Source: a virus. Taken from it: 64,000 bases of DNA. The position numbers were made by a program, and so were the translations under genes. Below, in pieces: positions 1-64,000 of the stretch. The DNA is taken from the IMG/VR virus record IMGVR_UViG_3300027985_000700, positions 44,397-108,396 of that record. One strand, given 5' to 3'. Each line of letters opens with the position of its first letter. Position 1 is the first letter of the stretch. The notes beneath the pieces are model-generated. The model was not told where the DNA came from, made no database searches, and saw only the letters and a list, made by a program, of their open reading frames with translations.

Positions 1-244
1 CATTTTGTATATGGTTAACAAGGTTAGTTTTATATTCGTTACATATAGTAAATGATTCGAGGTCACACGTTTCAGGTATTAAAGTAATATCTTGTAAACT
101 AAGTTTAGGAAGATTACTATCTAAAATAGAATTAACCATTCCCGTATAATGTATACACCCAAGTTTACAGTTATTTTTAAACTTACAGTTTTTTACATTA
201 GGACAAGGGTTAATATTGTAATCTTCCCACCAAAATTTTTCCAC
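1..244 (-). CDS. DnaC-like helicase loader, N-terminal part (cut by window edge)
   Basis: Open reading frame reading leftwards off the window, 81 codons visible. The start is GTG at 244, sharing a base with the TAG stop of the DnaD-like gene (TAGTG). The N-terminus has CPNVKNCKFKNNCKLGC, a Cys cluster followed by a Tyr and a segment ending SNLPKLSLQDITLIP, the usual lead-in of phage DnaC-type AAA+ loaders. The Walker A motif would lie beyond the edge and is not visible. Such proteins load the replicative helicase at the origin. The position directly after a DnaD-like gene supports the call; the ATPase core is unseen. Confidence 0.6.
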   Translation of the reverse strand, partial: MEKFWWEDYNINPCPNVKNCKFKNNCKLGCIHYTGMVNSILDSNLPKLSLQDITLIPETCDLESFTICNEYKTNLVNHIQN

Positions 245-894
245 TAAAATATATTATTACTTAATTGAATATTGCCTATTGAAGGAGTATTAATACTAAT
301 TTCAGTAAACATTTGTTCGTTAAGATATTTTTCAAAGTTTCCGGGTCTAAATAAAGTTGTTGGACATAAATATTTAGGGTTGTTAATAAAAAATATGTCT
401 TTACATTTATTATCAATTACCCTCTTAAAGTCACTTACCTTATACCCCTCTTTTAACCTTGATGAAATAAACTTAACTGTGTCACTTCCTGATGCAGTAA
501 AACGTTTACCAGTTTTAGTATTTAAGTATTCAATTATTTCCTTTATTTCTTTAGTGTAGGTTGGAACTTGTTCAAAAGCAGCTATTGGTTGTTTAGGTGG
601 GTTATTATTTTCATTACCACCTTTTTCTAATAATGTAATAAATAAATCGTTCTCCTTAACAACATAAATATATTCTAATTCTGCTAAGTGCTGTAACCAT
701 AACATAAGTGTTTTTTCATTTGGTTGTTCGTCATTACGTACAAAATATTTACCCAAATTACTACACTTTATTTTTAACTTACCATCCTTATCTATTAAAG
801 AAGTTATTATGGCATACAATAACTTCTCATTAGATGTAAGTTTTCCGTTTAAAATAATATGTGATGGCACTACACAATAATAGGACATATTCAT
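244..894 (-). CDS. DnaD-like replication initiation protein
   Basis: 216 residues. Residues about 1-85 look like a winged helix (LTSNEKLLYAIITSLID, then NEKTLMLWLQHLAELEYIYV). Residues about 118-195 match the conserved phage replisome-organiser C-terminus: EYLNTKTGKRF, a lysine-rich helix, FFINNPKYLCPTTLFRPGNFEKYL. Such proteins bind the phage origin and recruit the helicase loader, here the next gene downstream. The Shine-Dalgarno is weak and a second Met lies two codons in, so the exact start is uncertain. Confidence 0.75.
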   Translation of the reverse strand: MNMSYYCVVPSHIILNGKLTSNEKLLYAIITSLIDKDGKLKIKCSNLGKYFVRNDEQPNEKTLMLWLQHLAELEYIYVVKENDLFITLLEKGGNENNNPPKQPIAAFEQVPTYTKEIKEIIEYLNTKTGKRFTASGSDTVKFISSRLKEGYKVSDFKRVIDNKCKDIFFINNPKYLCPTTLFRPGNFEKYLNEQMFTEISINTPSIGNIQLSNNIF

Positions 895-895
895 A

Positions 896-1099
896 TTATA
901 TCTCGTCGAATGTTTTAATTGTTTCGGCTACACGTTTATCTAATTCTGTATTAACTGTTGCCCAACCCATTTCTTTAACTTCTTCAGTTACGTCATTTTC
1001 GTCAAGTTCTACAGTTATACCATAACTAACACTAATACTATTATAATTATGTGATATTTTAACTTCTTTTTTAAACTCCATTTGTTTTACTTTTGCCAT
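896..1099 (-). CDS. Hypothetical protein, 67 aa, replication module
   Basis: Short mixed-charge protein behind a strong ribosome site (AAAGGAGG). It has a beta-hairpin-like start (KISHNYNSISVSYGITVEL) and an acidic helical tail ending KTFDEI. It sits one base upstream of the DnaD-like gene in the same operon, so it is probably early or replication-associated. No family recognised with certainty. Confidence 0.7.
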   Translation of the reverse strand: MAKVKQMEFKKEVKISHNYNSISVSYGITVELDENDVTEEVKEMGWATVNTELDKRVAETIKTFDEI

Positions 1100-1100
1100 A

Positions 1101-1319
1101 TTATTTTTCCTCCTTTATTTCCATATCATTTAAGTCTGCGTCACCATAGTCATCAATTTCGTAATCATCTACTACTAAATCTAAATAATCTCTTATTTCA
1201 TCATAATCCATATTTTTAATGTCTTCTACAGAATCTGCTTCAATAACACCCTCTAAGTGTCCATAGCGTAAATGTCCCATTACATAATCAACTGGGATTG
1301 TAACTTTATATCTTGCCAT
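1101..1319 (-). CDS. Hypothetical acidic protein, 72 aa
   Basis: Strong ribosome site GAAAGGAG. The C-terminal half is very acidic (YLDLVVDDYEIDDYGDADLN). The ATG shares its last base with the stop of the upstream 140-residue gene, so translation is probably coupled. No recognised domain. Confidence 0.65.
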   Translation of the reverse strand: MARYKVTIPVDYVMGHLRYGHLEGVIEADSVEDIKNMDYDEIRDYLDLVVDDYEIDDYGDADLNDMEIKEEK

Positions 1320-1741
1320 TATTTCTTGGCTCCTTTCTTTTTGTCTGTTATTTTAGTAACATATAAACTACCTGTAACAGATGTTTCAATACAATCTTGT
1401 AGTAATACAGGGTCTAATTCCCCAAATGCTACGGCATTGTCTAATGCCATTTCATCAACGTATTCAACTACTTTTGTTTTAACCAATGAATCTTGTCCAA
1501 TAAGTTTTAAAGTACTAATAAGTTTTTCTTGGTTCATAACATTTGTTTCTTTTTTACGATAATCTACTTTTATTTTTAAATCCTCGTAAGTAAGAGTATC
1601 CCCAATTTGTAAATCTGATAAAATAATTTCCTTAGGGGATTTTAATTTCTTTTCAGCATCCTTTTTAATTTCGTTATAAGTATAGTAATCCAATACTGCC
1701 TGTTTATAACTTTTATCCTTGACTTCCTTTTGTGATAACAT
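1319..1741 (-). CDS. Hypothetical protein, 140 aa, replication module
   Basis: Good ribosome site (AAAGGAG). Lysine-rich helical N-terminus (residues 1-45), then a region DLQIGDTLTYEDLKIKVDYR and helices to a basic end KKKGAKK. It lies between the SNF2 helicase and the DnaD-like protein in one operon. Short phage proteins with this helical start are common next to replication genes, but I cannot name the family. Confidence 0.6.
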   Translation of the reverse strand: MLSQKEVKDKSYKQAVLDYYTYNEIKKDAEKKLKSPKEIILSDLQIGDTLTYEDLKIKVDYRKKETNVMNQEKLISTLKLIGQDSLVKTKVVEYVDEMALDNAVAFGELDPVLLQDCIETSVTGSLYVTKITDKKKGAKK

Positions 1742-1895
1742 ACGTAAACACTCCTTTCACTATTATTCGTACACTCATATATATTACAATCAGCCACGAA
1801 ATAATGTCTAAATTAAGTACACCACATAAATACAAAATTGTACATATTAAAATTAAAATTTCATGAATGTTTTCATTAATTATTAATTTAATCAT
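1713..1895 (-). CDS. Small membrane protein, 60 aa
   Basis: Hydrophobic from about residue 11 to 50 (ILILICTILYLCGVL and DIISWLIVIYMSVRIIV), consistent with two membrane segments. AGGAGG lies 7 bases before the ATG. It overlaps the end of the SNF2 gene by 8 bases and the start of the next gene by 29. Function unknown. Confidence 0.55.
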   Translation of the reverse strand: MIKLIINENIHEILILICTILYLCGVLNLDIISWLIVIYMSVRIIVKGVFTYVITKGSQG

Positions 1896-3621
1896 TATAA
1901 TCCTCCTGTAAACTTAAAATACCAAGTAATTGTAAAACATCTTTCTTTTGTGTTTTTAATTGTCCATCAACAATATAATCACTTAGGTCACGTTTACCTT
2001 CTATCATTTTTTCTATTTCTTCATCTATAGTATCCTTTGCTACTAAGGTAACAACATTTACAGTTCCAGCTGTACCTATTCTATGTGCTCTATCCTCGGC
2101 TTGAGCTTTATTTGCATCATTCCAAGGACTGTCCATAAATATAACATAACTAGCCTTATTTAAAGTATAACCAGTACCCATAGCTCCAATAGTACCAACA
2201 ATAACGTTATTATCTTTTGTTTCCTGGAATAATCGTATGTTATACATACGTTGTTCATCCTTAACATCACCTGTAATAGTAAGTGGGTTATATTGGTTTA
2301 AACGGTTTGTTATAGCCGCAACCATTTGTTCCCAATTACTAAAAATTATAACTTTGTTACCCCTACTAACGATCTCGTCTACTAGTTCTTCTAACCTGTC
2401 CATTTTTGGGTCATCCTTAATATCAGGGGCTAGTAATTGTGGGTGTCCAGTAATCTGTCTTAATCTAATTAATTTAGCAAGTGGATTTGGGCTTATCATA
2501 ATTTCATCTATTTGGGTAATTAATTCATCCCTTATATCATTATATAAGTTTTGTTGTTCTTTACCCAATTCAATATAGTCTATTGATCTTATTTTAGGTG
2601 GTAAATCTAAAACATCCTCTTTTTTACGTCTTAATTGGGCTGTACTAAGTAACTCTTGTAATTTATCTAGGTTTTTATACCCTAGTATTTCTCTACCCCC
2701 AAAACCACCCATAATACAATATTTTAACTTAAACCTAGTTAAACTATCTCTATCGTAACCTAACCAATATAAAACATTGTATAAGTCAATAGCATTATTC
2801 ATTAATGGTGTACCAGTTAGTGCAATTTTATAATAACTCTGTAGTTTATGTATTGCCTTACCTGCCTGACTTTGGGAATTTTTTAATTTATGAAATTCGT
2901 CAATAATTATCATTCCTATCTCTCCGCAATTAACTAACATTTGTAGTTTAAGTACGATATCTTTATTACGTAAACTTTCTTGGTTGGTTATTATAAAAAA
3001 GTCATTTGGTAAGTTATCTAAATCTTCTAGTTTTCGTTTAGTATCCCCTTGTACAAGTTTATTCTTCTTGTTGGTATAAGTACCAATTATATGGGCTGTT
3101 TCATAAGTATGTTGGTTTATTTCACTTAACCAATTCCATTTTAAACCATTAACCCCACAAATGATTAAACAATGTTTAAAACTATTTTTTCTACTTGCAG
3201 CAATAACACTACTACTTAGTGTCTTACCTAAACCTTGGTCATCCGCAAGTAGAAAACAGTTATGTGTTTTTGCAAATTCAATTGCCTCTACTTGGTGTTT
3301 AAATAATTTAGTTTTACATTCTATTTCTTCATTAACTGATTTATTTTTACCTTTTGTTTCCCTGTACTGTGATACCTTAGAAATTATTTCCGTACAATCG
3401 TTATAAGAACCAATACCGTAGTCTTCAAATTTTTGCATTAATAAATCAAAGTCTTCTATAGGTACTTCCCATTCCTTACTGGTGGATAAAAAATAAGCCC
3501 TTGGTAATTCATGTAACCTTCTAACAGTTTCCATATTATAGGGAAACCATATGAAGATGGCTTTCTTTCTTTTATCCGTAAGTATTGCATGACGTACATC
3601 TAAGTATATAACATTAACCAT
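1888..3621 (-). CDS. SNF2-family DEAD/DEAH-like helicase
   Basis: 577 residues. Motif I is LADDQGLGKTLSS (about residue 127), motif II IIIDEFHKLKN (DEFH), motif III ALTGTPLMN, motif V/VI VGTIGAMGTGY and QAEDRAHRIGT. This order defines the Swi2/Snf2 translocase family; phage versions work in replication, recombination or repair and translocate on double-stranded DNA rather than unwinding it. Ribosome site AAGGAGATGAG. It is the first gene after a perfect promoter at 3645-3673 and heads the leftward replication operon. Confidence 0.93.
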   Translation of the reverse strand: MVNVIYLDVRHAILTDKRKKAIFIWFPYNMETVRRLHELPRAYFLSTSKEWEVPIEDFDLLMQKFEDYGIGSYNDCTEIISKVSQYRETKGKNKSVNEEIECKTKLFKHQVEAIEFAKTHNCFLLADDQGLGKTLSSSVIAASRKNSFKHCLIICGVNGLKWNWLSEINQHTYETAHIIGTYTNKKNKLVQGDTKRKLEDLDNLPNDFFIITNQESLRNKDIVLKLQMLVNCGEIGMIIIDEFHKLKNSQSQAGKAIHKLQSYYKIALTGTPLMNNAIDLYNVLYWLGYDRDSLTRFKLKYCIMGGFGGREILGYKNLDKLQELLSTAQLRRKKEDVLDLPPKIRSIDYIELGKEQQNLYNDIRDELITQIDEIMISPNPLAKLIRLRQITGHPQLLAPDIKDDPKMDRLEELVDEIVSRGNKVIIFSNWEQMVAAITNRLNQYNPLTITGDVKDEQRMYNIRLFQETKDNNVIVGTIGAMGTGYTLNKASYVIFMDSPWNDANKAQAEDRAHRIGTAGTVNVVTLVAKDTIDEEIEKMIEGKRDLSDYIVDGQLKTQKKDVLQLLGILSLQEDYND

Positions 3622-3644
3622 ACCTCATCTCCTTCATATATTAA

Positions 3645-3673
3645 ATTATACTACATCTTACGTGAAATGTCAA
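3645..3673 (-). promoter_or_regulatory. Consensus promoter of the replication operon
   Basis: On the minus strand TTGACA (3673-3668), 17-base spacer, TATAAT (3650-3645): both hexamers perfect. It reads into the SNF2 gene 24 bases downstream. It lies just past the terminator of the tRNA array. Confidence 0.9.
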
Positions 3674-3707
3674 TAGAAAATAAAAACAAAGTGTGAAAAC
3701 TTTGTTT
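3672..3707 (-). terminator. Terminator ending the tRNA array
   Basis: Nine-base-pair stem AAACAAAGT / ACTTTGTTT (3684-3692 with 3699-3707, 6-base loop), followed in the minus direction by a T-rich run. It lies just after tRNA-Leu(UAG) and before the replication promoter. Confidence 0.8.
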
Positions 3708-3718
3708 ATTTTATTTTA

Positions 3719-3795
3719 TGGTGCTCCCGATAGGACTCGAACCTACAAGACCTTGTTTCTAAGACAAGGATGTTTACCAGTTTCATCACAGGAGC
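3719..3795 (-). tRNA. tRNA-Leu(UAG), variable arm missing
   Basis: Acceptor GCTCCTG/CGGGAGC, A73, encoded CCA. Anticodon loop CTTAGAA gives UAG (codon CUA). The D arm (3-bp stem, loop AAACTGGTAAA) is Leu-like. The variable region is only about 5 bases instead of the long arm normal for tRNA-Leu. Leu is inferred from the anticodon and D arm; charging by LeuRS is uncertain. Confidence 0.75.
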
Positions 3796-3800
3796 ATATT

Positions 3801-3880
3801 TGGAGACCTAAGTAGGATTCGAACCTACGACATATACCAGATTTGCAGTCTGGCGCCTTAAACCACTTGGCTATTAAGTC
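3801..3880 (-). tRNA. tRNA-Cys(GCA)
   Basis: Acceptor GACTTAA/TTAGGTC, discriminator U73 (typical of Cys), encoded CCA. Anticodon loop CTGCAAA within CCAGA/TCTGG, T arm GTAGG-TTCGAAT-CCTAC. Variable region of 8 bases, slightly long. Confidence 0.9.
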
Positions 3881-3885
3881 ATATA

Positions 3886-3977
3886 TGGCGTCGAGTACTA
3901 GATTCGAACTAGTGGATCCCCTAAAGGATCGACGGTTTAGCAAACCGTTGGTTTAAGCCATGCTCACCCAACTCGAC
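3886..3977 (-). tRNA. tRNA-Ser(GCU)
   Basis: Acceptor GTCGAGT/ACTCGAC, G73, encoded CCA. Anticodon loop TTGCTAA gives GCU. A long variable hairpin built on GATCC/GGATC marks a type II serine tRNA. Confidence 0.92.
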
Positions 3978-4078
3978 ATGAAGTGTAAGGTACGTACTTT
4001 TGAAAGGTTGTTTCCCTATGTCTTAGGTAGAGCCTTACGTACACTAAGACGTATATGTAGATAATAAGTATACAATTT
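3978..4078. other. Tract between tRNAs, nothing recognised
   Basis: About 100 bases with no tRNA or credible gene. TACGTAAGG near 4050 and the GTACGT at 3990 give a weak outer pairing. Could be processing spacer or a remnant tRNA. Confidence 0.4.
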
Positions 4079-4154
4079 TGGTTGTCCCTGAAGGATTCGA
4101 ACCTCCACATTACGGGTTCAAGGCCCGCTATCTTACCAATTTGATCAAGGGACA
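4079..4154 (-). tRNA. tRNA-Gln(UUG) with C33
   Basis: Acceptor TGTCCCT/AGGGACA with the weak U1-A72 pair typical of Gln, A73, encoded CCA, normal T arm. The loop within GCGGG/CCCGT is CCTTGAA, so the anticodon is UUG and position 33 is C instead of the near-universal U. The assignment rests on this alignment; no other loop register pairs as well. Confidence 0.75.
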
Positions 4155-4160
4155 ATACTA

Positions 4161-4235
4161 TGGTGTTCCCGATAGGATTCGGACCTATGTAATACGCTTT
4201 AGAAGAGCGTTGCCTATCCACTAGACTACGAGAAC
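4161..4235 (-). tRNA. tRNA-Arg(UCU)
   Basis: Acceptor GTTCTCG/CGGGAAC, A73, CCA. Stem ACGCT/AGCGT with loop CTTCTAA gives UCU (AGA, the main Arg codon in this AT-rich genome). T loop TCCGAAT. Confidence 0.92.
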
Positions 4236-4473
4236 ATAATGGCGCACGATTTCTACACTGGAATACGTGCCTAAGTGTTCGTATCAACTGCTTACCTATA
4301 AAACTTCGAATTAATACAGGTGCCTTCAACGTAGTATAACTGGTACTAACCCTTGAGGCTTATACAACCCAATCTATATTTGCGTAGTATAGAAACGACT
4401 TCCTATGGTTCACCGGAAGTTAGGTTACTCTATTTCATACTAAATATACCACTATTTAGTAAAATATTTTTAA
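4236..4473. other. 238-base stretch in the tRNA array without a recognisable gene
   Basis: It contains TGG-like 3' ends (near 4241 and 4342) and fragments such as GCACG...CGTGC, but no full cloverleaf or T loop. No protein frame has a ribosome site. Possibly degraded tRNAs or a small structured RNA. Confidence 0.35.
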
Positions 4474-4550
4474 TGGCGGTTCGTACGGGAGTCGAACCCG
4501 TTTGCTAACTCGCTGACAACGAGGTGTCCTAACCATTAGACCTACGAACC
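4474..4550 (-). tRNA. tRNA-Asp(GUC)
   Basis: Acceptor GGTTCGT/ACGAACC, G73 (Asp identity), CCA. Stem CTCG/CGAG with loop TTGTCAG gives GUC. T arm ACGGG-TTCGACT-CCCGT. Confidence 0.92.
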
Positions 4551-4560
4551 ATTAAAGGGC

Positions 4561-4685
4561 TGGAAGATGAGGAATCGAACCCCAAGCAAATCTTTATTAT
4601 ACTATATATTTACTGCAGTACTATATAGTTTTTATTATATTCAAACACTTTCTAAAGCTGACGCTATCCATTTGTCTTATCTTCC
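4561..4685 (-). tRNA. tRNA-like gene with about 50-base central insertion, no CCA
   Basis: Perfect acceptor GGAAGAT/ATCTTCC with A73, canonical T arm TGGGG-TTCGATT-CCTCA and a D-arm-like 5' half. The centre is enlarged to a total of 125 bases and contains a hairpin ACTATAT/ATATAGT around TACTGCAGTA. No anticodon arm can be assigned and the 3' end reads GCC instead of CCA. It may be an intron-like insertion, a giant variable arm or a decayed tRNA. Confidence 0.5.
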
Positions 4686-4695
4686 AATATAAAAA

Positions 4696-4797
4696 TGGTG
4701 AGGGGTATAAAGGAGTCGAACCTTTATTTACACCGTACATAGCCAACCCGTCAGTTGGAATTGTTACCACAAGGCAACAACCTTCCCCGTCAACCCC
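4696..4797 (-). tRNA. tRNA-like element, isotype unresolved
   Basis: Canonical T arm AAAGG-TTCGACT-CCTTT, an acceptor built on GGGGT/ACCCC, and an encoded CCA set off by two extra bases. The middle holds the hairpins TTGTT/AACAA and CCAAC-TGACGG-GTTGG, which do not give a standard D and anticodon arm. Possibly a divergent or inactive tRNA. Confidence 0.4.
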
Positions 4798-4804
4798 ATA
4801 TAAG

Positions 4805-4880
4805 TGGCACACAGTGTAAGAATCGAACTTACCCAGTCGGTTTTGGAGACCAACTCGCCATCCTTGGAACATTCCCATGC
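4805..4880 (-). tRNA. tRNA-Trp(CCA)
   Basis: Stem TTGGT/ACCGA with loop CTCCAAA gives CCA, T arm GTAAG-TTCGATT-CTTAC, G73, encoded CCA, standard 76 bases. The acceptor is weak: GCATGGG against ACTGTGT pairs with several G-U pairs and one mismatch. UGG is the only Trp codon it would read. Confidence 0.8.
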
Positions 4881-4947
4881 ATATAAATATATCGTAACCC
4901 CGTGTTTTAATTGCTTTCTGCACACGATACTGACCAGCAATAATAAA

Positions 4948-5035
4948 TGGTGCTCCCCGCGAGACTCGAACTCGCACGCCCACAACGGGCATAGGATTTT
5001 AAGTCCTACGTGTCTACCAATTCCACCAGGAGAGC
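4948..5035 (-). tRNA. tRNA-Leu(UAA)
   Basis: Acceptor GCTCTCC/GGGGAGC, A73, CCA. Loop CTTAAAA in AGGA/TCCT gives UAA. Full type II variable arm GCCC-GTTGT-GGGC. Reads UUA, the dominant Leu codon here. Confidence 0.95.
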
Positions 5036-5208
5036 ATGAAGACTTTTTTACACTACTAGGTAAAGTCAAACCCCGTATGTTTTGGATCCACGACCTGCTT
5101 ATGTAAACATACAAACAATATTAACTTGCTGGCGAACTTTTACTAGTTAACAAATAAAAGCTGGTTCAGAACTTTTAGTACGGTATTTTCTCACCGTTAA
5201 TTTTTATA
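5036..5208. other. 173-base spacer with imperfect direct repeat
   Basis: Contains two related blocks, GCTGGCGAACTTTTACTAGT (5132-5151) and GCTGGTTCAGAACTTTTAGT (5160-5179). No complete tRNA and no gene with a ribosome site. Function unknown. Confidence 0.35.
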
Positions 5209-5284
<76 letters not shown>

Positions 5285-5295
5285 AAGTTAGGTAA

Positions 5296-5586
5296 TTACT
5301 TACCTAAGTGTTGATCAAGTTTGTTTGCTATTTCTTGTAATTTTGGCATTATTTTTAAATATTTACGTGCATTAAATGTTGCAAATACATAAATACCTTT
5401 ATCTATTAAATTACAATAATATACGTTACCCATATTTACCATATCAGACATACTTGAAGTGTCATATAAATCATATCTGTCTATAACTCCACGTTCAACT
5501 TTCGATATTAGGAACATTGCATCCATATATTGTTTAGCATCGGGCATATTATCAAACCTTTTAATTAAGGTTAACCATTTTGCCAT
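5296..5586 (-). CDS. Hypothetical protein, 96 aa, within tRNA array
   Basis: Strong ribosome site (AAGGAGG). The sequence has an aromatic-rich centre (NVYYCNLIDKGIYVFATF) and a helical end. No membrane segment or known motif. It is co-transcribed with flanking tRNAs, like the other small genes in this array. Confidence 0.7.
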   Translation of the reverse strand: MAKWLTLIKRFDNMPDAKQYMDAMFLISKVERGVIDRYDLYDTSSMSDMVNMGNVYYCNLIDKGIYVFATFNARKYLKIMPKLQEIANKLDQHLGK

Positions 5587-5659
5587 AAATACCTCCTTAT
5601 TACCCCTATTAAGAAACTACGGTAGGTTAGTTTCTTAATACGAGTAACAAAATAATAAA

Positions 5660-5735
5660 TGGTGGACAGACTTGGTATCGAACCAAGATCCGAGGATTTT
5701 CAGTCCCCTGCATAGACCATCTTTGCTATCTGTCC
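5660..5735 (-). tRNA. tRNA-Phe(GAA)
   Basis: Acceptor GGACAGA/TCTGTCC, A73, CCA. Stem GGGGA/TCCTC with loop CTGAAAA gives GAA. T arm CTTGG-TTCGATA-CCAAG. Confidence 0.95.
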
Positions 5736-5767
5736 AAATATAAGTTGTTTAATTAACTTATACATAT

Positions 5768-5796
5768 ATTATAACATACAACGTACTAAAAGTAAA
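5768..5796 (-). promoter_or_regulatory. Internal promoter in the tRNA array
   Basis: Minus strand TTTACT (5796-5791), 17 bases, TATAAT (5773-5768) preceded by TGT (extended -10). It reads into tRNA-Phe and the downstream half of the array, after the thymidine kinase gene. Confidence 0.7.
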
Positions 5797-5809
5797 TATT
5801 AAAGTATGA

Positions 5810-6346
5810 TTATTTATGTTTATTCTTTATATAACATTTACCACAAGCTGGAACATATTCATTATTACCAACTAATACCTTACCTTTTATATCATTACCT
5901 CTGTAAAGGGTAAATTTGGCAGGTTTATTACAGTAATAACAAGTTGCGTCATAAAACGTTATCTCGTCGGCTACTGCCATAATATTAGGCATTATACCAA
6001 ATGGTTCTAATTCACTTGTCATTGCTAAACCTGAAATATAAAAGTCTTTGTCTTCATATAAAGACATATCAGTAATACTTTTTACATCCCCAGTTAAAAA
6101 TTGAAACTCATCAATAAATATAGTTGTAACATTAGGTTTAAGTGTTTCTTTTAATTCTTTTAAATCCTCTATTAAAGTAGCTCTTAGTTCAGTAGTATTA
6201 TTTCTACTTTTAATAATACCATAATCCCTATTGTCAACTTTTGGTTTATAACATTGTATAATATCTTTATTCCACATATTGTTATATACGTTAAGTAAAC
6301 CGTTAGTTTTACCACTAAACATAGGTCCTGTGTAAACTCGTATCAT
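5810..6346 (-). CDS. tdk: Thymidine kinase
   Basis: 178 residues, normal for the type II (TK1) family. P-loop GPMFSGKT at residues 7-14, Walker B TTIFIDEFQFL about residues 75-85, a lasso-loop Tyr region ending NNEYVPACGKCY, and zinc ligands CYYC...CGKC. It phosphorylates thymidine to dTMP and so supplies dTTP for phage DNA. Ribosome site TAGGAGG. It sits inside the tRNA array, which fits an early or middle transcript for nucleotide and tRNA supply. Confidence 0.95.
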   Translation of the reverse strand: MIRVYTGPMFSGKTNGLLNVYNNMWNKDIIQCYKPKVDNRDYGIIKSRNNTTELRATLIEDLKELKETLKPNVTTIFIDEFQFLTGDVKSITDMSLYEDKDFYISGLAMTSELEPFGIMPNIMAVADEITFYDATCYYCNKPAKFTLYRGNDIKGKVLVGNNEYVPACGKCYIKNKHK

Positions 6347-6368
6347 GTATTTCCTCCTAATATATAAA

Positions 6369-6454
6369 TGGTGCCGCCTCTAGGTAACGATCCTAGCGAG
6401 CCTCACGACAACTGCTTTACAGGCAGCCCCCTCTCCTTATGGGAATACGACGGC
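6369..6454 (-). tRNA. tRNA-Tyr(GUA) with unusual T loop
   Basis: Acceptor GCCGTCG/AGGCGGC (last pair mismatched), A73, CCA. Loop CTGTAAA gives GUA, with a long variable arm as in bacterial tRNA-Tyr. The T loop is ATCGTTA, lacking U54 and A58. Confidence 0.8.
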
Positions 6455-6462
6455 AAATATAA

Positions 6463-6538
6463 TGGCGCCTGATACAGGACTCGAACCTGTGACAATCCGG
6501 TTAACAGCCGGGCGCTCTACCAACTGAGCTAATCAGGC
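6463..6538 (-). tRNA. tRNA-Asn(GUU)
   Basis: Acceptor GCCTGAT/ATCAGGC, G73, CCA. Stem CCCGG/CCGGA with loop CTGTTAA gives GUU. Canonical T arm ACAGG-TTCGAGT-CCTGT. Confidence 0.95.
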
Positions 6539-6540
6539 AT

Positions 6541-6616
6541 TGGTACTCCGTGCGGGATTTGAACCCGCAATTACCACCTTGAAAGGGTGGTGGCTTAACC
6601 GTTCGCCTAACGGAGC
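6541..6616 (-). tRNA. tRNA-Glu(UUC)
   Basis: Acceptor GCTCCGT/ACGGAGT (G1-U72 wobble), A73, CCA. Stem CCACC/GGTGG with loop CTTTCAA gives UUC. T loop TTCAAAT. Confidence 0.95.
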
Positions 6617-6621
6617 AATTA

Positions 6622-6698
6622 TGGTACACCCTGTAAGACTCGAACTTACGACCTTCTGCTTGTAGAACAGATGCGCTAACCAACTGTGCTAAGGGTGC
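6622..6698 (-). tRNA. tRNA-Val(UAC) with C33
   Basis: Acceptor GCACCCT/AGGG TGT, A73, CCA, canonical T arm. Stem TCTGT/GCAGA with loop TCTACAA: anticodon UAC in the standard register with C at position 33. The context ATCTG...GCAGA closely resembles bacterial tRNA-Val. A UAG-reading register (CUA) would need a 9-base loop and is less likely. Confidence 0.8.
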
Positions 6699-6809
6699 AT
6701 GACGTGGCTTCTTTATTTGTGTACCTTTATTACAGGGTATTCGATGTACCCACCTGAAGCCGATCCCCACTTCATCTAGTTTATGTACGGGGGATTTATT
6801 TTTAATTTA
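6699..6809 (-). ncRNA. Possible small structured RNA between tRNAs
   Basis: On the minus strand GGCTTC and GAAGCC close a domain that holds the hairpin GGGTA-CATCGAA-TACCC. An upstream TGAAG can instead pair with CTTCA, so two exclusive folds are possible. There is no T arm or anticodon arm, so this is not a tRNA. No ribosome site or gene. Confidence 0.35.
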
Positions 6810-6886
6810 TGGTGTATCTGAAGGGACTCGAACCCATAATCTTTTGGTTCGTAGCCAAGTGCTTTATCCAGTTAAGCTACAGATAC
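6810..6886 (-). tRNA. tRNA-Arg(ACG)
   Basis: Acceptor GTATCTG/CAGATAC, A73, CCA. Loop CTACGAA gives ACG; one mismatch at the base of the anticodon stem. Reads CGN if A34 is deaminated by the host. Confidence 0.92.
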
Positions 6887-6889
6887 ATA

Positions 6890-7003
6890 TTAACCACGTT
6901 TTTTCTTTTTATTAGTTTTACCTTTACTAGTAGTAGTTGCTATTTTAGCAAAGTGTGCACTAAACTTTTCTTGTTTGTGTTTACTACCTTTTCCTTTTGC
7001 CAT
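6890..7003 (-). CDS. Small basic protein, 37 aa
   Basis: Starts MAKGKGSKHK and ends KTNKKKKRG, with Lys and Arg dominating both ends. Ribosome site TAAGGAGTG correctly spaced. Too short for most gene finders. Charge suggests nucleic-acid or ribosome binding, by inference only. Lies between two tRNA genes in the same orientation. Confidence 0.65.
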   Translation of the reverse strand: MAKGKGSKHKQEKFSAHFAKIATTTSKGKTNKKKKRG

Positions 7004-7027
7004 ATTAATCACTCCTTAATTATATAA

Positions 7028-7104
7028 TGGTGCGCCACCGAAGACTCGAACTTCGGACCTCTCACGTATCAGGCGAGTACTCTAACCAACTGAGTTAATG
7101 GCGC
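7028..7104 (-). tRNA. tRNA-Ile(GAU)
   Basis: Acceptor GCGCCAT/GTGGCGC, A73, CCA. Stem CTCGC/GTGAG with loop CTGATAC gives GAU. D stem ACTC/GAGT. Confidence 0.93.
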
Positions 7105-7107
7105 AAG

Positions 7108-7182
7108 TGGTGCATCCAGAAAGATTCGAACTTTCAACCTCTACATTAAAAGTGTATTATTCTACCATTGAATTATGGATGC
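7108..7182 (-). tRNA. tRNA-Lys(UUU)
   Basis: Acceptor GCATCCA/TGGATGC, A73, CCA. Loop CTTTTAA gives UUU. The base pair 27-43 is mismatched. AAA is the main Lys codon of the phage. Confidence 0.92.
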
Positions 7183-7183
7183 G

Positions 7184-7351
7184 TTATGTATCTTGTGCAC
7201 CCTTATACTTTCGTTTTCTAGGTATTAGATACTTTAATGACTTATGTACTTTACCACCCTTCATGACTTGTTCTTGATGCCATAAATTGGGTAACTTAGC
7301 ATAATCTATTTTGTTTGTAGGTAATTTTATAACTTGTTTTTTCTTACTCAT
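7184..7351 (-). CDS. Small basic protein, 55 aa
   Basis: Starts MSKKKQVIKLPTNK and ends PRKRKYKGAQDT. Ribosome site AGAGGTG 8 bases upstream. Net strongly positive with no membrane segment. Second of three small basic proteins embedded in the tRNA array. Function unknown. Confidence 0.65.
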   Translation of the reverse strand: MSKKKQVIKLPTNKIDYAKLPNLWHQEQVMKGGKVHKSLKYLIPRKRKYKGAQDT

Positions 7352-7374
7352 TTTAATCACCTCTTATATATTTA

Positions 7375-7450
7375 TGGTGGAGAATAAGGGACTCGAACCC
7401 TTGACCTACTGCGTGCAAGGCAGTTGTTCTACCAGCTGAACTAATTCCCC
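7375..7450 (-). tRNA. tRNA-Ala(UGC)
   Basis: Acceptor GGGGAAT/ATTCTCC, A73, CCA. Stem ACTGC/GCAGT with loop CTTGCAC gives UGC. The G3-U70 identity pair of tRNA-Ala is not at its usual place; a G-U pair lies at 4-69. Confidence 0.93.
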
Positions 7451-7454
7451 ATAA

Positions 7455-7532
7455 TGGTCGGGATAGAGGGATTCGAACCCCCAACGCCTCCGCTCCAAAC
7501 GGAGAGTTCTACCAAATTGAATCTACATCCCG
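7455..7532 (-). tRNA. tRNA-Pro(UGG)
   Basis: Acceptor CGGGATG/TATCCCG with the C1-G72 pair and A73 typical of Pro, encoded CCA. Stem CTCCG/CGGAG with loop TTTGGAG gives UGG. Confidence 0.95.
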
Positions 7533-7556
7533 ATATAGTTAGTTAAATAAAATATG

Positions 7557-7838
7557 CTATCTTATTCTTTCTATTGTTTGACCTTGGTTGTTTAATAAAA
7601 ATACTCCTGCATACAAACTTGGTCTACTTTCTTTGTCTAATATTTTAAGTTCTACTTCTTCATCAGTTGGTATTCTATTTAATGGTAATGTATATAATAA
7701 TTCCTTACTTCTATACATATTTATAAAATCCCTATTTGACGCATCTGTAAATGTGTTTACATTATCTATATCGGCATATATGTGCTTATGTCCATCTATA
7801 GACAATCCTTTACTATATTCAACTAATTCTACTATCAT
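7557..7838 (-). CDS. Hypothetical protein, 93 aa, within tRNA array
   Basis: Begins MIVELVEYSKGLSIDGH and ends LNNQGQTIERIR. Mostly beta-like with an acidic centre. The ribosome site is weak (AGAGATAAG). Upstream is a short CTAT/CTAACTAT tandem repeat (7855-7882). No family recognised. Confidence 0.6.
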   Translation of the reverse strand: MIVELVEYSKGLSIDGHKHIYADIDNVNTFTDASNRDFINMYRSKELLYTLPLNRIPTDEEVELKILDKESRPSLYAGVFLLNNQGQTIERIR

Positions 7839-7884
7839 TCTATCTTATCTCTTTTCTATCTAACTATCTATCTAACTAACTATT

Positions 7885-7961
7885 TGGTGCCAGTAACAGG
7901 ACTTGAACCTATAATCCCACGGGTATGAACCGTGTGCATTAACCATTTGTGCTATACTGGC
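7885..7961 (-). tRNA. tRNA-Met(CAU), elongator type
   Basis: Acceptor GCCAGTA/TACTGGC fully paired, A73, CCA. Stem CACGG/CCGTG with loop TTCATAC gives CAU. A lysidine-modified Ile2 tRNA cannot be excluded, but AUA is already served by tRNA-Ile(UAU). Confidence 0.85.
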
Positions 7962-7964
7962 ATT

Positions 7965-8037
7965 TGGTTGCAGTTGCTAGGATTCCAACCTAGTATCTTC
8001 CTATAACGAGGCGTGCGTGCATCACACTCTCAACTAC
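7965..8037 (-). tRNA. Short tRNA-like gene, isotype unresolved
   Basis: Acceptor GTAGTTG/CAACTGC, T stem CTAGG/CCTAG, and CCA encoded one base further out than usual. The T loop is TTGGAAT (C56 replaced by G). Only about 36 bases separate acceptor and T arm, too few for normal D and anticodon arms; GTGTG/CGCAC is the one clear hairpin. Probably degenerate or non-standard. Confidence 0.45.
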
Positions 8038-8042
8038 ATATA

Positions 8043-8118
<76 letters not shown>

Positions 8119-8125
8119 ATATAAT

Positions 8126-8202
8126 TGGTACTCGTTGATGGACTTGAACCACCGACCGCTCGCGTATAAGGCGTTTACTCTAACCAACTGAGCTAAACGA
8201 GC
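8126..8202 (-). tRNA. tRNA-Ile(UAU)
   Basis: Acceptor GCTCGTT/AACGAGT, A73, CCA. Loop CTTATAC gives UAU, reading AUA directly. The anticodon stem AACGC/GCGAG has two mismatches at its base. Confidence 0.85.
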
Positions 8203-8275
8203 AATTAGCGTACCACTTTGATATAAGGTCCAAAATGTTTCCAACTGTAAACTCCCTATGGGTTACCATAATTTT

Positions 8276-8356
8276 TGAACTGGGGAGGACTCGAACCTCC
8301 ATACCCAAACTTGTTGTGTTGTACGTACAACGCTTTTCCAATTAAGCTACCTGTTC
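8276..8356 (-). tRNA. tRNA-like gene with palindromic centre, no encoded CCA
   Basis: Acceptor GAACAGG/CCAGTTC (one mismatch), A73, canonical D arm (GCTT/AAGC) and T arm GGAGG-TTCGAGT-CCTCC. The anticodon region is about 8 bases too long and holds the perfect palindrome GTTGTACGTACAAC, so no anticodon can be fixed. The 3' end reads AAA, so CCA would have to be added. Confidence 0.5.
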
Positions 8357-8363
8357 ATATAAT

Positions 8364-8436
8364 TGGTGGAGTCATTAGGATTCTAACCTAAATTGAAGGC
8401 AACGCGTGACTTACTTCTAGTAACATACTTTTCCCC
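8364..8436 (-). tRNA. tRNA-like gene with altered T loop, isotype unresolved
   Basis: 3' half with T stem TTAGG/CCTAA, acceptor strand TGACTCC, A73 and encoded CCA. The T loop is TTAGAAT (C56 replaced by A). The 5' strand GGGGAAA pairs poorly. TTAC-TAGAA-GTAA could be a D arm; no clear anticodon arm. Confidence 0.4.
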
Positions 8437-8444
8437 ATATAAAT

Positions 8445-8545
8445 TGGTGCGGACGGGAGGGATCGAACCTCCAAACTTGTGTACTTAAAGCCTGCCTTAA
8501 AAGTCATGAACAATTAAGGGTGTATACCCATTTCACCACGACCGC
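8445..8545 (-). tRNA. tRNA-Leu-like gene with 13-base anticodon loop
   Basis: 5' half GCGGTCGTGGTGAAATGGGT strongly resembles tRNA-Leu. Acceptor GCGGTCG/CGTCCGC (one mismatch), A73, CCA, long variable region, T arm GGAGG-TTCGATC-CCTCC. The anticodon stem CTTAA/TTAAG closes a 13-base loop TTGTTCATGACTT instead of 7 bases. A 6-base insertion or intron-like element would explain this; the anticodon is not assignable. Confidence 0.6.
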
Positions 8546-9190
8546 ATTTTGTGTTACCTCACTTGTTTTTTAAAAGGTTATAGAGTAACTATTTACTGTT
8601 ATTTCCCTTTAGTACCTTATAGGCACTGTACTAAATAATACATTAAAGTTTTAAATTAATCATTACGCTTAGATTAATTCTTTGCGTTATGGCAGGTATC
8701 TCCATTTGTATTTATCAGCTTAACAAATAAAATAAAAATAACTTTTACCCGCTGTATTTTTATATTTTATTTAGTACACTAACTACAAGAGTTAATGTGT
8801 ATAGTAATGCCTCGGACTCATTACTAAATTTCCTACACTAAGGTATTACCTTAGACCGAGTAGCATATTGTAGAGTTATTAACTCCTTTGTAAGATGTAA
8901 ACATATTGCAATGTTTTATGTTTTTAGTCAGCTGTTTTACAAATATTAAACATAAACTCATACATCTTACAAAGCAAAGAACAATTTTATTTGCTCTTGG
9001 CGGGGCAGTAGGATTTTACCTACCGTTAGTATTACTACTAACACCTTTGTCCCCCGCCAGCAACAAACAAATGTTGCCCCTAGTTTACAGGTTATACGCT
9101 TCCTCTGTTGTAGCTCATTCTGCGTTAACCATAATTTCGGTCGATACTTTGCTACAAGGGTTTACCAGCATCTTTCCCTTAATTTTTAAT
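8546..9190 (-). ncRNA. Candidate large structured RNA (ROOL/GOLLD class) in the tRNA array
   Basis: About 640 bases without a gene, flanked by tRNAs on both sides. Long helices (plus coordinates): 8886-8899 with 8961-8974 (14 bp), enclosing 8915-8923 with 8948-8956 (9 bp); 8725-8740 with 8755-8772 (16 bp with a 2-base bulge); 8998-9005 with 9052-9059 (8 bp), enclosing hairpins 9008-9012/9019-9023 and 9025-9031/9036-9042; 8838-8844/8848-8854; 9108-9114/9151-9157; 8608-8615/8628-8635. Possible pseudoknots: 8811-8815 with 8856-8860 and 8665-8668 with 8684-8687. Size, density and location beside phage tRNAs match the known ROOL and GOLLD families; membership is inferred. The plus-strand frame at 8906-9307 is rejected. 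Confidence 0.65.
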
Positions 9191-9191
9191 A

Positions 9192-9281
9192 TGGCGCCAG
9201 GAGAGGGATTCGAACCCGCAGTACGCTTTCACGTACACTGGTTTTCAAGACCAGCTCTTTCACCAATTCAGACATCCTGGC
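9192..9281 (-). tRNA. tRNA-Ser(UGA)
   Basis: Acceptor GCCAGGA/TCCTGGC, G73, CCA. Stem CTGGT/ACCAG with loop CTTGAAA gives UGA (codon UCA). Long variable arm GTACG-TGAAAG-CGTAC. Its first 22 bases overlap the end of the small basic gene upstream. Confidence 0.95.
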
Positions 9282-9442
9282 ATCTCTTCGCCAAGGAACC
9301 TTTGTAAGTCACGTTTTTGTCTTGTTCTTACATAGCCACTTCCCATATTACGCTCACGTTTTCTATTTTTTGTATTTCTTCCGTGACCAAAGGCTGAGTA
9401 ACAACCAAGTACTTTTTTAACGTAACTATTTTTTGTTTTCAT
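9260..9442 (-). CDS. Small basic protein, 60 aa, overlapping tRNA-Ser
   Basis: ATG at 9442 behind a strong AAAGGAGG. Protein MKTKNSYVKKVLGCYSAFGH..., rich in Arg and Lys (RNTKNRKRERN), ending EEMPGCLNW. The last seven residues and the TGA stop lie inside the tRNA-Ser gene. Nucleic-acid binding is plausible from charge only. Confidence 0.65.
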   Translation of the reverse strand: MKTKNSYVKKVLGCYSAFGHGRNTKNRKRERNMGSGYVRTRQKRDLQRFLGEEMPGCLNW

Positions 9443-9484
9443 GTAAATTACCTCCTTTAGAAGATAATCACACCCTTTCGTTAT

Positions 9485-9559
9485 TGGTTGGAAAGGTGGG
9501 AATCGAACCCACATGCTTAGATTCACAATCTAATACGTTAACCATTACGTCACTAACCA
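9485..9559 (-). tRNA. tRNA-His(GUG)
   Basis: Stem TTAGA/TCTAA with loop TTGTGAA gives GUG. T arm GTGGG-TTCGATT-CCCAC, A73, CCA. The acceptor TGGTTAG/CTTTCCA has two central mismatches. A G precedes position 1 (the usual G-1 of tRNA-His), but 73 is A rather than C. Confidence 0.8.
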
Positions 9560-9735
9560 CATATTGGAGTCAGGTTTATTTCTGCACTTGGAAAACCCTT
9601 CACGAAAACCATCCAAAAATTTTTACATAAAGCTCAACGCCCTATATTGCGATTTAACCGAATCGACATCAGTACTTTATAATTTATTAAATCTTTGTAT
9701 CTTCAATGGAATAATGAGTTCCACTTGTTGTTAAT
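9560..9735. other. 176-base spacer between tRNA-His and tRNA-Gly
   Basis: Contains the hairpin CGATT-CGGTTA-AATCG (minus strand) but no complete tRNA and no gene with a ribosome site. It could be leader-processing sequence or another small RNA. Confidence 0.35.
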
Positions 9736-9811
9736 TGGAGAAAGTGATGGGATTCGAACCCACGTAATCTGCTTGGAAGGCAGATAGACTAGACCACTGT
9801 CCTACACTCTC
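9736..9811 (-). tRNA. tRNA-Gly(UCC)
   Basis: Acceptor GAGAGTG/CACTTTC, U73 (Gly identity), CCA. Stem TCTGC/GCAGA with loop CTTCCAA gives UCC. First tRNA of the array. Confidence 0.95.
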
Positions 9812-9893
9812 AAGTTACCTTATACATACAGGTCGGTATATATAAGGTTGTATTCCTATGGAATTTCGTTTGTTAATTTAACTTAACAAATTA

Positions 9894-9922
9894 ATTATAA
9901 CACATTCTATTATGAATGTCAA
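9894..9922 (-). promoter_or_regulatory. Main promoter of the tRNA array
   Basis: Minus strand TTGACA (9922-9917), 17 bases, TATAAT (9899-9894) with TGT before it. Perfect hexamers, reading into tRNA-Gly about 80 bases downstream. Confidence 0.9.
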
Positions 9923-9933
9923 TAGTAAAGTGT

Positions 9934-9966
9934 GAAAAAGTTTAATTTGTGGGTTTAAACTTTTTC
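9934..9966 (-). terminator. Terminator of the late operon
   Basis: Ten-base-pair stem GAAAAAGTTT/AAACTTTTTC (9934-9943 with 9957-9966). It lies between the last late gene and the tRNA promoter. The following tract is only moderately T-rich, so efficiency is uncertain. Confidence 0.6.
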
Positions 9967-10030
9967 AATGAGGGAGTAATAATATGGTGTACGACTTTTT
10001 TGGTAAGGTCATTCGTCAGGACCGTGTATA

Positions 10031-13000
10031 TTATAATAAGGATGTAACGCTAGCGTTTTTAAGTTTATACTTAATTCCGTCGTATACAGTATAATTTAAT
10101 GTTCCTAAGGTTAATTGTACAGTACCACTATTACTAGGGAAATAACGTTCAGTAATTTGTATAACTCTATAATTAGCAATTACACCTATTTCTTCTAATT
10201 TAACCGTTATAATGTCACCTAAATAAAATGTTTTGTCTACCATACTTTCTAACTTAGAAGCTGGAACTGTAACTTCAATTGAAGTAGTTTGGTTTAAACT
10301 TTCAATTTCTGCTTCGGTTGTTGAAATAACAGAATTAAGTGAAGATTGGTTACGACAATCTTTATAACCTAATTTACTGTTTACCCCGTAAGCATTTTTA
10401 TTTCCACCAAAATAAATAGTTCTAGCTGATCCTTGTCCTTGACCTGCACTTATTAATTGATTAATTGTACTTAAAGTGTCTTCTGTATTTGTAACCCCAG
10501 TAATATCACCTGTACTAAAATTAAGTACAACAGGGTTATTAATTTGTTGGTTTAAACTTCTATTTACCCCTTTTACAATCATACAAGTATTTGGCATAAT
10601 AGTACGTGTATTATAAATGTTAATACCTTTTTTTAAATTATAAACATCGGTGTATAATAACCAACTATAATCAGTTCCTGAACATAATTCAAATAGTGAA
10701 GTACTTAATACTTTAAATCTAAAACTATTACTTACTAGTGGTCCTTCCCAAGATGTTGAATCAAATAAAGTACCAAAGTTTACATTACCCATACTCCAAG
10801 ACATAGGTATATTTTGTTGTGGGATAATTTGGTTGTTTGATCTAGTTTTATATATTAAATCAAATATAGCATAAGTTACTGGAACATTTGTATAAATAAT
10901 TGAAGAATCACTTGTACCATCTGTGTCTCCAGTTATTGTTGTGTCTAACACATAATTGTATGCTGGAACAAAAGTACCGTTATTGGCTAAATAATTATCC
11001 ATATAAGTAATGTAACGTTGTAAATCAACACAAGCCGCATCAACTAATGTTTGGGTAGTGTCGTCTGGTGTATCTAACATTGTTGTTTGATATAATAATA
11101 ATTTGGTTCTTAAAGTAGTTAAGTTAGTTGTAAAATCAGTTGTTGGTGAGTTACTTATTTTAGCATACTTTATACCATCTTTAAATTTTGTTTGTAAGTC
11201 TTCAAAATCAGTATAAGGGTAAGTTATTTGTCCTGTACTTAATAATGTTCCTCCCGGAGGCACAATAGTAGAAAAACTAAATAAACCTTTAACTTCTATA
11301 CCCCTAACACACATATTGTAAACAATATTATCTTCATCTTTTTGTACCTGTAACCTCTTGTATAAGATTATATATTGACGATAATATTTACCCCATGTGT
11401 CATTAATTATAATATCATTTTCGGTATCACCATATATAAAGTTAGTTGTTTTTTGTTCTAACTCTGGTAATAGTATATAATCACCTATGTTTATATTAGA
11501 TACGTCTGTTAATTTAGGGTTAAGATTTAATGTCACTGTTCCTATGTCACTCCAAGCTCTACTTAAAGTTATATCAGTGTAATTACGTATAGTTTGTTTT
11601 TGAACAAAGTCAACTGGAACACCAAGGGAAACAAAAGTACATTTAATAGAATCTTGATTTTTAAACACCCCTCTATTTTCCATAACGAAAGAACTATCAT
11701 AAGCTGATTCCCAAGTAGTAAAATGAGGTACGTGATATAAAATAGAACAATTATCTTTGTTTAAAATACTATTATCTTTAATATAAGATACAGCTTCTTG
11801 TGCAACTTCTTTACATTCAAGTTTAGTTAAATAAGTTAGCCCTATGGCTAAAGTAAATAAAGACCAATCACATAAAGAATCAAATTCAACTGAATTGAAT
11901 ATAATAACATTAGGTTTACCATTCCAAGGTGGTAAATAACTACTGTTAGAATAGGTTTCATACCCCGTATATTCTATTTCTCGTTCATTTTGGTCATAAG
12001 CAATATAGGTTCCAGGATTTTCAAGTAATGTTTCTTCATCTGTGTTAGGAACCCACGTAAAGGCAAGGGTGTTAACTTCACCAGTTTTAAACCTAGTTTT
12101 AAATATGTGAGAAAATTCATAATTTGTACTATAAGAAGAAGTGGAAATATAGTAAAACTGTAAGTCATATATAAATTCACCATCTTGTTGTTGGGTAATG
12201 TTTATAACTTTAAGGTTATAATTTCCAAAACTACCTATTATAGCTCCTTCAGTTAATTCTTTTTTATTAACCATAAATTTTAAATACATACTATACATAT
12301 AATGAGTAAATCCAGACATAGAAATTTGAACTATGTTTACAGTACTTAATTTATTATTAGAACAAGCGTCATTACTGTAAACGTAACCACTATAATCAAT
12401 ATAGTTTACGTTACTGTTTGTAAGTTGTGATTTACCTATATTGGAATCTAGTTCATAAAATCCTTCCTGTGGTTGTATAGTGTTGTAATAATAACCTTTT
12501 AACGTCATATCGGATAAAATTATACCATCGCTGCTATACGCCAATCTATGTACAATTAAGCTATCAGTAATGTCAGATAAATCTATATCCGTTCCTATTA
12601 TTGTTTCAATACCATTTATTACAATGGATAGTTGAACATCTCCATATTTTAATAAAGTCTTTTTAAATTTTATATTATAACCACTCATATATTCTGGCGC
12701 ATATAAACTACTTGATTCTACATAATTATTAAAATATGGTAAAGGTATTAAATGTTGTGTTGTATTGTCTAAGTAGTTACTTTGGTATAATAAGTAAAAC
12801 TTATTATTTGTATATATAATATTAGCAAATTGCGTACCTTGTTGAAATAAGTTAGTATTATAACAATAGTTATGTGTACAATCATAATTTACAATGGTTG
12901 TATAGTCACTTGTATTTTCATTATAACCTAATATTTTAAATGAGCTTAGTACACCACTTAAATAGGTTTTTGTATCACTATTTAATGTACCTATATAATT

Positions 13001-15277
13001 ATATAAACGTGTAACATTATAGTTAAAAGATCCACAATCTCCCCAATCAGTACCCCCAGTATTATAGAAAGTAATTGATTTTGTTTGATTTAATGTTCCA
13101 TCAATATATAACTTAATAGTAAATATACCACCAGTATGTACACCACTAGATTGAACTAATTCTAATACGTATGTGTGTTCAGTTGTTAAGGTTAAACCAG
13201 TAAAATCAACTGTTTTTGTGCCTAATGTACCTGTCATAGCTAATCGTAAAGTATTAGTTGAAGCAGTAGGTGTATATAATTTTATATTATCTGTATTATT
13301 TATATTACCCAAATCAAATATATAACCATTTGTTATAATTGAGTTTAATTTTAACTTAAATTCAATTTTATTAGTAAAATGTAATGGTTTAATATACGTA
13401 CCCTTGATATAAGAAGTTGTACCATTAAGTACCACAGTGTTATCACTATGAGTACAATTATATAATCTCGCAGAACCATAATTACCACTAATGTCCATTA
13501 ATGTATTATAACCAACTACTAGTCTGTCTGCACTATAAGATAATTCAGGAGTTATAAAATTAAAAGTATGTTCTGGAACCACATTTGGTGTGTAACTGTT
13601 GTAAAATCTTATACAAGCAGGTTCAGTATCAGTAGACCTAAAGAATCCTTTTTCAAATTCATGTTCTATTGATGTTCTTGTTATAGGAGAAGCAATTTTA
13701 GTATAATAATATTGACCTGTTTCTGTATCATAGTAAGTAAATTTAACTCCAGTAGTAGCTGTTAATATATAACACATAGGAGCAGTACTATCAAGTTTTG
13801 TTTTATTAATAAGACCTATAAATTTACTATTAGCAAGTGTTTCAAAAAAAGGGTTACCTAAAGTTGCGTGTGTTTTATCATAAGTGTAGTAATACAATTT
13901 ACCGTTATCATATTTGTCATTTGTTATAATTCCATTTACAATATTTGCACCAATAAAAGAAATTGCAAGAATGTTATTTTTAATTGTTAACCCACTAGAC
14001 ATATATAAATTTCCACTGTTATTATAAGCATCATTAACTGTAAATAACCAGTGTGCATTATAAGGTGTAGGTTGTGTTGTTATTTGTCCATATTCATTCA
14101 TTGTGTATTGGTAACAAACTAAATAGTATGTTATCGGTACACTTACAGTTTTACTATCATCTGTGGATAATGTGTTATGGTATAAATAAATATCGCTTAC
14201 ATTAGTATAATCAAAAAATGTCATATAGTATGCGGTTGCTGGTGTAGTAAGAACTTGCGATCCATTAAATGTATTAAAAACTTGACTACTGATAAATTGT
14301 TTGCTTTGGTTCATATACATTATACTTAGTTGTCTTGTTTCAGTATTGTTAGGTGTTGTATAAGTATAATGATCATTACTTGGGTTTAAATAAGGTAATG
14401 GTATAATACCGTAAGGACTAGTAGTTGGTACTCCTTCTACAAGTTCTGTATGATAATAATCACTTGGTAGTAGGTTCCATTTAGCACCGTCATATGTTTT
14501 GCCTTCAGGAAAAGTTATAGTAAATATATCAGTATCTGTACAATAAACTCCCCTAACTAGTGTGTTGTCTACATTACCGTGCACTAATGTTGTACTACCC
14601 GTAGTTGTGTTTATTTGATAAATACAAAAAGGACTTTCAACAAAATGGTAACCATCAGTCGTACTATCTGCACTACAAAAAATGCTTATATTAACTAAAT
14701 TGATATTTTCATTTGTTACAATATCTTTTTTTACATAAGGATATAAGTTTAAATCCCTAGTGGTAATCTCGGTATTATCATAATCTCTAACTATGTAGTT
14801 AGCCAAAGAAGTACAACTTTTTATATTAGTTGTTGTATTGTCTATTACATATAAATAAACATTAAGATTAAGTTGGTATAAGTCATAACCTTTACCTACA
14901 ACGTAAGTATTATATTCATCACTAATCATTTTATAAACGTGAATATTGTATTCTTTATCATAATTAGTTTCGTTTATGTTAGTTACTGTATAACAATATA
15001 ATTTATTATCTCTACTAACAAAAAATTTTGGGGAAGTTAAAGAAATGGCTAAAAATCCTGTTGGGTTTAGAGCGGTTAGATCATAAGAGGTAACATCTCT
15101 TGAGTCATCTATTATGTTAACTGTACCATTATCTTCTATTACATTAATAAAGTCAGCAGATACGGAAGCAGAATTAAGATTATATGTGTTAAAACTAACT
15201 GCATAATCATCATACTGTTCTATTTTTGCTATTTTAACTTCTGGTGCTTCTCTTAATGTTGGTGATATATTAGCCAT
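10031..15277 (-). CDS. Large baseplate/receptor protein: LamG-like domain plus Gp37-like hub
   Basis: 1748 residues. A Tyr/Asn/Thr-rich beta N-terminal part includes, about residues 625-780, a LamG-like sandwich (FTNKIEFKLKLNSIITNGYI ... FTIKLYIDGTLNQTKSITFY). From about residue 1230 it resembles the Siphovirus ReqiPepy6 Gp37-like hub (DITLSRAWSDIGTVTLNL, NIGDYILLPE, MCVRGIEVKGLFSFSTIVPP). This suggests a tail-tip hub carrying a glycan-binding module. Ribosome site TAGGAGAG. Last gene of the late operon, after lysis genes, an unusual place for a hub. Confidence 0.7.
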   Translation of the reverse strand: MANISPTLREAPEVKIAKIEQYDDYAVSFNTYNLNSASVSADFINVIEDNGTVNIIDDSRDVTSYDLTALNPTGFLAISLTSPKFFVSRDNKLYCYTVTNINETNYDKEYNIHVYKMISDEYNTYVVGKGYDLYQLNLNVYLYVIDNTTTNIKSCTSLANYIVRDYDNTEITTRDLNLYPYVKKDIVTNENINLVNISIFCSADSTTDGYHFVESPFCIYQINTTTGSTTLVHGNVDNTLVRGVYCTDTDIFTITFPEGKTYDGAKWNLLPSDYYHTELVEGVPTTSPYGIIPLPYLNPSNDHYTYTTPNNTETRQLSIMYMNQSKQFISSQVFNTFNGSQVLTTPATAYYMTFFDYTNVSDIYLYHNTLSTDDSKTVSVPITYYLVCYQYTMNEYGQITTQPTPYNAHWLFTVNDAYNNSGNLYMSSGLTIKNNILAISFIGANIVNGIITNDKYDNGKLYYYTYDKTHATLGNPFFETLANSKFIGLINKTKLDSTAPMCYILTATTGVKFTYYDTETGQYYYTKIASPITRTSIEHEFEKGFFRSTDTEPACIRFYNSYTPNVVPEHTFNFITPELSYSADRLVVGYNTLMDISGNYGSARLYNCTHSDNTVVLNGTTSYIKGTYIKPLHFTNKIEFKLKLNSIITNGYIFDLGNINNTDNIKLYTPTASTNTLRLAMTGTLGTKTVDFTGLTLTTEHTYVLELVQSSGVHTGGIFTIKLYIDGTLNQTKSITFYNTGGTDWGDCGSFNYNVTRLYNYIGTLNSDTKTYLSGVLSSFKILGYNENTSDYTTIVNYDCTHNYCYNTNLFQQGTQFANIIYTNNKFYLLYQSNYLDNTTQHLIPLPYFNNYVESSSLYAPEYMSGYNIKFKKTLLKYGDVQLSIVINGIETIIGTDIDLSDITDSLIVHRLAYSSDGIILSDMTLKGYYYNTIQPQEGFYELDSNIGKSQLTNSNVNYIDYSGYVYSNDACSNNKLSTVNIVQISMSGFTHYMYSMYLKFMVNKKELTEGAIIGSFGNYNLKVINITQQQDGEFIYDLQFYYISTSSYSTNYEFSHIFKTRFKTGEVNTLAFTWVPNTDEETLLENPGTYIAYDQNEREIEYTGYETYSNSSYLPPWNGKPNVIIFNSVEFDSLCDWSLFTLAIGLTYLTKLECKEVAQEAVSYIKDNSILNKDNCSILYHVPHFTTWESAYDSSFVMENRGVFKNQDSIKCTFVSLGVPVDFVQKQTIRNYTDITLSRAWSDIGTVTLNLNPKLTDVSNINIGDYILLPELEQKTTNFIYGDTENDIIINDTWGKYYRQYIILYKRLQVQKDEDNIVYNMCVRGIEVKGLFSFSTIVPPGGTLLSTGQITYPYTDFEDLQTKFKDGIKYAKISNSPTTDFTTNLTTLRTKLLLYQTTMLDTPDDTTQTLVDAACVDLQRYITYMDNYLANNGTFVPAYNYVLDTTITGDTDGTSDSSIIYTNVPVTYAIFDLIYKTRSNNQIIPQQNIPMSWSMGNVNFGTLFDSTSWEGPLVSNSFRFKVLSTSLFELCSGTDYSWLLYTDVYNLKKGINIYNTRTIMPNTCMIVKGVNRSLNQQINNPVVLNFSTGDITGVTNTEDTLSTINQLISAGQGQGSARTIYFGGNKNAYGVNSKLGYKDCRNQSSLNSVISTTEAEIESLNQTTSIEVTVPASKLESMVDKTFYLGDIITVKLEEIGVIANYRVIQITERYFPSNSGTVQLTLGTLNYTVYDGIKYKLKNASVTSLL

Positions 15278-15288
15278 TTACATCTCTC

Positions 15289-16218
15289 CTATCTTTGTTT
15301 AACTAGTTTTTTGTTTCCAAATGTTTCTAGTGTTTGTGTTGTTTGTATTGGTTCACCATTTTTGTTATAATTTATGTCAACCCACCAAGCTCCTTTTAAA
15401 TTAACCATTCCTTGTTGTCTTGCAAAAGGTGTTTGGTCTAAAATAGCTGGTACTTGAAAACAAGTAACGTCTTGGTATTTCATAAAAAATGCATCGTGGT
15501 AATGTCCCATACATACAATATGTGGTTTTTCATCTTGTGGAATTGACTCTACATATTTTTGTAGTTTATAACTTTTTGCATAAGCCCTTCCACTAGCTCC
15601 GTGAAATAAACGTATTTTTAATTTACCAATTTTTACATCAGCCACGTCACTACCTAAATAAATTAGGTCTTCACGTTGTTTACCTATTGATTTACCAATG
15701 TCATACCCATCGTTTCTAATATGGGTAAAATCATGGTTACCTGCAATAAATAAAGTTTTAATTCCGTCTTCATGTGGATAATTTTGTACAACATAATCTG
15801 TTTGTTGGTCAGCTCCATGAGCTTTCAATTCATATATATGATTTGCTCTATTAGGGTAATAACCATCAGTTATGTCTCCACTATGTAAAACAGTTGTTAT
15901 ACCTTTTTCTTTTGCTTCCTTGTATAAATATCTTAGTATATCTAACCTATCATATTTACTTGCAAGGTGTGTATCACTAATTAACAAAAGAGATTGTTGA
16001 TTTAAAGAATCCAAAGTGTAAATATCATTTACGTTCTTTGGTTTCAATAACTTAACAATTTCTCCGTTAACAATATCATACATTTCTCCGTTGTTTTTTA
16101 ATTCTTGTACTATACCATAAACTTCATAAGTTTCAATACCTAGGTCTTTACTTATTTCAGCTACAGTTTTTTTCTTGTTGATATAATATTTTATTTTATT
16201 TATTTGTTCTTCATTCAT
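15289..16218 (-). CDS. Calcineurin-type metallophosphoesterase with N-terminal HTH
   Basis: 309 residues. Residues 1-45 form a helix-turn-helix-like segment (KKTVAEISKDLGIETYEVYG). Residues about 75-280 carry the metallophosphatase motifs LLLISDTHLA (D-x-H), LHSGDITDG (GD), IAGNHDFTH (GNHD) and VCMGHYHDAFF (GHxH). All metal ligands appear intact. Substrate unknown: nucleotide, RNA end or protein phosphate. Its place between endolysin and baseplate gene suggests late expression. Confidence 0.88.
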   Translation of the reverse strand: MNEEQINKIKYYINKKKTVAEISKDLGIETYEVYGIVQELKNNGEMYDIVNGEIVKLLKPKNVNDIYTLDSLNQQSLLLISDTHLASKYDRLDILRYLYKEAKEKGITTVLHSGDITDGYYPNRANHIYELKAHGADQQTDYVVQNYPHEDGIKTLFIAGNHDFTHIRNDGYDIGKSIGKQREDLIYLGSDVADVKIGKLKIRLFHGASGRAYAKSYKLQKYVESIPQDEKPHIVCMGHYHDAFFMKYQDVTCFQVPAILDQTPFARQQGMVNLKGAWWVDINYNKNGEPIQTTQTLETFGNKKLVKQR

Positions 16219-16249
16219 AGTTAACCCCCATTAACAATCAATTTATATA

Positions 16250-17140
16250 TTATATTTTTTGGATTGATGATTCGTTAAAGAACCCAGTTGTACCTTGGTC
16301 GTTTCCAACTTGGTATGGATATGGTCTTAAAGTTTTACCGTCATTTTCATACCATATATTAAGAATACGTCTTGTCCAACCTATGGCTACTGTATAACCA
16401 GCAGATGTAGATTCTGAACTAGCTGCATAATGTCCTATTATTTTAACATTGTCCCCAATATTAAAACTTGGTTTTGTAACAACAGGTTCTACATAAGGTG
16501 TTAATTCTCCTTCTGCAACCCAACCTAAGCCATTATCAATATTGTAAGGTTTAGTTGTTCCTGCTTTATTGTATGTTTTACTAATTGTACATACAAGGTT
16601 TTGTCTAGTTTGTCCTGCCTTTTCTCCTTTAGCATTTCCGAATAAAGTACCAGTAAATACCATTTTTTGTCCTACACTATATTTTAAAGTAATAGGGTCG
16701 TTATTTACGGGTTGTACAGGTGTAACTACATTATAAATACTTGGTCTAAATGAACCAGCAATACCACTATAAGTAATATTTAAGTATCTTGTGGCGCCTG
16801 GATTTTGGGTTAAGAATAATCCTGTTCCATTACCATTATCTTTAACAAACATTGCAATGTGTGATAAATTAGTAACTGCACAAGGACCTATCCAAATAGC
16901 CCAGTCTCCTGGCTGCATAGCACCAGTGTTTGCTATAAAATGGTTTAATACACCATTATTAGCACGTTTTTCCCATATCGATCTTACATATCCAGTAGGA
17001 GCACATCCGATTGTTGGTATTCCAGTCATTTTACAAAACTTAGCAAATAAATCCCAACATTGTCCTCCATAATAACCATCAACATCAATAACTTGGTTAA
17101 TAGTAGCGTTTATAAAATCTTGAATTTTAATATAATTCAT
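16250..17140 (-). CDS. Endolysin: CHAP domain plus SH3-like wall-binding domains
   Basis: 296 residues. The CHAP domain, residues about 1-137, has the catalytic Cys in YYGGQCWDLF, the His in LSHIAMFV and the Asn in LTQNPG. Residues about 150-296 have two beta-rich SH3-like repeats (KYSVGQKMVFTGTLFGN; SFNIGDNVKIIGHYAASS). It would cleave peptidoglycan cross-bridges or the amide bond. Ribosome site GAAGGTG lies within the end of the upstream gene; next to a holin-like gene. Confidence 0.92.
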   Translation of the reverse strand: MNYIKIQDFINATINQVIDVDGYYGGQCWDLFAKFCKMTGIPTIGCAPTGYVRSIWEKRANNGVLNHFIANTGAMQPGDWAIWIGPCAVTNLSHIAMFVKDNGNGTGLFLTQNPGATRYLNITYSGIAGSFRPSIYNVVTPVQPVNNDPITLKYSVGQKMVFTGTLFGNAKGEKAGQTRQNLVCTISKTYNKAGTTKPYNIDNGLGWVAEGELTPYVEPVVTKPSFNIGDNVKIIGHYAASSESTSAGYTVAIGWTRRILNIWYENDGKTLRPYPYQVGNDQGTTGFFNESSIQKI

Positions 17141-17142
17141 TA

Positions 17143-17295
17143 TTATTCACCTTCTTTTGTTTCTGTAGATTTTTTAGGTACTTCAGGGTTAGCATATTCT
17201 TCAGCTGCTAAACCTTCTGTTCTTTGTACTTCGTCAGGTAATAATCCTTCTAATGTTTCAATAACAGTACCTTCTTCAATTATAATTTCTTCCAT
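17143..17295 (-). CDS. Small acidic protein, 50 aa, lysis module
   Basis: MEEIIIEEGTVIETLEGLLP... ending KSTETKEGE, with GGGAGG before the ATG. Very acidic, no membrane segment. It lies between the holin-like gene and the endolysin with coupled translation. Function unknown. Confidence 0.6.
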   Translation of the reverse strand: MEEIIIEEGTVIETLEGLLPDEVQRTEGLAAEEYANPEVPKKSTETKEGE

Positions 17296-17310
17296 TTTTA
17301 TTTTCCTCCC

Positions 17311-17598
17311 TTATTTATAGTCCAAAGCTTCTTTAACTAAGTTAAATACATTTTGAACAAAATTTGTCATAGCTTTCTTTGTAATAAATATGCGTAATGA
17401 TTTTGGTAACATTTCGTATATAGTATTAACTACATAAGCTAATTTTTCTTGTCCGGCATTACTACCTAATTCTTCTTCAGCTTTTACAATTAAGCTAACA
17501 ATAGTTGGGCGTAAACCTTCTTTTTTTATTTTACAAATTATTCCCACAATAAATAGTAAAACAATAAGTACGGCAAGTATAATAAATAGTGTGTTCAT
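17311..17598 (-). CDS. LL-H-type holin
   Basis: 95 residues with one membrane helix (residues 4-23, LFIILAVLIVLLFIVGIICK), then AEEELGSNAGQEKLAYVVNTIYEMLP, typical of the phage LL-H holin family. Holins permeabilise the membrane at the lysis time. The strong ribosome site AAAAGGAGG and its own promoter (17629-17657) precede the endolysin. Confidence 0.75.
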   Translation of the reverse strand: MNTLFIILAVLIVLLFIVGIICKIKKEGLRPTIVSLIVKAEEELGSNAGQEKLAYVVNTIYEMLPKSLRIFITKKAMTNFVQNVFNLVKEALDYK

Positions 17599-17628
17599 AT
17601 AGTAACCTCCTTTTATTTATATATAATT

Positions 17629-17657
17629 AGTATAACACAAATTGAATAAAAAGTCAA
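17629..17657 (-). promoter_or_regulatory. Promoter of the lysis module
   Basis: Minus strand TTGACT (17657-17652), 17 bases, TATACT (17634-17629) with TGT upstream. The spacer is nearly identical to that of the late promoter at 39158-39186, suggesting shared timing. Confidence 0.85.
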
Positions 17658-17677
17658 GTGTTTTATAAGTATATTTA

Positions 17678-18349
17678 TTAATTTTCAAGATTTAGTAAGT
17701 TACTAATAATTGCTGCCTTTTCATATATTTCACTTTTAATGGTGTCATCCATTTCTTTTGGAGTATATAAGTATTCTACACATATAAACCCAATAACTGT
17801 GTCGTTTTTAGATTTTAAAGCAACACCATATTTAGATTTTACACTTCTTGATGATAAAAATTCATACATTGCAATGTCTTTATTTTTTATTAATCCAATA
17901 CGAGGTAAAAAACAATAACCAGTTTCATCAAGTTGTTGACACCAATAAGACATTAAAGCTCTAAATTGATTTTGAAATTCTGTGATTAAAGGTTTAATGG
18001 ATGTGTTTACAACTTCATTAGTCATACTCATTTTTAAAAATGAATTACCAGCCATATCCACCCCACCATTATGATATCTTACTACTGATACTCTTGATGC
18101 TTTAGTATTTTTTAATAACAGATTTATATTGTCCTTTATTGCAGATTCAACCTCTGTAAATTTTTTATTTTCATCACTTGATAATACGTGTGGTTTATTG
18201 ATTCCATTATCAATTGTAAATTGTAATAGTTTGTCATAATTTTTTTGATTATTTTTGTTGTTCATTATATATTGTAAAATAAGTACCCCAGCACAAACTA
18301 AAGGGGTTCCTACTTCACCTATAAGTTTTAATATTTCTGTTAATGTCAT
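17678..18349 (-). CDS. Membrane-anchored protein with GAF-like domain, 223 aa
   Basis: An N-terminal hydrophobic helix (residues about 12-28, VGTPLVCAGVLILQYIMN) is followed by a coiled linker and a globular part (RVSVVRYHNGGVDMAGNSFL; VIGFICVEYLY) like small sensor domains. It lies between tail fibre and lysis genes. Could be a second holin-like or lysis-timing protein. Function unproven. Confidence 0.6.
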   Translation of the reverse strand: MTLTEILKLIGEVGTPLVCAGVLILQYIMNNKNNQKNYDKLLQFTIDNGINKPHVLSSDENKKFTEVESAIKDNINLLLKNTKASRVSVVRYHNGGVDMAGNSFLKMSMTNEVVNTSIKPLITEFQNQFRALMSYWCQQLDETGYCFLPRIGLIKNKDIAMYEFLSSRSVKSKYGVALKSKNDTVIGFICVEYLYTPKEMDDTIKSEIYEKAAIISNLLNLEN

Positions 18350-18373
18350 ATTTGTATCTCCTGTCTTAACCTG

Positions 18374-19996
18374 TTATGCTATTCTAAGCCATAAATATAT
18401 TTCTTGTACTGGTATTGTAGCACCTGGAATACCACCACTATAGTTTACTTTTTGTCCTATACAATACCACCAACCTGCATTACTACCATCTAAAAGTGCT
18501 TCGGCACTACTACTCTTAGCAATACCACCGTACCAACCATTTGAGTTCATTTGAATTGTAATAGCACTATAACCTGTTACTGTTTCTGCTGCAGCTAATA
18601 ATGGATTTGAAGATTGTCTCCAACGATTATATTTATTACCTTCTCCTGGTATTTCCATCATAAATTCAAAACCACCAAATGAAGTATTTCTAAATTTTTC
18701 TATTAGACCTAAGATAGACCACTTGTAACTTTGAAATGATTGACCTAATTCTGCTAAATCTGTCCACAATACTGTACCATTCATACTATTAGTATAGTAA
18801 ACTTTCATCCAAGTAGCACCACCAAATGTTTTTGTTTCAAAATTAAACATATTTGCCATTAAAGTGTTAATTGATAGTATTCTATTATCTAAATCGGTAG
18901 CATTAGCTGCACTACTTGCATCTACTGTGCTTGTACTACCATAACCATCAATAATTTGTCCAGTTACAGGTAAAACACCCTCTGTATTTTTTGCTTTAAT
19001 AATCCAGTTATCAATTTCAGTTGGCTGAATGTTATTGTGTGCTTCATTGTTACCTATTTGATTCATTGTTAAACTGTGGGAGTGATCATATGAATAAATT
19101 GTTACTCCGCCACCATCTGAATATCCACTACCATTATTATGAATTGAAAATCCTGATGAACCCCAAGGTGTATCGTGGTCAGTTCCTATTGGAACTCTTG
19201 AATTGTTAGCTGAACCTGATGGAGTAAATTTTGGTAGTTGACCAACAGTTAAAGCAACTGTTTCACTACCTAGTTTATTACCTAACGTACCAAAAGTGGC
19301 ATCTCCTTCTTTATACCCTGCAGAAACCCTACCTCTTTTATCAGGTACATTAAATGTTGTACTACCATCACCACTACCATAGGTTGTACCAACTGCAGCA
19401 AATAAATCTGCATATATTGTTCTTGAAACAGCTTGTCCTCTGCACCATAAAAAGTTAGTAGGTAAAACTGTTCCAGCAAAAGGTATTTGACCACCTATTG
19501 GCATACTCTCTAATACAGTATTACTAGTAATTTCAAGATTTCCTGAACCAGTTATATCTTGTCCATTTATAGTTTTTATATTAGAACCACTAACAAGTTT
19601 ATCTTGTTTTTTATCTAACATATATTTAGCACGTCTACCTGTAATAGCTCTTAAGTCACTACCAGTACCAATATCTATTTCTGTTTCAGTTATTTCACTT
19701 AAAGTATTAGCTCCACTAATAACTCCGTCTGTAACTGTAATAGTTACACCGTCAACTTTAACCCCACCTAAGGTAATATCTGAAGCGGTAGGTAAAATAT
19801 ATTTATTTGCCTCTATTTCAATATTATCCAATTTTGTTTTATAATCAGTTGTAAAATCATTACTAGTTAATGACTTGCCAGCTACTTTATCCACTTTACC
19901 ATCTAAACTTGTTTGTAAATCATTTACATTAGCTAGTGGTATTTTTTCAATAATATTTCCATTAGTGTCCACAGTGGCTATTCTTACTCTTGCCAT
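18374..19996 (-). CDS. Tail fibre with phage tail collar domain
   Basis: 540 residues. The N-terminus shows short fibre repeats (VNDLQTSLDGKVDK, ASDITLGGVKVDG). The collar domain, about residues 165-230, is MPIGGQIPFAGTVLPTNFLW...CRGQAVSRTIYADLF...GSGDGSTTFNVPDKRGR, then a His-containing region (SHSLTMNQIGNNEAHNNIQP). It likely mediates surface attachment. The C-terminal about 150 residues are unrecognised. Confidence 0.88.
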   Translation of the reverse strand: MARVRIATVDTNGNIIEKIPLANVNDLQTSLDGKVDKVAGKSLTSNDFTTDYKTKLDNIEIEANKYILPTASDITLGGVKVDGVTITVTDGVISGANTLSEITETEIDIGTGSDLRAITGRRAKYMLDKKQDKLVSGSNIKTINGQDITGSGNLEITSNTVLESMPIGGQIPFAGTVLPTNFLWCRGQAVSRTIYADLFAAVGTTYGSGDGSTTFNVPDKRGRVSAGYKEGDATFGTLGNKLGSETVALTVGQLPKFTPSGSANNSRVPIGTDHDTPWGSSGFSIHNNGSGYSDGGGVTIYSYDHSHSLTMNQIGNNEAHNNIQPTEIDNWIIKAKNTEGVLPVTGQIIDGYGSTSTVDASSAANATDLDNRILSINTLMANMFNFETKTFGGATWMKVYYTNSMNGTVLWTDLAELGQSFQSYKWSILGLIEKFRNTSFGGFEFMMEIPGEGNKYNRWRQSSNPLLAAAETVTGYSAITIQMNSNGWYGGIAKSSSAEALLDGSNAGWWYCIGQKVNYSGGIPGATIPVQEIYLWLRIA

Positions 19997-20008
19997 TATA
20001 CATTCCCC

Positions 20009-20236
20009 CTAAATAGTATTAACATATATAACACCATTTTCAATATTTCCATTTTTAGTTTGTATGGTAGTATTATATGCATATACTTCAGTTAAATTTT
20101 CAATTTCAAAACAATAGGCAATAGCCTGTGTATAAACATCAAATTGTAAATAACATTCTGTGTCATTGTTTTCAAGTACAATATATGCTATGTCTATTTT
20201 AGTGATGTCTGTAAATTTTAAACGATTTCTTGACAT
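20009..20236 (-). CDS. Hypothetical protein, 75 aa, fibre region
   Basis: Start chosen at MSRNRLKFTD because GGAG lies 7 bases upstream; a longer start at 20254 would place the ribosome site inside the gene. Beta-rich, no membrane segment. It lies between two tail fibre genes and may be a small accessory or chaperone. Confidence 0.65.
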   Translation of the reverse strand: MSRNRLKFTDITKIDIAYIVLENNDTECYLQFDVYTQAIAYCFEIENLTEVYAYNTTIQTKNGNIENGVIYVNTI

Positions 20237-20240
20237 ACTA

Positions 20241-21011
20241 TCAACTCCAAACAAATGATGTATCTTGGGTTACTTGACTATTATATATAGTAAGTGCTCC
20301 AGAACTTTGTGTACCTTGCATTACAGTAAAATTGTTAATATAAACATAAGTATCTACATAACCACCACCTGAATTAATACCATAAACGTGTACGTAGCCT
20401 CTATACAACATTCCCCAAGTACCTAGGGTAAAAGATAAATTTGGATATTGGTGTCTTCCATATCTGTTAGCTGTACTAGTAACACCATTAAAATTAATTA
20501 CACCATTACCAGTTCCTTCATAGTCAAAATCTATTCTTACAACTGCCCAAGTACCTGCGTAAACATAGTTCGATGAATAAGAATGATATGCAGTACCACC
20601 ATAATATGTAGTCCATCTAATTCTACCGTCACCTAACCACCAAATTGCCCAACCATTAGTAGTATTACCAAAGTTGGCTACAAGTCTGTCACCGTTAACG
20701 TCCTTAGTACAATAAGCATAGAAATGAAAAGCATTTTGGTTTAAATTATAATTGGAACCAGCTATAGCTCCGTAGGAACCACTTACATTAAAATAAAGTT
20801 GTTTATCGCCATAAGTAGCAGTTAATTTTTTTGTTATAGTTGTTAAATTACCATTACTATCCCGTACTTGTATACGTTGTATGTCTCTTAACACACCATT
20901 TTCATCCAATGCTTTAACGTTAAGACAGTTAGTATCTGTAGTACCAGTGGCTAACTGTCCACGTTGTGTCCCACTAGAATCTTTTAAAATAATGTTACCT
21001 AGTTTTGCCAT
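20241..21011 (-). CDS. Tail fibre/glycan-binding protein with LamG-like fold
   Basis: 256 residues. About 90 N-terminal residues serve as attachment. The rest is Gly/Tyr/Trp-rich (GWAIWWLGDGRIRWTTYYGG; GTWAVVRIDFDYEGTGNGVI), typical of concanavalin A-like lectin sandwiches. It lies directly after the 735-residue fibre gene. Likely receptor binding. Confidence 0.65.
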   Translation of the reverse strand: MAKLGNIILKDSSGTQRGQLATGTTDTNCLNVKALDENGVLRDIQRIQVRDSNGNLTTITKKLTATYGDKQLYFNVSGSYGAIAGSNYNLNQNAFHFYAYCTKDVNGDRLVANFGNTTNGWAIWWLGDGRIRWTTYYGGTAYHSYSSNYVYAGTWAVVRIDFDYEGTGNGVINFNGVTSTANRYGRHQYPNLSFTLGTWGMLYRGYVHVYGINSGGGYVDTYVYINNFTVMQGTQSSGALTIYNSQVTQDTSFVWS

Positions 21012-21023
21012 AATATTCCTCCT

Positions 21024-23231
21024 TTAATATATAAAGTAAATAGTTGAATTAGTTGTACCTGCACTTCCACTAACAACACTAATATTATAACCGTCTATAG
21101 TATCTGCATCCCCTGTTATGCTTGCAGGTAATTTTGAATTACCATTTAATTTTAGTAACTTATTTGGTGCTGAAGATGTAACAACATCCTCTGCTAGAAC
21201 TAAATCAGTAACGTGTTTACCATCAACTGTATCAGCATCTCCTGTTATACTAGTAGGTAATTTAGCATCGTTATCCAATTTAAGTATTTTATTTGCTTCA
21301 GCCACAGTGACAACGTCTGTACTATTAACAAAATCAGCACTACTCTTACCTTCTAAAGTTTGAGCATCACCTGTAATGTCAGCAGGTAATTTAGCATCTG
21401 CGTTTAACTTTAGTAATTTATTTGCCGTTGGGTTTGTAGCAATATCAGATGTAGGTACTTTAGCATTTAATAAATCTGAAATTTGTAAAGAATTAAATAA
21501 ATTATTTGCACTTGGTGTTGAATTACCAATAGAAATACCACTATCTTTTATTACGGAACCAGTTGTACCATCAAATACACATATATTATTGTTTACAGCT
21601 AATTGTGGTCCTACAACTGTTCCTTCTCCACCACCACCTAAAGTAATTGGAGCAAGTAATTCAATAACCTGTAAAATAGCATCTTGTGCTGCAATAGAAC
21701 CACTACCATCAACCATATAAAGTACTACTATATCGTTAGCATTTACATTAAAGTAACAATAACCACTTAAATATGCGTCAGTTTCAGTTTTACTAATTGC
21801 AACAGAGCTAGATGTTGGAATAGTTTGGTATAAAGTACCATCCCTATAAATTCTTAAAAAACTTTCTAAGTTAATAACATCACTACTTGATACATTAATA
21901 GTATAATCAAGTAAATATGTACCTGCTTTTAAAAATTGAGCTCCATGAGCTGATATAGCTGAGATATTAGCTAATTGTAAGTTATCTCCCTGTGTATTAC
22001 TTGATGTATCTAAATCAATGTAACTACCTTCATTTGTTATAGCAACAATGTTGCCATTATATAATGTAATTGTACTTACTTGCCCATCAGTTAATGTTTC
22101 ACTTAATTCAATTCCGTTTCCATAAATATTAGTTTTTAAAAATGAATTAGGGATTAATGCTGGAACGTTTGATAAGTCTTCTATTTTTAAATTAACTGCT
22201 CCTGTATATCCATTTACACTTGAAACATCATCTGTATTATCTTTCTTTTTCCAATTTGTGCCATCATACATAGCAGAGTCACCATTATTAAAAGTTAAGT
22301 CTGCTACAGTACTATAATAACTATTTGTATCACAAGTATAACAATCTCCGGCGTTATTTCCAGTGCTTGGTAGATCCCCACCTGTTGTAGAACCAGCACT
22401 ACCAAAAGTACCTTTAAATTCCATTACACTAACTGGTAATTGGCTTATAGTTAGCTTTCCACCAGCGTCTAACGTTGCTAAACCATTTGCGACACCAACT
22501 AGTGTACTATCTACTTTTCCCGTTTGTAGAGCTTGTATTTGGGTTGTATGTCCAGCTATATTTGTAGTAGCATTATTAACTTGGTCATTAATACTTTCGT
22601 TAATACTTTTTTGATTATCTCCTCTTGCCATTAATGTAGGTGTGTTAGAAGTATTTAAAATACTATAATCACGTAATTGAACTAAGTTTTTTATTGTACT
22701 ACTTGCATATGTTCTTAAATCAGTTACGTTATTAACACTTATCGTAGTTTGTCCATAAGTTAAAGTTGTTTTGTATAAAGGTAAAAAACATTTATTACTA
22801 ATATCAATATCGGTTGGGTAAGTAGGATCAACTGGTTGTGAACTTGGTTCTCCTGTAATAGTTGATATATATATTTCCCTATTGTCCCTATCTACCATTA
22901 AACCAACCATTGCAACTAGTGAATTGTTAACGGTTAATAGTTCCATACAAAATGTTAAATCAATAGTCATATATGGGCTACCATCATTGTTATCTTCAAA
23001 TTTAACAAAGAAACCATACTTGTCACCTATAAAGGCAGAACCTTTACAAATGTTTAATTTTAAACCACTTGTAGCATATAAGTTAAAGTCATTTAATTCT
23101 TCATCTTTTTTTATAACACCACTTGTTATAATAGAACCTAAGTAACTCATAAAATCCAAGTCACTGTAAGGTCTATCAGGTAATTCATCTCCCTTTGATT
23201 GAAAGAAATTGCTATGTTTTCTATATACCAT
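21024..23231 (-). CDS. Tail fibre / upper baseplate protein
   Basis: 735 residues with ATG at 23231, chosen for the AAGGAGG 8 bases upstream. Residues about 1-200 resemble a baseplate-attachment domain (SDLDFMSYLGSIITSGVIKK; KLNICKGSAFIGDKYGFFVK). The centre has a carbohydrate-type beta region. The C-terminus carries three near-identical repeats of the type NKLLKLNGNSKLPASITGDA-DT. Follows Dit, as baseplate fibres do. Confidence 0.75.
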   Translation of the reverse strand: MVYRKHSNFFQSKGDELPDRPYSDLDFMSYLGSIITSGVIKKDEELNDFNLYATSGLKLNICKGSAFIGDKYGFFVKFEDNNDGSPYMTIDLTFCMELLTVNNSLVAMVGLMVDRDNREIYISTITGEPSSQPVDPTYPTDIDISNKCFLPLYKTTLTYGQTTISVNNVTDLRTYASSTIKNLVQLRDYSILNTSNTPTLMARGDNQKSINESINDQVNNATTNIAGHTTQIQALQTGKVDSTLVGVANGLATLDAGGKLTISQLPVSVMEFKGTFGSAGSTTGGDLPSTGNNAGDCYTCDTNSYYSTVADLTFNNGDSAMYDGTNWKKKDNTDDVSSVNGYTGAVNLKIEDLSNVPALIPNSFLKTNIYGNGIELSETLTDGQVSTITLYNGNIVAITNEGSYIDLDTSSNTQGDNLQLANISAISAHGAQFLKAGTYLLDYTINVSSSDVINLESFLRIYRDGTLYQTIPTSSSVAISKTETDAYLSGYCYFNVNANDIVVLYMVDGSGSIAAQDAILQVIELLAPITLGGGGEGTVVGPQLAVNNNICVFDGTTGSVIKDSGISIGNSTPSANNLFNSLQISDLLNAKVPTSDIATNPTANKLLKLNADAKLPADITGDAQTLEGKSSADFVNSTDVVTVAEANKILKLDNDAKLPTSITGDADTVDGKHVTDLVLAEDVVTSSAPNKLLKLNGNSKLPASITGDADTIDGYNISVVSGSAGTTNSTIYFIY

Positions 23232-23232
23232 A

Positions 23233-24138
23233 TTATACACCTCCTTCTGATGATAAATAATTGTTTTTGTATCTAAAGGCAACTACTGGATAATTTTCTC
23301 CAGCGTAATCTTGTACCCCAATAGTATTAGCTCCGGGGTATAATTGAATATACTCGTCAGTAAGATCCATATAAGCAACTAAACTTTTAATATAATTATC
23401 GTTTATATCGTATAAATTAATTGATTCCTTACCAACAGTAGTATTTATATGTACGTATTCATCCTCACCAATTGAATAATCAATCTTTAGATTACTTATT
23501 ACATTCTTGTAAATTCGTGAAATAGCAACTCCACTAGCAGGTCCAAATACATAAATGTCAGGTGACACAGTATAATCACCTTTAACTTCAACTGTATCAA
23601 GATGTCTATCCCAAGAAAAATAAGTAGGTAATGTAAAGTCAAATTTAAAATCTTGTACTTGGTCTCCAAATACTTCCGTAGTATAATCTTGGTCTTTAAA
23701 AAATGGGCTATCACAAACTAATGTAATACTCATTACTTTATAACCAACTACCTTAGTAGATTCAATAATATTATGGGATAAATAACGAGCCTGTGTAGAT
23801 GTAATTTTACCATTTATACCAGTATATGTAACCACTACTTCTCCTATAAATGGGTTTAACAAACTTACTATATCTCTAAAGTATTCATTTGTTTTTTCAT
23901 TACTACCTGTTAAAACATGAATGTTAAAAGATAAAATTCTTTGGTCTGTTGTTATATCAACAGTTTGAGCTCCTTGTTTATATGGAATTTTTTCAGTTAC
24001 ATAATCTACGTTAAAATTTTGAGTAAAACCTGTTAAGTCTGTAACTGCAACTTCTACAGGGTAAATACTATTTTGATATAAATTAGGTACTAACTCTAAT
24101 GAGGAACCATTAGAGTTAGTTATATTTATTTTCCACAT
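23233..24138 (-). CDS. Distal tail protein (Dit)
   Basis: 301 residues. The Sipho_tail-like N-terminus MWKINITNSNGSSLELV has a body with YKQGAQTVDITTDQRILSFN and SLLNPFIGEVVVTYTG, a galectin-like C-terminal half. Dit forms the ring joining tail tube and baseplate. It sits directly after the tape measure, the conserved siphovirus order. Confidence 0.85.
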   Translation of the reverse strand: MWKINITNSNGSSLELVPNLYQNSIYPVEVAVTDLTGFTQNFNVDYVTEKIPYKQGAQTVDITTDQRILSFNIHVLTGSNEKTNEYFRDIVSLLNPFIGEVVVTYTGINGKITSTQARYLSHNIIESTKVVGYKVMSITLVCDSPFFKDQDYTTEVFGDQVQDFKFDFTLPTYFSWDRHLDTVEVKGDYTVSPDIYVFGPASGVAISRIYKNVISNLKIDYSIGEDEYVHINTTVGKESINLYDINDNYIKSLVAYMDLTDEYIQLYPGANTIGVQDYAGENYPVVAFRYKNNYLSSEGGV

Positions 24139-24139
24139 A

Positions 24140-27100
24140 TTATGACATCTCCCATCTTATTGTATCTTCAATAGCTTGGTTAGTTAAAACATTTTTAATT
24201 TTGTTTGTACTAGTTGAAGTATTAAATGTATTGTTATTAGTTATGTTAACTGACTTATTATTTTGTGTTGTTGTGCCTTGGTTGTTATCACTATCAGTTA
24301 CTTGGTTGTTATTATATGGAGTTAATGATGTACCTAAGCTAGCGTTAGCATTAAGCTCTACATCAGCCATAGTGTTTAAATCGTTTAAAACTCCTTGTAA
24401 TCCCTTAGTCATTGTTTTACTTACATTAGTTAATTGTTGGTCAAAACCTACTCCAATTCCTTGTGCTAGGTATTTACCAATTTGGTCTCTCATAACTCTT
24501 GAAGGTGATTTAATACCAAAGAATTTTTTTAACCCGTCTGTAATATCACTACCAAAACCTTTTATTTTATCAATAACCCAGTCTTTCATAGATTTAATAC
24601 CATTCCATAAACCTTTAACTAAGTTTACACCAATGTCTCCAATACCACTTAAACCTTCACCAATTCCTTTAATTAATTTTACAGTAAGCTCTCCAGCTTT
24701 TACTAATAGGTCAGGAATTGATTTAATGAACCCTACTGCTAGGTTTCCAACTAATTGAATACCCATAACAATAAATTCAGGTATTTTACTTGCAAGTAAA
24801 GCAAGTATTCCAACTACAAGTTGTAACACAGCTACGAGTAATTGTGGTAAAGCTTGTAATAAACCTCCGGCAAGTGCAACTACTAATTTAATTGCAGCTT
24901 CAACTAATAAAGGTAAATTATCAATAAGGGCAGTAATTAAAGCGTCTAGTAATTGTAATGTAGCATCTATAATTAATGGTAAATTATCTATCATTGCCTG
25001 CATTAATGTAGTCATTAATGTAATCATTGCGTCTATAAGTATAGGTAAATTATCTATTAATGTATTAAATATTGTAATTATTAAATTAATTACAGCATCT
25101 ATTATTGTAGGTAAATTGTCAATTAGTGCTTGAGCTAAGCCCATTATTAATTCAAGTCCAGCTTGTAATATTAAAGGTAAATTGTCGACTAACGTTTTTA
25201 CAATGTTGTTTAATATTGAAATAACTGACTTAACAATTAATGGCATATTATCAATAAGCGCTTTTCCAAGAGCTTTTATTATAAGTAAACCAGCCTTAAT
25301 TATGTCAGGTAAAACTTTAACAAGTGAATTTATAACAGTAGTTATACCATTAATTAATACAGGTATTAAGTCAGGAATAGCGTCAGCTAAACCTTGTGCA
25401 AGAGCAACTAATATTCTTCCTCCTGCTTCTATTATAACAGGGAATAGTTGTGTAATAACACTAATAAATGTTCCAAATATTGTTGTAATAGTAGAAACTA
25501 TTAGTGGAAGGTTATCAACTAATGCGTCAGTTACTAGTTTAAATATTTCTATTGCAGTACTTACTAATGTAGGTAAGGCAGTGTTTATTATATCAAGTAT
25601 TTGTGGTATAATAGTTGCAAATGAATTAGTAAATTCTGTAATAACTGCAGGTAACTTTTCTGTTAATGTAGTCATTGTTGTTAATAAATTTGTAATAAAA
25701 TTATTAACGGCAGTTTTAGAATTTTCTAATAATTGTGTAACATTGAATTGTTTATTAGAGTTTAGGATTGCTAAGAAAGCACCAACACCCGTAGTAGCAC
25801 CAGTTGCAGCTAAAGCTAAATTCATTATGCTACTTACTGCACCTTTTATTACATTACCACCTATAGATAAAATTCCTTTACCTATTTTTGCAAATCCATC
25901 CCCAACTGCAGATAATGATTTTTGTAATGCACTTCCAGTAGCAGAAGCTATACTACTAAATATAGAAGGTAATTTCGCAACCCCACTTTTTAATAAATTT
26001 GCAGCTCCTGTTGTAGCATTTGTTAAACCAACTCTTAATTTGTTAGTTAACGATGTACCAACGTCTATTGCTTTATCTTTTAAAAGTGATAAGCCTCCAC
26101 CAACTACTAATTTAACGTTCATTTGTAAATTTTTAAGTGAATTAATTACCCCACCATTACTTTCAATACTATCTCTAAGTAATGACAAACCTCCGCCAAT
26201 AACCATTTTTGCACTGTCACGAAGATCTTGAAGAGCATATATTGGTCCGCCACTCTTTTTAATTCCATCCGATAAGGATTTAAAACTATTAGTTAAAAAT
26301 GAAATAGGTTTACTATCTGTAAACTTAGTCCATAAGTCTTGGGCTGCATTTTGAACTGTTTTAAATGGTGAAGCTAATGTTCCTAAAGCAGTGTTTAATT
26401 TATAAACCCAGTTGTAAGTACCATCAGTATTTAACATAACATTAATAAAGTTTTTAAATTTACCTTCAGCATTGTCAATACCACTATTTAGTACCCCTTG
26501 TGTTTTAGTCCAAGAAGAACTTAATTTTGTACTTACAGCTCCCGATAAATTATTAATAGTGTCTGTAAAGAAACCTGTTTTCTTAGTTGTGTTTTCTATA
26601 CCTTCAGTTATAGGAGCGATTACATCTGCTATTCTTGTAAGTAAAGGTACTATTTGTTGTATATTGTTTTGCATAGTAGTGGCATTTTTTTCTGCATTTT
26701 TTGTGCCATTACTTGTTACTTGGAACATATCTCTTATGTTATCAGATAATAATCCAAATTTTGTAATTACACCACCAACTATTTTTATAATAGGTCCAAT
26801 AGCTATTGCTATACCTAATAAAGCAACAATATTACCCTTAGTTAATAGTTTAAAATTTTCAGTTAAGGCAGTTAAGTTTCTAGTATTTGTTAACGCCTCT
26901 GCATCTGCTTCAGCCCCAAGTTGTTTATTTTGGTTTATTTTTTCTTGTGTCTCATTTATTTGTGAATTAATATCAGCAAGTTCTTTTGCTTTTTGTGCAG
27001 CAGTGTAAGAATCACTAACATCAGTTTCCATTATTTTTGATCTTTGTTCTGTTAATTTATTTAAAGATGTTTGTGCTGCATTTTCTAATTTTTTGTATAA

Positions 27101-28582
27101 ACTAGATTCTTGAGCACATTTTAATATTGTTTGTTCTAAACGTAATTTTTCTACTGCGGAATCATTACCTTCAGCTTGAGCATTAACAATTTCCTGTTCA
27201 ATATCTGAAAGACGTTTTTGTTTATCATTTATTCCTGTAATAGTATTATACGTTTCTGTTAATTTGCTATTGAAGTTTTTAGTTAAACCAGCCATACTTC
27301 CTACTGTATCAAATAATGCTTCAACCGATTCATTACAGTAATCTAATATGCCTCCAAAACTAGTGAAAGCTTCTTTAAAATCATCTAGTCCAGCAGGTAA
27401 ATAGTTAAACCAGTTTAATGCATCTATTAATTTTCTTACTGCTGGTTCTGCGATTACTTCAACATAATCATATATATTTTGAGCAGCTGTTTCAATTGAA
27501 GATTGTAATATAGTCATTGCCCCACTTAAACCAGTAAGTAAAGCATTTTCCATACGTTCAGCTGCACCATAACTTTCATCCATTAAGACTATAAAATCTT
27601 GAAATGATAAGTTAGTGTCGTCTGTAGTATCCCCTACACTTTGGATTAATGATAACATAGGTGTAATAGCATTTGTAGTAAAAATTGCCTTTAAAGCAGC
27701 ATTCTTTTCCTCATCAGTTAATCCATTTAATTTAGTTGCAAGTTCCGTAACAATAGTAGATAAACTTTTAAATTTACCATCACTATCATAAGCACTGAAC
27801 CCCATTTTTTCCATTGCTTCTCTAGCACCAGATGTAGGAGCAGATAAACTAATTAAAGCTTGTCTTAAACCACGTCCTGCTAAACCAGCATTTAACCCAC
27901 GGTTTGAAACGTAAGCTAATGCGGCAGCAACTTCATTGAATTCAACACCTAAGTTACTAGCAACAGAACCTGTAAATTTCATTGCTTCTGCAATATCAGT
28001 AACGTCTGCGTTTGAACTAGCAGCGGCTGTTGCTAAAACGTTGATTGCGTCTGATAAACTACTTATTTTTACTTCAACACCATCAATAGTTTTAGTTACG
28101 TAAGTGTCTGCACTTTTACCAAATTGGTATAATACGGCAGTTGCAGTTGCAGCAGCTTCTTCCATACTTTGACCACTTATTGTAGCTAAAGATGTTACTG
28201 CTTCAATACTACTTAATACTTGGTCAACATTTAAACCTGCTTTTGATAATTCAGCCATACCTTGTGCAACTTCTGTTGATGTTTTTGCCGTAGCAGCACC
28301 AACTTCTTTTGCTTTTTGGGTTAATCTATCCATTTCTTCAGTAGTAGCATTTGTAACACCTTTAACGTTGTTCATAGCTGTTTCAAAGTTTCTACCATAA
28401 GCTATAATAGCTCCACCTGCAGCTAATAAAGGTATACTTACTGCATTAGTAAGTAAACTACCGAAGTTAGTTACCGCAACACCGAATTTTGTTACTATAC
28501 CTTGGGCTTTTGTAAACCCAGTTTCTAATCCACTAACATCCGCAGTTAAGGCAACTACTAATTCTTCTATTTGTTTATCCAT
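24140..28582 (-). CDS. Tail tape measure protein
   Basis: 1480 residues. The N-terminal TP901-type region (EELVVALTADVSGLETGF; NNVKGVTNATTEEMDRLTQK; GLRQALISLSAPTSG) is followed by coiled coil (about 440-560) and hydrophobic segments. A run of at least eight degenerate repeats of about 33 residues around LIDNLPLI (about 990-1260) comes next. A basic C-terminus contains KKFFGIKSPSRVMRDQIGKY. It sets tail length and helps DNA entry. Confidence 0.95.
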   Translation of the reverse strand: MDKQIEELVVALTADVSGLETGFTKAQGIVTKFGVAVTNFGSLLTNAVSIPLLAAGGAIIAYGRNFETAMNNVKGVTNATTEEMDRLTQKAKEVGAATAKTSTEVAQGMAELSKAGLNVDQVLSSIEAVTSLATISGQSMEEAAATATAVLYQFGKSADTYVTKTIDGVEVKISSLSDAINVLATAAASSNADVTDIAEAMKFTGSVASNLGVEFNEVAAALAYVSNRGLNAGLAGRGLRQALISLSAPTSGAREAMEKMGFSAYDSDGKFKSLSTIVTELATKLNGLTDEEKNAALKAIFTTNAITPMLSLIQSVGDTTDDTNLSFQDFIVLMDESYGAAERMENALLTGLSGAMTILQSSIETAAQNIYDYVEVIAEPAVRKLIDALNWFNYLPAGLDDFKEAFTSFGGILDYCNESVEALFDTVGSMAGLTKNFNSKLTETYNTITGINDKQKRLSDIEQEIVNAQAEGNDSAVEKLRLEQTILKCAQESSLYKKLENAAQTSLNKLTEQRSKIMETDVSDSYTAAQKAKELADINSQINETQEKINQNKQLGAEADAEALTNTRNLTALTENFKLLTKGNIVALLGIAIAIGPIIKIVGGVITKFGLLSDNIRDMFQVTSNGTKNAEKNATTMQNNIQQIVPLLTRIADVIAPITEGIENTTKKTGFFTDTINNLSGAVSTKLSSSWTKTQGVLNSGIDNAEGKFKNFINVMLNTDGTYNWVYKLNTALGTLASPFKTVQNAAQDLWTKFTDSKPISFLTNSFKSLSDGIKKSGGPIYALQDLRDSAKMVIGGGLSLLRDSIESNGGVINSLKNLQMNVKLVVGGGLSLLKDKAIDVGTSLTNKLRVGLTNATTGAANLLKSGVAKLPSIFSSIASATGSALQKSLSAVGDGFAKIGKGILSIGGNVIKGAVSSIMNLALAATGATTGVGAFLAILNSNKQFNVTQLLENSKTAVNNFITNLLTTMTTLTEKLPAVITEFTNSFATIIPQILDIINTALPTLVSTAIEIFKLVTDALVDNLPLIVSTITTIFGTFISVITQLFPVIIEAGGRILVALAQGLADAIPDLIPVLINGITTVINSLVKVLPDIIKAGLLIIKALGKALIDNMPLIVKSVISILNNIVKTLVDNLPLILQAGLELIMGLAQALIDNLPTIIDAVINLIITIFNTLIDNLPILIDAMITLMTTLMQAMIDNLPLIIDATLQLLDALITALIDNLPLLVEAAIKLVVALAGGLLQALPQLLVAVLQLVVGILALLASKIPEFIVMGIQLVGNLAVGFIKSIPDLLVKAGELTVKLIKGIGEGLSGIGDIGVNLVKGLWNGIKSMKDWVIDKIKGFGSDITDGLKKFFGIKSPSRVMRDQIGKYLAQGIGVGFDQQLTNVSKTMTKGLQGVLNDLNTMADVELNANASLGTSLTPYNNNQVTDSDNNQGTTTQNNKSVNITNNNTFNTSTSTNKIKNVLTNQAIEDTIRWEMS

Positions 28583-28610
28583 TTATAATGTTCACCCCCG
28601 TGATTATTAG

Positions 28611-29428
28611 TTACATTTGTGCTAGGTCAGCACCTTTAACATTACTTCCACCAGAAGTACTGTTTGTTGTTTTGTTATTGTTTTTATTAAGTGCTTTTTT
28701 CCATTCTTCAAAACTCAATTTAGTTTGAGACTTTATGTACATCTCAAATAGTTTTTCATCATGTACTTTTTCGTAGGCTTTAACTGTTTTTATAGCCCCT
28801 ATTTCAACAGGAGTGTCATATATAAAATCTACGTTACCCCCATAACGCATATTTAATGTATCTTCTATATTGTACCAACCAATCTTCTCTTCAAAGCCTA
28901 AATACGTGAGAAGAATTTGGTAAAACCCGATTGTGTAAATATCGCTTGTAAAGCACCTACTGCTTCATCCATATCAAAGTCTAATACTTGTTCTTGTGTA
29001 TAACCAATTAAGAAATAAGACATAAATTCTGCAACTATATCAAACTTAAATGCAACTAAGTTAACAAGTTGGTATAATAATATAACAAGTTCATCGTTTT
29101 TTTCGTTATTCTTATTATAATGTTCTTTTACAGCTTGTCCTACTTTTGTAACATCATTGTCGTTGTCTAAATATAATTGTTGTATTTGTTCCTTAGTAAA
29201 GTTAACTCTTAAGTATTCTTCTATTTCTGTTGGGTTGCTAAAATTAATTGAAGACTTTCTATTAAAAATTGTTTTTGTTATTTTTTTAAGGTCATCTTCT
29301 GTTAAACCTAGTTTAGTAATAAATTCAGCCATCTTTTGAATATCTCTAAATTTAAACTCCTTAACTTTATATTCTTTTACACTTTCTTGTTCATCTAGTA
29401 TTTCTACTATTTCATTTTCTTTTTCCAT
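28611..29428 (-). CDS. Tail assembly chaperone, frameshifted long form (G-T type)
   Basis: The short chaperone (28898-29428) is joined to a second frame running to 28611 by a -1 shift at GGGTTTT (28928-28922). The 0 frame reads ...G GGT TTT. The -1 frame continues YQILLTYLGFEEKIGWYNIE without a stop into MRYGGNVDF... and ends GGSNVKGADLAQM. This is the classic G/GT arrangement upstream of the tape measure: the long form recruits tail tube subunits to the tape measure. Confidence 0.85.
28898..29428 (-). CDS. Tail assembly chaperone, short form (G type)
   Basis: 176 residues, acidic N-terminus (MEKENEIVEILDEQESVK), helical body, ending FTQSGFTKFFSRI. Ribosome site GGGAGG. Its position between the major tail protein and the tape measure and the slippery heptamer near its end define its role. 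Confidence 0.88.
   Translation of the reverse strand: MEKENEIVEILDEQESVKEYKVKEFKFRDIQKMAEFITKLGLTEDDLKKITKTIFNRKSSINFSNPTEIEEYLRVNFTKEQIQQLYLDNDNDVTKVGQAVKEHYNKNNEKNDELVILLYQLVNLVAFKFDIVAEFMSYFLIGYTQEQVLDFDMDEAVGALQAIFTQSGFTKFFSRI
28922..28928 (-). promoter_or_regulatory. Programmed -1 frameshift heptamer GGGTTTT
   Basis: X XXY YYZ site G GGT TTT in the chaperone reading frame, eight codons before its TAG stop. Both tRNAs can re-pair after a one-base slip. No strong downstream hairpin was obvious. Confidence 0.8.
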
Positions 29429-29460
29429 TTTTATTTTCCTCCCTTATAATAATAAAAATA

Positions 29461-29484
29461 GGGAAACGAGTTCAACCCGTTCCC
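29461..29484 (-). terminator. Hairpin after major tail protein gene (partial terminator)
   Basis: Minus strand GGGAACG...CGTTTCCC with one bulge and a 9-base loop, followed by TATTTTTATT. It lies between major tail protein and chaperone genes, where attenuation keeps chaperone levels low. Confidence 0.65.
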
Positions 29485-29500
29485 CCGTGTGGTAGTTTAA

Positions 29501-30406
29501 TTAAGCAGCAGTTGTAAAGTTAATTACTACTGTATCTGTAGTTTGTCCATAAATGTCTGCTAAACTATATACTAATGTATATTGTGCAGTACCAGTTAAG
29601 GCTTCACTTGGTGTAATAGTTACTATCTTATATGTATTGTCTAATGTTAATGATGTTGCTATTTTACCAACTCCATCTTTTAATAAGAATACATTGTTTG
29701 CAGTAACATAACCACTATTAATTGCATTTGTTGATGTTAATGTAATAGCAGCAGTTTTACTTACGTCAGTAGCAGCATCAGCAACACTTGAAGTAATAGC
29801 AAATGCTGGAGCAGCTTCAATTACATAAGTGAACCAAGTAGTTCCTTCTCCTGCGTATCCGTCTGATTCTTCATCAGCAGTTGCCATAATAATGTTTTCT
29901 TGGCGTCCGTTACCGAAGTTTTTAACATAATTTGTTGCAACGAATTGAGCTTTAATAGTTCCAGTTTGGAAGTTAACACTATCGTTTTTAGTTTCATTTG
30001 AACTTTCTGGTTCACTGAATCTACCTTTAAATAGTTTAACGTAACTGTAAGTACCATTGTCATATAGTTGTCTAAACATAATTGCAACATAAGGTGCATT
30101 GTATGTACTTGTTCTATATTTAGTAGCTCCTGATTCAGCATAACCTAATAACTCTGTTAATAAGTCGTCAGGTAAGCTATCCTTTTCAATTTCTACGTCT
30201 ACAGTTCCAACAACTGAGTATGAAATTGATGGTTTATTATCAGTGTATAATGTTTCAGTACTAACATTAGGAGTTATAGTAATTTTAATTAAGCCAGGAA
30301 CTGCATAAGGTGTTTCATATGAAATTGTACTTTCAGTATCTGTTATTAATTTTGCTATGTATAATTTATCTAATCCTATACGTACTTTACTTGTGTTTTT
30401 TGCCAT
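29501..30406 (-). CDS. Major tail protein with C-terminal Ig-like domain
   Basis: 301 residues. The tube domain is about 1-200 (KVRIGLDKLYIAKLITDTES; GTVDVEIEKDSLPDDLLTEL). The C-terminal Big-like domain is about 205-301 (FAITSSVADAATDVSKTAAI; YKIVTITPSEALTGTAQYTL). Tube proteins of siphoviruses often carry such decorations on the tail surface. Strong ribosome site AAAGGAGG. Confidence 0.9.
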   Translation of the reverse strand: MAKNTSKVRIGLDKLYIAKLITDTESTISYETPYAVPGLIKITITPNVSTETLYTDNKPSISYSVVGTVDVEIEKDSLPDDLLTELLGYAESGATKYRTSTYNAPYVAIMFRQLYDNGTYSYVKLFKGRFSEPESSNETKNDSVNFQTGTIKAQFVATNYVKNFGNGRQENIIMATADEESDGYAGEGTTWFTYVIEAAPAFAITSSVADAATDVSKTAAITLTSTNAINSGYVTANNVFLLKDGVGKIATSLTLDNTYKIVTITPSEALTGTAQYTLVYSLADIYGQTTDTVVINFTTAA

Positions 30407-30423
30407 AAATATCTTTCCTCCTT

Positions 30424-30834
30424 TTAATTATTTATATTTACAGGTCTAGTATAGTACAATGAAGTACTATATATTTTTTCTTGTTGTTTGTTTTTATCAG
30501 ATGAATTGTCCTTATTATATCCGAGATTTATCATAACTACATCTAATGCTTCAGTTATTTGAAGTAATGTAATAGTACTAGTCATACTACTAGGTAACCA
30601 TATATCCAGCTCGAAAGTAACTAATTCCTTAACAGGTTTGTTATCTCTAAAAAATATATTTTTTCTTCCTTCAATGTTGTAAGTTAGTCTAGGAAAGTAA
30701 CTAGTATCTTCGGTGTTATTATAAAGTTCAATGTCTGGAAAATATTCAGTTATTTTAGTTGTATCGTTACTAAAAAATGTCATTAAATCTGTATCAGTAG
30801 TTAATGCCTTATACAATTCTTGTTTTATATTCAT
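30424..30834 (-). CDS. Tail terminator/completion protein
   Basis: 136 residues, MNIKQELYKALTTDTDLMTF start, ELDIWLPSS centre, typical of the small tail terminator family that caps the tail tube. Its position between the HK97 gp10-like gene and the tail tube gene fits. It starts one base inside the previous stop. Confidence 0.75.
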   Translation of the reverse strand: MNIKQELYKALTTDTDLMTFFSNDTTKITEYFPDIELYNNTEDTSYFPRLTYNIEGRKNIFFRDNKPVKELVTFELDIWLPSSMTSTITLLQITEALDVVMINLGYNKDNSSDKNKQQEKIYSTSLYYTRPVNINN

Positions 30835-31298
30835 TAATATTGTATATTAGTTATATATTCAATAGCAACCTTACGTAATCTTTTAGAATTTTTATAAACA
30901 GCTTGATAAAAGTAATATGTAGGACGTTGTCCGTAGGTAAACCAAAAGTCTCCATATCGGTCCATATAAACCCAACCATTAGGTCTTCCAACAGAAATAG
31001 TATTATATATACCAGTACCATATTCAGGGTAACTAGCGTATTTAGAAGTGGAACCAACTTCTACTTTTAAAGCAGCCTTATTGGTTTTTCTATATATACT
31101 TTTGTATAAATCTCCACTATTAACTAAATCGTAGGATTTTATATTTGCTTTAACATCTTTCTTAATATTAGCCCCAAGTTCAACTAATGAATCATAAGTT
31201 GCATTAGAAATTTTATTAAGGGTTCTATTAAGTACATATTTCATTGCTGTACTTGAATCTTGCCCAGATTCAGTTCTAAAGGAAACATTTGCTGACAT
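30834..31298 (-). CDS. HK97 gp10-like head-tail joining protein
   Basis: 154 residues. Helical start, then DVKANIKSYDLVNSGDLYKS and VEVGSTSKYASYPEYGTGIY, a characteristic HK97 gp10-type pattern. It acts at the head-tail interface. The ATG overlaps the upstream stop. Confidence 0.85.
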   Translation of the reverse strand: MSANVSFRTESGQDSSTAMKYVLNRTLNKISNATYDSLVELGANIKKDVKANIKSYDLVNSGDLYKSIYRKTNKAALKVEVGSTSKYASYPEYGTGIYNTISVGRPNGWVYMDRYGDFWFTYGQRPTYYFYQAVYKNSKRLRKVAIEYITNIQY

Positions 31299-31636
31299 TA
31301 TTTAACCATTGGTTCTAATGTACATTCCATAGTTGTTTTAAACCATGAAGCAATTTGTTTTATAACGTAAAGTTTATTATTAATAATAACTCTATCTCCT
31401 TCTTTAATATGTTCGTTGTAGTCTAAATACAAAGTGTTTATTATCCCAGTTGAAACTGTTCCAAATTCATCGTTTGTAATATAACCACTTTCCACTTGGA
31501 AATCACAAGGTACAGTAGGGTAAACAACTATGTAATCACCTTTACTTAAAGTTCCCTCACTGTTTTGTGTAGGGGTACTTGCTTGTAATATATCACAAGT
31601 GTTAGTATAAACTAAAATACTATCTATACCGTACAT
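31298..31636 (-). CDS. Head closure protein
   Basis: 112 residues, beta-rich, DSILVYTNTCDILQASTPTQ start and EHIKEGDRVIINNKLYVIKQ core, as in Phage_H_T_join family proteins that plug the portal. Position after the connector fits. Confidence 0.75.
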   Translation of the reverse strand: MYGIDSILVYTNTCDILQASTPTQNSEGTLSKGDYIVVYPTVPCDFQVESGYITNDEFGTVSTGIINTLYLDYNEHIKEGDRVIINNKLYVIKQIASWFKTTMECTLEPMVK

Positions 31637-31638
31637 AT

Positions 31639-31902
31639 TTATTCCTCAGGTAATAGGCTTTTTAATTCTTCTACTGACATTGACTTATCATAATTTATAT
31701 GTAATTCATTTAATTTTGTCTGAATATCTTTTTTGGATGGTTTAACATCCTTTTTTATTTCATATTTAGTAATACAACCAAGTTGTAAATAAACTTTTGC
31801 AGTTTTTTCATCCAACATAATTGTACTTCCTTTTGTGTATACTTTTGTAGGTTCATCAATTTTTGTAATTGACATATCTTGTACAAATATATATTCTGTC
31901 AT
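31639..31902 (-). CDS. Hypothetical head protein with C-terminal HeH/SAP-like helix pair
   Basis: 87 residues. N-terminal beta part (TEYIFVQDMSITKIDEPTKV) and C-terminal KPSKKDIQTKLNELHINYDK, which resembles the small HeH/LEM-type helical domain. Often seen beside connector genes; role unknown. Confidence 0.65.
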   Translation of the reverse strand: MTEYIFVQDMSITKIDEPTKVYTKGSTIMLDEKTAKVYLQLGCITKYEIKKDVKPSKKDIQTKLNELHINYDKSMSVEELKSLLPEE

Positions 31903-31913
31903 TCTATCACTCC

Positions 31914-32543
31914 TTATATGTATAAATTTTTATAAGTTTCAATAACTAACTTATCGTCATTACTTAAGTTACTATCATTATATGTAACACTAATTTTTCC
32001 TTGACGTAATGCAGATATACCGTAATGTTTTCTATTTCTTACCATTTTAGCAATAGTTAAAGTTATAACTATGTCTTCTAAATCATAAGGTAACGTTCTA
32101 GGGTTTTCCTGTGTTGCGTCCTTAGGTAGTACATAACCATAAGTATATGTAACTTTATAACATAAACGTTTACCCACGCTATCCTCAGTTAATCCCGCTA
32201 TATAACCGCAGTTGTCCCACATGCTAGTACCATATATAAGACCTTTTTTAAATAATTTTAAGTCATCTAAGTAATCTGTAATTAAACTATCATTATGATA
32301 AATACTTTCTACACTTAGTATAGGTCTATTGGATGTAATTAAATACTGTCCACCGCCGTTTAAATATTCAGTAGTAGTACCTTTACATAAATTGTAACCT
32401 ATTTTTGATTGTATAAAATCACTGACTGCATTTATTTGTCGTATAATTTGGTTATCTTTACTTGTATCAGTATCAGCAATGCCTAGTTCATCTTTTATTG
32501 TTTCAACAGTTGTTAATGCATTGTTGGCTAATGTTTCATTCAT
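31914..32543 (-). CDS. Head-tail connector protein (gp6-like)
   Basis: 209 residues: ALTTVETIKDELGIADTDTS, NQIIRQINAVSDFIQSKIGY, then RPILSVESIYHND. This is the pattern of the phage_connect adaptor that binds below the portal. C-terminal helices end ETYKNLYI. Confidence 0.82.
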   Translation of the reverse strand: MNETLANNALTTVETIKDELGIADTDTSKDNQIIRQINAVSDFIQSKIGYNLCKGTTTEYLNGGGQYLITSNRPILSVESIYHNDSLITDYLDDLKLFKKGLIYGTSMWDNCGYIAGLTEDSVGKRLCYKVTYTYGYVLPKDATQENPRTLPYDLEDIVITLTIAKMVRNRKHYGISALRQGKISVTYNDSNLSNDDKLVIETYKNLYI

Positions 32544-32581
32544 TGCTTCACTCTCCTTTATACATAAAGCTAGTGGAGGAA

Positions 32582-32761
32582 TTATTTTCCACTTAATTTA
32601 GTTTTTATTTGTTCTATAATAAGAAGTTTAGAACTAACGTTATTTAAAATAATTCCTTTATCCTTAGCATATTTTATAAGTTGTTTTTTAGTTAATTTTG
32701 AAAGTTCTAAAGTGTTAATAATTCTATTACTTTCAATACCCTGTATAGTTCTTGTTATCAT
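32582..32761 (-). CDS. Small HeH/SAP-like protein, 59 aa
   Basis: MITRTIQGIESNRIINTLEL then LTKKQLIKYAKDKGIIL and SKLLIIEQIKTKL: two short helices as in HeH/SAP motifs. The ribosome site is not clear. It fills the gap between the connector and the 109-residue head gene. Similar in type to the tail of the 31639-31902 protein. Confidence 0.5.
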   Translation of the reverse strand: MITRTIQGIESNRIINTLELSKLTKKQLIKYAKDKGIILNNVSSKLLIIEQIKTKLSGK

Positions 32762-32776
32762 ATAGGTTAAAATTTA

Positions 32777-33106
32777 CTAAACTTTATCGTTGTAAATTTT
32801 GTCCCCTAATCCAAGAGCTACTAATGTTGCATCAGTTGCAGTAAACTTAACATATTTACCTAAACTTCTAACGTTTAAGTCGTATGTTAATTCTACAGTT
32901 CCTGCAGTTGCATTTTCGTATGAAATTGTGTCGTAAGTTTTGTAAGTTCCACCAACAGTGTCACAGTATGAAATTACAACTGAACCTGTTTTTGTAGTAG
33001 CAACAGTAATAAGTAACATAGCTGATTCGTAGTTACTAACATCTTCTGCTACACCGCTTTCAATTACTTTTAAAGCGTGAGTTAATTTTGAATAATTCAT
33101 TTTCAT
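32777..33106 (-). CDS. Probable head decoration or minor capsid protein, 109 aa
   Basis: Begins MKMNYSKLTHALKVIESGVA, then a beta sandwich-like part (SAMLLITVATTKTGSVVISY; VRSLGKYVKFTATD). Directly downstream of the major capsid gene with a strong ribosome site, as decoration proteins usually are. Assignment from position and fold impression only. Confidence 0.55.
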   Translation of the reverse strand: MKMNYSKLTHALKVIESGVAEDVSNYESAMLLITVATTKTGSVVISYCDTVGGTYKTYDTISYENATAGTVELTYDLNVRSLGKYVKFTATDATLVALGLGDKIYNDKV

Positions 33107-33156
33107 TTTTATTCCTCCTTATTTGTTATTATATGTATGAATTTTATAATAGTAAT

Positions 33157-33184
33157 ATAGGAGTGGGTAACCCCACTCTCTATA
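33157..33184 (-). terminator. Hairpin after the major capsid gene
   Basis: Stem ATAG-GAGTGGG/CCCACTC-CTAT with a 4-base loop, then A/T-rich sequence. It probably attenuates read-through so that capsid protein is made in excess, or stabilises the capsid mRNA 3' end. Confidence 0.65.
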
Positions 33185-33203
33185 CTTTTAATTAAATTAT
33201 TGA

Positions 33204-34391
33204 TTAGGCAACTGTGTAGAAATTAAATACTACGAATGCTTCACCACGAGCTAATTTAATGTCGTGTTTCATGATACCTCTAAATACAGTAAAGTCTGAT
33301 GTAAAGGCATTAATAACTTTTCCGTCAGTGTCTGTAAATGTAGTTGATTTGTCTAAGTCAAATTCAAAGTTGTATTCTTCTCCAACCCATACTTCATTCC
33401 ATTTTCCTAAGAAAACGTCAGTCTTAACATTGTTAGTAGTATCACTTGGTATTTGGTTACTTACTAAACATTTACGTCCTAGTAATGTACCCATAGTTGT
33501 TAATTCAGTATTAACATGACCTTCGTCTGCAACAACTTCGTTAACTAATGCTAACCAAGCGTCCCAGTTAATTGCAAATCCAATTGAAGCGTCGTTTACA
33601 TTGATATTTTTCTTACCAAGTTTTGCTAACATTTCATATAATGCAGCTCTTGTAATAACAGCAGTTTTAGCAGTGTATTGAATACCGTCAGTATTTCTAA
33701 TACCTAATGGTTGGTCTTCTCCACCAGTACCATATAATAATGCGTAGTCCATAGTTTGAACCATAGATTCCATCATTGTATCTCTTAAAATAACGTCTGC
33801 TTGGTATGTGTTAGTTCTTAGTAAGTCATTTGATATAGCAGTTAAACTCATTAATTTTTTAGAACTTAATTTAATACGTCCAATTTTAATGTCTGAGAAG
33901 TCTGCAGCTCCACCTTCTGGAATATATTGAGCAGTTAATTTACCGATTAGTTTGTTAACTGATAAGTTTCCTCTTGGCATTGGAACAATTTTAGCTCCCA
34001 TAGCTTTAACTACTGTTAAGTTGTAAAGTAATTCAATGAAATCAGCACTAAATTCTTCTGGAATTAAGAATGATCCTTGGTTACCTTCCATTAAAGCTTT
34101 TTCAGTAGCTTCGATTTCTTTAACAAATGATGTGTCTTTTGCGTAAGAATCTTTTAAATACTTAACAGCAAATGTTGATGGGTTAGCTCCTTTTGCAGCG
34201 GCTTCTTGAGCAAGTATTTGTGCTTTAACGCAACGTGCGAATGCGATACCTTTCATATCACGATCTTTGTTTTGTTCAATTGATTTAGTAGTTTCTAATA
34301 GCATGTCAGCATATTTTGATTCTAATGATTTCATGTTATCAGTAACTGTTGATTTAATTTCGTTTAGTAATTCTTCTTTATTTATGTCCAT
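33204..34391 (-). CDS. Major capsid protein (HK97 fold)
   Basis: 395 residues. The helical delta-like N-terminus is followed by the mature domain: LMEGNQGSFLIPEEFSADFI, VPMPRGNLSVNKLIG, TAISNDLLRTN, ALLYGTGGEDQPLGIRNTDG and a C-terminal FRGIMKHDIKLARGEAFVVF. These are classic phi-type HK97 capsid signatures. It follows the prohead protease. Confidence 0.95.
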   Translation of the reverse strand: MDINKEELLNEIKSTVTDNMKSLESKYADMLLETTKSIEQNKDRDMKGIAFARCVKAQILAQEAAAKGANPSTFAVKYLKDSYAKDTSFVKEIEATEKALMEGNQGSFLIPEEFSADFIELLYNLTVVKAMGAKIVPMPRGNLSVNKLIGKLTAQYIPEGGAADFSDIKIGRIKLSSKKLMSLTAISNDLLRTNTYQADVILRDTMMESMVQTMDYALLYGTGGEDQPLGIRNTDGIQYTAKTAVITRAALYEMLAKLGKKNINVNDASIGFAINWDAWLALVNEVVADEGHVNTELTTMGTLLGRKCLVSNQIPSDTTNNVKTDVFLGKWNEVWVGEEYNFEFDLDKSTTFTDTDGKVINAFTSDFTVFRGIMKHDIKLARGEAFVVFNFYTVA

Positions 34392-34413
34392 AATTTTTCC
34401 TCCTTATAAATTA

Positions 34414-34776
34414 TTACTTTAAAAAGTTTTGTATTGTTTCTACGATAGCACTTTTAACACTTTCAATGTCTAAAGTTTTGTCTTCCGTAGGTTCTTCTAC
34501 TACTGGTTCTACAGTAGGTTCTTCAGTAGGTTGTACTACTGGTTCCTCATTTGAATCTTCTTGCACATTTTCAGATTCTATAGGTTGTGGGTTTACCACA
34601 TCTGTAACTTGCTCTGGGTCTTTATCTTTATCTTCTTGTTCAGAAGATTCAATTGATTCTAATGATTTTGAAGCTAATGTTTTAATTTCTACTAAAGCAT
34701 CTTTTAATTCTTTAACTTTTGCCATTGCTTCATCTGTATCTATGTTAACTTTTATGTTAATGTCTTGATTTTTCAT
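34414..34776 (-). CDS. Internal-start scaffold protein within the protease gene
   Basis: Inside and in frame with the protease gene, a perfect AAGGAGGA (34791-34784) precedes ATG at 34776 by 7 bases. It would give a separate 120-residue protein MKNQDINIKVNIDTDEAMAK..., helical then Glu/Pro/Val-rich (EEPVVQPTEEPTVEPVVEEP) and ending VETIQNFLK. This mirrors phage lambda C/Nu3, where a scaffold is translated from within the protease gene. Inferred from the ribosome site. Confidence 0.7.
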   Translation of the reverse strand: MKNQDINIKVNIDTDEAMAKVKELKDALVEIKTLASKSLESIESSEQEDKDKDPEQVTDVVNPQPIESENVQEDSNEEPVVQPTEEPTVEPVVEEPTEDKTLDIESVKSAIVETIQNFLK

Positions 34777-35331
34777 TGTATTGTCCTCCTTATCTTGTTC
34801 TTCGCTTTCTTTTAACATTTTTTTGTAAGCACTTAAATCGTTATCACTAACAATACCCTTACTATATGCTAATTGTAAAGCTTCTGAATTTGCAGGAACT
34901 GGTACGGCTGATAATTCAAGTAATTCTTGTCTGTCACTTATAAAAGTATCCTCGTCAAAGTGCCATTCTTTAATCATAAAACCAACACTTGTAGCATTTA
35001 AAAATCCACCTTTGTATAAGTTATATACAGTTTTTGCAAATTCATATTCTTCAGTTGCAAATTGAATGTCAAATACTAAGGCTTTTTTAGTTGGGTCAAT
35101 ACCTACGTTAGTAGCTTTACCTATTGGTAATGAATGACTATCGTGTGCCCATAAAAATACAGGGTTTTTTAAATAATTTTCAAGTTCCCATCCATCAACT
35201 TTAACTATATCTCCTTGACGATCTTTTGTTTCTGTTGAACCAATAAAACGTAATGTTCTTTCGTCTAATTCTTTTATTTTAAAGTTGTATTCTGATGATT
35301 TGGTCTTTAAATTGTTTTCCTTGTTTTTCAT
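34414..35331 (-). CDS. Prohead protease fused to scaffold domain
   Basis: 305 residues. The protease is about 17-150: RTLRFIGSTETKDRQGDIVK, VFLWAHDSHSLPIGKA (catalytic His), FLNATSVGFMIKEW (catalytic Ser) and LELSAVPVPANSEA. The C-terminal 120 residues are an acidic scaffold. It cleaves scaffold and the capsid delta domain during head maturation. Ribosome site AAGGAGGTG; it overlaps the portal gene end by 53 bases. Confidence 0.92.
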   Translation of the reverse strand: MKNKENNLKTKSSEYNFKIKELDERTLRFIGSTETKDRQGDIVKVDGWELENYLKNPVFLWAHDSHSLPIGKATNVGIDPTKKALVFDIQFATEEYEFAKTVYNLYKGGFLNATSVGFMIKEWHFDEDTFISDRQELLELSAVPVPANSEALQLAYSKGIVSDNDLSAYKKMLKESEEQDKEDNTMKNQDINIKVNIDTDEAMAKVKELKDALVEIKTLASKSLESIESSEQEDKDKDPEQVTDVVNPQPIESENVQEDSNEEPVVQPTEEPTVEPVVEEPTEDKTLDIESVKSAIVETIQNFLK

Positions 35332-36715
35332 CTATACCTTCACCTCCTTGGTTGTTTTTATTACTGTCGTCGTTTGGATCTTTTGGATCTGTGTCATTAG
35401 AATCGTCAGTATTTTGTTGATCATCACTTTGATCGTCTATATTGTCTGTTGCAGGATCCTCAGTATCCTCTGCTCCAGTAATAAACTGTTTTGTTTTTAT
35501 ATTATAAAATTGTTTTTTAGTAGGTAATATTAATGCATCACCCATTTCACAGTCAGCAGCTAAAGGTTGTCTTCCTGTTTCAATTCTATATTCGTTTATG
35601 GTAATTCCTCCACGGTCTAATCCTTCGTTTGCACGCTTAAGTTCAAATTCTTTATCTTCTATTGTTTTACGTTCAAATCTAAAAACTAAATTTTCTGAAT
35701 TTTTGTATAATGATAATAATTGGTGAGTAATTGCTTCTTCAAATTCTACAAATTGTGGTTCAAGTACCTCATTTATATAAATGTCACGAGCAGCAACAAC
35801 TGTTGCTTTATTACTATTTTCAACATTACCCATTATTTCAGGTGGTATACCAAAATGTTGCATTGCTAAGTCTCTATAAAATTTTCTTGATTCAATAAAG
35901 TCCATTTCTTTGTTAGTACTATTTAATACGTGTACTTTTGCTTCCCAGTTTAAGAAAGCAGCTTTATTACTATTTGTAAGTCCCCCAAATTTTTGAACCC
36001 ATCTTTTTTCAAGGTTTTCAATATTATCGTCACTTGTTCCATCTGGAGCAGTAACTATAATGTTTGGTGTTGCATCGTTAAAAAAGAATCTTTTAGCAAA
36101 TTTTGCCATGTATTCATCTGTTTCAAGTTCATCACCAATTTGTTCCACCCTACCAATACCACGTCCAATAGGATTTAGTGGGTCTGGATTTTTACGGTAA
36201 AACATATCTTCTTCATTTACTTCAATACGGTTAGAACTACTTTTTAATTCTACTATGTAAGTGTTTCTTTCCTTTTTAGGTAATTCTTTTATCCAATCAG
36301 GTGGTAAAAACCATAAAAATGTAGGTTCACCGCTTTTATTTTTTTCTATTAAAGCAAAACTTTCTCCACGTACTAAAAAATGTACTTGAGATAAGTATAA
36401 ATCAGCACTACCTGTTGTATGATAAACATTATTTGGTTGTTCATACAACATTTTAATTAATGGGTGGTTAGGTACTAATGTTAATTGTCCATTTCTAGAT
36501 TTTCTATATACGTTACCACGTTTTGTACTTATATCACGGGACATCTTAGTAACTGGAGCCATACGTGGGCTTGTGTTATAAGTCTTTAACCAGTCTTCAC
36601 CGTTTCTTTTTGGTGGTTCCCCACGTAAAGGTTGCATAATATCTCCTAAATATTTTTTAGTAAACCTTTTTTCTACTGTTGGTACACCAAAGAGTTTTAA
36701 AAATGTATTATTCAT
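35279..36715 (-). CDS. Portal protein (HK97 family)
   Basis: 478 residues: NHPLIKMLYEQPNNVYHTTG, QVHFLVRGESFALIEKNKSG, MFYRKNPDPLNPIGRGIGR, QHFGIPPEIMGNVENSNKA. The C-terminal 60 residues are a low-complexity Asp/Asn tail. It forms the dodecameric DNA gate in the capsid. Ribosome site AAGGAGG. Confidence 0.95.
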   Translation of the reverse strand: MNNTFLKLFGVPTVEKRFTKKYLGDIMQPLRGEPPKRNGEDWLKTYNTSPRMAPVTKMSRDISTKRGNVYRKSRNGQLTLVPNHPLIKMLYEQPNNVYHTTGSADLYLSQVHFLVRGESFALIEKNKSGEPTFLWFLPPDWIKELPKKERNTYIVELKSSSNRIEVNEEDMFYRKNPDPLNPIGRGIGRVEQIGDELETDEYMAKFAKRFFFNDATPNIIVTAPDGTSDDNIENLEKRWVQKFGGLTNSNKAAFLNWEAKVHVLNSTNKEMDFIESRKFYRDLAMQHFGIPPEIMGNVENSNKATVVAARDIYINEVLEPQFVEFEEAITHQLLSLYKNSENLVFRFERKTIEDKEFELKRANEGLDRGGITINEYRIETGRQPLAADCEMGDALILPTKKQFYNIKTKQFITGAEDTEDPATDNIDDQSDDQQNTDDSNDTDPKDPNDDSNKNNQGGEGIDEKQGKQFKDQIIRIQL

Positions 36716-36899
36716 TTCTTTCCTCCTTATTTAGAAGATTCCTTTCACTTTTATCATAAGTAACTAATATGGTTTTATAAGCATCAATGTATGCTTTAAC
36801 CTTAGCTTCTTCTATTTTATTTAATTGTTCTGTAAGTAATTTTTGTTCCCATCTTTGTATAGATGTTAATAAGTTTAACCTAAAATTATCATTTTTCAT
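36708..36899 (-). CDS. Hypothetical helical protein, 63 aa
   Basis: MKNDNFRLNLLTSIQRWEQK..., one long charged helix, ending RNLLNKEERNE. No clear ribosome site. It lies between terminase and portal genes and overlaps the portal start by 8 bases. Role unknown. Confidence 0.55.
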   Translation of the reverse strand: MKNDNFRLNLLTSIQRWEQKLLTEQLNKIEEAKVKAYIDAYKTILVTYDKSERNLLNKEERNE

Positions 36900-36920
36900 A
36901 TTATTTTAAATACCAATAAA

Positions 36921-38501
36921 CTAAAATATTTTTAGTTCTTTTGATATAGCTCCTTTCGTAACATATATTTGTCTACATCCTTGACTGAATGAGTCGCAGA
37001 AGTCATCGTGTTGTACGTAAGGAAATCTAGTTAAATCATTTAAAGCATCTTCTACCCAATAGTAACGTGTTATCATATCGCTTGTGTCAATACTAGGTAT
37101 GTAAACATTTCCAGCTTCCACATAAGGTGAAATACTATTCATTCTACTATATTTATCCTCTTCAGGAGTAATTGGTAAAATACCCGGAATTGTACTTTGT
37201 AATGTTTCTATAATGGCAGGTCCATTTGCTTTATCTTCCACTAATATTACTATTGGAATATTAGCTCCATATTCAATAAATATTTTCTGCCATTTCTCTC
37301 TCATATCGTCAACTGCGTCTAATGTATCTAAGAATCCAACTTGTTTTTTAAAGTAATCTACTAAATACGTTGTAACACCGTTTGTTAATAACACGGCACA
37401 AGCAACGTAGTCAGCAGTTTGTTTACCTTTAAAACTCATGTCCCAACTTTGGTATAATTTCCATTCTTTTGGAGCAAAACCAGTATTATAAAAAGGTAAT
37501 ACTTTCCATTTTTTAAACCAAAAACGTTGTAACAAACTTCCCCCCTCAGGAGCCGGATCTTGTAGGTACTGTGACTCGTAAGTTCTTGTACCTTGTTCTT
37601 TTTTAGTTTGTTCTATCCAACTTTTTGGCATTCTTTCTTTCCATAAAGATTCGTTGGCTCTAAATAAATATTGTTTCTTAGTAATTGGTCCAGTATACAC
37701 AATATCATGGTCAGTTGTTACTGGTAAAACTATAAACTTGTAAAAGTCTTTATAGTTCTCTATAATAAATCCACTTGCGTCATTGTAATGTAATCTTTGT
37801 TGTATATTTACAATAACACCTGTAGAATAATTATTTAAACGTGATGGTAATGTCTGTCTAATAAAGTCAATAACTGATTTTCTATCTGCTTCTGACTCAG
37901 CCATTCTTGGGTTTTGAATATCATCTAGGAATATCATATCCCCACCTTTTCCGGTTAATGTACCACCGATAGAGGTACTAAACATACTACCTTGTGCAGT
38001 GTTTTCAAAAAAGGTTTTGGTATTTTGTTCTTCCTTTAGTTTAACTATATGACCCCAGTTTGCTTGATACCAGTCACTTTCAATTATTTCTCTTCTTTTT
38101 TTGTTTAATTCCATTGATAGGTCACTACTGTACGAAACTGTAATAAATTTTTTACTTGGACAATGTATCCAAACCCAACAAGGAAATATAACATTAATAA
38201 ACAAACTTTTCATTGTACGTGGAGGAATGTTAATATTAACACGGTAAACAAGTTCCGTTTCACAAATTGATTCAACTTCTTCTTTACTATATCCTATTGC
38301 TTCTCCTAAATCACGTAAAACTAATAGCACTAATTCTTCTTCTAAATAGTGTAAGTGCCAGTTGTCACTAAATTCAGTTCCTGGCTCTATAACTTTCCAG
38401 GCCTGTCTTGTAAATTCTAACAAATTCTTTTCTGCTAAAATCTTTTCTATTACTTCAATTCCACCATTATCTTTTAAATACTGAACTAAATCTTTATCCA
38501 T
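36921..38501 (-). CDS. terL: Terminase large subunit
   Basis: 526 residues. ATPase: a Walker A variant RVNINIPPRTMKSLFINV, Walker B GGDMIFLDDIQNP, coupling motif GVIVNIQQRLHYND. Nuclease: QSWDMSFKGKQTADYVAC, VILVEDKANG and HDDFCDSFSQG acidic residues. It cuts and packages phage DNA into the head. The ATG overlaps the small subunit stop (TAATG). Confidence 0.95.
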   Translation of the reverse strand: MDKDLVQYLKDNGGIEVIEKILAEKNLLEFTRQAWKVIEPGTEFSDNWHLHYLEEELVLLVLRDLGEAIGYSKEEVESICETELVYRVNINIPPRTMKSLFINVIFPCWVWIHCPSKKFITVSYSSDLSMELNKKRREIIESDWYQANWGHIVKLKEEQNTKTFFENTAQGSMFSTSIGGTLTGKGGDMIFLDDIQNPRMAESEADRKSVIDFIRQTLPSRLNNYSTGVIVNIQQRLHYNDASGFIIENYKDFYKFIVLPVTTDHDIVYTGPITKKQYLFRANESLWKERMPKSWIEQTKKEQGTRTYESQYLQDPAPEGGSLLQRFWFKKWKVLPFYNTGFAPKEWKLYQSWDMSFKGKQTADYVACAVLLTNGVTTYLVDYFKKQVGFLDTLDAVDDMREKWQKIFIEYGANIPIVILVEDKANGPAIIETLQSTIPGILPITPEEDKYSRMNSISPYVEAGNVYIPSIDTSDMITRYYWVEDALNDLTRFPYVQHDDFCDSFSQGCRQIYVTKGAISKELKIF

Positions 38502-39100
38502 TAACTACCCATTTCATCTTTAGCTTCATTTTTTAAAGTTATAAGTAGTGTTTTTAAATCGTCAGTAGATAATTGTTGTAATTGTTGTACATTTGTGTTT
38601 ATGGTAGTTGTTTTTGCTACCTCAGTTTTATTTTTCCATTGTTCTGAACGAACATTAGTAAGTGCAAATTTTAACATTGCTCCATTTCCACGTGCATGTT
38701 TTCTAAGTTCTACAATTTCACCTGTTTTCTTATTAACATCTTCTTCTGTATAATCATAACCTTTGGCTTCTTGATACATACTTGTTTCAAGACTGTCCGC
38801 TAATAGTTCATTTCCAAAATCATATGCTTCTTTTAATTCAGGTATTGTGTTTTTGTAGTGTAAAAATATACTAGAACTAATATCTAATATTTTTGCTATC
38901 TGTGCAACATTCATACCATTTTCACGATATTTAGTAATGTCTTGTAGATAAGGTCTTACCTTGCGTTCATAAGTTATAGTGTAAGGATTAGCATTCTTAG
39001 GATCTAACGAAGGTGCTAAGTCTAAGTTTACATTAATAAGTTCCCCACTATCAGGATCTATAACTTCAGTTGTAATAAAATCTTTAGGATTTCTTTTCAT
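38501..39100 (-). CDS. terS: Terminase small subunit
   Basis: 199 residues. Central helix-turn-helix: ITKYRENGMNVAQIAKILDI then SSIFLHYKNTIPELKEAYDF, followed by oligomerisation helices and a Lys-rich tail. It recognises the packaging site on phage DNA. First gene of the late operon, about 60 bases after its promoter; the 39.2-39.4 kb repeats upstream could be its target. Confidence 0.82.
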   Translation of the reverse strand: MKRNPKDFITTEVIDPDSGELINVNLDLAPSLDPKNANPYTITYERKVRPYLQDITKYRENGMNVAQIAKILDISSSIFLHYKNTIPELKEAYDFGNELLADSLETSMYQEAKGYDYTEEDVNKKTGEIVELRKHARGNGAMLKFALTNVRSEQWKNKTEVAKTTTINTNVQQLQQLSTDDLKTLLITLKNEAKDEMGS

Positions 39101-39157
39101 TTACTCACCCTCCTAGATAGGTAAGCGTAATATGGGTTATATTTTATTTATACATAC

Positions 39158-39186
39158 ATTATAACACATATTGAATAAAAAGTCAA
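39158..39186 (-). promoter_or_regulatory. Promoter of the late (structural) operon
   Basis: Minus strand TTGACT (39186-39181), 17 bases, TATAAT (39163-39158) with TGT upstream. Spacer almost identical to the lysis promoter at 17629-17657. Confidence 0.85.
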
Positions 39187-39548
39187 GTGTTTTTGACAAA
39201 TTTCTCAAACTTTTTTATTTACATTTGTTTACAGTTGCTCCATTTGGGGTTAGGCGTTCCATTTGGGGTTATGCCCCCTTTTGTTACCCCAAAAAGAGGT
39301 TTTTGACTTTATAACATAGGCGCTAACAAGTTTTATTAAAAATTAACCTCTTCCATTTGGGGTTAGGCGTTCCATTTGGGGTTATGCCGCCTGAACCCTT
39401 TATTTATAAAGGTAAATCCCTAAGATGTAAATATAATGTAAACACTAAAAACTCACTATATATATATATTATAATAAGTATATTAGTATAATAAGTATAT
39501 TACTAGTTACTAGGGTTACTAGGGAAAATTTCGTTTTTAAAATTTCAC
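39187..39548. promoter_or_regulatory. Divergent control region between late and accessory genes
   Basis: No gene. It holds the 37-base direct repeat described separately, a short palindromic stretch CCCTTTATTTATAAAGG near 39396, and alternating A/T tracts with tandem AATAAGTATATTA near 39472-39504. It is a candidate origin, packaging or operator region. Confidence 0.5.
39239..39388. repeat. 37-base direct repeat, two copies
   Basis: Copies at 39239-39275 and 39352-39388, 113 bases apart, identical over 37 bases. Each is itself two tandem units of CCATTTGGGGTTAKGC. It is the most G-rich sequence in an otherwise A/T-rich region. Confidence 0.9.
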
Positions 39549-39577
39549 TTTACTTTTTTAGTATATCGTTGTATAAT
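39549..39577 (+). promoter_or_regulatory. Promoter of the NUMOD4 gene
   Basis: TTTACT, 17 bases, TATAAT (39572-39577). Reads into the gene at 39597. Confidence 0.75.
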
Positions 39578-39596
39578 ATATTTACGAGGTGGTAGT

Positions 39597-39962
39597 ATGG
39601 AAATAATTGGGTACGAAGGTTTATATGAAATAAATGAAAATGGTGAAGTTTTTAGGTTACCACGATATTATAATACTAAAAATGGTTTACGTTATTATAA
39701 CAAAAAAAGGGTACAACCTACAACAAAATTTGGAGGACAACAAGTAGTTTTAACAAAAGATGGTAAAAGAACTTGGTATCAATTAAAGTATTTAGTTGCT
39801 TTACACTATATACCCAACCCTAATAATTATAACCACACTATGTATATAAAAAGTACTGGGGATAATATCAATATACCTATAAATATTAAATGGGTAAGTG
39901 AAAGTGAATATTTAGAAAATTTCAAAAATAATCGTTACAAAAGTATTGACATTTCTAGATAG
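39597..39962 (+). CDS. NUMOD4-domain protein, degenerate HNH homing-endonuclease relative
   Basis: 121 residues. The start EIIGYEGLYEINENGEVFRL matches the NUMOD4 motif found at the N-terminus of phage HNH endonucleases. The expected HNH core (NHIDGNKSNN-type) is replaced by NHTMYIKSTGDNINIPINIK, keeping NH and the IKWVSESE end. The catalytic set looks incomplete, so cleavage activity is doubtful. Location next to terminase genes is typical for phage HNH proteins. Confidence 0.75.
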   Translation: MEIIGYEGLYEINENGEVFRLPRYYNTKNGLRYYNKKRVQPTTKFGGQQVVLTKDGKRTWYQLKYLVALHYIPNPNNYNHTMYIKSTGDNINIPINIKWVSESEYLENFKNNRYKSIDISR

Positions 39963-39974
39963 ATATGTTATAAT
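39946..39974 (+). promoter_or_regulatory. Promoter of the 40.06 kb operon
   Basis: TTGACA (39946-39951), 17 bases, TATAAT (39969-39974) with TGT before it. The -35 lies inside the end of the NUMOD4 gene. Confidence 0.88.
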
Positions 39975-40055
39975 TTATTTAACAAACAAAGATTATATTA
40001 TTTTAACCCCCAAAATAATTAATAATGTTTGTTAAAACAGAAAGAGGTGCTGATA

Positions 40056-40412
40056 ATGTATTTTAAAGATAAAATGTATGTTAGATTGAATTTAAAAGAA
40101 GACCACCCCCTATACAAAGAATTCAATAACAGAATTGCAAAATTACTAAGTAATGGGGAAGGTAAGTTACTACTGGATATTTGTCCAACACAATATGTAC
40201 TTGAGGGAGAACAAGAATGTGATTGGTTAGTAAGTGTTACGGACCTTGCCGACAGAATAAGAGTTACACTTGGGGTTATTTTAGATGATGTAGGAAACGA
40301 ATTAAATGAAATAGACGCAAGAGTAGTTGATAAAATGTCAAACTTGGAATTATATAAATATCTTTGTCAGCAACTTACTGACTGTATTGAAATAGTAAAA
40401 AATAGGGATTAA
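40056..40412 (+). CDS. Hypothetical protein, 118 aa
   Basis: ATG at 40056, preceded by AAAGAGGTG; an upstream alternative start lacks a ribosome site. MYFKDKMYVRLNLKEDHPLY..., with LLDICPTQYVLEGEQECDWL and a helical C-terminus. First gene of the operon behind a consensus promoter. No family recognised. Confidence 0.75.
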   Translation: MYFKDKMYVRLNLKEDHPLYKEFNNRIAKLLSNGEGKLLLDICPTQYVLEGEQECDWLVSVTDLADRIRVTLGVILDDVGNELNEIDARVVDKMSNLELYKYLCQQLTDCIEIVKNRD

Positions 40413-40413
40413 T

Positions 40414-40590
40414 ATGGAAAATAATTCTTTTTTATGTAAGAATTGTGGGTCTGAAACTTTTAATCAGGACACCTACCCATTTTGTAGTGTAGAGTGTATG
40501 ATTGAGTACATAGAAGGGGAACAAGATTTTAATTATGAAAAATACGAAGATGAACAAGACATCCTTGAACACGAGGGCTTGGAAAAATAA
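40414..40590 (+). CDS. Zinc-ribbon microprotein, 58 aa
   Basis: MENNSFLCKNCGSETFNQDT then FCSVEC: two Cys pairs (CKNC and CSVEC) as in a zinc ribbon, followed by an acidic tail. It starts two bases after the previous stop. The end overlaps the HAD gene in another frame. Confidence 0.65.
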   Translation: MENNSFLCKNCGSETFNQDTYPFCSVECMIEYIEGEQDFNYEKYEDEQDILEHEGLEK

Positions 40591-41002
40591 ATATATTTTT
40601 ATTGATATGGACGGAGTCATTGCAGATTTTGAATTACCTAATGGTCAACAAGATGTTACTGACTGGAATATAGAAGGTGTATGCCTTAATAAACGTCCTA
40701 TAAAAACAATAATAAAAAAACTTAAAAAACTAAGTAAACATAATGAACTTTATATTTTTTCCTGTGCCCCAAGTAAAGTTTGGGAAGATGAAAAAATATT
40801 GTGGTGTAAAAAATACATTCCTTTTGTAAAAGGTTATTTCTTCTTTAATAAAATGGAAGAAAAAGTAGATTTTTTTAAACAAAAAGATTGTAGTACTTAT
40901 ATAAGTAAAAAAGCAATTGTTATAGAAGACACCACTGAAACAATATTAAACCTACGTAAAATAGGTGTACAAAGTTATCATGTAATTAGTTTAATTATAT
41001 AA
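40535..41002 (+). CDS. HAD-superfamily 5'-nucleotidase-like phosphatase
   Basis: About 155 residues. Motif I KYIFIDMDGVIADFELP (D-x-D nucleophile), motif II Ser in YIFSCAPSK, conserved Lys in KKYIPFVKGYFF, motif III AIVIEDTTET. This fits 5'(3')-deoxyribonucleotidase-like enzymes that dephosphorylate nucleotides. Start uncertain: ATG 40535 or 40550, both overlapping the zinc-ribbon gene and lacking a strong ribosome site. Confidence 0.8.
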   Translation: MKNTKMNKTSLNTRAWKNKYIFIDMDGVIADFELPNGQQDVTDWNIEGVCLNKRPIKTIIKKLKKLSKHNELYIFSCAPSKVWEDEKILWCKKYIPFVKGYFFFNKMEEKVDFFKQKDCSTYISKKAIVIEDTTETILNLRKIGVQSYHVISLII

Positions 41003-41009
41003 TTTGAAA

Positions 41010-41044
41010 AGTAACAATAAACACTTGTAAATTGTTACTTTTTA
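41010..41044 (+). terminator. Terminator with a promoter nested in its loop
   Basis: Nine-base-pair stem AGTAACAAT/ATTGTTACT (41010-41018 with 41031-41039) then TTTTT. It ends the operon after the HAD gene. The -35 of the next promoter lies in the 12-base loop. Confidence 0.85.
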
Positions 41045-41053
41045 TGTTATAAT
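41025..41053 (+). promoter_or_regulatory. Promoter of the 41-48.7 kb accessory operon
   Basis: TTGTAA (41025-41030), 17 bases, TATAAT (41048-41053) with TGT before it. Only promoter found upstream of about 25 tightly packed genes. Confidence 0.8.
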
Positions 41054-41076
41054 TAATTTAATAAAGGAGGGCGTAT

Positions 41077-41172
41077 ATGTTTGGTTTATTTTTACTTATT
41101 AGTTTATTATTTGGACTTATAAGTTTTAAAGCATTTATTATTTTATTATTACTATACGTATTTTTTGATTAA
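41077..41172 (+). CDS. Hydrophobic microprotein, 31 aa
   Basis: MFGLFLLISLLFGLISFKAF..., one membrane helix over nearly the whole length, ATG preceded by AAAGGAGGG. First gene of the long accessory operon. Role unknown; might insert in the membrane. Confidence 0.6.
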   Translation: MFGLFLLISLLFGLISFKAFIILLLLYVFFD

Positions 41173-41173
41173 T

Positions 41174-41950
41174 ATGAAAAAATATGTTTGTTATGGTGAT
41201 TTTGTCTTTAGTAAAAATGATGGTGACATTCATTATATAACTGGTCGTAGATTAGCTGATTTGTATCATGTTGACCCAAAAGAATGTGTATTTATAGATA
41301 GAGAAGATTATAATATGTATGGTCAACTTAAATTTCCAATAAAAAAGATTGAAAATTTAATTCCTTTAAAACCTAGTTACGAAGGTTATTACCACAACCC
41401 TAATATTAAAAAGAAAATAATATTTTTAGATTTTGATGGTGTTGTAAATACTATATATTTTGACCAAAATGGTAAGGGAGATTATGGTTCTGGCTCTGAT
41501 AATAAAGTTAATAACTGGCAAGCAATATGTTGGTTAAATGAATTATATGGTAAAGTTCCTTATTCTATTGTAGTTACATCTTGCTGGAGAACCAGTAGAA
41601 CAAATGAAGAATTACAAACAATACTTTATAATAGTGGTTTAAATAAAGAAATAGAAATACTTGGAAAAACTATAGAATTAAACACACATAAAGGGGATTA
41701 TACCTTTAAATTGTTTGGACATTGGTTTTGTAAACATACAAGTCGTGGTAGGGAAATAGATTATTGGTTAAGAAATTTTAATACTTTACCTAATGATTTA
41801 CCTATAAAAATAAACCATACTACCAATAACTTTATAATACTTGACGATGATAAAGATATGTGGAAGCATAAAAAACATTTAATACAAACTACCCAAGCAG
41901 GTTTTACAGTAGTAGAATACGATAAGGTGTTAAATAAATGGAAACAATAG
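41174..41950 (+). CDS. HAD-domain protein (Swiss-Army-Knife RNA-repair type)
   Basis: 258 residues, ATG at 41174. Residues about 1-75 are a phage-specific region ([20 protein letters not shown]). The HAD domain from about 78 has [14 protein letters not shown] (motif I), [10 protein letters not shown] (motif II), [14 protein letters not shown] (motif III). This arrangement resembles HAD proteins linked to RNA repair or tRNA salvage, which would suit a phage with many tRNAs; substrate unproven. Confidence 0.75.
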
Positions 41951-42159
41951 CACCTAGTTTAATAAAACAATTACGTGAAATTACAGGTAGTGGTATGTGT
42001 GAATGTAAGAAAGTATTAGAAGTAACTAATGGTAATTTGGATGATGCAATTGCCTTATTGTGGGAAACAGGGATAGCCGTAAACACTAGAATATCAAGGT
42101 GTAAAACGTATGAGGAAGCCTACAAAATTATGAAAAGTAATAGAAATGGGGAGAAATAA
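41938..42159 (+). CDS. Stand-alone EF-Ts N-terminal (TS-N/UBA-like) domain
   Basis: 73 residues. [20 protein letters not shown] followed by [20 protein letters not shown] matches the N-terminal domain of elongation factor Ts, including the conserved R-x-x-TG-x-GM and NG-x-x-x-x-A pattern. The EF-Ts core and dimerisation domains are absent. In full EF-Ts this domain contacts EF-Tu. A free copy may bind EF-Tu to favour phage translation or tRNA use (inference). Overlaps the previous gene by 13 bases. Confidence 0.88.
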
Positions 42160-42506
42160 TGCCAACAGTAAAAATAGTTAACAACAATGATTTTATTAAT
42201 GATGAAATATCAATAAATAATGGAGACTTAATTATAATATACAAAGGAACAGATGTTATTAATCATTTATTTGTATCTTCTTACAGGGGAGATGAGGTAG
42301 GACAACACAATAGACAATATTGTAGTGTTATACAATTAGAATCAGGTCTTTTATACAAAAATAGTCCTTTAAAAAGAAAAACAAATGTAGCCGAATTAAA
42401 AAATTATTTATTTGAAAATTATTCTACCTACCAAAATTGTTATTTGTTTAAAATAATAAAAAATAAAAATTATAGTTTAAACATTAAATTAAAGGAAGGT
42501 GACTAA
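42159..42506 (+). CDS. Hypothetical protein, 115 aa
   Basis: [20 protein letters not shown]..., GDLIIIYKGTDVINHLFVSS, helical Lys-rich end. ATG overlaps the stop of the TS-N gene (TAATG), so translation is coupled. No family recognised. Confidence 0.7.
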   Translation: MPTVKIVNNNDFINDEISINNGDLIIIYKGTDVINHLFVSSYRGDEVGQHNRQYCSVIQLESGLLYKNSPLKRKTNVAELKNYLFENYSTYQNCYLFKIIKNKNYSLNIKLKEGD

Positions 42507-42507
42507 A

Positions 42508-42663
42508 ATGGAATTTATAATTACATTATTAATATTTATAATAATTTTACAATATTTTGGTATTGAAATATTTTATAAAAAAGAAAATAAAAAAGTTAAC
42601 ATAACAAAAGAGACTAATAATGTTATAAATAAAATAAAAAAGTGGTTTAATGAAAATTTATAA
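42508..42663 (+). CDS. Small membrane protein, 51 aa
   Basis: MEFIITLLIFIIILQYFGIE (one membrane helix) and a basic cytoplasmic tail KKENKKVNITKETNNVINKI. AAGGAAGGTG upstream. Its end overlaps the next gene by 14 bases. Confidence 0.6.
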   Translation: MEFIITLLIFIIILQYFGIEIFYKKENKKVNITKETNNVINKIKKWFNENL

Positions 42664-42991
42664 CAAAATAACAGAACTTGAAGTTTTAAACTTATTTGGT
42701 AACGTTGAAGTTATAGGTATGGGTTTTGTTCCTAAACGTCTTGTTGTACAAGAACTTAAAACGTCCTTATACCAAGTTAATAAATGTTGTAAAAGTTTAG
42801 TAGAACAGGGTTTTTTAAAAACTTATAAAACAGAGCCATTTCATGATATTGAATATGAAAGTGGTATTGATTATGGTAATAGTTTATCTATTTGGGTAAC
42901 TACTATTACTGATAGTGGTGTAGAAGAATTAAAAAGGAATGATTTATATCATCCTTGGTGGGAAGGAATGAACAAAGATTTATGGAATTAA
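42650..42991 (+). CDS. Winged-helix-like protein, 113 aa
   Basis: ITELEVLNLFGNVEVIGMGF then KRLVVQELKTSLYQVNKCCK-SLVEQGFLKTY reads as a winged helix (recognition helix YQVNKCCKSLV, wing FLKTYKTEP). C-terminus Trp-rich (HPWWEGMNKDLWN). Possible small transcription factor. Confidence 0.6.
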   Translation: MKIYNKITELEVLNLFGNVEVIGMGFVPKRLVVQELKTSLYQVNKCCKSLVEQGFLKTYKTEPFHDIEYESGIDYGNSLSIWVTTITDSGVEELKRNDLYHPWWEGMNKDLWN

Positions 42992-43314
42992 AAGGTTTAC
43001 AAGTAAAAGATATAATTAAAATTCCATCAACTATTTACTTATGTCCTTATTGTGGTAAAAAATTATTAAGTAAAAATAGTTATAGAAATCACCTTATACA
43101 AGGTTATTGTTTAAATTATGACCATGAATATGAACTTAAGAAACAACAATATAATAACTGTGAAATAACAACAAATGAATTTTTCCAGTGGGTAATAGAT
43201 AATGGTTATGATGACGTTTTATATATAAGTGATAAAGAGAAAGAACAACTAAGTGAGGAGTTACGTAACAAATTACAAAATAATTATTTTAATGGGGATG
43301 ATTATTATGAGTAG
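42982..43314 (+). CDS. Zinc-finger-like protein, 110 aa
   Basis: ATG at 42982 chosen over an upstream GTG. IYLCPYCGKKLLSKNSYRNH then CLNYDHEYEL gives a C2-type pair with later His and Cys ligands, like a C2HC finger. C-terminal half acidic and helical. Possible nucleic-acid binding. Confidence 0.6.
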   Translation: MELKGLQVKDIIKIPSTIYLCPYCGKKLLSKNSYRNHLIQGYCLNYDHEYELKKQQYNNCEITTNEFFQWVIDNGYDDVLYISDKEKEQLSEELRNKLQNNYFNGDDYYE

Positions 43315-43552
43315 TTATATTATAAAAGACTACGATAGGTTTTACGACATATATGAAACATTAATATGTAATTATTGTGGTATAACTAACTATGGAGATG
43401 CGAGTGTAAATACAGGTCCTTATAATTTATGTGAAGGTGGTAATAACTTTTATAATTGTAATAAGGCTATGGATTACCTTGTTAATGAACTTGATACGGA
43501 ATCACAACAAGAATTATTATATAAAGGTATAATAGAAAAGAGGAGTTATTAA
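43307..43552 (+). CDS. Cys-rich protein, 81 aa
   Basis: ATG at 43307 (GGGGATG upstream) overlaps the previous gene by 8 bases. ETLICNYCGITNYGDASVN, then NLCEGGNNFYNC: four Cys as two pairs, probably zinc binding. C-terminal helix. Function unknown. Confidence 0.6.
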   Translation: MSSYIIKDYDRFYDIYETLICNYCGITNYGDASVNTGPYNLCEGGNNFYNCNKAMDYLVNELDTESQQELLYKGIIEKRSY

Positions 43553-43779
43553 TGGAAGATACAGAGTTTGGATTTTTTATGGGTATTGTAGTTGTTGGGT
43601 TTTTAGTGTTTATTTTTTGGGCAATATCAACAACAACTACTAAATACTACTATGTAACAGAAGATGGGCATATTGGTATGAGTTACCAATGTAGTACAAC
43701 TGATAATATAAATATTTGTGATGTTAACAATAAGTTAATTATAGTAGATTACTTTGAGAGTAATGAGGAGGAAGATTAA
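43552..43779 (+). CDS. Single-pass membrane protein, 75 aa
   Basis: Residues about 7-26 (GFFMGIVVVGFLVFIFWAIS) form a membrane helix. The remaining outside or inside part YYYVTEDGHIGMSYQCSTTD ends in acidic FESNEEED. Starts on the stop of the previous gene (TAATG). Confidence 0.65.
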   Translation: MEDTEFGFFMGIVVVGFLVFIFWAISTTTTKYYYVTEDGHIGMSYQCSTTDNINICDVNNKLIIVDYFESNEEED

Positions 43780-43780
43780 T

Positions 43781-44488
43781 ATGAATAAAGAACAATTTAT
43801 ACAATTAATAGAAAATTCTAAAATTGATACTAATGGTAATTTATATTATATAGAAGAAATTGGTGTAAAAGAACCTGTTGAAATAGAAAATGATAGTACA
43901 CACAGGGTTTACTTTGGTACTATAACAACTATATGTGCAGATTTACTTGAATTTATAGATCCGGATGATAACAGTTTATGTGATAGACATTTTATAAATG
44001 ATGATACACTTGAATGTAAACTTGTTAGAGAAGAAGTAAAAGTTAAAGAAGAAACTTGTCCTAACCCTAACGGTGAAGAAGGTATATGTTATAATTTTGA
44101 TAGACTTGGTGGACGTTGTGGGTGTATGGATTGTGAATTACTTGATACCTTACCTAATGGTATGTTTAATGAAGGTGATCCATTGCCAGGACTTACAAAA
44201 CAGTTAAATGTACAACATTATTTAACCGCAGTTGATACTTTAATGAATGAATATGATGCCTTTTATTTTCAAAATAAGTATAGTAATTTTGAAAATTGTA
44301 CACATCCAAACGAATTTACAATGTTAAATGATTTGTTGAAGGACGATTTAGTTTCTATGAAAGCTCTTGGTTGGATTAAAAACTGTTACGACTGTTATAA
44401 TGTTAATGATTATGTTAACAATACAAATAGTGCTTTTAGTTACTTAAAAACTAAAATAGAAGAGGTGTTAAATGAAAGAAACAAATGA
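43781..44488 (+). CDS. Hypothetical protein, 235 aa
   Basis: ATG at 43781 with GAGGAGG upstream; a longer frame start is not supported. N-terminal beta part, a Cys cluster EETCPNPNGEEGICYNFDRL-GGRCGCMDCE (six Cys) in the middle, and a helical C-terminus. The Cys cluster suggests a metal site or small disulfide-like module. Not recognised. Confidence 0.65.
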   Translation: MNKEQFIQLIENSKIDTNGNLYYIEEIGVKEPVEIENDSTHRVYFGTITTICADLLEFIDPDDNSLCDRHFINDDTLECKLVREEVKVKEETCPNPNGEEGICYNFDRLGGRCGCMDCELLDTLPNGMFNEGDPLPGLTKQLNVQHYLTAVDTLMNEYDAFYFQNKYSNFENCTHPNEFTMLNDLLKDDLVSMKALGWIKNCYDCYNVNDYVNNTNSAFSYLKTKIEEVLNERNK

Positions 44489-44897
44489 AACATTAAATAG
44501 ATATGTTAATACAGAAGCCCTAAATAAGTACATACAAGTACTAAAATATAATTACACAATAGATGACAATGATATTTCCGATGGTCATCATACATTTAGG
44601 GAATTATACGATTATAGAATGTTGTATAATGCGTTGTTTATAAACCAATGTGCTAAGGATGGTAAAATAGAAGTATATAAATCTAAAAAACATGACGACG
44701 GTTTTGAATGCTTTGGCGGTGGTTGGTTTATAGTTGTAGCAGTATTACCAACTGGAATAGTTGACAACCATTATAAATTAGAGTACTGGGATTTATTTGA
44801 GTGTGAAGAAGCAGAAATTGATAGACAAAAGTATGATGGACATACACCACAAGATGTAGCAAATAGAATGTTTAAATATTTACAAGGAGACTATTAA
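44472..44897 (+). CDS. Hypothetical protein, 141 aa
   Basis: MKETNETLNRYVNTEALNKY..., YTIDDNDISDGHHTFRELYD, and ECFGGGWFIVVAVLPTGIVD NHYKLEYWDLF. The pattern DGHHTF...ELY with a Trp-containing later strand is common in small phage proteins of unknown function. Overlaps the previous gene by 17 bases. Confidence 0.7.
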   Translation: MKETNETLNRYVNTEALNKYIQVLKYNYTIDDNDISDGHHTFRELYDYRMLYNALFINQCAKDGKIEVYKSKKHDDGFECFGGGWFIVVAVLPTGIVDNHYKLEYWDLFECEEAEIDRQKYDGHTPQDVANRMFKYLQGDY

Positions 44898-44898
44898 A

Positions 44899-45255
44899 AT
44901 GAGTGAATATGTAAAAAACAAGGTTATAAGACGTAGGGTGTCAAAAGATTATTATGACTTAATGGAGTTTACACCTTTACATAACGGTTTCGTATTAACA
45001 TTTGGGCTTGATCCAGACACAAGTAAGTACTGTTACTTTTTAGACAAAGTATTATACCATAAGTATGGGGCTAATAGTGGTGATTATGGTAGGGTAAGAG
45101 AATTAACTAACGAAGAGTTAAAACAATATTTACCTGAATTTAAAACACTATTAAAAAGTACTAAAAAGAAAGACTTACGTTATGTAGATTACTGTTATTA
45201 TAATGGTGTAGACAATATGGGGTACTTTGAAGTAGGGGAGTATGATTATGATTAA
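44899..45255 (+). CDS. Hypothetical protein, 118 aa
   Basis: MSEYVKNKVIRRRVSKDYYD start, aromatic-rich centre KYCYFLDKVLYHKYGANSGD, acidic end FEVGEYDYD. AAGGAGAC upstream. No family recognised. Confidence 0.65.
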   Translation: MSEYVKNKVIRRRVSKDYYDLMEFTPLHNGFVLTFGLDPDTSKYCYFLDKVLYHKYGANSGDYGRVRELTNEELKQYLPEFKTLLKSTKKKDLRYVDYCYYNGVDNMGYFEVGEYDYD

Positions 45256-45499
45256 GAGGATATTTAGTAAAAAAGTTTTTAGTTACTTTGTGTCTTATAG
45301 TTATGTAACTAGTAGACATAATGGTAACGGTATGATAGAAATACGTACAACTAAGAAATTAAAATTTAAAGATTTAAGTAAAACCATAGACGTAATATTA
45401 CCTTTTTTACAAGAAATAGTACCTGAAGCTGTAAAAAATAATATTGTAATATTAAATATTATTTTAATGGGAAAGGTTAAAGGTGATAAAAATGAGTAA
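45248..45499 (+). CDS. Hypothetical protein, 83 aa
   Basis: ATG at 45248 preferred because AGGGGAG lies 7 bases upstream (45242 is too close). MIKRIFSKKVFSYFVSYSYV, then beta and helix (FKDLSKTIDVILPFLQEIVP). Resembles small phage proteins that begin with beta strands; not identified. Confidence 0.6.
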   Translation: MIKRIFSKKVFSYFVSYSYVTSRHNGNGMIEIRTTKKLKFKDLSKTIDVILPFLQEIVPEAVKNNIVILNIILMGKVKGDKNE

Positions 45500-45842
45500 T
45501 GACGATAATGTAATAACTAGTTGTAGACCTGAACCCTTTGATATAACAAATATTAAGTCCTTGGATGAAATGAAAAAAGAGTTTGGAGAACAACTTGAAA
45601 GTTATATGTACACCTGTATAGTTGAATTCTTAGAATCCTTAACAAACAATTCAATTGCAGTCTATGACTTAGAAAAAATTAACCAACAACTACTTACTAA
45701 ACTAATGTTTGCATTATGCCCTACTGACCACCAACTTGATGATAGTTACAAACAAAAGTTTAAAGAAGCTATACTTAACAACTTAGATAAAGATACAGAT
45801 ACAATTAGGAAAATACTAAGGGGTATTTGGGATGAACAATAA
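45492..45842 (+). CDS. Hypothetical helical protein, 116 aa
   Basis: ATG at 45492 with AAAGGTG upstream. IKSLDEMKKEFGEQLESYMY, LYLEKINQQLLTK-like helices, and a Lys/Asp-rich end. All-helical appearance. Overlaps neighbours on both sides. Confidence 0.6.
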   Translation: MSNDDNVITSCRPEPFDITNIKSLDEMKKEFGEQLESYMYTCIVEFLESLTNNSIAVYDLEKINQQLLTKLMFALCPTDHQLDDSYKQKFKEAILNNLDKDTDTIRKILRGIWDEQ

Positions 45843-46116
45843 GTGTACAGTTGTAGTAAATGATTTTAAATGGGAAAAAGGTGTAAATGATATTGAGTAC
45901 ATTAAACTACTTGAACAACTTGTACAACACCAAAAAGAAACTATTGGTAATGCTATAAAAAAGTTACACGAAAAAAACTATTATGAAATTGCTTGGGAAG
46001 AACTTAAACAAGTTACCAGCGTAAAAAGAATGGAAAAATTTAATGTTGACAGTATGTTAGATATTAAAGAAATAGAAAAGAAATATAATTTAGGAGGAAA
46101 TTATGAAAGTAAATGA
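45832..46116 (+). CDS. Hypothetical protein, 94 aa
   Basis: MNNKCTVVVNDFKWEKGVND, then helices EYIKLLEQLVQHQKETIGNA. ATG lies within the end of the previous gene (GGGGTATTTGGG region). Not recognised. Confidence 0.6.
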   Translation: MNNKCTVVVNDFKWEKGVNDIEYIKLLEQLVQHQKETIGNAIKKLHEKNYYEIAWEELKQVTSVKRMEKFNVDSMLDIKEIEKKYNLGGNYESK

Positions 46117-46606
46117 TAGAGTTATGTTAGTTAGTGTAGAGAGTGAAGTAAAAGGTCTATACACTGATAGATTAGGTAAAACAGGAATTGTTACTAGAAA
46201 TTATGGTGATTTTGTTAGTATAGCATGGGACGATAATTATTTAGGGTATAATACACCTTATACAAAAAATGTTAAACTATTAGATGACTTATTTAATAAA
46301 CGTTGTTTAAAAAATAATGACTTAGTAACATTTAAAAATGGTACTACAGCATTACTTATAGGTATAGACTTTTATACTGTAAAAGACGGGTTTATTATGA
46401 ACACATTAGAAAGTGCATTAACAGATTATAATGAAGACTTAACTACTATTAATCGTTACCAAAAAAACTTTGATATTGTAAAAATTAGTAGATTAAGTAA
46501 CCAACCACTATATAGTAAAATGTATGAACGTAAACAAGAACGTACATTACAACAACTAAAAGAAGAACTTGGTTATGACTTTACATTAATAGAAGATGAG
46601 GGCTAG
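46103..46606 (+). CDS. Hypothetical protein with SH3/KOW-like N-terminus, 167 aa
   Basis: MKVNDRVMLVSVESEVKGLY, then RLGKTGIVTRNYGDFVSIAW: a small barrel as in KOW or SH3-like domains. A second similar block NNDLVTFKNGTTALLIGIDF lies near residue 70. C-terminus basic and helical. AGGAGG before the ATG. Possible RNA or protein binding. Confidence 0.6.
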   Translation: MKVNDRVMLVSVESEVKGLYTDRLGKTGIVTRNYGDFVSIAWDDNYLGYNTPYTKNVKLLDDLFNKRCLKNNDLVTFKNGTTALLIGIDFYTVKDGFIMNTLESALTDYNEDLTTINRYQKNFDIVKISRLSNQPLYSKMYERKQERTLQQLKEELGYDFTLIEDEG

Positions 46607-46607
46607 T

Positions 46608-46940
46608 ATGGAAGAAATAGTAAAACAGTACTTGCAAGAAAAAGAAAATAAAATAACAGAATTAACTGGTAAACTAGAAGAAGTAACTCGTGAACTTGAA
46701 AGTGAAAAACTTTCACAATGTAATATTGATAATTACTTACAGTTACAAAATTATGTTAAAAAAGATTTAATTAAAACACATGAATACCATTTTAAAAATA
46801 TGGAATTTAAGGATGGTGACTTAGACCAAGGTTGTTATCATTATAATGAACTACGTACATATTTAATTAGTTTTGGTATTACTGACCTTAATTTTATACA
46901 CACATTAATTAACGACGTTTACAACGAAATGGGTAAATAA
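46608..46940 (+). CDS. Coiled-coil protein, 110 aa
   Basis: ATG at 46608, one base after the previous stop. Residues 1-45 (VKQYLQEKENKITELTGKLE-EVTRELESEK) show heptads of a coiled coil. The C-terminal half is globular (GDLDQGCYHYNELRTYLISF). Not recognised. Confidence 0.6.
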   Translation: MEEIVKQYLQEKENKITELTGKLEEVTRELESEKLSQCNIDNYLQLQNYVKKDLIKTHEYHFKNMEFKDGDLDQGCYHYNELRTYLISFGITDLNFIHTLINDVYNEMGK

Positions 46941-46942
46941 GT

Positions 46943-47194
46943 ATGAAAAGGATTGACAAAATTAAAAGTATGTCCTTAGACGAAATGGTTGTTTTCCTTG
47001 AAGACTTATTATACAACGAAGATAGTTGTGAGGGTTTATGTTGTTACGATTGTATGTATTTTGGTACACATCATACTGATAAAAGTTACATAGGTACAGA
47101 ATATGAACACTTGTATGAATGTAAAGGTTGTGAAAATGAAAATGATCCTACCTTAAAAGTTTGGTTAAACAAGGAGGTACAAGATGAAAAGTAA
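46943..47194 (+). CDS. Cys-rich, probably zinc-binding protein, 83 aa
   Basis: SCEGLCCYDCMYFGTHHTDK then YECKGCENEND: Cys/His set C-CCYDC-HH-CKGC. Helical start (MSLDEMVVFLEDLLYNED). Fourth Cys-rich small protein in this operon. Confidence 0.6.
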   Translation: MKRIDKIKSMSLDEMVVFLEDLLYNEDSCEGLCCYDCMYFGTHHTDKSYIGTEYEHLYECKGCENENDPTLKVWLNKEVQDEK

Positions 47195-47423
47195 TGATAT
47201 AGTTTTAAAAAATAAATATGTAGTAAAACAAATACCTAAAACTAATGCCAAAGGTTTTAATACATTAAAAGTTGGTGATATTATAGAAATAACTTTACCA
47301 TTAACTTATGGTAGGGGTAGGGGTTTATATGCTTATTACCCTTTAATTAATGGTATACCTTGTGCTGGTATACCATTAATACAAAAATTAATGAATAAAG
47401 GTATGGTACTTGAGGAGGTATAA
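47184..47423 (+). CDS. Hypothetical protein, 79 aa
   Basis: Strong AAGGAGG. MKSNDIVLKNKYVVKQIPKT, GDIIEITLPLTYGRGRGLYA, beta-rich. Overlaps the previous gene by 11 bases. Confidence 0.65.
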   Translation: MKSNDIVLKNKYVVKQIPKTNAKGFNTLKVGDIIEITLPLTYGRGRGLYAYYPLINGIPCAGIPLIQKLMNKGMVLEEV

Positions 47424-47424
47424 T

Positions 47425-47928
47425 ATGGTAAAATCACGTGGTTTTCATATTTGTAAAAATGGTAAAGATACAATAGTACTAGATGGTACTACTTATAGTG
47501 GTAAGTGGGTTTATGGTTACCATTGGGTAAGTGAAAGTTATTGTTGTTTTGCAAATGAGGGTACTGACAGACACTATATAAGACAACAAAAAAATCATGA
47601 TTGGAATCTTACTTCACAAGAAGATTATGAGGTTATTCCACAAACAGTAGGTTTATTTACAGGGTTAACTGATAAAAATGGTAAAGGTGTTTATAACGGA
47701 GATAAAGTAAAAATGCATTACTTTTTTGAAAATTTTAACCCAGTAAGTTTAGGTGTATACGAAGACGAAAATGAAGTAACAGGTATTGTATGTTGTGATA
47801 ATAAATATGGTACAGTACTTGAAGTACTAAATAGTAATAAAGAATATGTATTTTATCATATATATGATTATGTACAAGAACCAACTGAAGAACTTGAAGT
47901 ACTTGGTAATATGTATATGGAGGTTTAA
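47425..47928 (+). CDS. YopX-family protein, 167 aa
   Basis: ATG at 47425 with GAGGAGG upstream. SGKWVYGYHWVSESYCCFAN, QTVGLFTGLTDKNGKGVYNG-DKVK, ending EELEVLGNMYMEV: the order and wording are those of the YopX family of phage and mobile-element proteins (function unknown). Confidence 0.85.
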   Translation: MVKSRGFHICKNGKDTIVLDGTTYSGKWVYGYHWVSESYCCFANEGTDRHYIRQQKNHDWNLTSQEDYEVIPQTVGLFTGLTDKNGKGVYNGDKVKMHYFFENFNPVSLGVYEDENEVTGIVCCDNKYGTVLEVLNSNKEYVFYHIYDYVQEPTEELEVLGNMYMEV

Positions 47929-47931
47929 ATA

Positions 47932-48282
47932 ATGTACGAAATTAAAAAGGAACTGGACAACAAAAAATATAAAATTATAAATGATCTAAATGTTGAGGGT
48001 ATAGTTATTGACTATGATGATGTTATGGATATATTAGATAAATATGATAATCAACCTGATTTAGAGGAAGATTTAAAAGTAGCATTAAAGGAAACAGTAA
48101 CTATGGGTGACTTAATAAATACCAATAAAGAACTTATAAAGAAGTATGAAGATAAAATAAATGACTTAAATGAAACACGTAATATGTGGTTAGATAAAGG
48201 TAATTATTCTATGGTTGGTAGTTGTGACGATAAAATAAACACACTTTATATGGTAGTACAAGATTTAAGGGGGAGGTACTAA
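47932..48282 (+). CDS. Hypothetical helical protein, 116 aa
   Basis: MYEIKKELDNKKYKIINDLN, then a long helix pair (LKVALKETVTMGDLINTNKE; YEDKINDLNETRNMWLDKGN). Possible coiled coil. Three bases after the YopX stop, with GGAGG upstream. Confidence 0.65.
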   Translation: MYEIKKELDNKKYKIINDLNVEGIVIDYDDVMDILDKYDNQPDLEEDLKVALKETVTMGDLINTNKELIKKYEDKINDLNETRNMWLDKGNYSMVGSCDDKINTLYMVVQDLRGRY

Positions 48283-48561
48283 ATGAAATTAAGAACATTA
48301 ATTGATGAACTTAATAAGTTATACTGTAAATACGGTAATGTTGACGTAATGGTTGACTTCCAAACAGGTGGAGACGGTAATTACAGTTTTTACAACGGTA
48401 GTAAATTACTTACTTACAGTGATGAAACACCTGATACTTTATTTACTAATGTGTTAATAGAAGAAATACTTAGTATTGACGAAGTTACAAATAACACAGG
48501 TAAAGTAACAGGTATAGTATTAAATAATTACAGGAATGGAGGAAATAACAATGATTTATAG
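48283..48561 (+). CDS. Hypothetical protein, 92 aa
   Basis: MKLRTLIDELNKLYCKYGNV-DVMVDFQTGGDG... Such 'TL..L.....G..DV.V' starts are frequent in small phage proteins. GGGGGAGG upstream. Function unknown. Confidence 0.7.
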   Translation: MKLRTLIDELNKLYCKYGNVDVMVDFQTGGDGNYSFYNGSKLLTYSDETPDTLFTNVLIEEILSIDEVTNNTGKVTGIVLNNYRNGGNNNDL

Positions 48562-48745
48562 AGTTATATGGGGTTTAATATGTGCATGGTTATTAAGTGC
48601 ATTTGGGTTTGATACTTTAATGACAAACGGGATATTAGAACTTACAGGGGTTACAATAACAACAAGTACATACTACTTAATTATAGTATTACTTAATGTA
48701 ATGAGACCAAGACGTACTGGCGTTACAATTACAGGCAGTAAATAG
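48551..48745 (+). CDS. Small membrane protein, 64 aa
   Basis: ATG at 48551 with GGAGG upstream. Two hydrophobic stretches (VIWGLICAWLLSAFGF; TYYLIIVLLNVM) then a basic end RPRRTGVTITGSK. Last gene of the 41-48.7 kb operon. Confidence 0.6.
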   Translation: MIYRVIWGLICAWLLSAFGFDTLMTNGILELTGVTITTSTYYLIIVLLNVMRPRRTGVTITGSK

Positions 48746-49147
48746 GAAGCCCTTATAGGCACAAAAAATTTTTTATAAAATTATTAGGCACTTTTAAAAA
48801 TAGGTGTCTTTTAATTTAGCCATTTTTATTTTTGAAATTGGGGAGCCAATAGGGCACTTTTTTTGGGACATTATATACCTCATTTTGGGAGCCTTATAGG
48901 AGCAAAAAAATTGGACTTTATATACCTCACGTAGAGGTTATTTCGACATCGATGTGAAAAGGTAACCACGTGTTAACAAAATATAACCACATAAAAACCC
49001 GTTTTAAACGGTGTAAAATTAAATTAATATAAATATATATAAAAGGTACAAACAACGTTATTTGAGCCATTTAAACGTAAAATAAAAGGGTATATGTATA
49101 TAAATATATATTAATATTAAATAACAATATTAACTGTGTGTTAATTA

Positions 49148-49177
49148 TGTACAATACAACCATAAATGGTGTATAAT
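49148..49177 (+). promoter_or_regulatory. Weak promoter with operator palindrome
   Basis: TATAAT at 49172-49177 with a poor -35 (TGTACA, 49148-49153). The palindrome ACCATAAATGGT is at 49159-49170. No gene directly follows before the next promoter. Confidence 0.5.
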
Positions 49178-49267
49178 ATAATTATACAACCAAGTAATAG
49201 GGTAAAATAAAAAAGTGTAAAGTAAATGTAAATAAATAAACTTTTTTATTAAATTATTAAAAAAAGG

Positions 49268-49296
49268 TTGTATTATACCATTAATGGTGGTATACT
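49268..49296 (+). promoter_or_regulatory. Promoter of the 49389 gene with operator palindrome
   Basis: TTGTAT, 17 bases, TATACT (49291-49296). Operator ACCATTAATGGT at 49277-49288 in the spacer. Confidence 0.8.
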
Positions 49297-49303
49297 ATTA
49301 ATA

Positions 49304-49351
49304 GTTAAACAGAAAGGGTGTTACCAACACCCACCATAGTAACTGTTTAAC
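49304..49351 (+). promoter_or_regulatory. Structured 5' leader of the 49389 gene
   Basis: Outer stem GTTAAACAG/CTGTTTAAC (49304-49312 with 49343-49351) enclosing hairpin GGGTGTT-ACC-AACACCC (49316-49332). It lies just after the transcription start and leaves the downstream ribosome site open. Confidence 0.65.
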
Positions 49352-49365
49352 AGTAAAAAAATAAA

Positions 49366-49381
49366 AAAGTAAAGGTAGGTA
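49366..49381 (+). promoter_or_regulatory. Unusual ribosome site, target of the 62.1 kb RNA
   Basis: AAAGTAAAGGTAGGTA, 8 bases before the ATG. It reads as AAAGGAGG with an inserted T. All 16 bases are complementary to 62142-62157 of the small RNA. Confidence 0.65.
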
Positions 49382-49388
49382 AAAAAAA

Positions 49389-49823
49389 ATGGTAAAAACA
49401 GTTAAAGGTACTAAAATTAGTACAAAAAAGGTTGGTAATAAACCAACAGTTAATAAGGTGGTTAGTAACCCAGTAGTTACATTAACACCTGTTACAACAG
49501 TAACAACAGTTACACCAAATGTAACAGTAACACCACAAACGGTAGGGGTAAAGGTAGTAAATGTTAAACCACAAATTGTATATGTAAAAAGGTTATTACA
49601 TAATTACTTAAAACAAAACGGGTTAAACCATACAAACAGTACAACAACAAAACCACAAGTAATAAGTAATATAACACCACAACAAGTACAACAAGTACAA
49701 ACACAACTTAATACATACTTACAAGGTATTAATACAATTTATAACTATACTACTACACCACAAACATTATACATACAAAACCACTTTATAACACACAGTA
49801 ATAAATATTTAGGGTTAAAATAA
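49389..49823 (+). CDS. Paralogous family member A, 144 aa, Thr/Val-rich
   Basis: N-terminal 55 residues are low-complexity Thr/Val/Pro (VVTLTPVTTVTTVTPNVTV). Then QIVYVKRLLHNYLKQNGLNH and, near the end, LYIQNHFITHSNKYLGLK. The last segment matches the proteins at 50483 and 62308 (YI-x-NH-x-x-x-H-x-x-KY). Codon choice is unusually narrow (ACA, GTA). Own promoter, structured leader and special ribosome site. Function unknown. Confidence 0.75.
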   Translation: MVKTVKGTKISTKKVGNKPTVNKVVSNPVVTLTPVTTVTTVTPNVTVTPQTVGVKVVNVKPQIVYVKRLLHNYLKQNGLNHTNSTTTKPQVISNITPQQVQQVQTQLNTYLQGINTIYNYTTTPQTLYIQNHFITHSNKYLGLK

Positions 49824-49907
49824 CCCTACTTGTTACATAGGGTATAACCAAAAAAGGTTGTACCCCTTGTAATGGGTAATACCATTATAAAAAGGTAGGT
49901 GTAAAAC

Positions 49908-50057
49908 ATGGGTACTAAAAAGTACGGGGTTAAAACATGGGTTAAAACAACCGTTATTGTACTAGTTATGGGGGTAATTAGTGGGTGGTTATGTGTAGGG
50001 TTAGACAACTTATACCAAAACCGTATAAACCAAATACAACAACAAAATAACAACTAG
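49908..50057 (+). CDS. Small membrane protein, 49 aa
   Basis: MGTKKYGVKTWVKTTVIVLV with a membrane helix (TVIVLVMGVISGWLCVGL) and a Gln/Asn-rich tail. Preceded by AAAGGTAGGT, the same unusual ribosome site as gene A. Probably co-transcribed with it. Confidence 0.6.
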   Translation: MGTKKYGVKTWVKTTVIVLVMGVISGWLCVGLDNLYQNRINQIQQQNNN

Positions 50058-50074
50058 TAAAGGGTAGGTAAACA

Positions 50075-50146
50075 ATGTTAAAACTAAGTAAAATAATTAA
50101 GTGGGGATTTACTCCACCAAAAAGAAAAAGAAGAAAAGGAAGATGA
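50075..50146 (+). CDS. Very basic microprotein, 23 aa
   Basis: MLKLSKIIKWGFTPPKRKRR KGR, ending in TGA. Ribosome site GGGTAGGTA. A terminator follows at once. Very short, so coding is plausible but unproven. Confidence 0.45.
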   Translation: MLKLSKIIKWGFTPPKRKRRKGR

Positions 50147-50162
50147 AAGTCTTCATTTTTTT
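50143..50162 (+). terminator. Terminator after the 49.4-50.1 kb genes
   Basis: ATGAA-AGTC-TTCAT followed by seven T. The stem begins at the stop codon of the 23-residue gene. Short stem, moderate strength. Confidence 0.6.
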
Positions 50163-50390
50163 CATCTTTTGTATCAAAAAGGAAGTCCTTCGTCCCAAAT
50201 GACAAGTGACGTTTTCAATATCGACGTTGACAGGTCTGGGTTTCCAGTTTCAGGTGTGCGGTTTCAGGTTTCCAGTTTCAGGCTTGATAACAATATTCAA
50301 AATGGATAAAATTCACTTTTTATTTGCAGTTTCAGTTGTAAGTTCAAATCAGAAAATATTATTAAATTGTTGAAAAGTTACAAAAAAGTG
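50163..50390. repeat. Gene-free stretch with GTTTCAGG-type repeats
   Basis: TTTCCAGTTTCAGG occurs twice (about 50239-50252 and 50268-50281), with GGTTTCAGG between and CAGTTTCAG again near 50328. No gene. Related AGTTTCAAG motifs recur at 51.7 and 54.0 kb. Confidence 0.6.
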
Positions 50391-50419
50391 TTTACTTTCC
50401 GATTATTCTGTAGTATAAT
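50391..50419 (+). promoter_or_regulatory. Promoter of family member B
   Basis: TTTACT, 17 bases, TATAAT (50414-50419). Lacks the ACCA/TGGT operator. Confidence 0.75.
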
Positions 50420-50482
50420 ATAAGTAGTTAAACAAAAAAGGGTTTAACAAATCTTTGAAAATATGGAAAGGTAGGAAAGAAT

Positions 50483-50866
50483 ATGGAAAAAGATGTTAAA
50501 GTAGTACCAGTGAAAGTGAAAGAGGTTATTAGTGGTGAAACTAAAGAAACTAAGGTAGTTAAGACACCAAAGGAGAAAGTAGTTACTAACGTATTGACAG
50601 TTAAGGTTAATGATGTTAAACCACAAATCATGTATGTAAAACGTATCATTAATAATTACTTAGTAAAGGCAGGTATCAATAGTACTACAAGTACTAGTAC
50701 AAAACCTGAAAGTATTAAGTTAAGTGAAGCACAATTAAAAGAAACTAATAAGTTATTAGGTGAATGTAAAAACCTAATTAAAAGTAAATACGATTACACT
50801 ACTGATGAACAAATGGCTTATATCACTAACCACTTACAAACACATTTCACTAAGTACATAAAATAA
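50483..50866 (+). CDS. Paralogous family member B, 127 aa
   Basis: Lys/Val-rich N-terminus (VKVVPVKVKEVISGETKETK), then VNDVKPQIMYVKRIINNYLV, parallel to VNVKPQIVYVKRLLHNYLK of member A, and QMAYITNHLQTHFTKYIK at the end. Clearly homologous to the 49389 protein over its C-terminal 85 residues. Own promoter and terminator; leader AAAGGTAGG. Function unknown. Confidence 0.78.
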   Translation: MEKDVKVVPVKVKEVISGETKETKVVKTPKEKVVTNVLTVKVNDVKPQIMYVKRIINNYLVKAGINSTTSTSTKPESIKLSEAQLKETNKLLGECKNLIKSKYDYTTDEQMAYITNHLQTHFTKYIK

Positions 50867-50887
50867 GGTCAACTAGACCTTTTTTTA
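50866..50887 (+). terminator. Terminator after family member B
   Basis: AGGTC-AACTA-GACCT followed by seven T, starting right after the stop codon. Confidence 0.85.
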
Positions 50888-50930
50888 TTACCCTGTTATA
50901 TCAATTCTGAATTGACCTGTGGGCGGGGGA

Positions 50931-50957
50931 GAAAAAGAAAAGGTGTACTAAACACCT
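50931..50957 (-). terminator. Terminator of the leftward 73-aa gene
   Basis: Minus strand AGGTGT...ACACCT (5-base loop), then TTTTCTTTTTC. It overlaps the stop codon at 50948. Convergent with the plus-strand terminator 45 bases away. Confidence 0.75.
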
Positions 50958-51169
50958 ATATAGTCAATTGTTATTACTTCACGTTCATTAGTACTAGTAT
51001 TTACTAACTTAACAGTATCATGGTTTCTTACTTTCACTGTCCAACCCCATACTAATAACTTACTAATATAACTATCAATATAGTCATTCATATAACTTAC
51101 TGTGGTAAACATACCAATCACCTTTACACCATTTTCACTACTACTTGTTACTTTAAACATACATAACAC
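50948..51169 (-). CDS. Hypothetical protein with GWTVK motif, 73 aa
   Basis: MLCMFKVTSSSENGVKVIGM ... VWGWTVKVRNHDTVKLVN ... REVITIDYIGV. The same pattern (aromatic helix, WGWTVK, then xEIITIxx) occurs in the plus-strand protein at 55704. Ribosome site AAAGGGTAGGTG. One of four minus-strand genes in the accessory region. Confidence 0.7.
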   Translation of the reverse strand: MLCMFKVTSSSENGVKVIGMFTTVSYMNDYIDSYISKLLVWGWTVKVRNHDTVKLVNTSTNEREVITIDYIGV

Positions 51170-51194
51170 CTACCCTTTCCTATGTTACAATATA

Positions 51195-51223
51195 ATTATA
51201 ACATATTAAGTTATGAAATACAA
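51195..51223 (-). promoter_or_regulatory. Promoter of the leftward 73-aa gene
   Basis: Minus strand TTGTAT (51223-51218), 17 bases, TATAAT (51200-51195), TGT before it. Confidence 0.78.
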
Positions 51224-51251
51224 TACCCTAATAACAACTTTTCATAACTTA

Positions 51252-51536
51252 TTAAACTTTTCTTATTTTGGTTATTATGGTGTAGTTAATATCACTTAAG
51301 CATTCGTCTTTACTGTCATGCCATACTATACTAGTTTTCTTTTTAGTTTGGTGAACCTTTTTTAACTTATATATAATTCGTACTTTTATATACAATACAC
51401 ACCCACTTAAATCAAGTAATTTTACCGTGTTTTTAGCCTCCTGTAACGTTGAAAACACTTTACTAGTACTAATACACCCAAAGGTATTATCGTCCTGTAA
51501 ATACCCACCATTGGTACGTTGTCTTATTATGTACAT
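51252..51536 (-). CDS. Hypothetical protein, 94 aa
   Basis: MYIIRQRTNGGYLQDDNTFG, then TLQEAKNTVKLLDLSGCVLY and a Lys-rich strand. The 'YII...GYL.D...EA' pattern is shared loosely with the protein at 54639 and with many small phage proteins. Ribosome site AAGGAGATG, own promoter. Confidence 0.7.
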   Translation of the reverse strand: MYIIRQRTNGGYLQDDNTFGCISTSKVFSTLQEAKNTVKLLDLSGCVLYIKVRIIYKLKKVHQTKKKTSIVWHDSKDECLSDINYTIITKIRKV

Positions 51537-51559
51537 ACTATCATCTCCTTACTGATACT

Positions 51560-51588
51560 ATTATAACACACTTACTTTCATAAGTCAA
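51560..51588 (-). promoter_or_regulatory. Promoter of the leftward 94-aa gene
   Basis: Minus strand TTGACT (51588-51583), 17 bases, TATAAT (51565-51560), TGT before it. Confidence 0.85.
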
Positions 51589-52071
51589 GTATAAAATGTG
51601 AGTACTTTACTCCTATGAAAGTTATATAATTGACACATTTTGACCTTTTTACCCCCTAAAAACAGTCAAAAACGAGTGTATTTTGCAGTTTCAAGTACGA
51701 TTTTGTCACCTAAAATGTCAAAAAAGAAGTGAAATGAGTCTCAAATTAGCAGTTTCAAGTCCGAAATGATGGCTATTTATTAAGATCTGATGTGCAATTT
51801 CACCTCTGAAATGAGGTTTCAAATCAGACATGAAGACGCCGAGCCCTTGATTTATAAGGGATTTCTTTTCTGAAGAGACGAACGGTAAGGGAAAGTTTTG
51901 TTTGTTTGAAAGGGTTCACCCATAAGTGGTAGTCGTATTGTATGTTACTATATAGTTAACTTGTTATGTTTGTCTTATTTATATACTTATTTGATAATTT
52001 CTTCTTATTTTCTCTTTCTATTTCCCCGCGCCCCGTAGTTGTGACAAGTTGTATAATTTCACACATTATTA
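51589..52071. repeat. Gene-free stretch with AGTTTCAAG repeats
   Basis: About 480 bases, no credible gene. GCAGTTTCAAGT occurs at 51685-51696 and 51750-51761; GCAATTTCACC and GGTTTCAAATC follow. CCCTTGATTTATAAGGG at 51844-51860 is a small hairpin. More G/C than its surroundings. Function unknown; may be a replication or packaging element. Confidence 0.5.
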
Positions 52072-52100
52072 TTGTATGTACTGCGTTTTCATGGTATTAT
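52072..52100 (+). promoter_or_regulatory. Promoter of the 52.1 kb genes
   Basis: TTGTAT, 17 bases ending ATGG, TATTAT (52095-52100). The TGGTAT context matches the accessory promoter family. Confidence 0.7.
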
Positions 52101-52125
52101 ATAAATATAAGGGAGGTATAGTACA

Positions 52126-52272
52126 ATGATTAAATATCAAGTATACTATTGGGTTGAAATTGATAATGGGGTTTATGAAAGTGTAGTTGTTAACGAATTT
52201 GATGACTATGAACAGGCAAGTAACTACATAGAAGATAGACCTGAATGTAGTATAAGAAGGGAGTGGGTATAG
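52126..52272 (+). CDS. Hypothetical protein, 48 aa
   Basis: MIKYQVYYWVEIDNGVYESV..., ending CSIRREWV. Ribosome site GGGAGG, 25 bases after the promoter. It resembles the short 'beta strand, FDDYEQA helix' type of phage protein seen at 55704 and 56477. The stop overlaps the next start. Confidence 0.65.
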   Translation: MIKYQVYYWVEIDNGVYESVVVNEFDDYEQASNYIEDRPECSIRREWV

Positions 52273-52469
52273 TGGAACATATAATTGATAAAGTTATTCT
52301 TGCACAGTATGAAGAGTATTGTGAACTTAATGGTTTAAAACCAAGTGAAGAAGACAGTGTTAACCAATACATGACAGAACTATTTTACCAAATAGAAACT
52401 GAGAAAGACCTAAACAATTTAAACAATATGGAAAGTACAATAAGAGAGTATTACAACTTATGTGGGTAG
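52272..52469 (+). CDS. Hypothetical helical protein, 65 aa
   Basis: GTG start at 52272 in TAGTG, with AAGGGAG 9 bases upstream; an earlier GTG at 52263 is too close to that site. EHIIDKVILAQYEEYCELNG, all helical. Translation coupled to the previous gene. Confidence 0.6.
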   Translation: MEHIIDKVILAQYEEYCELNGLKPSEEDSVNQYMTELFYQIETEKDLNNLNNMESTIREYYNLCG

Positions 52470-52606
52470 TTGATTGTATTAACAGTAATGGTACACCATT
52501 TGAAAGTAAGTTTTATAATTTACCTAGTTTGAATAATTTCTTACGTAAATGTAAACACGGTAAGAATGTAAGAATTATAGGTAGACCTAGATATGTTGAC
52601 TTTTAG
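52460..52606 (+). CDS. Hypothetical protein, 48 aa
   Basis: MWVVDCINSNGTPFESKFYN ... RIIGRPRYVDF, ATG overlapping the previous stop. Basic centre (LRKCKHGKNVR). Its stop codon lies in the terminator hairpin. Confidence 0.55.
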   Translation: MWVVDCINSNGTPFESKFYNLPSLNNFLRKCKHGKNVRIIGRPRYVDF

Positions 52607-52616
52607 TCAACTTTTT
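52595..52616 (+). terminator. Terminator of the 52.1-52.6 kb genes
   Basis: GTTGAC-TTTTA-GTCAAC followed by TTTTT. The stop codon TAG bridges loop and stem. Confidence 0.88.
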
Positions 52617-52674
52617 ATTTTCCCCGCCTACGGTTCAAAGTCGACAATGATATACACAGTTAAAAAGAAAAGGG

Positions 52675-53016
52675 TTAGAAACTATAATCATAATATTTGT
52701 CTCTTACCCCAACCCTTACTACTGTTTCAGTACCACGTATTTTCCATAAACCATTTTTTCTTTTAGATACTGTATAAATTATACCATCATGATCTCTTTC
52801 AAATTCATACTCTTGTACTTCACTCATACCATTGTCATCAACCCTTGTTGCTTTATCTCTTTGTATCTTTATTGTCTTTCCACTTTTATTAATTTCAATT
52901 ATTGTTGCAGGTTCCCTATCACTCCAGTACATAAGGGTTGCACCATCACCTACTTTTATGTCTTGTTTGTTACACCCTTCTTCAAGTCTGTTTGTTATAC
53001 TTCCATATAGTCTCAT
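52675..53016 (-). CDS. Conserved phage protein of unknown function, 113 aa
   Basis: VGDGATLMYWSDREPATIIE, INKSGKTIKIQRDKATRVDD, then IIYTVSKRKNGLWKIRG. This wording is widespread in Bacillota phages and conjugative elements, without assigned function. AAGGAGGAG upstream. Co-directional with the 63-residue gene upstream. Confidence 0.75.
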   Translation of the reverse strand: MRLYGSITNRLEEGCNKQDIKVGDGATLMYWSDREPATIIEINKSGKTIKIQRDKATRVDDNGMSEVQEYEFERDHDGIIYTVSKRKNGLWKIRGTETVVRVGVRDKYYDYSF

Positions 53017-53018
53017 AT

Positions 53019-53210
53019 CTATTTCTCCTCCTTCAATATTATATGATTACCAACCTTATCAACTACAACATAACGTATACTATTTAATGTGATATACACA
53101 TTTCTATTACTTACTGTTGTAATATCCATGAAGTTACTTGCATATAGTTTTTCGTTTTGTAAAACTACATATTGTCCTTTTTCGTCTTCTTTAATTTCTA
53201 AATCTACCAT
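53019..53210 (-). CDS. Hypothetical protein, 63 aa
   Basis: MVDLEIKEDEKGQYVVLQNE, YITLNSIRYVVVDKVGNHII: beta-rich small protein. AGGAGAGG upstream and operator-type promoter at 53239-53267. Confidence 0.65.
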   Translation of the reverse strand: MVDLEIKEDEKGQYVVLQNEKLYASNFMDITTVSNRNVYITLNSIRYVVVDKVGNHIILKEEK

Positions 53211-53238
53211 AAGTCACCTCTCCTTTACTTATATTAAT

Positions 53239-53267
53239 ATTATACCACTTTTGGTGGTGAATTACTA
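53239..53267 (-). promoter_or_regulatory. Leftward promoter with operator palindrome
   Basis: Minus strand TATAAT (53244-53239) with TGG before it; -35 weak (TAGTAA). Palindrome ACCACTTTTGGT at 53244-53255 abuts the -10, as in the plus-strand copies. Confidence 0.7.
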
Positions 53268-53364
53268 CACTTTTTGTTGAAATATGGTGATAAATTATTA
53301 AATTATTGTGTCAAAGTCGACCTTGATTAATTAACCTTTTTAATGAAAAATTAGGTTATTTTAG

Positions 53365-53393
53365 TTGTAAATTACCACCATTCTTGGTATACT
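53365..53393 (+). promoter_or_regulatory. Promoter with operator palindrome
   Basis: TTGTAA, 17 bases, TATACT (53388-53393). Operator ACCATTCTTGGT at 53377-53388. Drives the small membrane genes at 53.4-53.7 kb. Confidence 0.82.
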
Positions 53394-53428
53394 ATTAGTA
53401 GTTAATTAAAAAAGGTAGGTGTTAAGGT

Positions 53429-53587
53429 TTGAAAAACATTAAATTAACTAAGGGTGAATTACTTAAAGGGGTAATTATAACAGTTCTTTCATTACTTGTA
53501 ATGGTAACGTGGAACACACCAATATTCATATATTTGTTTATATTATGGGTAATTACATTCATTATAATAATATTGATGGAGGACTAA
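53429..53587 (+). CDS. Small membrane protein, 52 aa
   Basis: TTG start at 53429 behind AAAGGTAGGTG. KNIKLTKGELLKGVIITVLS then two hydrophobic stretches (ITVLSLLVMVTW; IFIYLFILWVITFIIIIL). Uses the unusual leader shared with the 49389 gene. Confidence 0.55.
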   Translation: MKNIKLTKGELLKGVIITVLSLLVMVTWNTPIFIYLFILWVITFIIIILMED

Positions 53588-53588
53588 A

Positions 53589-53717
53589 ATGACTGAGAAG
53601 ATTATATTGTTAGTTATGGTAATACTTTCATTGGTAGTATGGGATATGTCATTACTATCATTTATGTACACAGTAGGTACTGTAATGAATATGTTAATAA
53701 TAGGAAGAGGGAAATAA
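53589..53717 (+). CDS. Small membrane protein, 42 aa
   Basis: [29 protein letters not shown]..., mostly hydrophobic, ATG one base after the previous stop with TGGAGGA upstream. Function unknown. Confidence 0.55.
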   Translation: MTEKIILLVMVILSLVVWDMSLLSFMYTVGTVMNMLIIGRGK

Positions 53718-53718
53718 A

Positions 53719-53961
53719 ATGATGCAAATATTAAATAAAAAAGAAGTTCATACAGGTGGTGGTGTATTCATCACATATGGTAAACTTGACAATGGTAACT
53801 ATTTTATGTATAGTGAAGGTGAGGTTTATGAATACGATTTTGACCCAGAACCATTACAAGAAAAGGCAAGTAATGGAGATGGTAAAGCAATGATGGACCT
53901 AGAATTTGGTTGGGTTGATTGGAATAATAAAGAGTTACTTACTTTACTAGAAGAACTATAA
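53719..53961 (+). CDS. Hypothetical protein, 80 aa
   Basis: MMQILNKKEVHTGGGVFITY, LDNGNYFMYSEGEVYEYDFD, WVDWNNKELLTLLEEL. Soluble, acidic. GAAGAGGG upstream. Terminator follows directly. Confidence 0.7.
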   Translation: MMQILNKKEVHTGGGVFITYGKLDNGNYFMYSEGEVYEYDFDPEPLQEKASNGDGKAMMDLEFGWVDWNNKELLTLLEEL

Positions 53962-53974
53962 TAGTTCTTTTTTT
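53953..53974 (+). terminator. Terminator after the 80-aa gene
   Basis: GAACTA-TAA-TAGTTC followed by seven T. The stop codon lies in the hairpin. Confidence 0.82.
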
Positions 53975-54070
53975 GTGTAACCGTATAGTTTCAAGTTCGA
54001 CCTTGCAGAGTTTCAGGCTCTCTAGGTTTTTGATAAATTGTTAAATTTCGAGAAAATATACCAAAATTGG

Positions 54071-54099
54071 TTGTATTTCATATAGTTTCACGGTATAAT
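54071..54099 (+). promoter_or_regulatory. Promoter of the 54.1 kb genes
   Basis: TTGTAT, 17 bases, TATAAT (54094-54099), CGG before the -10. Preceded by AGTTTCAAG/AGTTTCAGG repeats (53988-54016). Confidence 0.78.
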
Positions 54100-54133
54100 A
54101 ATATTATAAACAAGTAAAGGGAGGGAAATGTTT

Positions 54134-54370
54134 ATGAAAAAGATTAATAAAACACAAGCAAGAAAACTATTTAACGAAGGAACTGAAATTATGTTTGCTC
54201 CATCAAACTATAATATTAATAGTCCATGGCATGTTCAAATGAATATTAGTAATGGTGATATTGATATTAGTTTCGATGAGTTTGTTGAAATCTACAAAAG
54301 AATGAACTGTTGTACCGAATTAGGTAGAAGAGTTTCATATTATGTAAAGGAGGAAAACATAAATGAGTAA
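54134..54370 (+). CDS. Conserved phage-type protein, 78 aa
   Basis: ATG at 54134 preferred over 54128 because GGGAGGG lies 7-8 bases upstream. KKINKTQARKLFNEGTEIMF, SPWHVQMNISNG, FDEFVEIYKRMNCCTELGRR, YYVKEE. This helix-strand-helix pattern with an NC(C)xExG segment is common in Bacillota phages; function unknown. Confidence 0.7.
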   Translation: MKKINKTQARKLFNEGTEIMFAPSNYNINSPWHVQMNISNGDIDISFDEFVEIYKRMNCCTELGRRVSYYVKEENINE

Positions 54371-54524
54371 AAACATAAAACTTAATTTAAACGACGAAGA
54401 AGCATTAAAATTAATAATATTAGAATTCAAACTATTACTTACGAAAATCAAATTTCTAAATGCAAGTGACAGTTTACAACATGAAGTAGAAGTTATTATT
54501 GATGATTTAGAAGGTTTGTTATAA
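54363..54524 (+). CDS. Hypothetical helical protein, 53 aa
   Basis: MSKNIKLNLNDEEALKLIIL EFKLLLTKIK..., amphipathic helices. AAGGAGG upstream. Terminator begins at its stop codon. Confidence 0.62.
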   Translation: MSKNIKLNLNDEEALKLIILEFKLLLTKIKFLNASDSLQHEVEVIIDDLEGLL

Positions 54525-54547
54525 AGAAACTACATAGTTTCTTTTTT
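54523..54547 (+). terminator. Terminator after the 53-aa gene
   Basis: AAAGAAACT-ACAT-AGTTTCTTT, nine base pairs, run of six T. Confidence 0.85.
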
Positions 54548-54579
54548 AATGACAAGTGTAAAGTTTTCGTATATAACAC

Positions 54580-54608
54580 TTGTTTTTCACCACCATAAAT
54601 GGTATACT
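54580..54608 (+). promoter_or_regulatory. Promoter with perfect operator palindrome
   Basis: TTGTTT, 17 bases, TATACT (54603-54608). Operator ACCATAAATGGT at 54592-54603. Drives the 54.6-56.4 kb genes. Confidence 0.85.
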
Positions 54609-54638
54609 ATTAATGTAATACAAAAAGGGAGGTAGTAA

Positions 54639-54854
54639 ATGAAGTATATAATTGTTTTAAAAGCTAAAGACAACTCAGTTGGTTATCTACGAGATACGTT
54701 ATTTACTTGGATGTCTTATTTTTCAACAACTAAAAGGAAATCATTAGCAAAACGTTATGATAATAAAGAAGAAGCTTTAACAACAAAAAAATGGTTGTTT
54801 GACAGTTGTGTTGGTAGTGAATACACTGCTACTATTGAGGAGGTGTTAAATTGA
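54639..54854 (+). CDS. Hypothetical protein, 71 aa
   Basis: MKYIIVLKAKDNSVGYLRDT, then DNKEEALTTKKWLFDSCVGS. Small strand-helix protein of the 'GYL...EA...A' kind. GGGAGG upstream. Confidence 0.68.
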   Translation: MKYIIVLKAKDNSVGYLRDTLFTWMSYFSTTKRKSLAKRYDNKEEALTTKKWLFDSCVGSEYTATIEEVLN

Positions 54855-55126
54855 AATATTTTATAAAATATGGTAGGGGTGACTTTATTGAATTTAAAAC
54901 CCTAAAAGAAGCTAAACAATGGCAACGTGATAACATACTACCAGATTATGAAAACGACCAATTTGGTATAGGGGAGGATGAAATAAACAACTATGCTTGG
55001 GGTTGTAAGTGGGTAAAAGAAGATGATGGTGTGTGGTTGTTTACTTTATTAAATGGTAAAGGTCAGGTACTTGATGTTGATACAAGTGATGGTGCTGGTT
55101 GGTACATAGAAAGGATTGAAGATTAA
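54851..55126 (+). CDS. Hypothetical protein, 91 aa
   Basis: TTG start overlapping the previous TGA, with GGAGGTG upstream. KYFIKYGRGDFIEFKTLKEA, WGCKWVKEDDGVWLFTLLNG. Trp-rich. Not recognised. Confidence 0.65.
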   Translation: MKYFIKYGRGDFIEFKTLKEAKQWQRDNILPDYENDQFGIGEDEINNYAWGCKWVKEDDGVWLFTLLNGKGQVLDVDTSDGAGWYIERIED

Positions 55127-55353
55127 TGCCAAAAGAAAAGCAAGTAACCTATAAATTAGGTAAAGAATTGGTTAGTTTCTATTACCCACAGGCAACAGCT
55201 AAACAGGCAAGAATAATAACGGATATATGGAATAGTAATGAGGGTGTTGAATACGACGGCGTTTCCTATAACAGTATGGAAGAATGGCTGTACACTAGTG
55301 AATATAATGGTTATACATTAAAAGAAATGACTAAGGAGGCTTATAATGAATAA
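55126..55353 (+). CDS. Hypothetical protein, 75 aa
   Basis: MPKEKQVTYKLGKELVSFYY, ATAKQARIITDIWNSNEGVE. ATG overlaps the previous stop. No domain recognised. Confidence 0.65.
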   Translation: MPKEKQVTYKLGKELVSFYYPQATAKQARIITDIWNSNEGVEYDGVSYNSMEEWLYTSEYNGYTLKEMTKEAYNE

Positions 55354-55702
55354 ATTATTTGGTGTAAATGTTTATAAAAGGTTTGACAAAGATGACTTAA
55401 TTGGTTATGATTGGTGGTTAAATGATAATGCTGACCAAGAACTAATTGATAAAATAGTTAAAGATGGTAATTTTGAACCAATTAATTTAACTGAGTTTAA
55501 AAAACAATATAAAAAAGAAACAGAATACTCTAACTTATTAGATGGGAATATTCCTACTTTTGACGATTATTGGTATGAAGATTGGGAACAATATACTTCA
55601 AACCAAGTTTATGGTAATGATAAGTTTATTATTATTGTAACTAAAAGTACTTGTAGACCAATAGGTAGTTTCAAGACATTATTAGAAAATAAGGAGGGCT
55701 AG
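55346..55702 (+). CDS. Hypothetical protein, 118 aa
   Basis: AAGGAGG upstream. FGVNVYKRFDKDDLIGYDWW, FDDYWYEDWEQYTSNQVYGN, very aromatic and acidic. Not recognised. Confidence 0.68.
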   Translation: MNKLFGVNVYKRFDKDDLIGYDWWLNDNADQELIDKIVKDGNFEPINLTEFKKQYKKETEYSNLLDGNIPTFDDYWYEDWEQYTSNQVYGNDKFIIIVTKSTCRPIGSFKTLLENKEG

Positions 55703-55703
55703 T

Positions 55704-55949
55704 ATGTACACAATTGAATGTAAATATACAGACTTTTCAAATGATAAAGTTGCAGTTAATAAGTTTGAAGACTACAACAGTTATGAAGAAGCTAAAGAAG
55801 TAGTTAATAATTATGTAAAAGATGCTATGATTGATTGGGGATGGACAGTTAAAAAAGAAACTAAAAACAAAGTTATTATGGTTCTTGATAAAACAGGTCC
55901 ATATAGTTATCAACAACAAGAAATAATAACAATAAAGAAGGTGAAATAA
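55704..55949 (+). CDS. GWTVK-motif protein, 81 aa
   Basis: YNSYEEAKEVVNNYVKDAMI, DWGWTVKKETKNKVIMVLDK, QQEIITIKKVK. Similar in order and length to the leftward protein at 50948. AAGGAGG upstream. Confidence 0.7.
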   Translation: MYTIECKYTDFSNDKVAVNKFEDYNSYEEAKEVVNNYVKDAMIDWGWTVKKETKNKVIMVLDKTGPYSYQQQEIITIKKVK

Positions 55950-56140
55950 TGGAAAAATGGGTTGTTGTATGTAGAAATCGCGGTATTTGGGGAGGTCGTG
56001 AAAGTTTCTTAAAATCTAATGGGGAAGTACTTTATTTTGATACAGAAGAACAAGCACGTAGTGAAGCTGACGAAATAAGAAGTAAACAAGGTTGTATTAA
56101 TAATTTTAATTCTTATTTTGTAAGAAAGGTTATGGTTTAA
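55949..56140 (+). CDS. Hypothetical protein, 63 aa
   Basis: MEKWVVVCRNRGIWGGRESF, TEEQARSEADEIRSKQGCIN. Strand-helix-strand. ATG overlaps the previous stop (TAATG), GAAGGTG upstream. Confidence 0.68.
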   Translation: MEKWVVVCRNRGIWGGRESFLKSNGEVLYFDTEEQARSEADEIRSKQGCINNFNSYFVRKVMV

Positions 56141-56141
56141 A

Positions 56142-56393
56142 GTGGATAATGAACGTTTAAATGATTTAAAAATAGTAATGAAAGCTAATGGTTTTAGTGA
56201 AGAGGAATATAATAGTATTAAAAATTCACTCTGTTATTATTATATAATGAGTCAACGTATTAAAAGTGAAATAGATATTTTAAATGAATACATAAAACAC
56301 GAAATTAATGTGTATGAAAATAAATTGTTACTAAGTTCGTTTTCCTTTTTACTTAGTATACTAAAAGATAATGATTTAAAGAAGGGGGAATAA
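56142..56393 (+). CDS. Hypothetical helical protein, 83 aa
   Basis: GTG start two bases after the previous stop, AAAGGTT upstream. DNERLNDLKIVMKANGFSEE, then a hydrophobic patch (LLLSSFSFLLSILKDN). Possibly membrane-associated. Confidence 0.58.
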   Translation: MDNERLNDLKIVMKANGFSEEEYNSIKNSLCYYYIMSQRIKSEIDILNEYIKHEINVYENKLLLSSFSFLLSILKDNDLKKGE

Positions 56394-56424
56394 TTGAAAA
56401 TATTTGAACAATTTAACTACATAC

Positions 56425-56453
56425 TTGTTTTCTACACCCAATCATGGTATAAT
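56425..56453 (+). promoter_or_regulatory. Promoter of the 56.5-57.5 kb genes
   Basis: TTGTTT, 17 bases ending ATGG, TATAAT (56448-56453). Half operator (ACCCAATCATGGT). Confidence 0.82.
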
Positions 56454-56476
56454 TAATGTAGTAAAGGAGGTTTATG

Positions 56477-56632
56477 ATGGAGGACGTTGTCAAAATAAGT
56501 ATTAAAGTATACTATAAAGACAAAACTGAAGAAGTTGAGTTTGATGATTGGTCTGCAGCTGAAGCATATATACAAGTAGTTAATAAATCCAAAGATTTTA
56601 AGAACGTTAGTTTAATTAAAGGAGGTGATTAA
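56477..56632 (+). CDS. Hypothetical protein, 51 aa
   Basis: ATG 56477 chosen (AGGAGG 6 bases upstream; 56474 too close). MEDVVKISIKVYYKDKTEEV, WSAAEAYIQVVNKSK. Same small strand-helix type as the protein at 52126. Confidence 0.6.
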   Translation: MEDVVKISIKVYYKDKTEEVEFDDWSAAEAYIQVVNKSKDFKNVSLIKGGD

Positions 56633-56633
56633 T

Positions 56634-56876
56634 ATGTTTAAAAAAATAAAACAACCAAAATATGTTATTGAAATAAAACTTTTTGAGACATTAGAATTAA
56701 TTGACACAAAAGTAGTTACTAAAAAACAATATCATAAAGTGTGCACCGATTTAGTTAAATTAATATCAAGTCGTTTTAAAACATATAATACTAGAACAAG
56801 GGAACGTAGTTTTATTGTATATAATGAAAAAGAACTAGTAGGTTATGTAGTAGGTATAAGGGAGGTCATTAAGTAA
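56634..56876 (+). CDS. Hypothetical basic protein, 80 aa
   Basis: ATG 56634 with GGAGGTG upstream. MFKKIKQPKYVIEIKLFETL, TRTRERSFIVYNEKELVGYV. Beta strand-helix-strand. Unknown. Confidence 0.65.
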   Translation: MFKKIKQPKYVIEIKLFETLELIDTKVVTKKQYHKVCTDLVKLISSRFKTYNTRTRERSFIVYNEKELVGYVVGIREVIK

Positions 56877-57301
56877 TGAGATTATGGCATTATAAACTAA
56901 TTCCATATTTACCCCAAAAACAATTAGTTTCTCAGTGGAGAGAATGTATTGCAATAAAGGGAATGTGGGAAAAAGGAAAATTAGTTAATCAACCATTAGT
57001 TGGGTATGTAACAAAGTATAACAAAAAGTATTTCTTTAATTATGTTCAAACACTTGTAGAAGAGTTAGAAAGAAGAAAAATAAACTTTCAACAAAAGTAT
57101 TATCTTGACTTTATAAACTTTTGTGATGTATATAATAATCGTACTAATGATTTAAAATGTTTAACCTACAATGAACAGGATCAAGATTATTTAGTTATTT
57201 GTTATTATAATTTAAAAGAAAAACACTTACGTGGAATGATAAGTGATATTGAATGGTTAAATATAGAAAGTAGGTACTTACATGAAATATGTATTATGTG
57301 A
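56876..57301 (+). CDS. Pyrimidine-dimer DNA glycosylase-like protein
   Basis: 141 residues. MRLWHYKLIPYLPQKQLVSQ WRECIAIKG matches the start of the Pyr_excise / endonuclease V-like family of UV-damage glycosylases, followed by YVQTLVEELERRKINF and a helical C-terminus. Such enzymes cut pyrimidine dimers. Trp4-His5 and the WREC region are conserved signatures. ATG overlaps the previous stop. Confidence 0.82.
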   Translation: MRLWHYKLIPYLPQKQLVSQWRECIAIKGMWEKGKLVNQPLVGYVTKYNKKYFFNYVQTLVEELERRKINFQQKYYLDFINFCDVYNNRTNDLKCLTYNEQDQDYLVICYYNLKEKHLRGMISDIEWLNIESRYLHEICIM

Positions 57302-57512
57302 CCACTGTCGTAAAAAAATTAAGTTTGGAGACCATTTTTATAATGATGGTATACACTGTGCAGTCTATTGTAGTCCAAAATGTTACATTAATGCAAATAC
57401 AACAGTAGAGGTGTATATTTTAAACGATAGTGAAGCAGAAGATAACCGTTGTGAAGTATTTATAGAAGAAGATAACTTATTAAATAAAGAGAATAAAGGA
57501 GAAATTAATTAA
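57282..57512 (+). CDS. Zinc-ribbon protein, 76 aa
   Basis: MKYVLCDHCRKKIKFGDHFY, HCAVYCSPKCYINANTTVEV: CDHC...C...CSPKC ligands as in a small treble-clef or zinc ribbon. Acidic tail. Overlaps the glycosylase gene by 20 bases. Confidence 0.68.
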   Translation: MKYVLCDHCRKKIKFGDHFYNDGIHCAVYCSPKCYINANTTVEVYILNDSEAEDNRCEVFIEEDNLLNKENKGEIN

Positions 57513-57528
57513 CATTTCACCTTTTTTT
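57496..57528 (+). terminator. Terminator after the zinc-ribbon gene
   Basis: AAGGAGAAAT/ATTTCACCTT with one A-A mismatch, 8-base loop, run of T. Overlaps the stop codon. Confidence 0.7.
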
Positions 57529-57529
57529 G

Positions 57530-57558
57530 TTGTATTATACACCCGAAAATGGTATAAT
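57530..57558 (+). promoter_or_regulatory. Promoter of the 57.6-59.2 kb genes
   Basis: TTGTAT, 17 bases ending ATGG, TATAAT (57553-57558). Only the TGGT half of the operator is kept. Confidence 0.82.
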
Positions 57559-57592
57559 ATTAATATACATAAGTAAAGGGAGGAAGATATGT

Positions 57593-57961
57593 ATGGAAGA
57601 AAAAGTATTTAACAAAATGAAAGAGTATGGTTGGAATTTAGATAATTTTAAACAAGTATCTGATTATCATTATAATTTTTTAAGTGATAGTTTTGAATGT
57701 TTAAAAGAACCTAAAAATTGGGAACAAGGAATGAGTTTAATTGATAAAAATGAATTCTTTGATATGACAGCTTTTGTGTGTGACTTTATGAGAGCAGTAA
57801 ATGATATAACAAAGGAAAATGAACTATCTAATTTTGACGATATTGTAGAGTACTTGTTTGATAATTGTGACAATGAAGAACTTGAAAAGATAGCAACGTG
57901 GTGTTTAAAAACTGTAAAGATATCAAGAAAATTAATAAAGGAGGAAGAAGAGAATGAATAA
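57593..57961 (+). CDS. Hypothetical helical protein, 122 aa
   Basis: ATG 57593 behind GGGAGGAAG; a longer start upstream would cover the promoter. MEEKVFNKMKEYGWNLDNFK, ending LIKEEEENE. All helical and acidic. Not recognised. Confidence 0.65.
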   Translation: MEEKVFNKMKEYGWNLDNFKQVSDYHYNFLSDSFECLKEPKNWEQGMSLIDKNEFFDMTAFVCDFMRAVNDITKENELSNFDDIVEYLFDNCDNEELEKIATWCLKTVKISRKLIKEEEENE

Positions 57962-58508
57962 AAATATTGATAGTGTAGTTAGTGGTATGGATACACAGTT
58001 TAAGTATATGTTACTTGACAGGATGAAACAAGACTGTAGATATTTTCTAGGTAATGGTGACGGCAATGTAAAAAACTTATGGGCTGGGGACATTGAATTA
58101 CAAATAAAATATATGAAATGTATTTACAATAGCTTAGTAGAAAAACCTGAATGGATAAGTTTAGATGATATTAGTATATTTGAAAAAGCAATGTTATATA
58201 CTAGTTCACCTAAAACGTCAGTTATTATTGAATATAGACCTTGTGATACTAATAGCAGTTATCTTGAAGATGTTATTAATGTTATTGCTATTGTACCAAG
58301 TGACGAAGAATATATAAGTAAAGAAATAACAAGATTGTTTGTAAAATATGTATGTGAAAGTGGTTATGGTGAAGACGTTTTAGAAGATGTTGAAAGAGAC
58401 ATAACACAACATATAAAAAGAACTGGTAACACTTATGTTCTTGATTTTGACGACGAACAGGAAGAAGAAGGTTATTATTATACTTTAATAGTGAAAGAGG
58501 TTAAGTAA
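57954..58508 (+). CDS. Hypothetical protein, 184 aa
   Basis: GGAGGAAG upstream, 8-base overlap. MNKNIDSVVSGMDTQFKYML, NLWAGDIELQIKYMKCIYNS, EWISLDDISIFEKAML, acidic end. The WISLDDI part resembles small phage proteins. Unknown. Confidence 0.66.
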   Translation: MNKNIDSVVSGMDTQFKYMLLDRMKQDCRYFLGNGDGNVKNLWAGDIELQIKYMKCIYNSLVEKPEWISLDDISIFEKAMLYTSSPKTSVIIEYRPCDTNSSYLEDVINVIAIVPSDEEYISKEITRLFVKYVCESGYGEDVLEDVERDITQHIKRTGNTYVLDFDDEQEEEGYYYTLIVKEVK

Positions 58509-58510
58509 AA

Positions 58511-58771
58511 ATGGAAAAACAAAACTATAACGTTACGTTAACTGTATATTTAGTTGCAATATTAGTTGATGTTTTAAACAAGTGTTATGGGTATAACTGT
58601 GGGTTATCACTATATGATTTAGATAGGTTTGTACAAAATAAAGTAATTCCTGATTTTAAAGGTTACGATACTAATTTTAACGACGAACTTAATTTAGTTG
58701 ATAGCATATACAAATATTTTGATACACTTAACCTAGAAGAATTAAATGATGAATGGGGGTTTATGAACTAA
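58511..58771 (+). CDS. Hypothetical protein, 86 aa
   Basis: MEKQNYNVTLTVYLVAILVD, helical, ending LNDEWGFMN. AGAGGTT upstream. Not recognised. Confidence 0.62.
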   Translation: MEKQNYNVTLTVYLVAILVDVLNKCYGYNCGLSLYDLDRFVQNKVIPDFKGYDTNFNDELNLVDSIYKYFDTLNLEELNDEWGFMN

Positions 58772-59178
58772 TGCAAACAAAAATTGTAAAAGGTGAAAAA
58801 GTAACTTATACAACTAATGATAAAACTATATATGTGTCTGACGATGGTATCAAGGAAAGTTTATATAAAGAAGTTATAGAAGAGTATGAAGCAACTAAAG
58901 ACATAAAACACCAAAGAGTAGATTTTGAAAGTTTAGAATATGGGTACGATTTGTACCTAGTTGAAAATGAAGAACAAAAGAAAATATTTAAAAAATATTT
59001 CAGAGTTAGCATATATGCAGACTTTGACATACCAATAGGAAAATGGTTTTTATTTAAACGTGACGAGGATGATTATTCAAGTGGTAGTTATATTTATTCT
59101 ATAGAAGAAGTAATTGAAAAAACAACTAATGACTTAAATATTTTAACCAGTTTCTTAAACACAGACATGAATAAATAG
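58771..59178 (+). CDS. Hypothetical protein, 135 aa
   Basis: ATG 58771 overlapping the previous stop (TAATG), GGGGGT upstream. MQTKIVKGEKVTYTTNDKTI, VEEYEATKDIKHQ-like helices, FLFKRDEDDYSSGSYIYSIE. Unknown. Confidence 0.65.
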   Translation: MQTKIVKGEKVTYTTNDKTIYVSDDGIKESLYKEVIEEYEATKDIKHQRVDFESLEYGYDLYLVENEEQKKIFKKYFRVSIYADFDIPIGKWFLFKRDEDDYSSGSYIYSIEEVIEKTTNDLNILTSFLNTDMNK

Positions 59179-59257
59179 TAGTTTGAACCACTAATTTAAT
59201 TACATTTTAAACCATGAAAAGTAGTTGGTGGGTATTAGGTTATTAAATAAGTATTAA

Positions 59258-59318
59258 AACCTGTTAAAAGCGCTTTAAATACGAGAAAAATAGGGTATTT
59301 AAAGTGTTTTTAATACTA
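59258..59318 (+). promoter_or_regulatory. Long imperfect hairpin before the 67-aa gene
   Basis: AGTATTAAAA pairs with TTTTAATACT, and inside it GCGCTTTAAATAC pairs with GTATTTAAAGTGTT (two G-U pairs), around a 13-base loop. Total over 20 pairs, ending 10 bases before the ribosome site. No promoter or T-run is evident; may be an RNase III site or a leader. Confidence 0.6.
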
Positions 59319-59332
59319 AAAGGAGGGTAAAT

Positions 59333-59536
59333 ATGAGAAACTATATATTAAGGTTGTATGACCAGTTTAAACAAGAAGGTATAAATAAAGACACACTAAA
59401 AGATAACTTTATTTATATGTATGAATTAGTTTGTGAAAAAACTAAAGGTACTAGGTTTGAAGGTAAAGAACAATTTATTATGAATGCTATAATAAAAGAA
59501 TTTAAAGGGGAGGCTAGACAATATGGAAACAAATAA
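59333..59536 (+). CDS. Hypothetical helical protein, 67 aa
   Basis: MRNYILRLYDQFKQEGINKD, ending GEARQYGNK. AAAGGAGGG upstream. Preceded by the long hairpin. Unknown. Confidence 0.65.
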   Translation: MRNYILRLYDQFKQEGINKDTLKDNFIYMYELVCEKTKGTRFEGKEQFIMNAIIKEFKGEARQYGNK

Positions 59537-59750
59537 AATTAAGATAACAGGAAATAGATATAACCCAATGTGGGAAAAATTAGAAGTTGGAGTTATACCT
59601 TATCTTGCAGATTATCGTCTTAAATTATCACGTAAAAAATATGAATTAATAGGTGGTAACCAGGTAGCTAAAGACAACAAATTATATTGGATAATATGGG
59701 ACGATGACTATAACTTTTCACTTGAAGAATATGGTTATTATGTTGAATAG
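59523..59750 (+). CDS. Hypothetical protein, 75 aa
   Basis: METNKIKITGNRYNPMWEKL, YWIIWDDDYNFSLEEYGYYV. GGGGAGG upstream, 14-base overlap. Unknown. Confidence 0.65.
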   Translation: METNKIKITGNRYNPMWEKLEVGVIPYLADYRLKLSRKKYELIGGNQVAKDNKLYWIIWDDDYNFSLEEYGYYVE

Positions 59751-59774
59751 TTTACTTTTTTCAGTATAATAATG

Positions 59775-59803
59775 TTTTATTTCACCACCATTTATGGTAT
59801 AAT
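59775..59803 (+). promoter_or_regulatory. Promoter with perfect operator palindrome
   Basis: Weak -35 TTTTAT, 17 bases, TATAAT (59798-59803). Operator ACCATTTATGGT at 59787-59798, preceded by TTCACC. Also a TATAAT at 59765-59770. Confidence 0.78.
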
Positions 59804-59825
59804 ATAATTAGTAAAGGAGGATATT

Positions 59826-60101
59826 ATGGAAAAATTAACATTAAGACAATTAACAGAAAAAACTAATTGGACTAAAGCAGTTATAGTATTCACACCCCAA
59901 GGTTTTAGACCTGAGTTTAGTGAAGAAAGACAACGTAGTTATGAAGTATTACGTGACAACAAATATTTTGACCCAACAATGATTGGACGTAGTTTATATG
60001 GTAACTGTTTAGATGGTACTGACCACGGTGTTAGGTTAGATTGGTACATACACGCTAGTGAAGAACCTTGGATTGTTGATTATTGTTATGTAGTAGAGTA
60101 G
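59826..60101 (+). CDS. Conserved phage/plasmid-type protein, 91 aa
   Basis: VIVFTPQGFRPEFSEERQRS, NKYFDPTMIGRSLYGNCLDG-TDHGVRLDWY, ending EPWIVDYCYVVE. The FxPxMxGxSLxGxCLDGTDxGVRLDWY signature recurs in Bacillota phages and plasmids; function unknown. AAAGGAGG upstream. Confidence 0.75.
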   Translation: MEKLTLRQLTEKTNWTKAVIVFTPQGFRPEFSEERQRSYEVLRDNKYFDPTMIGRSLYGNCLDGTDHGVRLDWYIHASEEPWIVDYCYVVE

Positions 60102-60109
60102 GTGATAAT

Positions 60110-60313
60110 ATGATAGTTTATTGTTTAGAACCTAATTATAGTAAGAAAAAAGAATTCATTATACAACAACAATCTTTTAACAAATCTACTAAAGAACTAA
60201 CATTGTTAAATGAAAAAAAGTTTACACATGAACAACTTACTTACTTAACATTGAATGCTTTAATTAGATTGGCATTCGGTGATTACAGTGAAATAAAAAT
60301 CTGGACTTATTAA
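60110..60313 (+). CDS. Hypothetical protein, 67 aa
   Basis: ATG 60110 with AGGTGATA upstream. MIVYCLEPNYSKKKEFIIQQ, ending AFGDYSEIKIWTY. Unknown. Confidence 0.62.
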   Translation: MIVYCLEPNYSKKKEFIIQQQSFNKSTKELTLLNEKKFTHEQLTYLTLNALIRLAFGDYSEIKIWTY

Positions 60314-60359
60314 TATATAGTAATCAGGGGGTTACTGGTTTATTGAAAGGAAGATTATT

Positions 60360-60566
60360 ATGAGATATGGTGAACCTGTTGACTTAGACAAGTACACCAA
60401 ATGTACTATCACTTGTAAATGTGGTCACCGTATTAGCACTAGTACTTTTAAAAAAGGAACAAAACATTTTTGTAATTGGTGTGGAAAAGAAATAGTTGAC
60501 CCTAAAAGTGAATTTAAAAATAAACTACAAGAAACTATAAACAAAATGAACAAGAAGGAGGTTTAG
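60360..60566 (+). CDS. Zinc-ribbon protein, 68 aa
   Basis: CTITCKCGHRISTSTFKKGT then HFCNWCGKEIVD: Cys pairs CKC and CNWC, typical zinc ribbon. Helical C-terminus. AAAGGAAG upstream. Possible nucleic-acid binding. Confidence 0.68.
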   Translation: MRYGEPVDLDKYTKCTITCKCGHRISTSTFKKGTKHFCNWCGKEIVDPKSEFKNKLQETINKMNKKEV

Positions 60567-60567
60567 T

Positions 60568-61080
60568 ATGATTATAGACGACTTAGAGGAAGATAAAGTA
60601 GAAGTAGATAAAGCCATTGAATACTTAAAAGATTTTGATATTGACAATTTTCATCTTTATGACAAATATTCTGACTTTATAAAAACCATTCCAAATGGTA
60701 CAAAGGTTATTAAAGACACACAAGTAGATTGTGAAGCTTACATAGTAGGTTTGAATTTTACTATTACTATGGGTTATTATACTAATTATAAAGAAATTAA
60801 AGATAGTACTTACTATTTTCCTTTATATGGTGTAGCAGACAATTTAGAACAAATTATTAATAAACATTCAGAAGAATTAGATAAAGATTCTAATTATATA
60901 ATTTTAATGACCCCAATGGATAGACGTGAACAACCTAGCCGTGATGGTTGGAGATGGCACAAATGGGGTGAATATATAGGTGTACAAGAGCCACAGTGTG
61001 AATATCTGTATGATGAAAAAGATATTGATTTAGTTTACGTTTACAAAATAGTAGAAGTAACAAAAAAGAAAGAAGGATAA
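60568..61080 (+). CDS. Hypothetical protein, 170 aa
   Basis: AAGGAGG upstream. MIIDDLEEDKVEVDKAIEYL, TIPNGTKVIKDTQVDCEAYI, REQPSRDGWRWHKWGEYIGV. The GWRWHKWGxYIG segment is a recurring phage motif of unknown role. Lies before the regulator gene. Confidence 0.68.
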   Translation: MIIDDLEEDKVEVDKAIEYLKDFDIDNFHLYDKYSDFIKTIPNGTKVIKDTQVDCEAYIVGLNFTITMGYYTNYKEIKDSTYYFPLYGVADNLEQIINKHSEELDKDSNYIILMTPMDRREQPSRDGWRWHKWGEYIGVQEPQCEYLYDEKDIDLVYVYKIVEVTKKKEG

Positions 61081-61083
61081 TAA

Positions 61084-61752
61084 ATGGAACTAATTAAAGA
61101 TTTAAGACAAAAAAGAAAAGCACAAGGATATACTCAAGGGCAGGTAGGTAAACTACTTGGAATACATGGTAGTCACTATTCTAGAATAGAAACTGGACAA
61201 CTTATTCCAGATGAAAGTTTAACTATTAGAATAAATAATTTATTTATGCATAAAGATACAACTAAAGATGTTGAAAGTGAGTGCATTAAACAAACTATTA
61301 ATGGTAAGAAAATTACATTACCACCTATTTATAGAACAACAAGAGAAAAAATTAATTTAAGTTTAAAAGAAGTTAGTAAATTAACTGGAATACCAGAGTC
61401 AACACTAGGTAAGTACGAAACAGGTGCACAAAAGTGTACAGTTGAACGTAAAGAAAAGTTGGATGAATTATATAAACAATATATTCCAACTATTACTAAA
61501 CGTGAACAAGAACCAAAAGAAGTAAAAGAAGTTATAAAACGTGCTGTTCCTAAAGAATCAAAAGAATTATATATAGATAATAAGGTTGTAGAAGAAAAAG
61601 CTAGTGTGGATGAAGAAAAACAAACTCTTATATTGGAAAATAAGATGCTTACTAAAGAACTTGAATTAACTAAACAACAATTATATTTCACACAAGGTTT
61701 ATTAAATAAAATGTTTACTAACGTAAGTGAAATAACAACTAAGAAGAGATAA
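61084..61752 (+). CDS. Two-HTH (Cro/CI-XRE type) regulator with coiled-coil tail
   Basis: 222 residues. HTH 1, about 4-52: RQKRKAQGYTQGQVGKLLGI-HGSHYSRIETGQ. HTH 2, about 80-128: RTTREKINLSLKEVSKLTGI-PESTLGKYETGA. Residues about 170-215 form a coiled coil (LILENKMLTKELELTKQQLY). Two DNA-binding domains plus a dimer helix suit binding to palindromic sites; it is the best candidate in this window for the ACCA-N4-TGGT operators, though unproven. Confidence 0.82.
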   Translation: MELIKDLRQKRKAQGYTQGQVGKLLGIHGSHYSRIETGQLIPDESLTIRINNLFMHKDTTKDVESECIKQTINGKKITLPPIYRTTREKINLSLKEVSKLTGIPESTLGKYETGAQKCTVERKEKLDELYKQYIPTITKREQEPKEVKEVIKRAVPKESKELYIDNKVVEEKASVDEEKQTLILENKMLTKELELTKQQLYFTQGLLNKMFTNVSEITTKKR

Positions 61753-61754
61753 TA

Positions 61755-62048
61755 ATGACAAAATATTATAAGGATACCATTGAATTAAATAGTAGTAAGA
61801 TACTACCACTTAATCAAGTTCTTTCGCTAGTAGGTTTAGAACCTAAGTATAATGACGAAGTTAAAATTTCAGCCAAACACATAAATTATTTTCTTGACAA
61901 CATGAACAAAAAGTTCAATACAAACTATAAAATGGACGTGCTTAATAATAGACAACACGAATGGGTATGGAATAATATAAAAGTAGAAATTGTAAGTATA
62001 ACGAATAGTTATACCCAATGTACAGTTTTTCTTAAAATAGTGTTGTAA
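61755..62048 (+). CDS. Hypothetical protein, 97 aa
   Basis: MTKYYKDTIELNSSKILPLN, INYFLDNMNKKFNTNYKMDV, HEWVWNNIKVEIVS. Two bases after the regulator stop, so co-expressed. Its stop codon forms part of the next promoter -35. Confidence 0.65.
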   Translation: MTKYYKDTIELNSSKILPLNQVLSLVGLEPKYNDEVKISAKHINYFLDNMNKKFNTNYKMDVLNNRQHEWVWNNIKVEIVSITNSYTQCTVFLKIVL

Positions 62049-62071
62049 AATACGTTATTTTGTGGTATACT
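62043..62071 (+). promoter_or_regulatory. Promoter of the small RNA
   Basis: TTGTAA (62043-62048, overlapping a stop codon), 17 bases, TATACT (62066-62071) with TGG before it. Confidence 0.8.
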
Positions 62072-62078
62072 TATAATG

Positions 62079-62209
62079 TACTTGTTTAATGGGTACAAAA
62101 TGGTTGTAGTATAGACCAATACACATACTGAGTGAATTTAATACCTACCTTTACTTTAATAGATAAACTCAGTACTAACCCTATATATAATGTATAGGGT
62201 TTATTTTTT
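62079..62209 (+). ncRNA. Regulatory small RNA with anti-ribosome-site loop
   Basis: About 131 bases between a promoter and a strong terminator, no reading frame over four codons with a ribosome site. Hairpins: TGTAC/GTACA (62077-62097), TGGT/ACCA (62101-62118), TACTGAGT/ACTCAGTA (62126-62133 with 62167-62174) and the terminator. The 33-base loop of the third hairpin contains TACCTACCTTTACTTT (62142-62157), fully complementary to the ribosome site of the gene at 49389 and partly to sites at 49891, 50063, 50467 and 53411. Likely trans-acting translational control. Confidence 0.72.
62177..62209 (+). terminator. Terminator of the small RNA
   Basis: AACCCTATA/TATAGGGTT nine-base-pair stem, 7-base loop, then TATTTTTT. 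Confidence 0.9.
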
Positions 62210-62241
62210 CACTAAAAAATACAACTTTTCATAAAAAAATG

Positions 62242-62270
62242 TTGTAATTTCTAATATTATGGTGTATACT
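62242..62270 (+). promoter_or_regulatory. Promoter of family member C
   Basis: TTGTAA, 17 bases, TATACT (62265-62270). Confidence 0.8.
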
Positions 62271-62307
62271 ATTAATGTAAATAAAAAAAGAAGGAGGTTT
62301 AATAGTT

Positions 62308-62604
62308 ATGCAAAATAAAATAAATAGAGTTAACAGTGAAGTGGTAACTGTTAGAATGGGGTCAAATGTTAAAAATTGTGTACTTACAATTAAGAACAGA
62401 ATTTATAATTTAGGACTAGGTTACCAAAGACCAAGTTGTGCTAATGTTATTACAGTAGACAACAAAACAAGAAAATTAATTGAAAACACTCAAAAACAAT
62501 ATTTAGATGAAATGAAAGATCAATATAATTTATCTGACGCAGATGTAACTTATATTAAAAATCATCTAAATGTTCACAACAGTAAATACTTAAGAGTGAA
62601 ATAA
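62308..62604 (+). CDS. Paralogous family member C, 98 aa
   Basis: AAGGAGG upstream (normal ribosome site, unlike members A and B). N-terminus NRVNSEVVTVRMGSNVKNCV; C-terminus DQYNLSDADVTYIKNHLNVH NSKYLRVK matches the YI-x-NH-x-x-x-H-x-x-KY ending of the proteins at 49389 and 50483. Own promoter and terminator. Function unknown. Confidence 0.72.
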   Translation: MQNKINRVNSEVVTVRMGSNVKNCVLTIKNRIYNLGLGYQRPSCANVITVDNKTRKLIENTQKQYLDEMKDQYNLSDADVTYIKNHLNVHNSKYLRVK

Positions 62605-62625
62605 TTTTATTTACAAACTAAGAAA

Positions 62626-62649
62626 CCAGTTCAAAGAACTGGCTTTTTT
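62626..62649 (+). terminator. Terminator after family member C
   Basis: CCAGTTC-AAA-GAACTGG then C and six T. Confidence 0.88.
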
Positions 62650-62667
62650 GTACCTAATGTATGATTA

Positions 62668-62684
62668 ATTATACCATTTATGGT
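62668..62684 (-). promoter_or_regulatory. Operator palindrome with leftward -10
   Basis: ACCATTTATGGT at 62673-62684, with minus-strand TATAAT at 62673-62668 preceded by TGG. The -35 is weak. Transcription would run leftwards, antisense to family member C. The next 130 bases rightwards hold only the hairpin AATCTAC-TAG-GTAGATT and no gene. Confidence 0.55.
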
Positions 62685-62814
62685 AGTATATATATTCTTA
62701 AATAAGAGAAGCTAGGATTAATAATCTACTAGGTAGATTATACAACTTTTCAACTCATTTGTCAAGAGGAAATCGAAAAATTTTCACTTTTTGATATAAG
62801 TTTTCACTTTCGAC

Positions 62815-62843
62815 TTGACTTTTGAATTTTTTTGTGGTATACT
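62815..62843 (+). promoter_or_regulatory. Promoter of the 62867 gene with upstream direct repeat
   Basis: TTGACT, 17 bases, TATACT (62838-62843) with TGG before it. Direct repeat TTTTCACTTT at 62781-62790 and 62801-62810, two helix turns apart, just upstream of the -35. Confidence 0.82.
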
Positions 62844-62866
62844 TATATTAAGGAAGTGAATGTAAA

Positions 62867-63106
62867 ATGGAAAATGTACCAAACTATTTTTATATTAATA
62901 GATGTAAGAAAATGATAAAAGCAACTCCACAACAAGTGAAAGTTAAATTAATAGTTTTTAAAAATGATAATGGTGTTAGGGTAGAACAAAATACAGTTGA
63001 CTATGTTAGTGGTAACACTTATGAATTAGGGGACGAATTTTGTGGTAGTGTTTATGAATACACTTATCCAAGTAACATTAAAATAATCGAACAAGACAAG
63101 TATTAA
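62867..63106 (+). CDS. Hypothetical protein, 79 aa
   Basis: MENVPNYFYINRCKKMIKAT, VKVKLIVFKNDNGVRVEQNT, beta-rich. GGAAGTG upstream. Single-gene unit. Confidence 0.66.
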   Translation: MENVPNYFYINRCKKMIKATPQQVKVKLIVFKNDNGVRVEQNTVDYVSGNTYELGDEFCGSVYEYTYPSNIKIIEQDKY

Positions 63107-63123
63107 TTTTTCATTTATTAATG

Positions 63124-63152
63124 TTGTAATTCAACACCATTTTTGGTATAAT
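63124..63152 (+). promoter_or_regulatory. Promoter with operator palindrome
   Basis: TTGTAA, 17 bases, TATAAT (63147-63152). Operator ACCATTTTTGGT at 63136-63147. Confidence 0.84.
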
Positions 63153-63185
63153 AATAATGTACTAAAAAAAGGGAGGTATAATACA

Positions 63186-63506
63186 ATGAAATTAATTACA
63201 AAGGAAGTAGAAAATAAGTTCTTAAAATACCCAATAGGAAGTCAAGACGGTAAAGGTAAGGATGCATTAGTAATTGCAAAATTCTTTAATCCTTGTGGTG
63301 CAGGTACTTGGTTAATAACTGAGGCTGAAAAAGATGGGGATGATTGGTGTATGTTTGGTTACTGTAATATAACTGATTGGGAATGGGGATACGTTATGTT
63401 AAGTGAACTTATTAGTGTTAAGCTACCATTTGGATTAACAGTAGAACGTGATATGCACGTACCCGATGGTGCAACTGTTGGGAGTATGGTTAAAGATTAT
63501 GAATAA
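63186..63506 (+). CDS. DUF2958-family protein
   Basis: 106 residues. MKLITKEVENKFLKYPIGSQ, VIAKFFNPCGAGTWLITEAE, WEWGYVMLSELISVKLPFGL-TVERDMH: the characteristic DUF2958 pattern (KFFNP...TW..TE...GY..LSEL...G..VERD) of phage and plasmid proteins, function unknown. GGGAGG upstream. Confidence 0.88.
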   Translation: MKLITKEVENKFLKYPIGSQDGKGKDALVIAKFFNPCGAGTWLITEAEKDGDDWCMFGYCNITDWEWGYVMLSELISVKLPFGLTVERDMHVPDGATVGSMVKDYE

Positions 63507-63780
63507 ACCAATAAGTAAAATGACTAAAGCTGAACTACTTGTGTATGTAAAAAATATACAAGAAGAACTAGATGAAGCAAGAACTGATTTAGCTGTAGCC
63601 TACTCAGACAATGATGATTTACAAGAACAAATTGATGATCTTGAAAACAATGAAGAAGGTCCTGTTGGTATAATTAATGTTGATAACTTTATATTTAAAC
63701 TTAAAATAGAAAACTTACATAGTGATAAATTAGAAAGTTTTATTAACGAATATATAACATACCATAATAACCCTATTTAA
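63499..63780 (+). CDS. Coiled-coil protein, 93 aa
   Basis: ATG 63499 overlapping the DUF2958 gene by 8 bases. KMTKAELLVYVKNIQEELDE, AVAYSDNDDLQEQIDDLENN is a coiled coil. C-terminus globular. Function unknown. Confidence 0.64.
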   Translation: MNKPISKMTKAELLVYVKNIQEELDEARTDLAVAYSDNDDLQEQIDDLENNEEGPVGIINVDNFIFKLKIENLHSDKLESFINEYITYHNNPI

Positions 63781-63801
63781 AGCGCCTACACGGGCGTTTT
63801 T
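63779..63801 (+). terminator. Terminator after the coiled-coil gene
   Basis: AAGCGCC...GGCGTTTTT, four G-C pairs extended by A-T, run of T. Overlaps the stop codon. Confidence 0.8.
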
Positions 63802-63860
63802 GTTTGGGGGTATAAACACCCACCTACCAATGAAAAGTTAAATTAAAGGGTATTAAACAC

Positions 63861-63889
63861 TTGTTTTTCGTACATATTAATGGTATAAT
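63861..63889 (+). promoter_or_regulatory. Promoter at the right edge
   Basis: TTGTTT, 17 bases ending ATGG, TATAAT (63884-63889). TTAATGGT keeps half of the operator. Confidence 0.82.
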
Positions 63890-63915
63890 GTATTTAATAA
63901 AGGAGGGATTTAAAC

Positions 63916-64000
63916 ATGGGAGAAAAAAATGTATGTGATATTATACTAGAATCACAAAAAGTATTTAATAGTACTATAAATGATTTAATGTCATTACCAC
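63916..64000 (+). CDS. Hypothetical protein, N-terminus only (cut by window edge)
   Basis: ATG behind AAAGGAGGG and a promoter. Begins MGEKNVCDIILESQKVFNST, helical. Continues beyond the window. Confidence 0.6.
   Translation, partial: MGEKNVCDIILESQKVFNSTINDLMSLP

Follow-up and report, generated by a model that had tools for sequence, protein, structure and literature searches.

The viral record analysed here is 108,396 bp long and carries a 144-bp repeat at both ends, so that it is probably complete; the window, the whole stretch of 64,000 nucleotides that was studied, corresponds to bases 44397-108396 of this record, and positions given below are those of the window unless the genome is named. 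Gene calls and start choices were made mechanically. A cluster of 25 tRNA genes is found at 3719-9811 on the minus strand. At the locus under study, a gene encoding a protein with two helix-turn-helix domains (61084-61752), which is possibly a phage regulator, and an open reading frame at 61755-62048 lie upstream of a predicted small non-coding RNA of about 131 nt (62079-62209, plus strand). The neighbouring gene on the same strand (62308-62604) has its own promoter and a normal AAGGAGG ribosome site, and encodes a distant third member of the protein family to which the main predicted target of the small RNA belongs. A DUF2958 protein is encoded at 63186-63506 (Pfam E 1.5e-18).

The small RNA is delimited by a promoter and an intrinsic terminator, both on the plus strand. 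As read from the sequence, the promoter (62043-62071) consists of TTGTAA, a 17-bp spacer and TATACT, where the -35 box (62043-62048) overlaps the stop codon of the open reading frame 61755-62048 and the -10 box (62066-62071) is extended (TGG), giving TGGTATACT. The terminator (62177-62209) is formed by an 11-bp stem at 62177-62201 followed by the T-run TATTTTTT. An earlier sequence-only reading had described this region as a gene-free unit between promoter and terminator, and this description holds, as both elements are present and no open reading frame of at least 50 aa lies between them, with only frames of 4-6 codons seen by eye. When the whole RNA is folded with RNAfold, it forms a 5' hairpin, a small hairpin, an 8-bp hairpin with the arms TACTGAGT (62126-62133) and ACTCAGTA (62167-62174), and the terminator. 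The 8-bp hairpin (62126-62174, plus strand) is the putative target-binding element, and its 33-nt loop, which had been proposed to expose a 16-base sequence, does so in the RNAfold structure as well, where five more weak A-U pairs leave a 19-nt apical loop (62141-62159) with the entire 16-mer inside it. The fold of the whole RNA is unexceptional (z = -1.65), and in Rfam the small RNA matches no family at the gathering score, the sole weak match being Hrs12 (26.1 bits against a cut-off of 70).

The exposed 16-mer, or seed (TACCTACCTTTACTTT, 62142-62157, plus strand), is the exact complement of AAAGTAAAGGTAGGTA at 49366-49381 on the same strand, which covers the variant Shine-Dalgarno sequence (AAAGG-T-AGGT) of gene 49389, located 12.8 kb from the seed. 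All 16 of the 16 bases match, in agreement with the earlier claim, and the pair is unique, since the 16-mer and its complement occur at these two sites only in the genome, even when one mismatch is allowed. The variant ribosome site can be described as AAAGGAGGT with an inserted T. The loop carries the A that pairs with this inserted T of AGGTAGG, and the match also extends upstream of the Shine-Dalgarno core (AAAGTA); these two features suit the loop to the 49389 leader and not to ribosome sites generally. The target site is unstructured, with an opening cost of 0.8 kcal/mol compared with 0.4 kcal/mol in the small RNA. After correction for accessibility, the energy of the loop with 49389 is -22.4 to -22.9 kcal/mol, in a model that takes no account of proteins, and this is the best of 189 start regions, 8 kcal/mol ahead of the next (-14.4 kcal/mol). 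The best ordinary ribosome site reaches -12.8 kcal/mol. A role for the small RNA as a general anti-Shine-Dalgarno sponge was considered and rejected, because the loop favours the variant site over the best ordinary one by ~9.7 kcal/mol.

The main predicted target, gene 49389 (49389-49823, plus strand), encodes an orphan protein of 144 aa that is a paralogue of 50483. Asp, Glu, Ala, Cys and Trp are all missing from this protein; its paralogue contains 17 Asp/Glu/Ala residues. AlphaFold models of the family (three sequences) had a mean pLDDT of 51, which is too poor for use. The promoter of gene 49389 (49268-49296, plus strand) consists of TTGTAT, 17 bp and TGGTATACT, with the -10 box starting at 49291, and this extended -10 class is common to the promoters of the small RNA, gene 49389 and gene 53429 (53388). 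A minus-strand gene that would use AAAGTAAAGGTAGGTA as its own ribosome site was also considered and discarded, as there is no properly spaced start codon and only a 23-codon reading frame about 17 nt off. A promoter flavour TTGTA[AT]-17-TGGTATACT, with no GA in the -35 box, is seen at 49268-49296, 53365-53393, 62043-62071 and around 4763-4791 of the genome record. This flavour often occurs with GGTAGG leaders, and the ordinary TTGACA flavour occurs with GGAGG leaders alongside, in numbers that are too small for a firm association.

Gene 49389 lies within an island of peculiar composition. Between 48957 and 50105 (1.15 kb), there are 3 GA, 0 TC and 1 GC against roughly 76, 40 and 22 expected from base composition, or 4 in place of ~138 overall; the edges are sharp, and the longest run free of GA, TC and GC measures 692 bp inside the island, compared with 84 bp outside the island and its edges. 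The island contains an AT-rich non-coding stretch, gene 49389 and two short open reading frames, and its near lack of GA, TC and GC explains why the protein has no Asp, Glu or Ala. Beside or near it, at 50145-50420 and 51590-51900, there is non-coding DNA in which TC and GA abound, in words resembling GTTTCAGG. Outside the window, at 30172-40841 of the genome record, are genes of 7-deazaguanine DNA modification (FolE, QueD, QueE, QueC-like and DpdA-like), where the DpdA-like protein matches phrog_887 (E 1.6e-27) and shares 38.5% identity with a Streptococcus phage MS1 protein. Judging from these genes, the phage probably modifies guanine in its DNA. It has been reported that phage CAjan modifies GA and GGC (PMC10002423). 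By analogy, the simplest link suggested is that the island holds almost no modifiable G; if the specificity of this phage, which we infer, is like that of CAjan (GA, GGC), then the island would be unmodified DNA. Islands free of GA, TC and GC were found in none of the other DpdA phages inspected, which comprised fetched parts of MS1, Dp-1, Iggy and VogelGryff, a 10-kb contig and two distant IMG/VR phages.

We propose that 62079-62209 encodes a trans-acting antisense RNA of the phage, which is predicted to pair with the ribosome site of gene 49389 and to block its translation, and we assign this reading a probability of about 0.6. An encoded trans-acting RNA had been suggested from the sequence-only reading, and it remains the best account of a non-coding unit with its own promoter and terminator and with the best loop-to-start interaction in the sampled non-coding DNA. 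In the proposed mechanism, the promoter of the unit would drive synthesis of the small RNA and the terminator would keep the RNA stable, and its unpaired pyrimidine-rich loop would form 16 base pairs with the 49389 mRNA at the exposed ribosome site. The resulting duplex would span the Shine-Dalgarno sequence and the bases immediately upstream, and with the Shine-Dalgarno sequence hidden in this way the 30S subunit would be excluded and translation turned off, possibly followed by RNase III cleavage of the duplex. Computation shows the layout of the unit, its lack of an open reading frame, the exposed loop, the accessible target, and a match that is unique and more than accidental; from this we infer transcription of the unit, pairing in the cell, repression over any other effect, and the timing. 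Because the small RNA and its target share a promoter class, repressor and target would be co-expressed, and the proposal needs an argument about timing.

A different account holds that the loop matches an AT-rich ribosome site by accident, and that the unit, whether a real non-coding transcript or an intergenic hairpin, serves some other purpose, such as that of a transcription buffer. The match was picked after the whole sequence had been read, and the genome contains 12 inverted pairs of at least 16 bases with at least 4 G/C, several of which set one ribosome site against another on opposite strands, so that a bare inverted 16-base match is not rare in this AT-rich genome. What is unusual is the location, as the match falls squarely within the apical loop of a unit bounded by promoter and terminator and is not antisense to a gene start. 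The match also stands apart from chance in shuffling controls, where a perfect match of at least 16 nt to any of ~190 start regions was obtained for 0.11% of dinucleotide-shuffled loops and 0.2% of shuffled whole RNAs, and where none of 600 dinucleotide-shuffled loops equalled the accessibility-corrected energy of the real one. When 1514 of the 2602 non-coding 21-mers (58%) were sampled, only terminal-repeat copies equalled the small-RNA loop on corrected energy, so that it outscores every other sampled non-coding loop once the terminal repeat is set aside, and most of the other high-scoring 21-mers are antisense to the ribosome site of their own gene, which this loop is not. The energy is less distinctive without accessibility, when 16 of 200 random genomic 33-mers reach the best duplex energy, in a set that includes the antisense strands of ribosome sites. 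Since inverted 16-base matches are common and the unit was picked after the sequence was read, we put the effective chance rate closer to 1% than to 0.1%; the ~1% is our own estimate and takes into account that a handful of non-coding units may exist. On balance, we regard an accidental match as rather unlikely. The unit could instead be a leader or attenuator of gene 62308 from which no free RNA is released, and it does lie directly upstream of that gene on the same strand; however, a strong terminator stands between them, gene 62308 has its own promoter just past this terminator (TTGTAA near 62242, 17 bp, TATACT), and an alternative antiterminator hairpin was not seen, all of which make this account highly improbable.

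A broader reading would have the small RNA govern a regulon of all genes with AGGTAGG sites, in line with the earlier claim that it controls a group of phage genes. Ribosome sites of the GGTAGG type are found at eight starts (49389, 49908, 50075, 50483, 51160 on the minus strand, 53429, and genome positions ~4836 and ~4946), six of which have their leaders within 49.3-53.5 kb. Ranks 1-4 of the 189 start regions all carry GGTAGG, and the TTGTAW-TGGTATACT promoter class is common to several GGTAGG genes. The shorter matches that had been pointed out do exist (49892-49900, 50062-50069, 50469-50475 and 53412-53420), and three of the leaders contain secondary candidate sites on the plus strand, namely those of gene 53429, which has a TTG start (53411-53420; -14.4 kcal/mol, rank 2 of 189), of the short open reading frame 50075 (GGGTAGGT, 50062-50069; -14.1 kcal/mol, rank 3) and of the short open reading frame 49908 (49892-49900; -13.6 kcal/mol, rank 4 of 189). 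Ranks 2-4, however, are at most 2 kcal/mol from ordinary sites, the AGGTAGG leader of the paralogue 50483 (50469-50475, plus strand) comes only at rank 13 with -9.9 kcal/mol, and the leaders near genome positions 4836 and 4946 are at ranks 43 and 46. In addition, AGGAGG is excluded by the island sequence itself, as it needs GA, which accounts for the variant site in three of the eight leaders without any regulation, the rest being outside the island. Within the group, only 49389 stands clear as a predicted target; effects on 53429, 50075 and 49908, which are barely above ordinary sites, are possible and weakly suggested, and the pairing with 50483 is too weak for a credible target. We consider a regulon of all these genes distinctly unlikely. 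The neighbouring gene 62308, which had been expected to escape control, does have a normal ribosome site, but its adjacency is no evidence, because nearly all other genes would escape likewise. Still more speculative, and in our estimation very unlikely, is a translational switch for an expression class defined by a GA-less -35 box (TTGTAW, not TTGACA) and ribosome site (GGTAGG, not GGAGG) and centred on the GA/GC-poor island, which would be free of modification if DpdA is CAjan-like; a loop fitted to the GA-free site would then separate this class from normally written genes.

None of the collections searched yielded a homologue of either the small RNA or the target family. Searches for related phages by terminase, capsid, portal, DNA polymerase, NrdD, DpdA and the target family returned only a 10-kb contig (68% DpdA) and distant phages, none of them with the target family. 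The exact 16-mer occurs in 38 stretches of IMG/VR, none with a convincing flanking stem and terminator, and a 16-nt hairpin match in a distant DpdA phage was rejected, as it is part of an open reading frame and fails to fold.

The exact 16-base pair of loop and ribosome site is a directly testable prediction and, if true, would place an orphan gene of a large, otherwise unknown phage under control at the RNA level. The island may be a stranger discovery than the small RNA, and a target inside a region where either strand is nearly devoid of GA and GC may offer a way to learn why a phage with modified DNA would keep part of its genome unmodified.

To our knowledge, few antisense RNAs are both encoded in trans and directed at a defined phage target. 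One system for comparison is the phage-encoded c4 antisense RNA of P1 and P7, which blocks translation of the phage ant mRNA by means of loops complementary to the sequence surrounding its ribosome site (review PMC12197685). The small RNA described here is like c4 in that its loop matches a ribosome site on a phage mRNA as a complement (16/16 at 49366-49381). While c4 arises by processing of the transcript that also carries its target and helps to maintain lysogeny, the small RNA has its own promoter and terminator, lies 12.8 kb from its target, and is directed at the gene of an orphan protein. Another example is sar of phage P22, a small RNA that pairs with the mRNA for the antirepressor, which is translated less as a result (PMC12197685). 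Like sar, the small RNA is a small phage RNA predicted to reduce translation of a phage mRNA by pairing. Whereas sar is encoded beside its target, the small RNA is encoded in trans to 49389. A third group is formed by the C-rich-loop sRNAs of low-GC bacteria, including Listeria LhrC, S. aureus RNAIII, RsaE and SprD, and B. subtilis FsrA, which have a pyrimidine-rich single-stranded loop and a terminator hairpin and pair with Shine-Dalgarno sequences by means of a UCCC motif (PMC4132741). The small RNA is likewise predicted to pair with its target at the Shine-Dalgarno region; in contrast to the LhrC/RsaE/FsrA type, its loop (GAAUUUAAUACCUACCUUUACUUUAAUAGAUAA; ACCUACCUUUACUUU) contains no UCCC, and it is phage-encoded, fitted to a variant AGGTAGG site and has one standout target. 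By analogy, the small RNA may be viewed as acting like c4, sar or the C-rich loops of LhrC, rather than as a demonstrated relative or member of the c4, sar or LhrC families.
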